A DNA stretch of 35,154 nucleotides from Acidobacteriota bacterium (lineage in GTDB: Bacteria > Acidobacteriota > Terriglobia > Terriglobales > Acidobacteriaceae). Of the stretch, positions 1-35,154 are shown piece after piece. The position numbers and the translations under genes are program-made. A model generated the notes under the pieces. The model ran no database searches, had not been told where the DNA came from, and worked only from the letters and a program-made list of their open reading frames with translations. Numbering within the stretch: position 1 is the stretch's first letter; the number at the start of each line of letters is the position of its first letter. The stretch lies in the NCBI GenBank assembly GCA_003225055.1, contig QIAU01000054.1, positions 1-35,154 on the forward strand, in the 5' to 3' direction.

Positions 1-201
1 CGGTGCGCCACGGGCTTGATCGCCGGCAACGTAGCTCGAATTTTTGCGGGGAAAAGACGATAATCGGGTTTGAAGGCGAAGGACTGCCACTCGATTTCTG
101 CTGCATCCGGCAGGCGGAAAATCGCGATTGCAGAGAAGACATGTTGCTGCCTGCCGTGAATTCCCTGTGGCTGGCGTGTGCGGCATATACCAGAATGAGA
201 G

Positions 202-717
202 ATGATGACGTCGAAAGACGGAAAGGTAACTAGCGTAATCATGAAAGGGAATCTTGAGCTCGGCACCCCTCCCTGGATAACCGCCGAGGGAACGATAGAT
301 CTCACCAAGTTGCCGATCGATTTCATCTTGAAGCAGGCAATCGATCCCGAATACGAACAGTTTCGCTCGGCGTGTGTACTCCTCGGCAGCATGGCTGGCG
401 CTGGACGGCTGGAGGCTGGGCTCTATCTGCTTGGCCTGCTCGGCTGGTACGCGTCGGATTTGCACAGGCTTGAGGTAATAGCGGAGCAGCTTGCGCACTT
501 CCCCCACGAGTCGTCCGCGAACGCACTCTTGGCAGAGATCCGGCGCATCAGGAGTTCGAATACCACTCGGCGATACTTGGACCGGGTGCTCCGATCTCTT
601 GCCGTCCTTCCGCACGATCTCGTCAAATCCGGACTGGAAGTCCTCGCTGAGGACACTTCCTTTTCACCCAAGATGCGCGCCAAGTTTCGTAATTCCCGCG
701 AGAGAATTTGGATTTGA
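202..717 (+). CDS. Hypothetical protein, alpha-helical, HEAT-like
   Basis: I do not recognise a named family. The 171-residue product is rich in leucine and alanine and appears all-helical from about residue 45 onward. Successive amphipathic helices (around LLGSMAGAGRLEAGLYLLGL and HRLEVIAEQLAHF) resemble HEAT or armadillo repeats, although no repeat is clean. There is no signal peptide or membrane segment. Two starts are possible: ATG at 202, or ATG at 241, which is preceded by a GGAAAGG stretch at a long spacing; either leaves the helical part intact. It stands alone, with gene debris downstream. Codon use and a coherent hydrophobic pattern suggest a real gene, but no function can be assigned. 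Confidence 0.5.
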   Translation: MMTSKDGKVTSVIMKGNLELGTPPWITAEGTIDLTKLPIDFILKQAIDPEYEQFRSACVLLGSMAGAGRLEAGLYLLGLLGWYASDLHRLEVIAEQLAHFPHESSANALLAEIRRIRSSNTTRRYLDRVLRSLAVLPHDLVKSGLEVLAEDTSFSPKMRAKFRNSRERIWI

Positions 718-1075
718 CCGTGCCCGGAAAAATGCCCTCCCAGAGGCAGCGGATGCTCCACAAATCGGGAGGAGCAATAGCTTTGCTACGCCAGTCGGCT
801 GGGCCGTGAAGCTTGTCTCAGCGAAGACGGAGACCTTTTCGGAAAGCGGCGACGAAATATACAGGATAAATTGCTCCATGTTGACGCCGCTGTGCGTGTC
901 CTTTTTGTCCGTGGCAGAAAAACTCACGTTCCCGAAGCCGCGGAAATGGAGCGCCGGATACCTCCGCTACGGCGCTTTTTCGTCTCTTCGTCCTGAGGGG
1001 CAGAGGTGGTCCATGGGCATGACTGGGTCACTTGGCTGCAAGTGATAAGAACTTGTAGCCGGCATTTGCACTGGG

Positions 1076-1273
1076 TCACTGGCCGCTTGCGAGGTTGGAG
1101 CGCCGTTTGGTTTCTCTTTCTTTGCGCAGTTCTGCTACGAGCTTTTCCAGTCTTTCAATCCGAGCGCGCATCTGTTGAATTTCACCCTCCCGCTCGCCTG
1201 GCGCTACGGTCTCAGCCAGAGCGCTAAGCGGAAGCAACAAGCAGACAGCGCGGATCCCCCACATACGGTGCAT
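1076..1273 (-). pseudogene. Truncated start of an exported coiled-coil (porin-like) protein
   Basis: This 65-residue frame opens with a good ribosome-binding site (AAGGGGG just before ATG at 1273). A signal peptide follows (hydrophobic core AVCLLLPLSALAE), then a charged heptad-rich segment (EIQQMRARIERLEKLVAELR) that should form a coiled coil. Signal peptide plus short coiled coil is how many large outer-membrane porins of the OprO/OprP or DcaP kind begin, normally followed by several hundred residues of beta-barrel. Here the frame stops soon after the coiled coil, so this is probably the surviving 5' end of a deleted gene. The stop lies inside a short direct repeat (ACTGGGTCACT), which may mark the deletion point. 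A genuine small exported coiled-coil protein is the alternative. Confidence 0.4.
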
Positions 1274-1412
1274 AGCCCCCTTACGATTTCAACCAGCGTA
1301 CGGTTTCTGGCCTGTCCGATCAGGCAGTTCTAGCCCGAAAGATACATAAATTCAGAAACACGAAAGCCTCTTCACGGTAAAACGCTGTTGTTGTGCTGGG
1401 TGAGCGGTTCTC

Positions 1413-1438
1413 GTGGTTCCCCTATAGGGGAGAACCAC
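1413..1438. repeat. 26-base palindrome
   Basis: GTGGTT (1413-1418) pairs with AACCAC (1433-1438) around the perfect inner palindrome CCCCTATAGGGG (1419-1430). It could be a binding site, a mobile-element end or a cruciform. There is no T-run, so a classical terminator is unlikely. Confidence 0.5.
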
Positions 1439-1779
1439 TGAACCACTCGGGATTTGGACGAAGCCGCTGGCGTTTGCGGGGGCTGCTGGTAATCACAGCG
1501 CCGCTCGGTCAGGTCAAAATCACCTCATTCTGCCGGAAACCGCAACCGTATTTCCAGTCGCCGATTGCACTCCTAGCTAGCCGGGATCAGTGTCCCGTTT
1601 CTGCGCACCGACACTCATGAACTGCAAGAGGAAGCGGTCCCTTCCTACCTCTATAAGATTCATCTCTATCTTTGGCTGGGAAAACAACGGGTACGGCCGA
1701 TTCCTGGCCGACGACGATCTCTGCAGTGATGAGCAATTCCCCGATATCCACCATCAATCATCCGATTCCGGTCCGCTTG

Positions 1780-2043
1780 GAAATTTGCGCAGCACAGGTA
1801 ACGCCCGAAACACACTCAACGGGCTTGGCAGAAATCCCACAGCAGTTCCATTTTCGCTACCAGTTGAGATTCAAGCCAGAAGCCCTGGATGGCAAGCGTC
1901 ACAAGCTCCGCGTGAAGCTGGCCGATGCTGTGAATAACCATAACCAGCACAAAGGAGTGTGTCTGAGATACCGCGCCGCCTATGTGCTGTCGCTTTTCGT
2001 TAATCGTCAGACCGACGAGATGGAGGCCCATTTTTTGCCCTAA
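1780..2043 (+). pseudogene. C-terminal remnant of a VWA-domain-like secreted protein
   Basis: The frame ending at 2043 contains a block from about 1850 (FRYQLRFKPEALDGKRHK, then HKGVCLRYRAAYV). This matches my recollection of the C-terminal part of the VWFA-related secreted proteins common in Acidobacteriota, where a beta-strand of the type Y-x-L-x-F-x-P is followed by DGK-x-H-x-L-x-V and a final KGV-x-x-RYR-x-x-Y. Upstream residues in the frame are low in coherence and the roughly 200-residue VWA core is absent, so only the tail survives. The assignment is from memory of the family and is tentative. Confidence 0.35.
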
Positions 2044-2131
2044 TGATGAGACGGAAGAACGTCTAATTTACCCTCAACATGGGTCGGCCATCCGAAGGCC
2101 TTCCAGAGGGGCCAAGAGCTAATTGCTCTTT

Positions 2132-2818
2132 TCAATACCAGCCATTCCCGCTCGGATTCAAAGCGGTTTCAACCAACGCCCGGCAAGCTGCTGCACGCTG
2201 GTGGTCCGCGTTCGCGTCGAACGGGACAACTACGTAACGCAGTTCTGCGGAAATCACATGAACAAAATTGTGGTAGGCCAGGTAATCTTTGCCGGGCTTG
2301 TGGGCGCCTAGTGAGGAATTGACGTCAGGCGCCAGATAAATCACGTAGACCGTGCTGGCAACAGGTGCAGGCATAGCCTCGTTTTGGAGCATTCCCGCCA
2401 ACTTTTGCTGAATTTGCAAATCGTTGATCCGGTCCCCGCCAAAATCGTCGAAGTCTTCCTGGCTGGTGCCATGGGGTAAGAGGCTGATGTTATGGTTCTG
2501 CAAATCCACAAATTGGACGTCGCCATTGGCCGCTAAATCAGACAACGCCGTCTCGCGGGAGCGAGTCGTGGCATCTGCCCATCCCGGGCCGATAAAGACA
2601 CTTACCTGCTCTACCGATTTCATCACCGCTCCCCGGTGGAACGTCTTTTTTTTCGTTGTTGCAAAATCGGGAGGCACAATCTGCACTCTGCCGCCATCAT
2701 CATCAAACACGAAAAGAGGGGTAGCCGGTGTGTCCCCAAACTTGACGCGGCTTTGAGCCATCAGCACTGGACTTGTGAAACTTGCCAGCAGCAGAACTGA
2801 ACACACAAATCTTTTCAT
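2132..2818 (-). CDS. Secreted hypothetical protein, partner of the upstream repeat protein
   Basis: The start is taken at ATG 2818, directly after a GGGAGAGG ribosome-binding site, because the hydrophobic leader MKRFVCSVLLLASFTSPVLM then begins the protein. This gives about 228 residues, cleaved near AQS. The mature part lacks membrane segments. A middle region (DLQIQQKLAGMLQNEAMPAP, then STVYVIYLAPDVNSSLG) and a late region (YHNFVHVISAELRYVVVPFD) recall secreted acidobacterial proteins loosely related to the plant EXORDIUM/phosphate-induced family. I could not confirm this, and no catalytic motif is certain. Its ATG lies 10 bases after the stop of the 831-residue Ig-repeat protein, so the two are probably co-transcribed and act together outside the cytoplasm. 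Confidence 0.6.
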   Translation of the reverse strand: MKRFVCSVLLLASFTSPVLMAQSRVKFGDTPATPLFVFDDDGGRVQIVPPDFATTKKKTFHRGAVMKSVEQVSVFIGPGWADATTRSRETALSDLAANGDVQFVDLQNHNISLLPHGTSQEDFDDFGGDRINDLQIQQKLAGMLQNEAMPAPVASTVYVIYLAPDVNSSLGAHKPGKDYLAYHNFVHVISAELRYVVVPFDANADHQRAAACRALVETALNPSGNGWY

Positions 2819-2828
2819 AAGCCTCTCC

Positions 2829-5324
2829 CTACTGCGCCAACTGCAGTGAAACACCGTCAATCACAAATGAAGTCTGCAGTTCGAAATCTTCCACGCCCTG
2901 GAAGAAAATCTGTATTGTCTGCCCCTTGAAGAAACTCAGATCAAAGGTGTGTTGCTGATAGCCGCGGGCGTGATTCAGATTGGAGTATGTCGCCAGAGTT
3001 GAGAGAACGTTGCCCGCAGAATCCCGGACTTGCAGCGTGAGTTTGTCGTACGCCGTAGCCGTAGTGGTCTCAGCGGTATCAATGTGCAGCCAGAAGCTGA
3101 GCGTGGCGGCCGTTGCATTGGACAGTATAGACACCTGCTGCATGACGGTGTCCGTATGACTCGAACCAAAGCCATCCAGCCAGGCGTCCCAACTCCCTGT
3201 ATGCGCCGGTTCGCTACTGGTGTTGTTGATGATGTCTACAGGCGACGACGAAGTCAGCACCCATGGCGTCGGATTGGATGAGCCGTTCTCGAATCCGCCA
3301 TTGCCGATAAGTTCACTCGTAGTGCCGCCGTTGGAAACGATTACAGTCACTGTTGGCGAAGTACTTACGTTGCCGGCCGCGTCGAAAGCTTTAGAGACGA
3401 TCGTGTGCGGACCATTGGGCACGTTGGCCGTGCCGAAGCTGAATGAAAGCAATGAGGAGTTGGTGTTGGAAGTCACTTCGGTTCCGTCAATCAGTATCTG
3501 CATCTGCGTCACGCCGACATTGTCTGAGGCCGTTGCAGTAACCATCACAGTACCGGAGACAGTCGCGCTATTCGCCGGCGAGGTAACGAAAGTGGTGGGC
3601 GGTGTGGTATCGCCTCCGGGAGTAGTGACGTTCAGCTGAAAGTCATCTGCCACAAACGAAGTCTGCAAGATGGAGTCCTCCGTGCCTTGCAGGAAGATCT
3701 GGATCGTCTGGCCCTTGAAGGAAGTCAGGTCAAAGCTCTTCTGCTGATAGCCGGCGGCCTGGTTCAAATTGGAGAGCACGGCAAGCGTGGACAATACCGA
3801 ACCCGAGCTATTGCGAACTTGGACCATCAGGGTATCAAACGCCGTAGTGGTGCTGGTTTCCGCCGTGTCAATATGCAGCCAGAAGGTCAGCGTGGCTGCT
3901 GTCGCATTCGCAGGGATTGTTGCCTGTTGCAGGATTGAATCCGCCGTAGTGCGACCGTGGCCGTCCAGCCAGGCATCGAAAGCCCCGGAGTGCGGCGGCT
4001 CTGCGCTGTTGCTGTTAATGATCCTATTACTTGCGGCCGTTGTGCTCACCGTCCACGGGGAAGGGTTGGACGCACCGTTCTCAAATCCTGGGTTGCCCAG
4101 CAACTGGGTGGTGCCGCCTCCACCCGGTGCCGTAATAGTCAGAGCTACGGTTGCAGTGTGAGTCACACCGCCTCCAGTTGCAGTGACTGTAACGTTGGTC
4201 GTCGCGGTAGTCGCCGTATTGCTGGCTGAGAAAGCGAGAGTCGAGTTGCCACTGCCGGGCGCGGCGATAGAACTGGGATTGAAGCTGGCAGCCACCCCGG
4301 ATGGCAGGCCGGAGGCAGAAAACGAAATCGCCGAGTTGAATCCTCCGAACACGGTGGTCGAAGTCCTGCTGCTGCCGCTGCTTCCCTGGGCCACCGAAAG
4401 GCTGCTGGGCGACGCGCTCAAAGTAAAGTCGGGCGTGGCCGCCGCCGTTACGGTCAATGCTACGGCGGTAATGTGAGTGACGCCCCCTCCACTCGCCGCC
4501 ACGGTTACAGTAAAGGACCCAGTGGTGGCCATGCTGCTGGAGGAGAAGGTGAGGATTGAGTTGCCATTACCTGGAGCGACAATGGAGATTGGATTGAAGC
4601 CGGCCGTCACCCCTGACGGCAGACCGGATACGGAGAGCGAAAGTGCGGAATCAAATCCGCCTGACACGCTGGTTGAAATCGTGCTGTTCCCGGAGCCGCC
4701 CTGGGCCACAGAGAGGCTGGCGGGAGAGACGCTCAAACTGAAGTCAGGTGTCGGTGTGCCAGGGTTGAAAATGATGTCCAATATAGGATGTATTTCAATT
4801 CCGTTAGGCGCAACCCCGGTCTGACCATGCAGGAAGTCAAACATACCTACACCTTCTATCTGCACGGGAATGTTCGCGGTTTGAAAACTGGTGGTGGCAG
4901 TCAGTTTTGCATCGAATTCCGAACGCGCCTTGGTTATGCCTGGCAAGAACGGGCTGCTGGAGCCGACGCAGGAAGGCATCGGAATTTCTGTAATCATGGT
5001 GTTGCCGGACGCGTCCTGAATTACCAGATGGTAGTCCGAGTCACTCTCTAGCTTGTATTCCGTCAGAGTCGCATTAATCACCCACACGGTGGTTTCCGCC
5101 GGCGACACGCGGTGGTTTGCCGGGATAGGACTGGGTGCGGTAAAGGCCCGCATCGAGGCGATGGTTGTGCTGGTAGGGGAATTGAGATTGACCTTACTGG
5201 CGTCGGGATCGGTTCCAGTCTTTACCGACCAGCGCTCGACTCCGCACTGCGACCAAATAGAGGTGGGGGAAAGAATGAAACCAGCGGCAATGACGAGCAA
5301 CAGCAGACGGCGGATACGCAGCAT
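2829..5324 (-). CDS. Large secreted protein with Ig-like repeats and two carbohydrate-binding-like modules
   Basis: The chosen start (ATG 5324) follows GGAGAG and gives a clean signal peptide (MLRIRRLLLLVIAAGFILSP, cleaved near WSQ) on an 831-residue protein; the open frame extends upstream without a leader. In order it has: an N-terminal domain of about 190 residues with a Cys near the mature start; two roughly 100-residue Ser/Thr/Gly-rich Ig-like repeats, each opening DFSLSVSPASLSVAQG or DFTLSASPSSLSVAQG; a jelly-roll-like module starting LLGNPGFENG; an Ig-like domain (TFVTSPANSATVSGTV); and a second jelly-roll-like module starting ELIGNGGFENG. The two last modules share W-D-AWLDG, LSFWLHIDTAET and GYQQ...FDL...FKGQTIQIF motifs, so they are internal duplicates. 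No catalytic domain is visible. It probably binds glycans or other cells as an extracellular adhesin. It leads a two-gene operon. Confidence 0.8.
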   Translation of the reverse strand: MLRIRRLLLLVIAAGFILSPTSIWSQCGVERWSVKTGTDPDASKVNLNSPTSTTIASMRAFTAPSPIPANHRVSPAETTVWVINATLTEYKLESDSDYHLVIQDASGNTMITEIPMPSCVGSSSPFLPGITKARSEFDAKLTATTSFQTANIPVQIEGVGMFDFLHGQTGVAPNGIEIHPILDIIFNPGTPTPDFSLSVSPASLSVAQGGSGNSTISTSVSGGFDSALSLSVSGLPSGVTAGFNPISIVAPGNGNSILTFSSSSMATTGSFTVTVAASGGGVTHITAVALTVTAAATPDFTLSASPSSLSVAQGSSGSSRTSTTVFGGFNSAISFSASGLPSGVAASFNPSSIAAPGSGNSTLAFSASNTATTATTNVTVTATGGGVTHTATVALTITAPGGGGTTQLLGNPGFENGASNPSPWTVSTTAASNRIINSNSAEPPHSGAFDAWLDGHGRTTADSILQQATIPANATAATLTFWLHIDTAETSTTTAFDTLMVQVRNSSGSVLSTLAVLSNLNQAAGYQQKSFDLTSFKGQTIQIFLQGTEDSILQTSFVADDFQLNVTTPGGDTTPPTTFVTSPANSATVSGTVMVTATASDNVGVTQMQILIDGTEVTSNTNSSLLSFSFGTANVPNGPHTIVSKAFDAAGNVSTSPTVTVIVSNGGTTSELIGNGGFENGSSNPTPWVLTSSSPVDIINNTSSEPAHTGSWDAWLDGFGSSHTDTVMQQVSILSNATAATLSFWLHIDTAETTTATAYDKLTLQVRDSAGNVLSTLATYSNLNHARGYQQHTFDLSFFKGQTIQIFFQGVEDFELQTSFVIDGVSLQLAQ

Positions 5325-6543
5325 CGTGAACTCTCCAGACCGTTGTGGGACCAGCTGAACTGGTTTTGGACTCGCCAGAAATTTGATTCCCCCACCCGCG
5401 GGCCCGAACGGGTCGGTGCTATCAACGGACGGCGCGCGACTGCTAGCGGGTCTGAATGGACACGTTGCACACCAGCTCAACCCCTATCGCGTTAGTGTGA
5501 CCGACCATGGTGGAGACTCTGCCGGCGTACTCGACAGCGCTTCGGCAATCAATACCGCAGCGGCCCGACGCGAACCTCTTGCGTGCGCCTACGGCGTCGT
5601 GGGCATGAACACGATTGGCGCAATCTAGGCTTTACTTTCCGCTAAGCGTCTCTAAGGTTTCGGACGCGATCAGCGGAATGTTTAACGTGAAGCGCGACAA
5701 CGCGATCATCCACAACACCGATCCTGCGAAGACTATCAACCTGCACCCGGCCGGAAATCAGGTCTACACTGCACGCGGGCTCATGCGTGGTGTTGGATTT
5801 GCCCAGACCGTGCGCCGAACATCGTCGAGCACTGCTTCATCTGGACGCCCGAGAGTTTGGGCATTATGAACCCGCTCGGCGGCGACCAGAACCTGGTTCG
5901 CAACTGCTTAAGACCGAGTTCGTCGCCGGCTGCGCCTTCCCGTATTCCGAGAATATCAACGGTTGTGTCTGTGTCAATACACACTTGGCCCGGCCCCTGT
6001 CTTGCTCCGAGGGTGGACCATGTGGTTGGACAGTTCTGGTTCCAAAAATCAGAAAGGAAGCGGCGAAAAGCATGAGCCAATGGTGTTCGGGCCGGTGGCA
6101 CGGAAGATGCTTCATTGGGGAAGGACACGTCCCGCCTTCCGAGGGTGCGCTGAGTTTGGCATATCGACACGCGCGGAGGCTGCTTGGTTGTTCGGCTCGT
6201 CGACGGGAAAATCGCCAATTGGCGCGAATACGAGTAGGCATCACCGCTACCGTGGGATGAATTGGGGAAAATCACTTGTGAACCAACCCTCGAGTGGCCC
6301 AAGTCCCTGGAGACCTGAAGATGGCACCTACAGCTCAGAAATGCCATTCGGATTGCGTATCGGTCACATCCACTGCGAACGCGAACCGATGTTCTGGCCG
6401 CAAGCCAATTCTCGACAGCGCCACGTGAATCGTCATCACATCGTCCCCTCTCAGGGGAAAGTGATTGGCCCGCCAGCCACGGCGAAAACCTCGAAAGGTC
6501 TGAGCGGACGGGAAGTATCCTTCTTTCATAGTTCTCTTCTCCG
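5325..6543. other. Gene debris with coding-like fragments
   Basis: No complete gene is seen. Frames at about 5470-5626 (+; TDHGGDSAGVLDSASAINTA, then LACAYGVVGMNTIGAI) and 5640-5800 (+; KVSDAISGMFNVKRDNAIIH, then TINLHPAGNQVYTARGLM) read like coherent protein, but they are in different registers, interrupted, and not recognised. A later shift (EHCFIWTPESLGIMNPLGGD) may continue the same lost enzyme. The 372-residue minus-strand frame across 5781-6899 is arginine/serine-rich and is treated as a shadow. Confidence 0.4.
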
Positions 6544-6648
6544 GTGCTCCTTTCTCTCACGACACTGTTCGCCACATTGTTCTCGGTCTTGCCTTCGCGC
6601 TCTGCCCTCCGGCTGGAGAACCTGACGCTGCGCCACCAAATTGGCATC
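6544..6648 (+). pseudogene. N-terminal scrap of an integrase-core-type transposase
   Basis: About 35 residues (MLLSLTTLFATLFSVLPSRS, then ALRLENLTLRHQIGI) resemble the start of the DDE transposases whose N-terminus reads L-x-L-E-x-L-x-LRHQL-x-V. The similarity stops there and the frame passes into an IS1634-like sequence, so two insertion-sequence remnants seem to abut. Recognition is from memory of the motif only. Confidence 0.4.
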
Positions 6649-7447
6649 GGAACAAACCAGGCAAGAGCGCGGATCGCCATCAAGCCGGGCATCACCACCA
6701 CGATGCGGGAGGGATTCCGCCTCGGCGACGTGGAAGAGTTCCAACAGAAGGTGGAGGAATCTGGGCCAGAGCTGATTCCACCCTTACGTGAAAAAGCCCT
6801 GCGCAAGAAAGCGGAGGAGATCTTGGCCCACTTCGGAGCGCAGCCCTGGATCCAGGTCGACATCGCCCTAGAGCCGAGGGAGAAATTCCGGCAGGTCACG
6901 CCGGGCGCTCTTCGCTCGCTACCCTGTACCGTAAGATCGTGCGCTGGGTGCCGAGCCTGAGCTGCGCAGGCGATGAAATTGCGCTCTCGAAATCCGAGGT
7001 GATGGATGGCATCTTTCCCCTGTGACCAACACTCAGCTCGATGCCTCCGCCACGCTTCGTGCCTACAAGTATCAACCCAAGCTGGAGAGGCGCCATGCCC
7101 TTTTGAAATCGGGTCTCCAGGTCGCTCCCATTTTCCTCAAGAAAAACTCCCGTATCGAAGCGCTGATGTTCGTCTATTTCCTCGCGCAGCTGGTTTGTGC
7201 TCTGATCGAGCGGCAGTTGAGAATGGCCATGCGCAAACGGGGCCTACCACATATCCAAATCCCTCCCGAGGATCGACCCTCTGCCACTCCAACCACCGAG
7301 CAAGTGATTCGTGTGTTTAGCTCTCGCGCTCGGCATCTCTTGTTTTCCAGAGACGGCCAAATGGTACAGATTTTCACCGACCCGCTCAGTCCAATCCAAG
7401 AACAGATCCTGAGCCTCATCTCAATATCCCCGCAAGTCTATGCGTAA
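6649..7447 (+). pseudogene. Frameshifted IS1634-like transposase remnant
   Basis: Three frames have to be joined to read one protein. The first runs from about 6700 to 6902 (MREGFRLGDVEEFQQKVEES, PPLREKALRKKAEEILAHFG, PWIQVDIALEPREKFRQVT). The second spans about 6908-7021 (LATLYRKIVRWVPSLSCAGD, then SEVMDGIFPL, then a stop). The third runs from 7022 to the stop at 7447 (TLRAYKYQPKLERRHALLKS, APIFLKKNSRIEALMFVYFL, CALIERQLRMAM). The last block, with Y-K-x-Q-P-x-LE-RRHA-x-LK followed by P-x-FLK-x-x-x-RIEAL, is typical of the C-terminal part of IS1634-family DDE transposases. Two frameshifts and the missing N-terminal half mean it cannot transpose itself. No terminal inverted repeats were identified. 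Confidence 0.65.
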
Positions 7448-7529
7448 ATCGGGAGAGCTCCGGAAACTGCTCTCAAACTGCGGAATGTAGGATAGCTACC
7501 TGCAACAGGTTCTGGGAAACCGAGTTCAG

Positions 7530-8825
7530 TCAAGACCCAACTTTGACGCGCAGAGTCTTCGGTATGAAGAAATAGGTCAAAACCGCGCCGACCATCAAAA
7601 TCGCTGAAATGATATACAAGGCGGCGGATTTGTCGGAAGAAACAGCTCTGGCCCAGATCGGGATATTGGGCCCGAAATAACCGCCTAGGTTCCCCACCGA
7701 GTTCACAATGCCGATACCGGCAGCGGCAGCGGTCCCGGCCAAAAATGCAGACGGCAACGGCCAGAACAACGGCATGGACCCAATAACCCCGAGGGTGCCG
7801 ATGGACAAGAAAATGATGGCCAGAACAGGCTGATAAGCAAAAACCCCGCTCAAAATTAAGCCAACGGCTCCGGCGGTAACATTCACCACATAATGCAGCC
7901 GCCGCTCTCCCGTTCGATCCGAATGATGACTCAGAAGGATCATCCCGATCACCGCCACACCGTACGGCACCGCGCTAATCAGGCCGACCCCGAAATAGCC
8001 TTTTATACCGAAGGCCTTCACGATCGTGGGCAACCAGAAAGCAATGCCGTACAAGCCAACCATCAATGTGAAATAGATCGCGCATAACGCCCACACCTTT
8101 CCGCTGGTGAAGGCATCCATCAGTTTATGTTGAGTCTTATGCTGGTCTTCTGCTAAGAGATTGCTTGCGAGCAGCGCTTTTTCTTCCGCCGTAAGCCATT
8201 TCGCTTCTTCAATGCTGCTGTCCAGATAATAGATTACCCAAAAGCCGACCACAATCGAGGGGATGCCCTCGCCTAGGAACAGCCACTGCCACCCCGCCAG
8301 ATTTGCCGCGCCCGATAGCCGATCCATGATCCAACCGGACACGGGATTGCCGATGACTCCGGAAACTGCAATCGCCGCGACAAACCAGGCGGTTCGTGTG
8401 GACCGGTGTTTCGAGGGATACCACAACGTGAGATAAAAGATGATCCCCGGGAAGAAACCGGCTTCGGCGATGCCTAGGAGAAATCGCAGGGCATAGAAAG
8501 ACCGCTCGCCTCTTACGAACATCATGCAGGCGGATATGACCCCCCACGAGATCATGATCCTGGCAATCCACATGCGCGCCCCGAATTTCTTTAAGAGCAC
8601 ATTGCTGGGAACTTCAAAAAAGAAATATCCGATGAAGAAAATACCAGCGCCAGTAGCGAAAGCTGCATCGGTCAGAGACAGATCTTTCAGCATCTGCAGC
8701 TTCGCAAACCCAACGTTCACCCGATCGAGATAGGCCAGAATGTAGCAAAGGAAGAGAAACGGAAGTAAGCGGACGTCAGCCTTGCGATACGTCTCCGTTT
8801 CAAAGCTTTCACCGGATTTCAACAT
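7530..8825 (-). CDS. MFS transporter, anion:cation symporter (ACS) family
   Basis: A 431-residue permease with about 12 predicted transmembrane helices in two halves, separated by a cytoplasmic loop (about 195-235, EEAKWLTAEEKALLASNLLA). Family signatures are YILAYLDRVNVGFA in helix 1, FFFEVPSNVLLKKFGARMWI in the helix 2-3 region, RFLLGIAEAGFFPGIIFYLT in helix 4, and SHHSDRTGERR in the second half. These are characteristic of the ACS family (phthalate, tartrate, glucarate/galactonate and related carboxylates). The substrate is probably an organic or sugar acid, which fits the remnants of sugar-acid catabolic genes about 0.7 kb away on the other side of its promoter. Length is normal and the frame is intact. 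The exact substrate cannot be read from sequence. Confidence 0.9.
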   Translation of the reverse strand: MLKSGESFETETYRKADVRLLPFLFLCYILAYLDRVNVGFAKLQMLKDLSLTDAAFATGAGIFFIGYFFFEVPSNVLLKKFGARMWIARIMISWGVISACMMFVRGERSFYALRFLLGIAEAGFFPGIIFYLTLWYPSKHRSTRTAWFVAAIAVSGVIGNPVSGWIMDRLSGAANLAGWQWLFLGEGIPSIVVGFWVIYYLDSSIEEAKWLTAEEKALLASNLLAEDQHKTQHKLMDAFTSGKVWALCAIYFTLMVGLYGIAFWLPTIVKAFGIKGYFGVGLISAVPYGVAVIGMILLSHHSDRTGERRLHYVVNVTAGAVGLILSGVFAYQPVLAIIFLSIGTLGVIGSMPLFWPLPSAFLAGTAAAAGIGIVNSVGNLGGYFGPNIPIWARAVSSDKSAALYIISAILMVGAVLTYFFIPKTLRVKVGS

Positions 8826-9493
8826 GCATACACCTTAATTTTCTTGAATCCCGAGCCGGAATTTACGATGGGATTCTCCAGCGAGTGCATCGTACGCTTC
8901 CCCTTCGCCGGACACAACGAATTCCTCGCGCTCGGCGCGACGACATTTGCGCAAGTCCTAGCCCCAAGCTGGAAATCAGGCGGCTGATCATCAGCGGTTG
9001 CCGCCTGTCTACCTCAATCATGCAAACATTCTGTTGGGTCCCGATTTCTCGAGAACGGTTGGTATGGGATGCCTCGCGTGACGAGATTTTCTATTCCGGT
9101 GCACTTTACGAGATTAAGGAAGTGATTAGAGCACAAAGGGCGACGAGCAGCGAGTTCATCGTGGAGACCGCTTTGATTCTCACGAGGAATCGTAAACCTC
9201 GCATTTTCAGCTCGGAGGGAATTTTCGGTAGTCACAGGATCTCCAATGTGTCGGGCCGTGAGTTCTCGTCGTGAAAGAGCAAGCGCCGAATGGAAATCCA
9301 AAAACCTGCAAGGCACAGGTCGCTCTGCAGAACCTTACGTCGGTTTGATTGTTTGATTCCGCCCGCGCCCTCCATTTCTTCTTGCTCGCTGCGCTCGCAA
9401 ACCGCCAAAGGTTTTTTGACCTCAATCAGATCTTGGAGGCGGCTCTGACAAGCGGTTCGGCGCGCAATTCGGTCTCGTCGCCGAGTGCGAGTT
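8826..9493. other. Region without a recognisable gene
   Basis: It should contain the promoter of the leftward permease. Open frames on both strands (8885-9274 +, 9014-9316 -) lack ribosome-binding sites and coherent composition. A short frame at about 8866-8985 (+) reads like protein (SSECIVRFPFAGHNEFLALG) but is not recognised. Confidence 0.4.
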
Positions 9494-9559
9494 CTATTCG
9501 ATTACTGCGAATTGCTTCAGGGCGTCTTCCTCAATTGTTATCCCCAGCCCCGGGCCGGC
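9494..9559 (-). pseudogene. C-terminal tail of an enolase-superfamily dehydratase (fragment)
   Basis: Read on the minus strand, about 20 residues before the TAG at 9496-9494 spell AGPGLGITIEEDALKQFAVI plus a final E. This matches the usual C-terminal ending of mandelate racemase/muconate lactonizing enzyme and galactonate-dehydratase-type proteins (P-GLG-V-x-x-D-E-x-AL-x-x-Y/F). The fragment ends exactly where the opposite-strand dehydrogenase fragment begins. More than 300 residues of the enzyme are missing, so this is a rearrangement scar. Such enzymes dehydrate sugar acids, the same theme as the neighbouring fragments. The match is short and made by eye. Confidence 0.5.
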
Positions 9560-9978
9560 CTGTCTTGAAGCTGATGGGCCGCGATGTTCTGCATATGGCA
9601 GCCACTGGGAGCGGAGCACTCATAAAACTGATCAACAACTTTGTTTGCGGTGTGCAGGCGGCTTCATTTGGCGAAGCACTGGCGCTAATTGAACATAGCG
9701 GGCTGAATCGTGAGCAGGCGTTACAAGTCCTCAACGATGGCGCTCCGGGAAGCCCGTTGGTCAAGATTATGTCGCAACGTATGACCTCGCGGAATTACGA
9801 TGACGTCAATTTCGCCCTCCAGCTTATGCTCAAAGATCTTAACTACGCCAACAAGGAGGCTGGTGCGCCGGGCGTGCGCCTTAATACAGGTCTGGCAGCC
9901 GCGGAGGTATTCGACCGTGCCCGTGAACGCGGCTGGGGAAAGAAGGACTTCTCCTCCGTGGTGGAGGGGCTGCGATGA
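9553..9978 (+). pseudogene. C-terminal domain of a 3-hydroxyisobutyrate dehydrogenase-type enzyme (N-terminus lost)
   Basis: From about 9553 the frame gives the complete helical C-terminal domain of the beta-hydroxyacid dehydrogenase family: RPVLKLMGRDVLHM, then GSGALIKLINNFVCGVQAAS with the conserved lysine of the G-x-x-x-K-x-x-N-N active-site motif, and on to VFDRARERGWGKKDFSSVVE. The N-terminal Rossmann domain with its GxGxxG NAD(P) motif is absent; the upstream 67 codons of the open frame are unrelated and cross the enolase-superfamily tail. It therefore cannot bind its cofactor and should be inactive. Relatives reduce or oxidise tartronate semialdehyde, 3-hydroxyisobutyrate or similar acids. 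Its TGA overlaps the ATG of the next fragment, showing the original operon spacing. Confidence 0.75.
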
Positions 9979-10061
9979 GGCTACTCCAGCTTAGTAACGC
10001 CGCGGGAGAACGTCGCGTGGGAGTTGTGGGGAACGATCGCGTGCCCCTTCTCGGCGGTTAC
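9975..10061 (+). pseudogene. N-terminal fragment of a fumarylacetoacetate hydrolase-family protein
   Basis: The ATG overlaps the preceding stop by four bases (ATGA). The first 28 or so residues (MRLLQLSNAAGERRVGVVGN, then DRVPLLGGY) match the usual N-terminus of FAH-family enzymes acting in sugar-acid routes. After that the frame loses coherence and becomes His/Asp-rich antisense sequence. The roughly 200-residue catalytic domain with its metal-binding E-x-E...D is gone. Together with the dehydrogenase and dehydratase fragments it marks a former sugar-acid degradation operon. Identification rests on a short N-terminal block. Confidence 0.5.
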
Positions 10062-10166
10062 AAGGGCTGCGGTGCCCCGGGAAACGCCTTGCCTAATGTC
10101 CCGGTATTGTCCACACGGAAACTCGGAGCGGGCGGGCCGTTGACGGCACGCGCGGCCCACGCTGCG

Positions 10167-10250
10167 TCAGGCTTGAAAACCGAAATCGAGAACCGCGGCG
10201 AGAATGAGCAGGATCACGATGACTGGCATGACGATGATGATGATCAGCAC
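10167..10250 (-). CDS. Possible 27-residue single-helix membrane microprotein
   Basis: A GTG-started frame at 10250 encodes 27 residues that are almost entirely one hydrophobic helix (LIIIIVMPVIVILLILAAVL, ending DFGFQA) before a TGA. No clear ribosome-binding site precedes it. Ile/Val/Leu-rich composition can arise by chance opposite an Asp/His-rich frame, so this is only a candidate. It lies in the gap between the catabolic debris and hipBA. Confidence 0.2.
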   Translation of the reverse strand: MLIIIIVMPVIVILLILAAVLDFGFQA

Positions 10251-10371
10251 ATGATTAATGCTCAGTAGGTAGCACCAGCGACATGAGCGGGATAAGCCTT
10301 AGGAAAAACGGGGGGGAAGTACAAAGGGAATGGGGGTAGCGTTGGGCGGCCACCGCAAGGCGTGAGCTACA

Positions 10372-10425
10372 TTGACTTAGAGTCCATAATAATGTACATT
10401 AAACGATATAAAGACCATAATAGTG
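10372..10425 (+). promoter_or_regulatory. hipBA promoter and probable HipB operators
   Basis: A sigma-70-like promoter is visible: TTGACT at 10372-10377 and TACATT at 10395-10400, with 17 bases between. Overlapping it are two direct copies of an 11-mer, CCATAATAATG (10384-10394) and CCATAATAGTG (10415-10425), 31 bases (about three helical turns) apart. The palindrome AATGTACATT (10391-10400) covers the -10 box. AGTCCA (10381-10386) and TGGACT (10424-10429) are inverted. This layout suits autorepression by the antitoxin. Start sites and binding are inferred. Confidence 0.55.
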
Positions 10426-10435
10426 GACTTTAAAA

Positions 10436-10780
10436 ATGAGAACTAGCCGATCGTCAGACGTGCTGCCTCTGCCTGTCAGGCGGGCGCTCCGCAAGTTGGG
10501 CCACGACATACGGGATGCCCGGCGGCGGCGGCGCATCCCCACGGCCATCGCCGCACAGCGGGCTTCGATCAGCCGGACTACGCTGGTCAAAATTGAAAAG
10601 GGTGATCCCGGTGTGGCCATCGGCAACTACGCCACAGTGCTATTCGTGATGGGCATGGCCGAACGTCTCGCCGATCTGGCCGATCCGAGAAACGATAGCA
10701 CAGGTCTGCAGCTGGAAGAGGAGCATCTGCCGCAGCGTATCCGGATAGCACGCAAAGACAAAGGCGCGAAAGAGGAGTGA
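10436..10780 (+). CDS. hipB: HipB-like XRE-family antitoxin
   Basis: A 114-residue DNA-binding protein. After an arginine-rich lead, residues about 23-75 form an XRE-type helix-turn-helix (HDIRDARRRRRIPTAIAAQR, then SISRTTLVKIEKGDPGVAIG). The recognition-helix pattern S-x-x-T-L-x-x-I-E-x-G-x-P-x-V is typical of HipB antitoxins. The C-terminus is charged and likely flexible. Its stop overlaps the ATG of the HipA-like kinase by one base (TGATG), so the pair is translationally coupled. As the antitoxin it should bind HipA, neutralise it, and repress the promoter just upstream, where two 11-base repeats overlap the -10 region. The ribosome-binding site is weak (GGAC, eight bases before the ATG). 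Confidence 0.85.
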   Translation: MRTSRSSDVLPLPVRRALRKLGHDIRDARRRRRIPTAIAAQRASISRTTLVKIEKGDPGVAIGNYATVLFVMGMAERLADLADPRNDSTGLQLEEEHLPQRIRIARKDKGAKEE

Positions 10781-12036
10781 TGGACAGAGAAGCCCTTGTT
10801 TACGTCGATCTTGACGGCACGCCACAACTCGTCGGGCGGCTGTGGGCCCGTGTGCGTAAAAATAAGGAGGGCGCCACTTTCGAATACGACAGAACGTGGC
10901 TGGACAATCCGGCGCGGTTCTCGCTAGAACCTGCCCTGCAGCTTGGTCCTGGTCCCTTTCACACGCCGGCCGACACATCGATGTTCGGCGCGATCGGTGA
11001 TTCCGCGCCGGACCGGTGGGGGCGGGCGCTGATGCGCCGGGCTGAACGAAGGCGCGCGGAACGCGAGGGGGGCACGCCGCGCACGCTGCAGGAGATCGAC
11101 TTCCTGCTGCTGGTGAATGACGAAGCGCGCCAGGGTGCGCTCCGCTTTGCCGAACGCGAAGGCGGACCGTTCCTGCGGGAAGAAGGGGTCAAGCGTATCC
11201 CGCCTCTGGTCGAATTGCCGGAATTGCTTTCGGCGGCCGAGCACGTCATGGAGGACAAGGATACGGAAGAGGATCTCCGTCTGTTGTTCGCTCCGGGATC
11301 ATCACTTGGCGGCGCGCGTCCGAAAGCCTCGGTCATTGAAAAGGACGGTCATCTCACGATCGCGAAGTTTCCCCGTAAGGATGACGAAGTCAATACAGTG
11401 ATATGGGAATCCGTCGCTCTTGCTTTGGCGCAGAAGGCAGGCATACCAGTGCCTTCCGCGCGCGTAGAAAAGATTGGCAAGAAGCCGGTGCTTCTGCTGC
11501 GGCGTTTCGACCGGGACGGGACGCGACGCATTCCCTTCCTCTCCGCCATGAGCATGCTGGGCTCGAAGGACCTTGAAACACGCAGCTACCTTGAAATGGT
11601 CGACGCGCTGCGCCAGCACGGAGCCACGCCCAAAGCGGACATTGAAGCGCTGTGGCGGCGGCTGGTTTTCAATATTCTGATTTCCAATACTGACGACCAC
11701 CTGCGCAATCACGGTTTTCTGTACATGGGTGCCGGAGGCTGGCGCCTGTCACCCGCCTACGACCTCAATCCGGTGCCCGTTGACGTCAACCCGCGCATAT
11801 TGACGATGGCGATCAACGAGGATGACAGCACAGCCTCCCTTGAGCTGGCGATGGAGGTTGCGCCCTATTTCGAACTGGATCAAGCAAAAGCCCGCAAGAC
11901 CGCTAGTGAGGTAGGGAACGCCGTCGCGAAGTGGCGCGACGAGGCGGCGCGACACGGCTTGAAACAAACGGAAATTGATCGCATGGCGTCGGCCTTTGAG
12001 CACGAGGATCTAAAGCTGGCGCGGGCGGGGCGGTAG
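10780..12036 (+). CDS. hipA: HipA-like serine/threonine kinase toxin
   Basis: A 418-residue protein of full family length. The start is ATG 10780, preceded by AGAGGAG and overlapping the antitoxin stop; a GTG three bases earlier is possible. It shows the HipA N-terminal subdomain (about 1-110), a glycine-rich nucleotide loop (GSSLGGARPK, about 173-182), the AKF lysine strand (about 196-198), LLLRRFDR (about 238-245), the catalytic loop NTDDHLRNHGF (about 303-313) and the metal-binding SPAYDLNP (about 324-331). All expected kinase residues are present, so it looks active. Known HipA proteins phosphorylate aminoacyl-tRNA synthetases such as GltX and induce dormancy; the target here is unknown. 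It forms a module with the upstream HipB-like protein. The divergent, arginine-rich N-terminal part suggests a distant HipA subgroup. Confidence 0.9.
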   Translation: MDREALVYVDLDGTPQLVGRLWARVRKNKEGATFEYDRTWLDNPARFSLEPALQLGPGPFHTPADTSMFGAIGDSAPDRWGRALMRRAERRRAEREGGTPRTLQEIDFLLLVNDEARQGALRFAEREGGPFLREEGVKRIPPLVELPELLSAAEHVMEDKDTEEDLRLLFAPGSSLGGARPKASVIEKDGHLTIAKFPRKDDEVNTVIWESVALALAQKAGIPVPSARVEKIGKKPVLLLRRFDRDGTRRIPFLSAMSMLGSKDLETRSYLEMVDALRQHGATPKADIEALWRRLVFNILISNTDDHLRNHGFLYMGAGGWRLSPAYDLNPVPVDVNPRILTMAINEDDSTASLELAMEVAPYFELDQAKARKTASEVGNAVAKWRDEAARHGLKQTEIDRMASAFEHEDLKLARAGR

Positions 12037-12144
12037 GAATGAAAATTTCAGAAAGAACCCGATAAAGGAAGCGCACAGAAGACTGGGGGCTTTGTTTTTC
12101 ACCAGCACGAGGACAGAGAAGCATCCTGGGCAGGCGCCCGAAAA

Positions 12145-12215
12145 CCATGCTGCGCCGGTTCTGCAGGGCATTCCGCCTAATGTTGTGTAATTGTTGTGTT
12201 TTAAGGGTCTGTCAA
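12145..12215 (+). repeat. Recombination-associated terminal element, copy 1
   Basis: The stretch from GCGCCGGTTCTGCAGGGCAT through CCGCCTAATGTTGTGTAATT to GTTGTGTT is closely similar to 29110-29163. Both can be read as a protein tail, with H-A at the start and P-P-N-V before a TAA, followed by a second copy of a TTGTTGTGT motif. It may be the 3' end of a lost recombinase gene or a site bound by one. The remaining 12037-12321 interval shows nothing else. Confidence 0.4.
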
Positions 12216-12321
12216 CCGTGACCGAATTGGGGGAGGAGGTCCCAAGTACCAGTTGGGTGCCGGGTGGCGGCCCCATTGCTGCCAAAACCAAGGGTCATAT
12301 GGAATTTGCCAGCGAAAGCGC

Positions 12322-13338
12322 TTATTTTTTCTTCGTCGGCAGAAACTTCTTCTCGATCGACGCCACTATCACGTAGTTGGGGTCCACCATCTCGTTCAAG
12401 TGAATCCTCGCTACTTTGGAGAGCAGTTCATACGCATCCAGTTCTGACAATCCATAGTCCTTATGAATCCATGCCACCAGCTCTCTGAACGCGATGCGCA
12501 GGCAATCATCCAAGGGTCGATAGGCCCCGACCGTCATGATCGCATCTTCGTTCTCGAAGCGGGGCCAGTTGATTTTGTGGCCTTTTATAACGCTCACCTG
12601 TATCCGTGCCCGCAGTGGAACTTCAATCGCTGTTCCCGCGATTTCGCCGTCGCCCATCGCAGCATGGCCATCGCCCATGTACAACAGCGCTCCTAACACA
12701 TTCACGGGAAAATACACGGTGTTCCCCACGCTCGCCTCAGGAGAATCCATATTGCCCCCAAAGGCCTCCGGAACTATCGAACTGCGTGCCTCGCCTCCTG
12801 CTGGCGCCACTCCGATGCAACCGAAAAATGGATGGAGCGGGATCTTCACCGAGAAATCCGAGTCTAGCGCGCGGAAAGTCGCAGTGTTCGTGACATGGTC
12901 TATGGGATAAAACCAGATTCTCTCCGGCAGCGGCGCATGCAGCATGGGAGTATAGGTTGTTTCATTGAGCGCTCCAAATCCCGGGGCAAATGCGCCCACC
13001 CCCTGGTTGCTGTCCACTTCGAGATGAAGGATCTTAACCTCCAGTGTATCGCCCGGCTCGGCGCCTTCGATGTAGAACGGACCGGTGAGTGGATTGTCGC
13101 CTTTCACCGAGCTCAGAGAGTCGCCGGGCTTTTGAATCGCGTTACCGAAGGCATCCACGGTATTGGTCTCCAGAACGTCGCCGGATTTTAGCCGGGCCAC
13201 CGGCGGCACCATTGCGTATACATATTTCGCATCATTGATCGTGGCGTGGTATTTGACCAGATTACTCGCCGACGTTTGTGCCAGCGCATTGACCGCACCC
13301 CCAATCAACAGCGTGGCTGCCAGAAACTTAGTGATCAC
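12322..13338 (-). CDS. Exported acetamidase/formamidase-family amidohydrolase
   Basis: A GTG start at 13338 is chosen because AGGAGG lies just upstream and a signal peptide follows (ITKFLAATLLIGGAVNALAQ), giving 338 residues. The mature protein is a complete FmdA/AmdA-family hydrolase: GDVLETNTVDAFGNAI, FYIEGAEPGDTLEVKIL, FGCIGVAPAGGE, MDSPEASVGNTVYFPVNVLG, LLYMGDGHAAMGDGEIAGTA and DYGLSELDAYELLS are all family blocks. Family members release ammonia from formamide, acetamide or related small amides. An exported form is common in soil Acidobacteriota, and its true substrate is uncertain. It lies 129 bases downstream of a TonB receptor on the same strand, separated by a hairpin repeat, so the two may share an uptake or degradation role without being a strict operon. 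Confidence 0.88.
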   Translation of the reverse strand: MITKFLAATLLIGGAVNALAQTSASNLVKYHATINDAKYVYAMVPPVARLKSGDVLETNTVDAFGNAIQKPGDSLSSVKGDNPLTGPFYIEGAEPGDTLEVKILHLEVDSNQGVGAFAPGFGALNETTYTPMLHAPLPERIWFYPIDHVTNTATFRALDSDFSVKIPLHPFFGCIGVAPAGGEARSSIVPEAFGGNMDSPEASVGNTVYFPVNVLGALLYMGDGHAAMGDGEIAGTAIEVPLRARIQVSVIKGHKINWPRFENEDAIMTVGAYRPLDDCLRIAFRELVAWIHKDYGLSELDAYELLSKVARIHLNEMVDPNYVIVASIEKKFLPTKKK

Positions 13339-13370
13339 GCAGTCCTCCTGTTTTGCATTGTTACAAAAAA

Positions 13371-13441
13371 ACCACGAAGGATACGAGGGACACGAAGGAA
13401 GAACCACGTTCCAAAGGTCGTCCTTCGTGTTCTTCGTGATT
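13371..13441. repeat. CACGAAGGA-type inverted repeat
   Basis: CCACGAAGGATACGAGGGAC then ACGAAGGAAG (from about 13372) faces GTCCTTCGTGTTCTTCGTGA (about 13420-13440). The two arms can pair into a long imperfect hairpin in the gap between the receptor and amidase genes. Similar CACGAAGGA hairpins are dispersed in many soil-bacterial genomes. It may attenuate or stabilise the mRNA between the genes. Confidence 0.6.
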
Positions 13442-13467
13442 ATTGCCGTTTGTTAATCGAAAAATCT

Positions 13468-16212
13468 CTAGAACGTCGCCCGCACGCCCAGTTGCAGCTG
13501 GCGAGGCGGCGAGATGATATCGCTGGGCTTGCCGAAGGTCGGGGAACTGATTACCCCGTTGTACGATTCGGCATCGAAGTTTGGATGGTTGACGACGTTG
13601 AACATGTCCAACGTGGGACTAATCTCCACCCGTTCGCCGATCTTGAACGGCCGTGACAAGCGCGTATCCCAGACGTAGGTCGCGGCTGCGCGACCGGTGT
13701 TCCGTCCCACCCCAGGGGGACGATCCTTGAAATGGCCGTCTCCGTTATCGTCGGTGCCGGTGCTGATGTTAAATGGCCGTCCGCTCTGAATCGCAAGAAT
13801 ATTCGAGGTTTGCATACCCAGAGGCAGGTTGACGATCCCACTGAGCACGAAGCGATGGCGGGCATCACGTAGTGTAGGGCCTTTGTCGGCGAAGATGTTG
13901 TTGCTGTCCTGCGGCACTCCCGGCTCGAAGATGTCATCAGAGAGGCCGACGGCCTTCGACAGCGTGTACGCAAGCTGAAACTGGACCCGCTTCTCCAGAC
14001 TCTTGCGTGCGCTTATCTGCAAGCTGTTGTAATGGCTGATGTTGGTGCTCTGGAAACTTGTGAACAGTCCCAGCGTCGGGTAAAGCAATCCGCCCGGATT
14101 CAGTTCCCGGCTCATCCAGCCGTGGATTCCCAGAATATGCACGTAGCTGGAGTCCAGCACAACGCCCCACGGCAACTTTTGTCCCACGCCAACCGACCAC
14201 TGCTCCGTGTAAGGCTGACTCACGCGGCCGTCCACGGCGAAGCCTCCGGGCGGTGGCAGGGTCACCTGAAAGGCCGGATCGTTCACGTCCGGCTGCGTGG
14301 GAGAAAATGTATCAATGAAGTATTTCACTCCGTTGAACGTGCGATCGATGTAGCCGATCTCCCACACCGTCGAATCGTAGTACATACCGAAACCGCCACG
14401 CAGCACCGTGTTGCCGTTCCCGCGCAGGTCATAGGCGAAGCCTAGGCGTGGTCCGAAGCTCAGTTTTGGATTCTTGCGCTTTCGGCTGTCGAAGAAAGGC
14501 GCCAACCCTTCCAGCGGCTGTCGGAAGCCGGCATCGATGAAGCCGCTCTCGAATTCGTATCTCAGGCCGAGATTCAGCGTCAGTTGGCGGCTAACTTTCC
14601 AGTCATCTTGCACGTAGTAAGCCATCTGCCAGGCGGTGCCGCCATCTTCTTTCGTGGACCCAATTCCGCGCAGCGCGAAAAAGTCCGACTTGGGCAGCGT
14701 GGTCGTACAGCTCGTAGACGAAGAGCAGGTGATCCCAGGATCGTCGACGGAGAAAAAGAACGACGTGTTTTTCACCAGATCGAAAAGCGCGTTGTACTTG
14801 ATGTGCGGGTTTAGATCGGTCCCGATCTTGATATTGTGCAGCCCATGCCAGTTGGCCTGGGTGGAGAAGTCGTCGCGGAACTGCAGCCGATCCTGCTGTA
14901 CATTCTGTGGTGTGGAAGAACTCTGCCCTATAACCACGGAGGGGAAACGAAGGTTGATACCCTCGCTGGTAGGCTTCAGGTTGTTGATGAAACGGTTGAA
15001 CTGCACCACGAACTGATTGAGCGTGCGGCTCGATATCAGGGAAGTCTCGGTGGCTTGCCACGAAATATTTTCGTTGGTTGCAATTTGAAAGGCGCTTTCC
15101 GTCGGCGGACCTCCGTATAGAAGATTGGGATCGACTCGCAGGCCTTCGCGCGAGGTATTGCGCTGAAACGATGCGCGGAAACTCAAGCTCTCCGAAGGGT
15201 CGAAATGATGATCGAGCTTTCCCGCCATCAACAGGTCGCGGAAGGGAGCGGCGAATGATCCTTCGAACTGGGGATAGACGCCTCCTGTATCGATGGTCTG
15301 CGCCTTCTGCTGGCGATTGCGTTCGACAGCATAAAACCCGAAGGTTTTGTCCTTGATCAGTGGTCCGCCCACCGCGCCTCCGAACTGCTCGCGATTAAAG
15401 TCAGGCTTGGTCTTCTCGAAAAATCCGTTCGCTTGCAAATCTTTTTGGCGGTAGAGCAGGAAGCCGCTTCCGTGCAGGGTGTTCGTGCCGGATTTCGTTA
15501 CTACGTTGATGAACGGCCCGGAAGAGTGCCCGTATTCTGCCGAAAACTGGTTGGTAATGACCTGGAATTCCTCAATTGCGTCCTCGGGCACGAGTCCTAC
15601 CGGGCCACCCACGATGTTGTCATTGAAATTGCCACCGTCCACGCTGATGCCCGAACTGCGTGCTGTCGCTCCACCCGAAACCACACCGCCATAGAGTCGC
15701 TTGGTCGGGTCGTAGGAAGGCGATGGTGCCGCTCCCGGAATCAGATTTGCAAGTTGCTGGAAATTGCGATCATTGATGGGCAGATTGGCAATCTGTACCT
15801 GCGATACCGGCTGCTCAATCTGCGAAGTCGAAGTGTCTACCTGAGTCGCGAAGCTGCTGACATGGATTTGCTCTGAGCTTCCGGCAACTTTCAGCCCCAG
15901 GTTGGCAGTGATGGTATCGCCTACGGTCAGAGTGACTTTCAATCGTTCCCCGGCGAACCCGCTTTTCTGGGCCTGAAGCTCATATTGACCGCGGGGCAGC
16001 AGGTTGAAGCGGTAAAAACCGTCAGCGTTGGTGGTGGTGGTCCGCTGCACCCCGGTTTCGGAATCGGAAGCCGTTATGCTGGCGCCGGCAATCACGGCTC
16101 CGCTGGAATCCGTAACTACTCCCTGCAGGTTCGCTGTTACCAGTTGCGCATGCGCAATGACCGCGGAACACGCGATCATCAGGAAAATCAGATTGCCTCG
16201 GATGTGGTTCAT
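13468..16212 (-). CDS. TonB-dependent receptor, Oar-like, carboxypeptidase-regulatory N-terminus (1)
   Basis: A 914-residue outer-membrane protein. The ATG at 16212 follows AGGAG and gives a signal peptide (residues 1-22, ending AHA). Residues about 27-107 form a CarboxypepD_reg-like beta-sandwich (GVVTDSSGAVIAGASITASD, YRFNLLPRGQYELQA). A TonB plug follows (about 113-245: NLPINDRNF at 143-151, SVDGGNFNDN, EFQVITNQFSAEYGHSSG), then a long beta-barrel ending in the aromatic LQLGVRATF needed for outer-membrane insertion. These receptors bring large or scarce substrates across the outer membrane using TonB energy. Whether they carry sugars, peptides or other ligands in Acidobacteriota is not settled. 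The amidase downstream may act on the imported compound. It is shorter than the other two receptors here but complete. Confidence 0.92.
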   Translation of the reverse strand: MNHIRGNLIFLMIACSAVIAHAQLVTANLQGVVTDSSGAVIAGASITASDSETGVQRTTTTNADGFYRFNLLPRGQYELQAQKSGFAGERLKVTLTVGDTITANLGLKVAGSSEQIHVSSFATQVDTSTSQIEQPVSQVQIANLPINDRNFQQLANLIPGAAPSPSYDPTKRLYGGVVSGGATARSSGISVDGGNFNDNIVGGPVGLVPEDAIEEFQVITNQFSAEYGHSSGPFINVVTKSGTNTLHGSGFLLYRQKDLQANGFFEKTKPDFNREQFGGAVGGPLIKDKTFGFYAVERNRQQKAQTIDTGGVYPQFEGSFAAPFRDLLMAGKLDHHFDPSESLSFRASFQRNTSREGLRVDPNLLYGGPPTESAFQIATNENISWQATETSLISSRTLNQFVVQFNRFINNLKPTSEGINLRFPSVVIGQSSSTPQNVQQDRLQFRDDFSTQANWHGLHNIKIGTDLNPHIKYNALFDLVKNTSFFFSVDDPGITCSSSTSCTTTLPKSDFFALRGIGSTKEDGGTAWQMAYYVQDDWKVSRQLTLNLGLRYEFESGFIDAGFRQPLEGLAPFFDSRKRKNPKLSFGPRLGFAYDLRGNGNTVLRGGFGMYYDSTVWEIGYIDRTFNGVKYFIDTFSPTQPDVNDPAFQVTLPPPGGFAVDGRVSQPYTEQWSVGVGQKLPWGVVLDSSYVHILGIHGWMSRELNPGGLLYPTLGLFTSFQSTNISHYNSLQISARKSLEKRVQFQLAYTLSKAVGLSDDIFEPGVPQDSNNIFADKGPTLRDARHRFVLSGIVNLPLGMQTSNILAIQSGRPFNISTGTDDNGDGHFKDRPPGVGRNTGRAAATYVWDTRLSRPFKIGERVEISPTLDMFNVVNHPNFDAESYNGVISSPTFGKPSDIISPPRQLQLGVRATF

Positions 16213-16601
16213 GAGGGGCTCCTGGACTCCGAGTTTGTACGACGAATGATTCCTTAATACTGGTACGAGTTAGCGTTACCGGCTTGGAATCAGCTCCAAG
16301 CCAGAACATGAGTCGCAACTGCTAAGCGGAGAGAATGAATTAGGGATGATGGCGGACAGTATAGTCATGCCTGGGCTGCCGCACAACTGCTCGTAGTGGA
16401 TCGTAGTGGATCGAGTGGATCGGACAACGCTGAAATCGGAGTGTGTTCCTGGTAACACCCGAAACAAAGAAGGAACAGCAGCCTATTTTTCAATCCGAAG
16501 CGGATTTCACGAGGGGCTTGGGATTCCTGCCGGATGGATGCGGGTGAAGGTTCGCAGAAAATGAAACCACAAAAAAGCACATTGCGAGAATTGAAAACGG
16601 T
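16213..16601. other. Intergenic region with a short tandem repeat
   Basis: This is the divergent spacer between the receptor (-) and the PilZ gene (+). A 10-base unit TCGTAGTGGA occurs twice in tandem at 16391-16410, followed by a decayed third copy (TCGAGTGGA). No gene is seen. Confidence 0.5.
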
Positions 16602-16688
16602 GTGATGTTTCCCAAGGAGGACAGCCAAATCCACAACAGGCCGTCCTCGGATAACGGACGTAGCCCTCCCCCGGACGAAGGGGGAGAC

Positions 16689-17056
16689 ATGCCCGAATCC
16701 ACCAGTCAGAGCGTCCCAAGTGAGCACAGTTTGTTCACAGCCCACCGCAACGCTCCACGAGCCTTCATCCGTCTGGCAGGTTGGATCACGGTAGGTGCCG
16801 CCCGCTCTAAGGAGCACGTCGCCTTCGTGCGGGACGTCTCTCCACGAGGCATTTTCTTCTACTCCGACTTCGGCTTGGACGACGGCCAGTACATTGAGTT
16901 CGTGGTGGAGTATTTGAAGGGGAACAACATGATTCGGCTTCACCTCGCAGGCCACGTTATTCGCGTGAAACGAGCACGCCAACGTCAGCCATCGGCATCG
17001 CAGTGGCGTTCGATTCGTTACATGAGGAGGTTCCACGCGTCCGAGCTGAGGCGTGA
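16689..17056 (+). pseudogene. PilZ-domain protein with a frameshift
   Basis: The ATG at 16689 follows GGGGGAG; a longer frame from 16602 is possible. The product reads as a PilZ domain: HRNAPRAFIRLAG, with an arginine-containing start like the R-x-x-x-R c-di-GMP motif, then VRDVSPRGIFFYSDF, which holds the D-x-S-x-x-G motif, then YIEFVVEYLKG and the strand LHLAGHVIRVKR. After about 16975 the open frame continues into nonsense to 17126. A one-base shift restores a normal PilZ ending (TSAIGIAVAFDSLHEE, then PRVRAEA and a TGA at 17054-17056). So the gene is frameshifted, or the read has an error near 16975-16981. Intact, it would be a soluble c-di-GMP effector. No partner gene is adjacent. Confidence 0.7.
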
Positions 17057-17130
17057 TGACTGCAGCGATTCGCTCTGCTTCGCGCCAATTGATTTCAAAG
17101 TGATTTCAATCTCTGCCAGTGGTTGAAATT

Positions 17131-17258
17131 ATGGCGGAGAGTGGGATTCGAATTAGCGTTAGAACGTAAATTCAATGACATGCAGCGCGCTGGCTGTGCG
17201 TTTTGCGCATGTAAAGCTATGGTTGTTCACCTTACCTTATTGTTGTGTAAATGTTGTG
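17131..17258. repeat. Island repeat, copy A, starting with a tRNA 3'-end motif
   Basis: The stretch from 17131 matches 33556 onward almost base for base: the motif GGCGGAGA-GTGGGATTCG (two bases shorter here), then ATTAGCGTTAGAACGTAAAT, and on through GCATGTAAAGCTATGGTTGT to the TTGTTGTGTAAATGTTGTGT pair, with a five-base CCTTA insertion before the latter. On the minus strand the first 22 bases are the 3' end of a tRNA. Confidence 0.8.
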
Positions 17259-17426
17259 TAGCCAATACTCGCCCGTGCCCGTCCTTAAACCCACAAGTTG
17301 GTGTGCGACTGATCCAGGTCGGCGTACCGTCACTACGAACGTAGTCCGCCGATAGCATGATCACTTGCCGCGATTCGTCAGGGCCAGATTTGCACTCCTA
17401 CCTTACCTCGCTTTCACGAGCATTGA

Positions 17427-17759
17427 TCACGCCACGACAGACACTTCTCCGTGTTCCTTGCGCGTTGGCGTTACCGTAATCTTCACGTCTTGCCCAAGGG
17501 CGGTGAGAAAGTCCATGAGACGCTCGACCGAAAAAGTGCCGGACCGGTTGCGCATCAATGCAGAGACGTGAGGCTGTTTGATGCCAAGAATCTTCCCAGC
17601 TTCAGCCTGCGTTAGGCCGCGTCCTTTGATGAGGCGGTAGATTTGTAGCGTGAGCTTTGCTTTCAAGAGTTCCTGTTCCGGATGGGGAAGACCAAGGTCA
17701 GCAAAGACATTTCCACTGCTTTTTTCCACCCTTACTTTTTCCCCCACTCTGGTAGTCAT
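17427..17759 (-). CDS. XRE-family antitoxin of a HigBA-type module
   Basis: A 110-residue protein with a helix-turn-helix at about residues 40-92 (LIKGRGLTQAEAGKILGIKQ, then PHVSALMRNRSGTFSVERLM), matching the group of HTH proteins that act as antitoxins to Gp49-like toxins. The N-terminal 30 residues include VEKSSGNVFADLGLPHPEQE, a conserved lead in this subgroup. It lies 64 bases downstream of the toxin gene on the same strand, the toxin-first order typical of higBA. It probably neutralises the toxin and represses the promoter upstream of the toxin. The module lies between two copies of the island repeat (17131 and 18543), which suggests it arrived by insertion. Confidence 0.85.
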   Translation of the reverse strand: MTTRVGEKVRVEKSSGNVFADLGLPHPEQELLKAKLTLQIYRLIKGRGLTQAEAGKILGIKQPHVSALMRNRSGTFSVERLMDFLTALGQDVKITVTPTRKEHGEVSVVA

Positions 17760-17823
17760 TTTCGCTTGCTCCTGTTATCAGTCGCTGGACCTTGTCTCCG
17801 CTGCGAGCGCCTCTCCGAAATAG

Positions 17824-18186
17824 TTAATTCTGCGCTTCTTTCCGCAGCCGTTCGACGTCACCAAGGCGGCGGTGGATAAGGTCAATATCTTTCGGCGGTG
17901 TGGCGATGCCCCTCTTCGATTTCTTTTGAAAGGCGTGCAATACATAGATCGCCTCCGCGTACCCGACAGTATAGACAGTGCGCCATGTGTCGCCTTCATG
18001 ATCTGCAACAATCTCGACCACAGACCCTCCACCGAAACCTCTTAGCGGCTTTGCGGATGGATCCGTTTCACCCTGTTGGGCGGCATACAGAGCCTGGCCA
18101 ATGTTACGCCGGACCTCGCGCGGGAAACCGCGCAGGTCTCTTCGGCTCGAGCCAACCCAAACTACCGGGCGCTCTAAAGATACCAT
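17824..18186 (-). CDS. HigB/Gp49-like RelE-superfamily toxin
   Basis: A 120-residue protein of the phage-derived Gp49-like (HigB) group. Key blocks are RPVVWVGSSRRDLRGFPREV, AKPLRGFGGGSVVEIVADHE, TWRTVYTVGYAEAIYVLHAF and QKKSKRGIATPPKDIDLIHR, giving the expected RelE-like beta-sheet and the basic F-x-KKS segment. Such toxins cut mRNA on the ribosome. No good ribosome-binding site precedes the ATG, and the -10-like TATAAT (minus strand) touches the start codon, so translation may be from a leaderless or poorly translated mRNA. Alternatively the true start could be slightly different. It is the first gene of the pair with the downstream HTH antitoxin. Confidence 0.88.
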   Translation of the reverse strand: MVSLERPVVWVGSSRRDLRGFPREVRRNIGQALYAAQQGETDPSAKPLRGFGGGSVVEIVADHEGDTWRTVYTVGYAEAIYVLHAFQKKSKRGIATPPKDIDLIHRRLGDVERLRKEAQN

Positions 18187-18222
18187 TATACGTAAATACT
18201 TCTATTAGTATAGCTAGTCAAG
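18187..18222 (-). promoter_or_regulatory. Promoter/operator candidate for the higBA-type module
   Basis: Upstream of the toxin the minus strand carries TTGACT and an inverted repeat with arms ATACT (18196-18200) and AGTAT (18207-18211). The spacing of promoter boxes is not ideal, so only the general regulatory role is suggested. Confidence 0.35.
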
Positions 18223-18408
18223 AGGGAACCAAAACATCGCGGTTCGGCGTCGGTAGTAAATTCACGGCGATGAAACAGCACGACCTGTCCTTCGCCACAA
18301 CTTTTCCGCAACACAGAGTAGGGCGTAAAGGTCGTTCCTGCGGGAAATGCCATCATCGGATCTGCCGCACCGACCATCAGCCCTAATTCAGCAATTCCGC
18401 CCTACACC

Positions 18409-18541
18409 CTAGGCTCGGGCCAACGGAGGCAGCGGGGGTGGATCCGAGGCAAACCGCAGCTTCGCGGAATATCCGACGCTGGGGTCTTCAAGACCACCAT
18501 CGATGAGCAATGTGCCTGGCTGTCCAACATAGCTGATACGG
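18409..18541 (-). pseudogene. C-terminal fragment of an unrecognised protein, cut by the island repeat
   Basis: On the minus strand an open frame without a start gives about 43 residues ending in a TAG at 18411-18409: RISYVGQPGTLLIDGGLEDP, then SVGYSAKLRFASDP and PPLPPLARA. The sequence is coherent and proline-rich at the end, as in a real C-terminus. The frame breaks at the boundary of the 367-base repeat (18543), so the repeat appears to have replaced the rest of the gene. The family is unknown. Nothing was seen between it and the higBA promoter. Confidence 0.4.
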
Positions 18542-18542
18542 A

Positions 18543-18909
18543 TGGCTGTGCGTTTTGCTCATGTAAAGCTATGGTTGTTCACCTTATTGTTGTGTAAATG
18601 TGCTGTGGCTGAATCGTCCCTCTTTGCGCCAGCACAAACGCGGCGACTCGGCGGTTTGAGAAGTCGCCGCATGGGTCCGCGGGCCACGTGGGCTCCGACC
18701 GGCAAGAACCCGGAACCGCCCTGAACCTGTGTCCCCGCCGGCGACCGACATTACGGATTAGCGTTCGACGCCACTGTGGTCGTGACGACAAAGTGCTTCC
18801 GGTTACGACTTCGCGGCGCGTCGTTTGAGGTAATCCCCCGGTAGAAGAACCAGGATGCCACAAACCTTTCGTCCGAAGTAAGGACCAAAGTGCTGCATGT
18901 CTCCCGTCA
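18543..18909. repeat. 367-base direct repeat, copy B (partner 33618-33984)
   Basis: These bases match 33618-33984 without gaps, at a constant offset of 15,075, with about six mismatches by eye. The repeat begins with the GGCTGTGCGTTTTGCTCATG segment also present in copy A at 17.19 kb, and ends inside a PIN-toxin reading frame. Confidence 0.9.
18803..18909 (-). pseudogene. Truncated 3' end of a VapC-type PIN toxin
   Basis: The minus strand encodes the last 35 or so residues of the same PIN-domain protein found intact at 33878-34279 (GDMQHFGPYFGRKVCGILVL, then LPGDYLKRRAAKS). It ends at the stop codon at 18805-18803. The homology starts exactly at the end of the 367-base repeat, so only the toxin tail was copied or left behind. 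One substitution (Val to Met in the GDVQHFG block) differs from the intact copy. It cannot encode an active toxin. Confidence 0.8.
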
Positions 18910-18956
18910 TTTGGAGAGCGCCCGAGAAGGTCACATCCGTATTTTTCTACCATGCT

Positions 18957-18980
18957 AGGTTTCCACGTAGGTTTCCACGT
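18957..18980. repeat. 12-base tandem repeat upstream of the MBL operon
   Basis: AGGTTTCCACGT occurs twice in perfect tandem, 76-99 bases before the ATG of the metallo-beta-lactamase-fold gene. It could be an activator or repressor site for the three-gene operon, or a replication slip. Confidence 0.45.
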
Positions 18981-19055
18981 AGTTGTTCGCTGCTGTGTCT
19001 CGATGTACACTGACTGGCTTCGTCAACAGCGATTGACAATTGCAAAAAATAAAAG

Positions 19056-19976
19056 ATGAATCGTCGTACAAGTTGCGCTGTCGCGCCGATCGTTATGGTT
19101 CTCGCCACAGTGGTTTGCGCACAGAACCAAACGCCGCTCGTCTCCTCGGGGAAGACACGCGAAATCGCCGAACACATCTACGTAATACCGGACCAGAGGG
19201 TCAATCTGGTTCCAAACATCGGGATCATCGTTGGCCGGGATGGCGTGCTGGTCATCGATACCGGCATGGGCCCGAAGAATGCGGAGACCGTGCTGGACGA
19301 GGTGAAGAAGATCACCAGTGAACGCGTCGCTTACCTGACCATGACCCACTTCCATCCCGAGCATGGAATGGGTGCGCAGGCATTTCCTTCTGGCACAACC
19401 ATCATCTATCCGATGGCGCAGAAAACCGAGTTGATGGAAAAGAGCGCAGATATTATCAGGATGTTCAACGGCTTCAGCCCTGAAATTGCTGGCCTGCTGA
19501 AACCGGTACGCATGAGAATGCCTAACGTAACCTTCCGCGAAGAAGCGGAGGTCGATCTCGGCGATATTCCCGTCCAACTACTGCACTGGGGACCTGCCCA
19601 TACCCGGGGGGATGAATTCGTTTTTCTTCCCAAGCAGAGGATCTTGTTTGGTGGGGACGTGGTCGTCAACCGCTTCTTCCCCATCATGCCCGATGCAGAT
19701 GCGAACGGCGGCAACTGGATCAAGATGCTCGAGCGCATGGAGAAGATGAATCCGGCCATTGTGGTACCGGGGCACGGCGAAGTTGGCGACGCAAGCCTGA
19801 TCACCAAGATGCGCGAGTACCTTGAGTTCGTCCGCGATCGAGTCCAGCAAATGAAATCGCAAGGAAACGCTCTGGCAGAAGCGGAAAAGGGACTCGAGCC
19901 AGAAATCCGCGCCAAGTATAAAGATTGGGATAATCCGAACTGGGTTAAGAACGCAATCGACAATTTCTACAAATGA
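19056..19976 (+). CDS. Exported metallo-beta-lactamase-fold hydrolase
   Basis: A 306-residue protein with a signal peptide (residues 1-22, ending VCAQ). The MBL core shows DGVLVIDTG (62-70), the metal motif HFHPEH (98-103), H182 in GPAHTRGDEFVFLP, D201 in LFGGDVV and H240 in VPGHGEV. The usual HxHxDH aspartate is glutamate here, as in some exported MBL proteins, so the second metal site may be altered. The protein resembles the quinoprotein-relay/cyclase-like MBL group. Its substrate is unknown. The last four bases overlap the next gene (ATGA), making it the first gene of a coupled operon with two unusual membrane proteins. The ribosome-binding site is weak and A-rich. A tandem 12-mer lies upstream. 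Confidence 0.88.
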   Translation: MNRRTSCAVAPIVMVLATVVCAQNQTPLVSSGKTREIAEHIYVIPDQRVNLVPNIGIIVGRDGVLVIDTGMGPKNAETVLDEVKKITSERVAYLTMTHFHPEHGMGAQAFPSGTTIIYPMAQKTELMEKSADIIRMFNGFSPEIAGLLKPVRMRMPNVTFREEAEVDLGDIPVQLLHWGPAHTRGDEFVFLPKQRILFGGDVVVNRFFPIMPDADANGGNWIKMLERMEKMNPAIVVPGHGEVGDASLITKMREYLEFVRDRVQQMKSQGNALAEAEKGLEPEIRAKYKDWDNPNWVKNAIDNFYK

Positions 19977-21046
19977 ATGCCCCTGGAACTGCGCCAGTTA
20001 GCGACCGACGCTCGCCCGTGACGCGACTCCTGGTATTCGGAGGCATTGCCCTCATCCTCTCCGGCATGCTGCTGGGAGAAGTTTTCGCAATCTTCATATC
20101 GCACGCAGCGTCAGCACAGATTCGCAGGGAATGGATTGGAAGCATGATTCCTGCCATCGAGCAGCGAGATCTGGCCGCGGCTAGCACCGACTACGGCCGT
20201 ATTGAGGAACTGCTTGAGCGTCGTGGGCGCATCATGGATACGCACTCGCACCTGATAGCGTACGGCTTCCTGGCAATTGTCCTGGCGCTACTGCAGCCGC
20301 TGAACAAATATTCGGAGCGGGTTCGCCTTGCTCTGGCCTTGTGCATTGTGGCAGGCGGCCTGATCCAAAGCGTGTCGGTTTTTGTGAGCTATTGGACCAC
20401 TCCACCAGTGCGCGATGCGATTTTGATAGCTTCGGCTGCGGGGGGCACGCTAGTCCTCGTCGGTGTTCTCGGAACGATCGCAGGATTGCGCGGAATTTCC
20501 TCCAGAAGCAACTTCAACGCTCAGACATCCCGGCTATTGTCGTCGGCCAGCAGCCAAATCTTGCTGCGGATTGGAGCCCTCCTCATACTGGCCGGAATGG
20601 TTTTCGGCTTCTACTATGCCTGGGTGTTTGTCACGCAACACGAGCCCCAGCAGATCAGCTTATTGCATTCGGCGCTTCAGGCGGCGGTCTCGCGGAACAA
20701 CACGGCTGCAACCAGTTCAATCACCGCACACCGTTCGTTGCAATCCAAGATCGCGATCGTCACCGCGGCGCATTCGCATGTCATCGAGATGGGAACCATG
20801 GCGGTGCTGCTGGGGTTTGTACAGAATTTCGTCCTCCTCAGTGACCGGTGGAAGCGCCGGTGGGCAATCCTGTTCTGCATCGGCGGGGGTGTCATGCCGA
20901 TCTGTACCTACTCTGCCTCGATCTTCGGCCTGGTGCCCGCGGGGTTCGCCGACACTTTCGGCATCATGAGCATAATTGCATTGTTCGCGATGTTGTGCGG
21001 GTTAGTGCGGCAGACCGGTGCCGATGAACTCGGGTACGCACCATGA
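19973..21046 (+). CDS. Membrane protein with two tandem His-X-His four-helix modules
   Basis: A 357-residue integral membrane protein of about eight helices that divides into two homologous halves. Each half has a first helix (LLVFGGIALILSGMLLGEVF, and LLRIGALLILAGMVFGFYYA), a polar Ala-rich loop of about 45-50 residues, then a helix opening with a histidine pair (DTHSHLIAYG with H91/H93; AAHSHVIEMG with H267/H269), a charged turn, and two more helices with GG pairs (IVAGGLIQS, CIGGGVMPI). I know no named family for it. The H-x-H-L/V-hydrophobic start recalls DUF2871-type and heme-binding membrane proteins, suggesting heme or metal binding. It overlaps the MBL gene upstream and the related 162-residue protein downstream by four bases each, so the three are coexpressed. 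Confidence 0.8.
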   Translation: MNAPGTAPVSDRRSPVTRLLVFGGIALILSGMLLGEVFAIFISHAASAQIRREWIGSMIPAIEQRDLAAASTDYGRIEELLERRGRIMDTHSHLIAYGFLAIVLALLQPLNKYSERVRLALALCIVAGGLIQSVSVFVSYWTTPPVRDAILIASAAGGTLVLVGVLGTIAGLRGISSRSNFNAQTSRLLSSASSQILLRIGALLILAGMVFGFYYAWVFVTQHEPQQISLLHSALQAAVSRNNTAATSSITAHRSLQSKIAIVTAAHSHVIEMGTMAVLLGFVQNFVLLSDRWKRRWAILFCIGGGVMPICTYSASIFGLVPAGFADTFGIMSIIALFAMLCGLVRQTGADELGYAP

Positions 21047-21531
21047 GCAGCTGGCAACGAACCCTGACGGCTGCCGCCCTCTGGCTGATTGCGACCGGCA
21101 TTGTGGTTGGATTGGGGCACGCTGCCGCAGTACGATACAACACTCTGCCGGTGCTGCAGTCCCGGGTGTACTGGACAGCGGCAGAGCTGGCTTTGCAAAA
21201 CGATGCCCAGCAGGCTATCGAGGTCGCTGAAAATAAGAGCTACACCTTGACCCGTATCGTGGATGCTCATACACATATCATCAAGCTGGCCACGGTACTA
21301 CTGCTGGTGGCACTCGTCTATCCGCTTATCAATCTGCCGGAGAAGCGAAAACGAACGCTGTCAATCGCCCTCCTCACAGGGATTTGCGTGTTTCCGCTCG
21401 GGGTTGTGGCCGAAATCTATGTGCGCGGACGCTCCGCGCAGGCGATAGCCGCTGCCGGTGCTATGCTCGTCATCCTGGCCTTTGCGGGCCTGATCTGGGG
21501 CTTGCTACGCGGTTCCGCGGCACGCCTGTAG
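21043..21531 (+). CDS. Membrane protein with a third His-X-His four-helix module
   Basis: A 162-residue protein of four predicted helices, equivalent to one half of the preceding protein: helix 1 (LWLIATGIVVGLGHAAAV), a polar loop with Ala/Gln/Glu, helix 2 opening with DAHTHIIKLATVLLLVALVY (H76/H78), a lysine-rich turn (LPEKRKR), helix 3 (ALLTGICVFPLGVVAEIYVR) and helix 4. The H-S/T-H pair at the start of helix 2 is the only strictly shared feature with the two upstream modules, along with G/P positions in helix 3. It probably associates with its neighbour to make a three-module complex. It ends the operon; the converging TonB receptor lies 75 bases on. The function is unknown. Confidence 0.78.
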   Translation: MSSWQRTLTAAALWLIATGIVVGLGHAAAVRYNTLPVLQSRVYWTAAELALQNDAQQAIEVAENKSYTLTRIVDAHTHIIKLATVLLLVALVYPLINLPEKRKRTLSIALLTGICVFPLGVVAEIYVRGRSAQAIAAAGAMLVILAFAGLIWGLLRGSAARL

Positions 21532-21606
21532 CCTTCCGTTGTCGCAAATTTTCAACTGTCACAACTTGGAGACCAGCCGGATTCCGGCCGATCGTGGCGG
21601 TCTACC

Positions 21607-24600
21607 TCAGAACGTGTACTTCAGCGCAAACTGGAGCTGGCGATTCGGCAACCGGGTGTCGTGGATCTGTCCCACTGCCGGCGAATTGAAGTCGCTCACT
21701 GGGATATCGAAGTTCGGGTGGTTGAACAGGTTGAAAAATTCCGCTCGGAATTGAACGTTCTGCCTTTCACTTACGCGGAAGTTCTTAAACAATGAGAAAT
21801 CCAGGTTGCTAATCCCGGGTCCCTCCAGACTATTCCGTGCCACTAGGCCGTCGGTGCCGAGGTGGGGATGGACAAAGGCGGCAGCATCAAACCACTTTTG
21901 CGGAGTTCGCGTGTCTGGGCCGAAAGGATTGCCAACCTGGTTGGGACGGTCGGTCGGCTGGCCATCCAGGTTAGGATCGGAAGTGTCCAGCACGGTGAAC
22001 GGGAAGCCGGTCTGCCAGGTCAGAATGCCGTTCACCTGCCAATTTCCCAAAGCTTGGTGGGCAAATCCAGAACTCGACTTAAGGACCGGCAACTCGTAGA
22101 GAGCGCTCAATACGAAGCGGTGACGCGTATCGAATGCGGAGTTACCACGGTCGAGGCGCAAGTTGTTTTTATCTTCCGGGAAGATGGCTTCGCTGCTCGG
22201 GTTGAGGAAGTTTACGGGGATTGAACTGCCGTCAATGGAGTGTGACCACGTGTACGATCCCAGGAATGTCAGGCCGTAATCCATGCGCTTATTGGCGCTA
22301 ATCTGCAGGCCCTGGTAGCTGGAATTGTCGGTGGTCTGATAATTCGACAGCTGGAAAAAGTTCGGTACCAGCGGCCTGCCGCTGCCAACTTGCGTATTCA
22401 AATCTACGGGTTGTACCAACTTGGTCCCCTTGGTTCCAACGTAGCCGGCTTCCAACACCATGTCTTTAGCAGCCTGGTATTGGTAGGTGAGATTCCACTG
22501 CTGAACATAAGGCGTGCGCATTCTGGGATCCATGACCTGCAAAAACGAGAACAGCGGGAAGATGTTGGAATCCGCCACCTGCTGCGCGGTCTTGCCCGCG
22601 AAGGGACTGCCGCCAGCAAAAGGATCGCCAAAACTGCTACCTGGTATCACGTGGTTCTCCACGAAATTGGGAACGGATGGGATGATGTCAAACGGCGGAT
22701 CCAAACCAAACTGGAATGGCAGCAAGCCAATCAGACGATCGTAAAAAATTCCGTAGCCTCCTCGCAGGCTCATCTTGCCGTTGCCTTTCGGGTCCCAGGC
22801 GAAACCGACGCGCGGGGCAAAATTGTTTTTGTCCGTCTGGATCGTGGAGCGCGTGATGCCCAGGTCACCGACAAACAATAATCCCGGCGGGGCGTTCGTG
22901 TGAACTGTGGATTGTGTTCCCGGCCTGTAGGCGACGACGCGATTCTTGGTGTCGGTCGGTGGTATCGGCAACTCGTAACGCAGTCCCAGGGTCAACATGA
23001 ACGTTGGGGTTACCCGTAGGTCATCCTGGAAATAGAAGTTATAGGAAGAGAAGCGCCATGCCCGAGTGGTTACGCCACCGGCCTGGGTGAACAGGTCGAA
23101 TTGTCCCTGCAGGAAGTTCGCAAAAGCGTCTTGTATAGGAAGGTAATTCGTGGTCGCGGTTTCCACCTTGGGGAGGAAGAGGAACGCGCCCTCCCCGATC
23201 GAATCGCTGCTGGGGATGTCCATCTGGTTTTTCAGGATTTGTACGCCATATCTGAGAGAGTGACGCCCGTGCATCCAGGTGAGATTGTCCTGGATCTGGT
23301 ACGTGTTCTCACGGCGGAAAGAGGGTGAGTCATTAAAGGTGCCGAATGCAGTGTAGCCGGCGAGTGCAATCAGGGGCATATTGTGCACGGCCTTGGTACT
23401 GGGCAGATTGAAGCCCAAGGACGCTGGATCGCGCACGATCGTCGATATCGCGCTGTCAAAGCGGCCACGATTGAACCCGAAGCGAAATTCGTTGGAAAAC
23501 GTAGTGGTGAAGAAATGAGTGTCGCTTACCGCCAGGTTCTGGATGCGATAGTCGTCCTGCAGGGGGAAATTGGAGAGGTTAATGGACACACCAAAGAGCG
23601 TGTTGGTGAAATTTCTGTCATTTGTGCCGTTGATCAGGAAATAGCGTGCACTGAGGTAATTCTTGCCGTTGATCTTGTGGTCGATCCTGACGTTATACTG
23701 GTCGGTATCTTGCACCTGCACGGGAGATGAGACGAACTCGTTGGTACCAACATTGGCTCGTGGAATCAGTGGTAAGAGAGCCGTGGCAGTCGGGTCGATG
23801 TTGGTCACGGTTCCACTGGCAAAGATCCCCGCTCGCTGCGCGTCCGACGGCACGGTGGCGATTTGGGTTTGACCCTGTCGCAACCGGAATCCCTCGTAGT
23901 TGAAAAAGAAGAACGTCCTGTCCTTGATGATCGCGCCACCAAACGTGCCGCCGAATTGGTTGCGCCGCAGCTTGTCTTTCTTAATGGCGAAGAAGTTCCC
24001 GGCGTCGAGTACGTCGTTGCGGAAAAACTCGTAAAGGCTGCCGTGAGATTGGTTGGTCCCGCCCTTGGTGATGATGTTGACGATCGAACCGCCACCCCCA
24101 CCGAATTCAGCCCCATAATTGTTAGTCAGAATCTTGAACTCCTCCAGCGCATCGGGCGAAGGGGTAGCCATGGCGGTACCGAGGAAGGGTTCGTTGTTAT
24201 CGGCGCCGTCTAGAAGGAAGTTGTTGGATTGGAGCCGCAATCCGTTGACCTGAAAATCAGACTTCTCGCCGCCCGGAAACTCAGGCGTATTGTTCGACCC
24301 CAGCGACATAGCCGGCACCACGCCGGGCTGCAGCACTGCAAGGTTAAGGAAGTTGCGACCGTTCAGGGGCAAGTCCGCAATCTTGGTCTCGTCGATTACT
24401 TTTCCCAGCGTGGCGCTGCGCGTTTCCACTTCTGCCACACTGGAGGCGGTGACGGAAACGGATTCTGCTACCTTCTTCAAACCGAGGGGCACATCAACGC
24501 GAATGTTTTCGTTTACGTTGACGACGACATTGGAAAGACGGTATGGATCGAATCCTTCTTTCTGCGCGGTGATGGTGTAATGGCCCACCGGCAGCAGGGA

Positions 24601-24855
24601 GAGCACATATTCGCCGGAAACTCCGGTGGTCGCCTCGCGCGAGAAGCTGGTTGCCTGATTGGTAGCTTTAATAGCGACTCCCGGCACGACCGCGCCACTG
24701 GGATCGGTCGCTTTCCCAACCATGCTGCCTGTGGTTTGTGCTGATGCGCAGCAACAAACGAGCAACGTTGCGATCACTGCTGCTGCACGTGGTGTAGCGA
24801 ATTGCAACAGTGTATTGACAACATGGTGTGGATGCTGAAGGCGAATTGGCGGCAT
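21607..24855 (-). CDS. TonB-dependent receptor, Oar-like, carboxypeptidase-regulatory N-terminus (2)
   Basis: The start is placed at ATG 24855, preceded by GAGGAGGGG, giving about 1082 residues; an upstream ATG at 24921 would add 22 residues without a leader. The signal sequence is preceded by a positively charged extension (hydrophobic core AAAVIATLLVCCCASAQ). Residues about 43-125 form a CarboxypepD_reg-like domain (GKATDPSGAVVPGVAIKATN, SLLPVGHYTITAQKEGFDPY), followed by the plug (DLPLNGRNF at 161-169, FLLDGADNNEPFLG, EFKILTNNYGAEFGGGGG) and a beta-barrel ending LQFALKYTF. It lies 240 bases downstream of an ACS-family permease on the same strand, which suggests that the receptor and inner-membrane permease may serve one substrate, though a separate promoter is likely. 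Confidence 0.92.
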   Translation of the reverse strand: MPPIRLQHPHHVVNTLLQFATPRAAAVIATLLVCCCASAQTTGSMVGKATDPSGAVVPGVAIKATNQATSFSREATTGVSGEYVLSLLPVGHYTITAQKEGFDPYRLSNVVVNVNENIRVDVPLGLKKVAESVSVTASSVAEVETRSATLGKVIDETKIADLPLNGRNFLNLAVLQPGVVPAMSLGSNNTPEFPGGEKSDFQVNGLRLQSNNFLLDGADNNEPFLGTAMATPSPDALEEFKILTNNYGAEFGGGGGSIVNIITKGGTNQSHGSLYEFFRNDVLDAGNFFAIKKDKLRRNQFGGTFGGAIIKDRTFFFFNYEGFRLRQGQTQIATVPSDAQRAGIFASGTVTNIDPTATALLPLIPRANVGTNEFVSSPVQVQDTDQYNVRIDHKINGKNYLSARYFLINGTNDRNFTNTLFGVSINLSNFPLQDDYRIQNLAVSDTHFFTTTFSNEFRFGFNRGRFDSAISTIVRDPASLGFNLPSTKAVHNMPLIALAGYTAFGTFNDSPSFRRENTYQIQDNLTWMHGRHSLRYGVQILKNQMDIPSSDSIGEGAFLFLPKVETATTNYLPIQDAFANFLQGQFDLFTQAGGVTTRAWRFSSYNFYFQDDLRVTPTFMLTLGLRYELPIPPTDTKNRVVAYRPGTQSTVHTNAPPGLLFVGDLGITRSTIQTDKNNFAPRVGFAWDPKGNGKMSLRGGYGIFYDRLIGLLPFQFGLDPPFDIIPSVPNFVENHVIPGSSFGDPFAGGSPFAGKTAQQVADSNIFPLFSFLQVMDPRMRTPYVQQWNLTYQYQAAKDMVLEAGYVGTKGTKLVQPVDLNTQVGSGRPLVPNFFQLSNYQTTDNSSYQGLQISANKRMDYGLTFLGSYTWSHSIDGSSIPVNFLNPSSEAIFPEDKNNLRLDRGNSAFDTRHRFVLSALYELPVLKSSSGFAHQALGNWQVNGILTWQTGFPFTVLDTSDPNLDGQPTDRPNQVGNPFGPDTRTPQKWFDAAAFVHPHLGTDGLVARNSLEGPGISNLDFSLFKNFRVSERQNVQFRAEFFNLFNHPNFDIPVSDFNSPAVGQIHDTRLPNRQLQFALKYTF

Positions 24856-25094
24856 AGGCTGTGCCCCTCCTCTGCCCGTCCCCCCTGCGCTCACGAGGAA
24901 TGAAATCCCAATCACCAGCACTGTTGAATATGTGGAATGCTGAACAAGAGCTGAATTTGAGGGACGAAGTTAGCACGGGGAAAAACGAGAGTCAACGACC
25001 AGGTTCAACACGTTCAACACGCGTAGCGCCAGTCGAGTTCTAATCGTGTGTTATCGGGAGACTGGGCCGTGCCCCGATGCCCACACGAGCCTGA

Positions 25095-26402
25095 TCATGC
25101 CGATGATAACTGCCCTTCTCTGGGCAGGAGCATTAAGAGTATGGCTGACATGAACAAGGAAACTCCTACCAGGAGCAAGCCCTGATGCAAGCTCCCCGTT
25201 TTCCTGCTGACGACTCCAAGAGCATAGGGCCCCACAAATCCGCCGAGGTTCCCGATCGAGTTAATCAAGGCAATGCCAGAAGCCGCCGAAAATCCGGAGA
25301 GGAACTGGCTGGGCAGTGACCAGAACGGGCCAAAGGAACTATATATACCCAGGACCACCCCCGACAAAAGTATGATGGAAAGAAGAGGAGAACGTGTGAC
25401 GGCTAGCGACCACAGCGCAATTCCTCCTATGATCAGAGGGATGGCCGCATGATAACGTCGTTCCCGCGTGCGATCGGAATGGCGGGAAACAAGAATCATC
25501 ACAACTAAACCCACAACGTAGGGAATCATCACCAGGAATCCGACCACGGTATTGGAGTACAGACTGGACAGCGATTTTACGATCTGCGGCATCCAGAAGT
25601 TCATTGAGTACGAGCCAATGACTGAAGTGAAATATGTAAATGCCAGATGCCAAACTCGGACATGTGCCAATGCCTGCAGCGCAGATATCTTGTAGTTTTC
25701 TAGTTTCCGTCGTTCTTCACGAGCCAGCTCCGCAACAATCCAGTCGATCTCCTCTTGGGTGAGAAATTTAGCTTCGGTCGGACGGTTCGGCAGCAAATAG
25801 TAGGTCAGTGCGCCGAAGATAACAGCGGGAACCGCCTCCACAATAAAAAGCCAGCGCCAACTACTGATCCCAAACCAGTGGACGTGGTCCAAAATCACCC
25901 CCGAGAGCGGGGCGCCCAAGATATTGGAAGCCGCCAGCGCGGTCATTAACAAGGCAACTGCCTGCGCTTGTTCTCGCTGGCGGAACCAGTAGGTCAGATA
26001 CAAGATGATCCCGGGAAAGAAACCGGACTCAGCCACCCCGAGCAGGAATCGCAGAATGTAAATGTGGAGCACACTATGCGCAAAGCCCGTCAGCATCGAG
26101 ACGACTCCCCAGCTGATCAATATCCGTGCAATCCAGATCCGCGCCCCGATCTTGTGCAGCAGCAGATTGCTCGGTACTTCAAAAAGCAAATAGCCGAAAA
26201 AGAAAATCCCCGCGAGCAGGCCGAACTCTTGGCTTGTAATGGCTAAAGCCTTGTTCATCGTCAAGGCAGCAAAACTGATGTTGATCCGGTCAAGATAAGC
26301 AATGACGTACAAGACGAAGAGGTAGGGGATGATCCTTCTTTGCAGTTTTTGGATTGTCTTGGTTCCGATATGTTCCGGGGAATCCGCCGCTTGCGCACAC
26401 AT
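25095..26402 (-). CDS. MFS transporter, anion:cation symporter (ACS) family (2)
   Basis: The start is taken at ATG 26402, six bases after AGGAG; an adjacent ATG at 26405 and a longer frame to 26441 are alternatives. About 435 residues and 12 predicted helices. Signatures are YVIAYLDRINISFAALTMNK, YLLFEVPSNLLLHKIGARIW, YILRFLLGVAESGFFPGIIL and SRHSDRTRERR, the same ACS set as the permease at 7.5 kb, with an internal loop of about 190-225 (PTEAKFLTQEEIDWIVAELA). The likely substrate is an organic or sugar acid. The two permeases are clearly divergent, so they are not a recent duplication. The TonB receptor that follows on the same strand is the natural outer-membrane partner. Confidence 0.9.
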   Translation of the reverse strand: MCAQAADSPEHIGTKTIQKLQRRIIPYLFVLYVIAYLDRINISFAALTMNKALAITSQEFGLLAGIFFFGYLLFEVPSNLLLHKIGARIWIARILISWGVVSMLTGFAHSVLHIYILRFLLGVAESGFFPGIILYLTYWFRQREQAQAVALLMTALAASNILGAPLSGVILDHVHWFGISSWRWLFIVEAVPAVIFGALTYYLLPNRPTEAKFLTQEEIDWIVAELAREERRKLENYKISALQALAHVRVWHLAFTYFTSVIGSYSMNFWMPQIVKSLSSLYSNTVVGFLVMIPYVVGLVVMILVSRHSDRTRERRYHAAIPLIIGGIALWSLAVTRSPLLSIILLSGVVLGIYSSFGPFWSLPSQFLSGFSAASGIALINSIGNLGGFVGPYALGVVSRKTGSLHQGLLLVGVSLFMSAILLMLLPREGQLSSA

Positions 26403-26465
26403 CATGATCTCCTGCGACGACGCCCACTTATCGCGCAACATCGATGAGGGGTGGGAATGCTGCCT

Positions 26466-26651
26466 TTAATCGTAGACCATCCTCCGCATTGCGCGGGCAA
26501 CAACAGTCTGCGGTGCCGGCGACAGAGCACACCTCTCGTGGGTGTCCACTTGTCGGCGCTGTTTGTACATTTGGGGGATGGTCAGCGCCGGCGGCGTGAA
26601 GTTGTTGGTCAGAACCTTCAGCTGTTTGTTGGATTCGGCATCGGAGAACAT
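26466..26651 (-). pseudogene. IS4-family (DDE_Tnp_1) transposase fragment
   Basis: The minus strand reads KQLKVLTNNFTPPALTIPQM, then YKQRRQVD, a recognisable piece of the IS4-type core in which LTNN-F-x-x-x-A-x-x-I-x-x-LY-x-x-RW-x-VE precedes the catalytic glutamate region. After RRQVD the frame turns into unrelated sequence, and the catalytic E of Y-(2)-R-(3)-E-(6)-K is not conserved. Only about 30 residues survive of roughly 400. It marks an old insertion upstream of the permease gene. Confidence 0.6.
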
Positions 26652-27139
26652 CTGTTCCTACCGAAAACTCGACCTCAGTAATTCAGTAATAAAGAGGTGA
26701 ACTAAAGTAGCTGCGGAAAGCGCATCCCTCGGTTGGCAGGTCCGTGCTTGCTTCGCCTGCCGCGAAAACGGCGCCCTCCAATCGAAACCAGGATCTCTGG
26801 CGCCGCCCTAGGACAAGCGCGAGGACCCAATGAGGGTAAGAGTTCTGTTTCTTTGTACCGAAACTCAGCTCGGAGCGTGTCTGCTGATGCGTCCAAGGAG
26901 CCGAACCGAAATTGTCCGAGACACCCTCCGTATCGAAAAATATCGAAGTCCCGTTCTCAGGCATCGGCTCACAGACCGACAGCGACGCGGTACCGCATAC
27001 TATTTAACAATTGGCTTATTGGACCTTTGTCGCACGTTCGAAACCTGGATCTCACTGATTCTAAAGAGAGACACCGGTTGGAAGAGTGGGTTGCACCTCC
27101 GTCGCCAAAACTCATATAAATTATTGATTCCACGGGAGT
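26652..27139. other. No gene recognised
   Basis: About 490 bases. Frames at 26830-27261 (+) and 26683-26964 (-) show no family resemblance and no good ribosome-binding site. Probably eroded sequence beside the transposase fragment. Confidence 0.4.
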
Positions 27140-27140
27140 T

Positions 27141-27162
27141 GGCGGAGAGAGTGGGATTCGAA
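27141..27162 (-). repeat. tRNA 3'-end (att-like) motif, copy at 27.14 kb
   Basis: GGCGGAGAGAGTGGGATTCG plus AA reads on the minus strand as T-loop TTCGAA, T-stem 3' strand TCCCAC and acceptor end, ending in GCC and A. The 5' half of the tRNA is missing. A weak match to the post-motif element of the other copies (ACTTAG...CTTAC) follows at 27188-27217. Confidence 0.75.
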
Positions 27163-27491
27163 GCTGATTGGAAGCGTCAAATAAAGTACTTAGTGCCGAC
27201 ACGGACAGCATTCTTACTATCTCTTAACCGGCCAATCGGCCAATCCTCGGTAGTTAATTAAGCAAAGAGCGCTGAGTTATCTTTCCGTAGCTGAGGTCTA
27301 GCAGGCAAGGAGGAAGGCTCTGTTCTGAGCGGCAGATCCTAGCAAGATTCCGCTCAGCAAGAGAACCTCCCAGACAATACGATTCTCTTTATCCCACTTT
27401 CGCCGGACCATTGCAAGCCAGTATCCTTCGGAGCCAGCCCTGCTTTCTCCAGCGTGACAGAAGCTTGGTAGCTTCACGTGATATAGTTAGA
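27163..27491. other. No gene recognised
   Basis: AT-richer stretch after the att-like motif. It includes the short direct repeat CGGCCAAT (27230-27245). No coding frame is supported. Confidence 0.4.
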
Positions 27492-28050
27492 CTAGCTTGC
27501 AGCAGCCAGAAACCCCAGTAATTCAAAAGGCGTCGTAGGTAGAATTTCAATCACTTCGCCGGTTCCGCCCGGTTCGCGTGAGAACAGCAACATCCTGTCA
27601 AAATCAAAAGCGAGTTTCAGGCCCCGAAATGCCCGGGCCGCGCATATACTGCAGCTATCCCGCTAATCTCGCAGCCGCCCTTCAAGTGAACGTCACGAAG
27701 CTTCATGCGCCAACTGAGGGCGGTCGTTCTCGCCACCTTGATGTCGCCCTCGCGCTCCGCGATACGGTCACGCCTCGTGAAAGACCACGACTCGCCTGGA
27801 AATGATCCCCGAGGTGTAGCGCTTCGGGTCTCCCGTGTATTCCTTTTCCAGAGATGGGCCACCTGACCGGGCGGCCTCCCGCCCACATGAGTAGGCTCAC
27901 CCATTTCAGATCTCCCTCACCGCAGAAATGCCGCAAAGCGCAATCCAATTCTTCCTGCAATTGCGTTGCGAGTTCCGGGTGCGCCCGTTTGTATTCGACG
28001 AGAGGACGAAGCGCGGGTTCGTACCTTTGCGCCGAATGCCTCCGCGAAAG
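27492..28050 (-). pseudogene. Broken ankyrin-like hypothetical gene
   Basis: Several minus-strand frames must be joined. One block (EYKRAHPELATQLQEELDCA, then LRHFCGEGDLKWVSLLMWAG) resembles the start of ankyrin-type hypothetical proteins in which C-REGKLKWV-LLLWAGA-P is a repeat unit. After RPVRWP the frame shifts. The last block, before the TAG at 27494-27492, reads LKLAFDFDRMLLFSREPGGT, then GEVIEILPTTPFELLGFLAA. At least two frameshifts interrupt it. Its upstream end lies about 30 bases from the start of the divergent VOC gene, so the two share a promoter region. The family assignment is tentative. Confidence 0.4.
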
Positions 28051-28080
28051 TCGTGCCCTCCTGAGATAAAATCGCGCATC

Positions 28081-29019
28081 ATGCTCACCGTATTGCGCAC
28101 GTACGCCAAGCGCGCTACGTTCACCTTCGGCGCGGGACTCTTGCTGCTCTTGGCCGCCCTTCCCTCGATCGCCCAGGATCAACCCGCGCGACCGCCAATC
28201 ACCGGCATCACGTACGTCCGCCTCTGGTCCACGGACCTGCCGAAGTCGGTCGCCTTTTACCGCAAGATTCTCGGCCTCACCCCGCGCGACGCCGGCTGCG
28301 CGGGCCTGATGCGCCCGTGTTTCATCATCAATGAGCACCAGCAAATAGCGCTGGCGAAAGCGGCTTCCGACCCTCCCGCAAACTTCCTCGCCGAAATCGC
28401 CTTCGCCACAACCGATGCTGCGGGCATGCGTCGGTATCTCATGGCTCACAATGTGGCAGCAGTGAGCACGATCACCAGGGACATCAACGGGACGGCACAC
28501 TTTTCTCTTTTGGATCCCGAAGGCCATCCCATTGCTTTCGTGCAGGCGCCCGCGCACCGCCAGTTCTCAGCCCCCGCGGAACAAGTCAGCACGCGCCTCA
28601 TTCATGCCGGCTTCGTGGTGAAGGACATGGCCGCCGAGAATCGCTTCTACCTCGATTTGCTCGGCTTCCGCCTTTATTGGCATGGCGGCTTCAAGGATAA
28701 CGGCCTCGACTGGTACGAAATCCAGGTTCCCGACGGTGACAGCTGGATCGAATACATGCTCAACATTCCCCCGGGCGCCGACCACAAGGAACTCGGCGTG
28801 CAGAATCACTTTTCGCTCGGCGTGAAAGACATTCACGCCGCTGCCGACCAGCTCCACAAGAACGGCTTGCAGAAATTTGATGGCCCCGAAATTGGCCGTG
28901 ACGGCAAATGGGGTCTGGACGCCTACGATCCCGACGGCACCCGCGTCGAAGTCATGGAATTCACGCCCGCCAAGGAACCGTGCTGCCATCCGTATACGGC
29001 GCCGCATCCGAACCAATGA
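28081..29019 (+). CDS. Exported two-domain VOC (glyoxalase/dioxygenase-like) protein
   Basis: The start is ATG 28081, where a signal peptide begins (TFTFGAGLLLLLAALPSIAQ); the longer frame from 27928 has no leader. About 312 residues. Two vicinal-oxygen-chelate domains follow. The first (about 42-155) opens ITYVRLWSTDLPKSVAFYRK and ends FSLLDPEGHPIAFVQ. The second (about 170-295) opens HAGFVVKDMAAENRFYLDLL, with WYEIQVPDGDSWIEYML and ending YDPDGTRVEVMEF. The second domain keeps an H at its start and an E in VEVMEF, usual metal ligands. In the first domain the opening residue is Y rather than H, so only one site may be active. Secreted VOC proteins of this build are common in Acidobacteriota with unknown substrate. 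A single gene. Confidence 0.85.
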   Translation: MLTVLRTYAKRATFTFGAGLLLLLAALPSIAQDQPARPPITGITYVRLWSTDLPKSVAFYRKILGLTPRDAGCAGLMRPCFIINEHQQIALAKAASDPPANFLAEIAFATTDAAGMRRYLMAHNVAAVSTITRDINGTAHFSLLDPEGHPIAFVQAPAHRQFSAPAEQVSTRLIHAGFVVKDMAAENRFYLDLLGFRLYWHGGFKDNGLDWYEIQVPDGDSWIEYMLNIPPGADHKELGVQNHFSLGVKDIHAAADQLHKNGLQKFDGPEIGRDGKWGLDAYDPDGTRVEVMEFTPAKEPCCHPYTAPHPNQ

Positions 29020-29109
29020 CGTGCCGCCGCTCGCCAAGCCACGTTCTCTTGCTGGGAAATTTTCATTGGTTCGCCGCTGATGTAGCTTTAGCTCCCGGCC
29101 TGAAGACCA

Positions 29110-29163
29110 TGCTGGCGCCGGTTCGCAGGGCAATCCGCCTAATGTTTTGTAAATTGTTGTGTA
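29110..29163 (+). repeat. Recombination-associated terminal element, copy 2
   Basis: GCTGGCGCCGGTTCGCAGGG, then CAATCCGCCTAATGTTTTGT and AAATTGTTGTGTAG, matches 12145-12215. It ends with a pair of TTGTTGTGT-like units and lies 24 bases before the att-like motif at 29188. The rest of 29020-29295 shows no gene. Confidence 0.5.
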
Positions 29164-29187
29164 GCCGCCTCTAATGCATTCAAAACA

Positions 29188-29261
29188 TGGCGGAGAGAGT
29201 GGAATTCGAACGTACTTTGAAGACTTTAGGCGGTAAGGGTGGCACCGTAAGTCCTTGAAGG
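29188..29261 (-). repeat. tRNA 3'-end (att-like) motif with conserved flank, copy at 29.19 kb
   Basis: The motif TGGCGGAGAGAGTGGAATTC (29188-29207, one base different from the others) is preceded by AAAACA, as at 35.04 kb. It is followed at 29222-29261 by GACTTTAGGCGGTAAGGGTG and GCACCGTAAGTC, also found at 35091-35142. No 5' half of a tRNA is present. Confidence 0.75.
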
Positions 29262-29295
29262 GGTTTCCCGCAGCAGCCCCAAGTGAGTGAATCTA

Positions 29296-29556
29296 ATGGT
29301 TGAGAAATCCGCGTCCGTGCCTGTCAGCCCGGTATACCTTTGTGAGGCTACGGTCGATGATTACCAACGACCCAAGCAGCCGTGGCGCAGCGATCACCAG
29401 CGCCGAGAGATCGGCAAAGTGTTTGTCGCCATCAAGCAAAACCTGCGCCTCTGCTTGATCTGCGAGCGCGTGTTCACACCGCAAGGTGCCGCCGAACATG
29501 CACATGTGGCTTGCTCTTTGGTGAATGAAAAAACGATTACTCAACGAGCAAAATGA
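29296..29556 (+). CDS. Small Cys/His protein, hypothetical
   Basis: An 86-residue protein starting at ATG 29296; a TTG or ATG slightly upstream is also possible. The notable part is LRLCLICERVFTPQGAAEHA followed by HVAC, giving C-x2-C, H-x-H and a further Cys, a possible zinc-binding knuckle. I recall short acidobacterial proteins with the same CLICERVFT block but no function. The N-terminal half (PVSPVYLCEATVDDYQRPKQ) is polar. It overlaps the end of the SRPBCC fragment on the other strand by about 15 bases. Confidence 0.45.
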   Translation: MVEKSASVPVSPVYLCEATVDDYQRPKQPWRSDHQRREIGKVFVAIKQNLRLCLICERVFTPQGAAEHAHVACSLVNEKTITQRAK

Positions 29557-29823
29557 TCCTGCACATGCTTTATGCACGTCCGCATATATCCAACCCACTG
29601 CGTCCGCACAAATAGCGACAACAGAATCAAGGCTAACCAATTCTTGGCGTGAAACGTGTACGTCCAACGCAATGTGCTTCCATTTGCATTAGGTTCAAAC
29701 CACCACTGCCCCTGGAAAACCGCGCCAGATTGACGCGAAAGGCGAAAGGAGGCAACTGGGTGTAGAATGCCCCACTGATTTGCGAAAGTCGCAAGGTGAC
29801 GTAGGGCAAACGTATAGTCGCTC
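29541..29823 (-). pseudogene. C-terminal fragment of an SRPBCC-family protein
   Basis: A minus-strand frame without a proper start, ending in TGA at 29543-29541, encodes about 93 residues: LRHLATFANQWGILHPVASF, then QGQWWFEPNANGSTLRWTYT and FHAKNWLALILLSLFVRTQW, then VGYMRTCIKHVQDHF. The alternation of strands (W-x-FEP-x-x-x-G-T-x-x-x-WTYTF) followed by the long closing helix is the C-terminal half of SRPBCC/polyketide-cyclase-like proteins. The N-terminal strands and cavity helices are missing beyond a stop near 29825. It is a truncated gene left in the island mosaic. The frame lacks a start codon near its 5' end, so it is easily overlooked. Confidence 0.6.
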
Positions 29824-29997
29824 GTTTACGTTTTATTACAAGCCAGAGTATCTAAAAGGACCCAACGTCTTGCAGTACGGTGTAATCCCCGACGCCAGTA
29901 TCACAGAACGATGTCCTAACAAGTGCATAACGCATCGTTGGCAAAAAATATCCTGTAGGAGCATTTGACCAAAGCAAATGAAGGGTCGGTGAGCGAA

Positions 29998-32900
29998 ATG
30001 GCACAAATCCATCAGGTAAGAACTCGGTATAAGTCAGGGATAGTGGTTTGTCTTCTGCTGATCGGTGGCTTGTTTCCAGTGACCCTCGTGCAATTGCAGG
30101 CGCAGAGCGACACCGGATCGCTGCGCGTAGAAGTAGTGGATTCGACCGGAGCTGTAGTCGTAGGGGCGGCGGTCAAAGTGACTAATGAAGCCACCAGTGT
30201 TTCCGCCACCAAGAACACGGTGGCGGACGGCTACGCCACGTTCGACCCCATCCAACAGGGTACTTACGACGTGGAAGTCCAAATGGCGGGTTTTAAAGGC
30301 GTCAAGAACACTGACGTCACTGTGGATGTGAACGGGCGCAGGTTTCTGAGCGTCAAGATGGCCGTCGCGCCGGTCAGCGAAGCGATCGACGTCGTCGAAA
30401 GTACTCCACCATTACAAACCGAGCAGGCTTCACTCGGACAAGTTATCAGCGGCGATGTTGCGGTACAACTCCCCCTTCAGGGCCGGCGTTACACAGATTT
30501 GGCGCTCCTGGTGCCGGGGGTTACCGTAGCCAGCGATTTGAACCCGGTCACGCGTGGGCCGGACTGGTTCGTGGCCAATGGCAATTATCAGACGCAGAAT
30601 AACTTTCTGCTGGACGGCTTTGACAACAACCAGGGCACCACGAATGCGCAATCACTTTCCTCCGAAGTAGTGCGCCCATCGCCGGATGCGATCAGTGAGT
30701 TCAAAGTCCAGACCAACAGCTACTCGGCTGAATTTGGCCGCTCCGCCGGTGCGGTGGTCAACGTTTCTTTGAAAGCGGGCACCAACCAGGTGCATGGTAC
30801 CGCCTTTTACTACAACCGTGACAAAGCATTGGCAGCGAACTCCTGGCTGAACAATCTGACCGGTTTGCCCAAGCAAGATTTGGGATGGCATCAGTTCGGA
30901 GGGTCAATAGGTGGCCCGATTGTAAAGCATAAGCTGTTTTATTTTGGCGATTACGAAGGCTTTCACAGAACTTTTTCCGATACCTACCTGCGAAATGTTC
31001 CCACAGTAAAAGAGAAACAGGGAATTTTCCCCTTCACCATTAACGACCCACAGACCGGACTACCGTTTCTCAACAACACCATTCCGCAGACTCGGATGGA
31101 TCCTTTGGGTGCCAAGATCGTCGCACTCTATCCCGATCCGAATCTGCCGGGAAAGATAGATAGCAGTTCGGGACGCACCATTGAAAATTATGGGGCAGTA
31201 AGACCCGACCGGGAGAACACCCACAAGTTCGATATTCGCAATGACTATTACGCCACACAGCGCGACCAGATATCCTTCCGCTACAGCTTCCTCCAGGAGG
31301 ACATCTTTCGCAGCGCGATTTTCCCAGGAAACATCGCGGACTGCGGCTCGCAGGACTGCAACACCGGAGGCCAGTACAACCGCAACCAGAGCCTTGGCGC
31401 CAGCTGGACACGGACCCTCTCTCCAACCATCGTGAACGTAGTGCGATTCGGCTATTACCTTACGTATGCGACCTTCTCTCACACATCTGTCAGCGCTCCG
31501 ACTGCGACAGAGTTCGGTTTCAAGGGCATACCTTCTAACCTTCCACCTACCGGCGGACTTCCCCGAATCGAAATCACCGACTATCAGGAGTTGGGGACGC
31601 GCAACTTCCGCCCACAGTTCCAGAAACCGCATCTCTACGGAATACTTGAGAATGTCTCCCTGTCGCAGGGAGCCCACACAATTCGTGTGGGTTTCGAGTT
31701 ACGGTCGAAGAGCGATCAATTCGTTGATATTCAGCGCAGAACTCCCGACTACCGCTTCCGTGGCAATTTTACTGGTGATCCGTTGGCCGACTTGCTGCTG
31801 GGCATGCCTGACCGATTCAGCATGAGTTCGGTCCCGGTAGTGAATCAGTTGCAGCAAGTCTGGGCGGGATACGCGCAGGACGACTGGAAGGTAAACTCTC
31901 GACTCACTCTCAATCTCGGTCTGCGATACGAGTACGCAACCCCGTACTATGGTGACTCCCCGAATCGCAACGTCAATTTCGACTTCGCAACAGGTCAGCT
32001 TATTCAGGCGAGCGGCTCAAACAAGTACCTCGTGAACCGGGACAAGAAGGATTGGGGGCCTCGTCTAGGAGTGGCGTACCAGCTTGTTCCTGAGAAGGCC
32101 GTCATCCGTGCCGGCTACGGTCTTTTCTATAACGGCGAAGACATCTTCGGCTCCGATACCAACTTGCCGTTGAACCCCCCGCAACTCGTCTCAGTAACGT
32201 TGAGCGAACAGGGTTCAAACCCACCGTTGCGGCTTTCAGATCCAATTCCCAATAATATTCTTACCCAATTCGACACCAGTACGCTGGCATTGCGCGCTCG
32301 GGAGCGCAACTGGCGAACCCCGCGGGTCCATCAATTTAATGTGGCTACCCAGTTTCAACTTCCTGCACGTTCGTTTTTTGAAATTGCCTATGTGGGAAAT
32401 CGAGGCCGGCATCTGATCGCGAATTTTGACGCCAACCAGACGGCATTTGGTGCGGACCCGAGCGTCCGAGCCAATTACCCATATCCCAATTTTTTCCAGA
32501 TTTACACCGGCACCACGCGGGGAACATCACATTACAATGCGCTCGAACTCAAGTACGAGAAGCCCTTTCAGCGAGGGCTGTACGTACTTGGTTCGTATAC
32601 TTATGCGAGCGCCATCGATGAGTCTGGTGCCTGGGGCTCTGATAATCAGCCTCAGGTACGGGACTGCTTCGTTTGTGAACGTGGACCCATGCGGCAGGTG
32701 CCACGGCATCGCTTCACTTTGGCGGGAGTTTATGAGATTCCCGTGGGACACGGGCGGACCTTCGGAAACAATATGAGCCGGGTGTTAGACGCCTTTATCG
32801 GGGGATGGCAACTCTCGAACATTCTCACTTGGCGTTCGGGCTTACCCATAGATGTATCGATGGATCCGAGTGGAACCGATCCGATTACCGGACTACCAAT

Positions 32901-33285
32901 CAACTTCAGCAACATCCCTGACGATTTCGGTGACATACGTCCCAACCGAGTTGGCAACCCTAACACCGGAATCAGTCCCTCGAATGATCGTTTTCACTTT
33001 CTCAACGTCAACGGCTTCCAGCTTCAGCCAGTGGACACACCGGGCAACTCACAGCGTAATGTGGCGCACGGTCCACGGTTTGCCAGTCTCGATCTAAGTC
33101 TGGTTAAGCGATTTGCCCTGAACGAGCGCATCAGTCTGGACTTCCGGACTGAGGCATTCAACTTCTTGAATCACACTAACTACAAGGACCCTAGTCAGAC
33201 TACCTGGGGAGACAGCGGGTTTGGTGTCGTCAGCGATGCTTTTGATCCGCGAGTCATCCAGCTGGCGGTACGATTGCATTTCTAG
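29998..33285 (+). CDS. TonB-dependent receptor, Oar-like, carboxypeptidase-regulatory N-terminus (3)
   Basis: ATG 29998 is chosen because the signal peptide follows (hydrophobic core SGIVVCLLLIGGLFPVTL). In-frame TTG 29965, with AGGAG three bases before it, and GTG 29989 are alternatives. About 1095 residues. The CarboxypepD_reg-like domain lies at about 40-125 (VVDSTGAVVVGAAVKVTNEA, FDPIQQGTYDVEVQMAGFKG), then the plug (QLPLQGRRY at 157-165, FLLDGFDNNQGTTN, EFKVQTNSYSAEFGRSAG), then the beta-barrel ending VIQLAVRLHF. The DNRN/LNGRNF plug motif of the other receptors is QGRRY here, so it belongs to a different subgroup. It stands alone, with no obvious partner gene downstream; the 33286-33555 spacer shows no gene. 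Confidence 0.92.
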   Translation: MAQIHQVRTRYKSGIVVCLLLIGGLFPVTLVQLQAQSDTGSLRVEVVDSTGAVVVGAAVKVTNEATSVSATKNTVADGYATFDPIQQGTYDVEVQMAGFKGVKNTDVTVDVNGRRFLSVKMAVAPVSEAIDVVESTPPLQTEQASLGQVISGDVAVQLPLQGRRYTDLALLVPGVTVASDLNPVTRGPDWFVANGNYQTQNNFLLDGFDNNQGTTNAQSLSSEVVRPSPDAISEFKVQTNSYSAEFGRSAGAVVNVSLKAGTNQVHGTAFYYNRDKALAANSWLNNLTGLPKQDLGWHQFGGSIGGPIVKHKLFYFGDYEGFHRTFSDTYLRNVPTVKEKQGIFPFTINDPQTGLPFLNNTIPQTRMDPLGAKIVALYPDPNLPGKIDSSSGRTIENYGAVRPDRENTHKFDIRNDYYATQRDQISFRYSFLQEDIFRSAIFPGNIADCGSQDCNTGGQYNRNQSLGASWTRTLSPTIVNVVRFGYYLTYATFSHTSVSAPTATEFGFKGIPSNLPPTGGLPRIEITDYQELGTRNFRPQFQKPHLYGILENVSLSQGAHTIRVGFELRSKSDQFVDIQRRTPDYRFRGNFTGDPLADLLLGMPDRFSMSSVPVVNQLQQVWAGYAQDDWKVNSRLTLNLGLRYEYATPYYGDSPNRNVNFDFATGQLIQASGSNKYLVNRDKKDWGPRLGVAYQLVPEKAVIRAGYGLFYNGEDIFGSDTNLPLNPPQLVSVTLSEQGSNPPLRLSDPIPNNILTQFDTSTLALRARERNWRTPRVHQFNVATQFQLPARSFFEIAYVGNRGRHLIANFDANQTAFGADPSVRANYPYPNFFQIYTGTTRGTSHYNALELKYEKPFQRGLYVLGSYTYASAIDESGAWGSDNQPQVRDCFVCERGPMRQVPRHRFTLAGVYEIPVGHGRTFGNNMSRVLDAFIGGWQLSNILTWRSGLPIDVSMDPSGTDPITGLPINFSNIPDDFGDIRPNRVGNPNTGISPSNDRFHFLNVNGFQLQPVDTPGNSQRNVAHGPRFASLDLSLVKRFALNERISLDFRTEAFNFLNHTNYKDPSQTTWGDSGFGVVSDAFDPRVIQLAVRLHF

Positions 33286-33555
33286 TCGGCTCTGAGCTTT
33301 TTTGAATCTCGGCCTTGGATTTCGGCCTGTCAATCGCGATCAAGCACAATGAGACAAACACTAGCAATGCACGCCTGCGAATTACTGCTCGCCCGTGCTT
33401 ATATTGGCGGCATCACGCCCCGCAGCGGCAGCAACAGATTTTCCATTCGTGCTGAACACTTCTGGTGAGGCCGTTGCGGACATTATGGCGTCGAGTCCTG
33501 GTTCGTCCTGGCAGAAGACAGGTGCGGAAGCCAAAAAATAGGCATAATCTAAGGT

Positions 33556-33984
33556 ATGGCGGAGAGAGTGGGATTCGAATTAGCGTTAGAACGTAAATTC
33601 AATGACATGCAGCGCGCTGGCTGTGCGTTTTGCTCATGTAAAGCTATGGTTGTTCACCTTATTGTTGTGTAAATGTGCTGTGGCTGAATCGTCCCTCTTT
33701 GCGCCAGCACAAACGCGGCGACTCGGCGGTTTGAGAAGTCGCCGCATGGGTCCGCGTGCCACGTGGGCTCCGGCCGGCAAGAACCCGGAACTGCCCTGAA
33801 CCTGTGTCCCCGCCGGCGACCGACATTACGGATTAGCGTTCGACGCCACTGTGGTCGTGACGACAAAGTGGTTCCGGTTACGACTTTGCGGCGCGTCGTT
33901 TGAGGTAATCCCCCGGTAGAAGAACCAGGATGCCACAAACCTTTCGTCCGAAGTAAGGACCAAAGTGCTGCACGTCTCCCGTCA
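33556..33984. repeat. Composite island repeat, copy C
   Basis: The left part (33556 to about 33680), including the tRNA 3'-end motif at 33557-33579, matches copy A at 17131-17258. The right part (33618-33984) matches copy B at 18543-18909. The overlap of the two matches is the GGCTGTGCGTTTTGC...TTGTTGTGTAAATGT block common to all three. It is thus the full unit from which the two others look like halves. Confidence 0.9.
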
Positions 33985-34279
33985 GTAGATGAGTCGCTTG
34001 AGCTGCCGTGGCTGCCAATATAATGGGGATGTCGTTCTCCGGCAGCCGGATGCCTTTCGGAAGTTCTTCATCCGGAGCATCAAACAAATCTAAGCTGCTG
34101 GAGAGGTTTACAAGTCGTTGCCTTTGAGTCTCGTCGGAGAGATTGATCCTAGCCTCTTCCAAGGCATAGCGCGACGTGCATAGCGTTACGTCTTTCAGCT
34201 TCCACAGGGCAAGAAGTCCGGCGCTATGGCGATAAGCTGCTGAAAACAAAATGTTCGCGTCGAGAAATAAACGGTCCAT
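33878..34279 (-). CDS. vapC: VapC-type PIN-domain toxin
   Basis: A 133-residue PIN-domain protein. It has the N-terminal LFLDANILFSA with the first acidic residue, an acidic middle helix (YALEEARINLSDETQ) and LPENDIPIILAATAAQATHL followed by LTGDVQHFG, giving the later acidic residues. These coordinate metal in the RNase active site. It should cut tRNA or other RNA. The ATG begins immediately after the stop of the antitoxin gene, with no gap, so the two are coupled. Its last 107 coding bases belong to the 367-base direct repeat, so a truncated copy lies at 18803-18909. The protein shows full family length. Confidence 0.88.
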   Translation of the reverse strand: MDRLFLDANILFSAAYRHSAGLLALWKLKDVTLCTSRYALEEARINLSDETQRQRLVNLSSSLDLFDAPDEELPKGIRLPENDIPIILAATAAQATHLLTGDVQHFGPYFGRKVCGILVLLPGDYLKRRAAKS

Positions 34280-34564
34280 CTAAGCACGGCGCGGATGAGG
34301 AATGGAGTCAGGATCGATGCCCAGCTTTCTCACTTCCTTTCGGGCTCGTCGATAATCTGCCGCACTTGTTGCGGTGGAAAGCAGGAATTCCGCCTTGCGT
34401 TCGGGAGTGTACCTTTCGACGGGCACCACGATGGCCGGGCGAATAAGAATTCCGTCCTCTCGCTCTTCGGCTGTAATGATGGTGCCCTCCTCGATTCCGA
34501 AGCGTTTACGAAGCCTAGCCGGCACGATGATGGCGCCGCGTTTGCCTACCTTTGCCGATTCCAT
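34280..34564 (-). CDS. vapB: AbrB/SpoVT-type antitoxin
   Basis: A 94-residue protein. Residues 1-47 form the swapped-hairpin AbrB-like DNA-binding domain (KVGKRGAIIVPARLRKRFGI, then EEGTIITAEEREDGILIRPA). The C-terminal half (ERYTPERKAEFLLSTATSAA, then DYRRARKEVRKLGIDPDSIP) is the toxin-binding region seen in antitoxins paired with PIN toxins. It precedes and abuts the PIN toxin gene. Direct and inverted TGCCTG repeats lie just upstream, which is where such antitoxins bind to repress their own operon. Confidence 0.88.
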   Translation of the reverse strand: MESAKVGKRGAIIVPARLRKRFGIEEGTIITAEEREDGILIRPAIVVPVERYTPERKAEFLLSTATSAADYRRARKEVRKLGIDPDSIPHPRRA

Positions 34565-34582
34565 GTTGCCTTACGCTTTGTT

Positions 34583-34634
34583 TGCCTGTGGCTGCCTGAA
34601 TGTGCAGAATGCCTGATATTCAGGCAAATGTCAA
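34583..34634 (-). promoter_or_regulatory. Operator/promoter candidate of the vapBC-type module
   Basis: TGCCTG occurs at 34583, 34593 and 34610, and CAGGCA at 34621. The last two make the palindrome TGCCTGA-TAT-TCAGGCA (34610-34626). On the minus strand a perfect TTGACA (34634-34629) lies next to it, with a weak -10 after 17 bases. Autoregulatory binding by the antitoxin is inferred. Confidence 0.5.
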
Positions 34635-34656
34635 ACCTTTTTCGACTTGAAGGGGG

Positions 34657-34694
34657 CCGACGAATCGGACTTGAACCGATGACTTGCCGATAGG
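34657..34694 (-). other. 3' third of a tRNA (threonine-like fragment)
   Basis: On the minus strand, AAGTCATCGGTTCAAGTCCG then ATTCGTCGGC forms a T-arm (stem ATCGG/CCGAT, loop TTCAAGT) followed by an acceptor-like 3' strand (CGTCGGC). No matching 5' acceptor (GCCGACG) or anticodon arm was found upstream, so this is a fragment, possibly a second attachment-site scar of a different tRNA. Confidence 0.5.
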
Positions 34695-35042
34695 AATTGT
34701 CCAGGGCAGCTTACGTAACTCCAATCACTTAAAGGCGCATTCCCGAATCAAAATGCACCCCATGTGACCTCATTCGGCAGTTTCGGGACATCGATCGGAC
34801 ACCAAAATCAGTGTTCAGTTACCGAGGGCCCGGCTCGCCATTCTCGCCGCAGAGGAGCTAGCTGGACGAACTGGTGCAACGAGGAAGCCGGCAGCCCGCG
34901 CGTGGTCGGGGGAGCGGCTCGATTGCACATGCCCGCAGTTCAGCCTTTACCGTAGGCTCACCGCGGAGGCAAGGTTCGCATGGCGCTGCCACGCGCTTAA
35001 GTGATTTGTGGCTCATTTCATAGTCTGCAACTGACTGAAAAC
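34695..35042. other. No gene recognised
   Basis: A frame at about 34818-35000 (+; ARLAILAAEELAGRTGATRK, ending ARFAWRCHALK and TGA) is open and GC-rich, but no family is recognised. Confidence 0.35.
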
Positions 35043-35142
35043 ATGGCGGAGAGAGTGGGACTCGAATGCAAGACCAAACGCAGTTTAGACGACTTAGGCA
35101 GTACGGATGGCACTCGTAAGTCGCGGAAAGTACTTCGAAGGA
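35043..35142 (-). repeat. tRNA 3'-end (att-like) motif with conserved flank, copy at 35.04 kb
   Basis: ATGGCGGAGAGAGTGGGACT then CGAA (35043-35066) is the fifth copy, with one substitution in the T-loop. It shares AAAAC before it, and the GACTTAGGCAGTACGGATGG flank after it (35091-35110), with the copy at 29.19 kb. Confidence 0.75.
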
Positions 35143-35154
35143 ACTCTTATTGGA

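Follow-up and report, generated by a model that had tools for sequence, protein, structure and literature searches.

Three forward-strand genes joined by overlaps lie within the window, by which we mean the whole 35,154-nucleotide stretch of Acidobacteriota DNA that was analysed (contig QIAU01000054.1). They encode an MBL-fold hydrolase and two membrane proteins, here called dbl and sgl (Table 1). The reading frames and both ATGA overlaps, as given in a preliminary description of this DNA, were confirmed in the sequence.

Table 1. Genes and features of the locus, in window coordinates
Feature	Position	Strand	Basis
MBL-fold hydrolase gene, 306 aa	19056..19976	+	ORF call; Pfam Lactamase_B
dbl gene, 357-aa membrane protein, two homologous four-helix modules	19973..21046	+	ORF call; half-versus-half profiles; model
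sgl gene, 162-aa membrane protein, one module	21043..21531	+	ORF call; profiles; model; structure matches
ATGA overlap, hydrolase stop / dbl start	19973..19976	+	Sequence
ATGA overlap, dbl stop / sgl start	21043..21046	+	Sequence; four-base overlap across loci
dbl N module, residues 14-174	20012..20494	+	Profile comparison and pooled alignment
dbl C module, residues 190-350	20540..21022	+	Profile comparison and pooled alignment
H91-S-H93, invariant H-x-H, dbl N module	20243..20251	+	dbl and pooled alignments
H267-S-H269, invariant H-x-H, dbl C module	20771..20779	+	dbl and pooled alignments
H76-T-H78, invariant H-x-H, sgl	21268..21276	+	sgl and pooled alignments; SOI alignment

The three membrane modules are homologous. 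Over 156-157 columns, hhalign matched the N half of dbl to its C half at 99.8% (E 1e-28), the N half to sgl at 99.8% (E 7e-28) and the C half to sgl at 99.4% (E 1e-21), bearing out the earlier view of dbl as two like halves and of sgl as one. Each module carries an H-x-H pair, followed by Leu in the dbl N module (91-93), Val in the C module (267-269) and Ile in sgl (76-78). Both histidines are invariant in all 30 dbl proteins, all 26 sgl proteins and all 36 modules of a pooled alignment, which takes three modules each from 12 of the 30 loci, picked by us for diversity. Only six columns of this alignment are invariant (G19, G23, H76, H78, G113 and G153) and two of them are the pair itself, in keeping with the suggestion that the H-x-H has been retained while the rest diverged. 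Acidic residues close to the pair are also invariant: Asp89 in the dbl N module and Asp74 in sgl, each two residues before the first histidine, and Glu272, three residues after the second histidine of the dbl C module, across the respective dbl and sgl alignments.

AlphaFold2 models of dbl (pLDDT 83.9, pTM 0.71) and sgl (pLDDT 88.9, pTM 0.76) place the pair 21-24 residues into a long helix (dbl 67-110 and 243-286; sgl 55-95), the first part of which belongs to the polar hairpin. The motif had been described as beginning a helix; the models instead put it inside one, where the hydrophobic part begins. Loop charges agree only weakly with a periplasmic location of the hairpin.

When genome contigs were scanned with the window protein as query, no relative was found; a scan with another copy (C114) found 34 loci. 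Of the 32 loci with flank, the window among them, 31 have dbl and sgl genes that overlap by four bases (ATGA or GTGA), and in the remaining one (L027) all three modules are fused in frame into a single protein of 579 residues. Four loci that end inside dbl (L022, L026, L039 and L040) were excluded from this count, as was L041, where a contig end leaves just 44 residues of dbl. One further locus, L058, holds a lone single module, matched without the start of helix 1. A single scan of viral contigs for phage association found no relative.

The pair apparently resides mostly in catabolic operons of Acidobacteriota, judging from its neighbouring genes, which were counted as same-strand ORFs scoring >60 bits to one reference each. 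In 27 of 28 loci a receptor gene precedes the pair, and one is present also beside the lone module of L058 and in locus L059. This 'TonB' receptor was counted by similarity to the L008 protein, in which Pfam recognises a CarboxypepD_reg domain and an outer-membrane beta-barrel. Downstream lie genes for a molybdenum hydroxylase of the CO-dehydrogenase family (coxM in 28/30 and coxL in 26/28 loci with enough flank). In L059 the pair adjoins, in place of the hydroxylase, a molybdenum enzyme of DMSO-reductase type together with FeS and NrfD subunits. In the genomes of L059, L025 and L058, the best coxL matches reach 34-35% identity and no close relative was found. A flavin reductase is found upstream in 10 of 30 loci, its best NCBIfam match being StyB at 130.7 bits, under the cut-off of 200. 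A luciferase-like monooxygenase was considered as an obligatory partner and rejected, being upstream in only 16 of 30 loci; close relatives of it occur in only two of 396 genomes (G000 and G464), and at the G210 locus the pair occurs in its absence.

The 306-residue hydrolase of the window belongs to the MBL superfamily (Pfam Lactamase_B, PF00753, 72.3 bits against a cut-off of 22.7). Its nearest NCBIfam model, the quinoprotein relay metallohydrolase TIGR04559, scores 142.8 bits, below the cut-off of 280. By eye, its N-terminal stretch resembles a signal peptide. The metal motif of MBL proteins, HxHxDH, has an Asp, where this protein reads HFHPEH, with Glu in that position. No relative of the hydrolase was found among ORFs on either strand (E <= 1e-3) in 35 related loci, with flanks of 4.5 kb or more on one side in 33 of them and on both sides in 23. 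The only other MBL domain nearby, in a locus outside these 35 (L059), is part of a UbiD fusion beyond the receptor gene. Among 100 related genomes, three including the window's own had hydrolase matches at E <= 1e-40, and neither dbl nor sgl occurred within 14-18 kb around the matches of the other two. The proposal that a periplasmic hydrolase works with the membrane complex is thus not upheld by the 35 loci, and the trio was rejected as a unit; co-occurrence elsewhere, put forward as a test, holds for the membrane pair and fails for the three genes together. The copy in the window is a divergent paralogue and is joined to an exported MBL hydrolase, an arrangement that no other locus here shows. 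It adjoins no molybdenum enzyme and does not have the N-module TM3 residue His140, which is near-invariant in other dbl proteins.

By sequence profiles, styrene oxide isomerase (SOI, StyC) is the nearest neighbour found for the modules. The pooled module profile scored 33.5 against an SOI profile (P 1e-4) and 14.3 against reversed SOI. Single SOI sequences, six taken from seven plasmid hits with H3 left out, all scored 22.4-34.9. The comparison set, made up of 45 further membrane ORFs and the reversal of each, not all independent and some near-duplicates, has a mean of 13.6 (SD 3.3), with two of the 90 reaching 22.4 and a third 22.2. With HMMER against PDB sequences, the dbl profile gave a weak SOI match (E 0.11), and the pooled profile at E <= 10 returned neither SOI nor an oxidase, only one unrelated protein at E 1.2. 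The authors of the SOI structure reported no substantial relatives in a DALI search (PMC11374702). In Foldseek against the PDB, SOI (PDB 8pnu) ranked third for the sgl model (prob 1.00, E 0.12) with the highest TM-scores among the 50 matches listed (0.66/0.69). A second structure aligner ranked it sixth (Z 11.6, rmsd 3.2, 132 aligned), a Z at which likeness between helical bundles may be no more than a common arrangement.

SOI and the present proteins, as modelled, have four helices to a module, and their sequences can be aligned from TM2 to TM4. SOI, which has haem b, forms homotrimers from a module with one histidine (H-x-G), whereas here the modules come as 2+1 and carry H-x-H; unlike SOI, they have a long helical hairpin between TM1 and TM2. 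In an alignment of moderate support (P 1e-4), the SOI haem ligand H58 (PMC11374702) falls on the column of the first, invariant histidine (36/36 modules) and G60 on that of the second. SOI residues N64, D95, N99 and Y103, whose mutation weakened or abolished activity (PMC11374702), are, if the alignment is right, not kept: their columns hold mostly Leu/Ala/Phe, Gly (36/36), Pro (35/36) and mostly Ile/Leu/Phe, respectively. A D94 variant of another SOI was still active in whole cells (PMC12502698).

The structure aligner ranked cytochrome c oxidase subunit I first for both models, with residues 376-524 matching sgl (Z 12.2, rmsd 3.0, 129 aligned) and a longer stretch matching dbl (Z 12.1, rmsd 7.6, 272 aligned), values below the Z of about 13 under which helical bundles may have only a common arrangement, according to the aligner's own note. 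In Foldseek neither model had a match at E <= 0.001, and by E-value a lipid flippase ranked above the oxidases for dbl. The pooled profile had no significant match to the three oxidase modules (best P 0.12), and this direct link was dropped; the connection is therefore only indirect, via proteins like L091. This 151-residue H-x-H protein (AHTHVILVGF), the best-scoring of the 90 comparison sequences, matches Pfam COX1 at 44.6 bits against a cut-off of 34.8. The profile of its family, of five rows including one (L096) that was cut at an internal Met and lacks its H-x-H, matched oxidase module 3 at P 7e-6 and the pooled module profile at P 0.0024 over 18 columns only; its match to SOI is unclear (P 0.03). 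Such COX1-like or DUF2871-like single-module proteins have four helices and the H-x-H at the same place as the present modules, but a short loop where these have the long hairpin.

Haem-copper oxidase subunit I has twelve helices in three four-helix units, with CuB ligated by a His in helix VI and a His-His in helix VII. No such ligand pattern is present in the modules: on inspection, the dbl, sgl and pooled alignments contain no invariant or nearly invariant His-His pair. Further, the oxidase has H-x-H in one unit (VAHFH) and is one polypeptide, whereas here the pair recurs in all three modules, which lie on two chains save in L027. COX1 (PF00115) was absent from all 19 families listed for 30 dbl proteins at E <= 10 and from the 25 of 32 families listed for 26 sgl proteins. 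NnrS (PF05940) gave no match for dbl and none among the same 25 of 32 for sgl; DUF2871 (PF11070) stayed below its gathering score, with one of 26 sgl proteins at E 0.11 and none of 30 dbl proteins. No named Pfam family could be assigned, as the window's proteins have no match over cut-off and the best E-values of other members are weak. MAPEG proteins such as mPGES-1 and LTC4 synthase are trimeric four-helix membrane proteins, and they gave the best Foldseek E-values for sgl (0.07-0.08, with mPGES-1 above SOI) and Z up to 10.4. They are glutathione-dependent and contain no haem. SOI and oxidase subunit I, with MAPEG close behind, are the structures that the single-module model matches, and none of these matches is decisive alone.

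Taking these lines together, we suggest that the three-part H-x-H membrane protein probably binds haem. The two chains would form one complex of three four-helix modules, with about 12 transmembrane helices in a 2+1 pseudo-trimer and a fold like that of SOI and haem-copper oxidase subunit I. The H-x-H would mark the point, probably periplasmic, at which the second transmembrane helix goes into the membrane. A haem b could then sit at each module interface, with the first histidine of one module and the second of its neighbour as ligands, for a maximum of three low-spin, bis-His haems arranged as a ring. Within the common type of operon, electrons might reach the complex from the molybdenum hydroxylase encoded next to it, either directly or by way of quinone, while the cell breaks down a compound that the neighbouring outer-membrane receptor would bring in; the window would hold a diverged copy joined to the exported hydrolase. 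As a whole, we offer this explanation tentatively and rate it somewhat short of an even chance. The idea of three haem or metal sites in one membrane complex, already present in the preliminary description, gains indirect support from the SOI and oxidase structure matches, the first histidine falling on H58 and the L027 fusion; the regular hydrolase partner attached to it does not survive.

Other readings of the same modules must be weighed. An SOI-like isomerase with five-coordinate haem, turning over an epoxide, would suit the closest sequence neighbour found and a gene order like that of sty loci on plasmids; a reductase of StyB type and a step by aldehyde dehydrogenase are common to those and the present loci. 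The upstream flavin reductase and monooxygenase, where present, point the same way, as does a Tyr at the Y103 column in two of 36 modules, one being the window's C module. We consider this unlikely, since the four SOI residues are otherwise replaced, the second histidine stands where SOI has Gly60 and could fill the sixth coordination position of the haem, and 14 of 30 loci have no monooxygenase. Alternatively, the H-x-H and nearby acidic residues might hold a non-haem metal (Fe, Cu or Zn) in a metal-dependent enzyme or metal chaperone, which would fit the invariance of Asp89, Asp74 and Glu272. This seems just as improbable, given that the window's proteins have no above-cut-off family match, that the best E-values of other members are weak and that the nearest proteins with an equivalent histidine bind haem.

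The constancy of the receptor gene, even beside the lone module and in L059, together with the description of the SOI trimer as reminiscent of a channel (PMC11374702), would fit a permease or import accessory for the receptor's substrate, in which the H-x-H is structural or proton-linked. No convincing transporter family stands among the matches listed. To our knowledge, absolute conservation of both histidines in all three modules is also atypical of permeases, and we regard this reading as very unlikely.

Under the haem-protein explanation, the dbl and sgl modules look like an undescribed cousin of SOI and cytochrome oxidase. If they are SOI relatives, the SOI fold would gain a second family and a tie to the haem-copper oxidases, and the path from single-module proteins to an oxidase core of 12 helices would become open to testing. 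An unexplored catabolic operon of soil Acidobacteriota, that of the molybdenum hydroxylase, would also gain a likely partner in the membrane. A more specific proposal, which we hold to be doubtful, is that a bis-His haem occupies all three pseudo-symmetric interfaces of a 12-helix protein intermediate between homotrimeric SOI and oxidase subunit I, which is fused and asymmetric. The 2+1 form and the one-chain fusion would then be living examples of how the oxidase core might have been assembled from single modules.

The conserved unit at this locus is a pair of membrane proteins, dbl (357 residues, with N and C modules) and sgl (162 residues, a single module), each module being a four-helix unit with an H-x-H motif. 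The three-gene arrangement read from the sequence was confirmed, with ATGA overlaps joining all genes from the exported MBL-fold hydrolase through dbl to sgl. The window is contig C31 within a 7.4-Mb genome that carries a second dbl-sgl pair at C114, where dbl is 36% identical to the window copy. Scanning one genome per species recovered 34 loci, all acidobacterial; L005, L008 and the window bring these to 37, and excluding L041 (44 residues only) leaves 36 dbl reading frames. Four of these reach a contig end, and among the other 32, window included, sgl directly follows dbl with a 4-base overlap in 31. At L027, dbl and sgl form one 579-residue reading frame, a fusion that speaks for a three-module complex with 1:1 stoichiometry. 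Of 396 sampled genomes of the phylum, three have dbl (G000, G210 and G464) and a fourth, G259, has sgl by itself; short matches in G408 and G470 (E 0.003-0.007) are not counted. The match to the lone sgl at L058 lacks the start of the first helix; this gene is possibly truncated or begins at a different start.

The hydrolase is not part of this unit. Its Lactamase_B score is 72.3 bits against a Pfam cut-off of 22.7; neither dbl nor sgl of the window has an above-cut-off family match in Pfam or NCBIfam. No relative of the hydrolase occurs among the reading frames, on both strands, of the 35 related loci; the flank reaches 4.5 kb or more on one side in 33 of these and on both sides in 23. The window's arrangement is the exception, and the hydrolase, proposed in the preliminary description to work with the membrane complex, should be dropped from the definition. 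The earlier interpretation is partly supported, indirectly for the membrane module pair and not for the hydrolase as a partner; dbl-sgl is a predicted type of haem-protein module.

Features of the window and of related loci
Feature	Locus	Position	Strand	Basis or remark
MBL-dbl-sgl trio	window	19056-21531	+	sequence
MBL-fold protein gene	window	19056-19976	+	Lactamase_B match
dbl gene, 357-aa membrane protein	window	19973-21046	+	ORF
sgl gene, 162-aa membrane protein	window	21043-21531	+	ORF
Direct repeat GGTTTCCACGTA x2, in tandem	window	18958-18981		~75 bases 5' of trio
HTH_37 protein, 110 aa	window	17427-17759	-	Pfam
Gp49/DUF891 protein, 120 aa	window	17824-18186	-	Pfam
Large outer-membrane beta-barrel proteins (three)	window	13468-16212, 21607-24921, 29965-33285		CarboxypepD_reg, TonB-receptor-like
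MFS transporter	window	25095-26441		Pfam
Glyoxalase-family protein	window	27928-29019		Pfam
Operon: receptor, flavin monooxygenase, dbl, sgl, coxMSGL, KPR, M24, M20	L005 (and related loci)	6903-14203
Lone sgl	L058	9424-9855
UbiD decarboxylase + MBL + alkyl-sulfatase dimerisation + TPR fusion, 977 aa	L059 (G464)	3183-6116	-	near pair

The proposed repeat structure holds, as profiles of the N half, the C half and sgl match one another with probabilities of 99.4-99.8% over 156-157 columns. So does the claim that H-x-H is conserved amid divergence. Pooling the three modules of 12 loci, picked by us out of 30, gives an alignment of 36 modules with only six invariant columns, namely four glycines and both H-x-H histidines, and these histidines are invariant in all aligned proteins (30/30 dbl, 26/26 sgl). 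In the separate alignments other residues are confined to a single module, among them Glu272 in C, the nearly invariant His140 in N and Arg71 in sgl, which makes the modules non-equivalent. The window copy has lost His140.

AlphaFold2 models of dbl (pLDDT 83.9, pTM 0.71) and sgl (pLDDT 88.9, pTM 0.76) were usable for comparison with known structures. For sgl, Foldseek ranked mPGES-1 (E 0.07-0.08) and styrene oxide isomerase (SOI; E 0.12) at the top, with SOI giving the best TM-scores among the 50 matches listed; for dbl, a lipid flippase (E 0.08, probability 0.63) preceded ba3 oxidase subunit I (E 0.10, probability 0.99). With a second aligner, SOI (Z 11.6) and residues 376-524 of cytochrome c oxidase subunit I (Z 12.2) came out about equal for sgl, and MAPEG proteins reached Z ~10; the top match of dbl was oxidase subunit I (Z 12.1 over 272 residues, rmsd 7.6). 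Helical bundles with Z below ~13 may share no more than a common arrangement, so the fold by itself is not decisive.

Against the PDB, the dbl profile weakly matched SOI (E 0.11), with A-H-T-G aligned to A-H-S-H. The pooled module profile scored 33.5 (P 1e-4) against the SOI profile, compared with 14.3 against its reversal and 11.2-15.4 against the three modules of oxidase subunit I (COX1). All six single SOI sequences, StyC proteins from plasmids, scored 22.4-34.9; among 45 other membrane reading frames and their 45 reversals, two of 90 reached 22.4 and a third 22.2. These two are L091 (28.0), a 151-residue protein with AHTHVILVGF that exceeds the COX1 cut-off, and L072 (23.1), which entered the set as a weak match of an earlier search. 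The family of L091 resembles oxidase module 3 (P 7e-6); it matches the pooled profile weakly (P 0.0024, over 18 columns surrounding H-x-H) and SOI barely (P 0.03). The modules thus probably group with SOI and with the oxidase module, but their link to the oxidase is indirect and runs through L091-like proteins.

Same-strand neighbours were counted in those of the 35 related loci with enough flank. Upstream are a TonB-receptor-like outer-membrane receptor (27/28 loci), a luciferase-like monooxygenase (16/30), a flavin reductase (10/30) and a GntR regulator (14/23). Downstream are the molybdenum hydroxylase operon genes coxM (28/30), coxG (26/29) and coxL, followed by a ketopantoate-reductase-like protein, M24 and M20 (26/28 each, as for coxL). 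By its gene content, the L005-type operon resembles a catabolic pathway not yet characterised, whose substrate may be an N-heterocycle or amide. The exceptions for coxL and the three genes that follow it are L025 and L042; the L042 genome has a coxL of 79% identity elsewhere, and that of L025 has no coxL relative above 35% identity. The L025 pair is preceded by genes for an Oxidored_FMN/FAD_binding_3 protein, an enoyl-CoA hydratase, an acyl-CoA dehydrogenase and a RidA-type protein (PF01042). At L058, sgl is flanked by a receptor and a cyclase-family protein, then FAD_binding_3 and Oxidored_FMN proteins. The order in G464 is receptor, flavin reductase, luciferase-like monooxygenase, DMSO-reductase-type molybdenum enzyme, FeS and NrfD subunits, dbl, sgl, receptor and a UbiD-MBL-TPR fusion.

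In SOI, haem b sits at the subunit interface with H58 of one subunit as its ligand, and a network of N64, D95, N99 and Y103 positions the substrate (PMC11374702). A second study agrees on the haem ligand, the equivalent His57, though its D94 variant was still active in whole cells (PMC12502698). In our profile alignment, H58 falls on the first-histidine column and G60 on the second, each histidine in 36/36 modules. SOI-like catalysis by the modules is the less favoured reading, as the four network residues are not conserved and tyrosine occupies the Y103 column in only 2/36 modules, including the window's C module. By helical geometry, Gly60 shares a helix face with N64, one turn ahead of it, so a histidine there could ligate a neighbour's haem, comparable to the oxidase H-x-H, whose two histidines ligate two haems. 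With histidine at both columns and the catalytic four not kept, we prefer a reading in which bis-His haems pass electrons. That the pair is linked more strongly to the molybdenum hydroxylase than to the monooxygenase favours the same reading. Against this count the divergent L059, L025 and L058 contexts and the possibility that electron transfer to quinone is already the task of CoxG.

No 2+1 protein like dbl-sgl was described in the literature searched (SOI with oxidase, fold, haem or homologues; DUF2871; oxidase symmetry), a scope that excluded most subscription papers and all preprints. There is a moderate chance that the modules are an informative relative of the oxidase core. Three proteins of ~660-700 residues (L100, L101 and L102) each match the single-module COX1-like protein twice within one frame; their N termini also carry soluble segments of the Cys-Cys-Gly-Gly type, and their C termini one that looks related.

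Within the window, the trio is flanked by the three beta-barrel proteins, with the transporter and glyoxalase-family genes nearby. The HTH_37 and Gp49/DUF891 genes are adjacent, a pairing typical of HigBA-like toxin-antitoxin loci.
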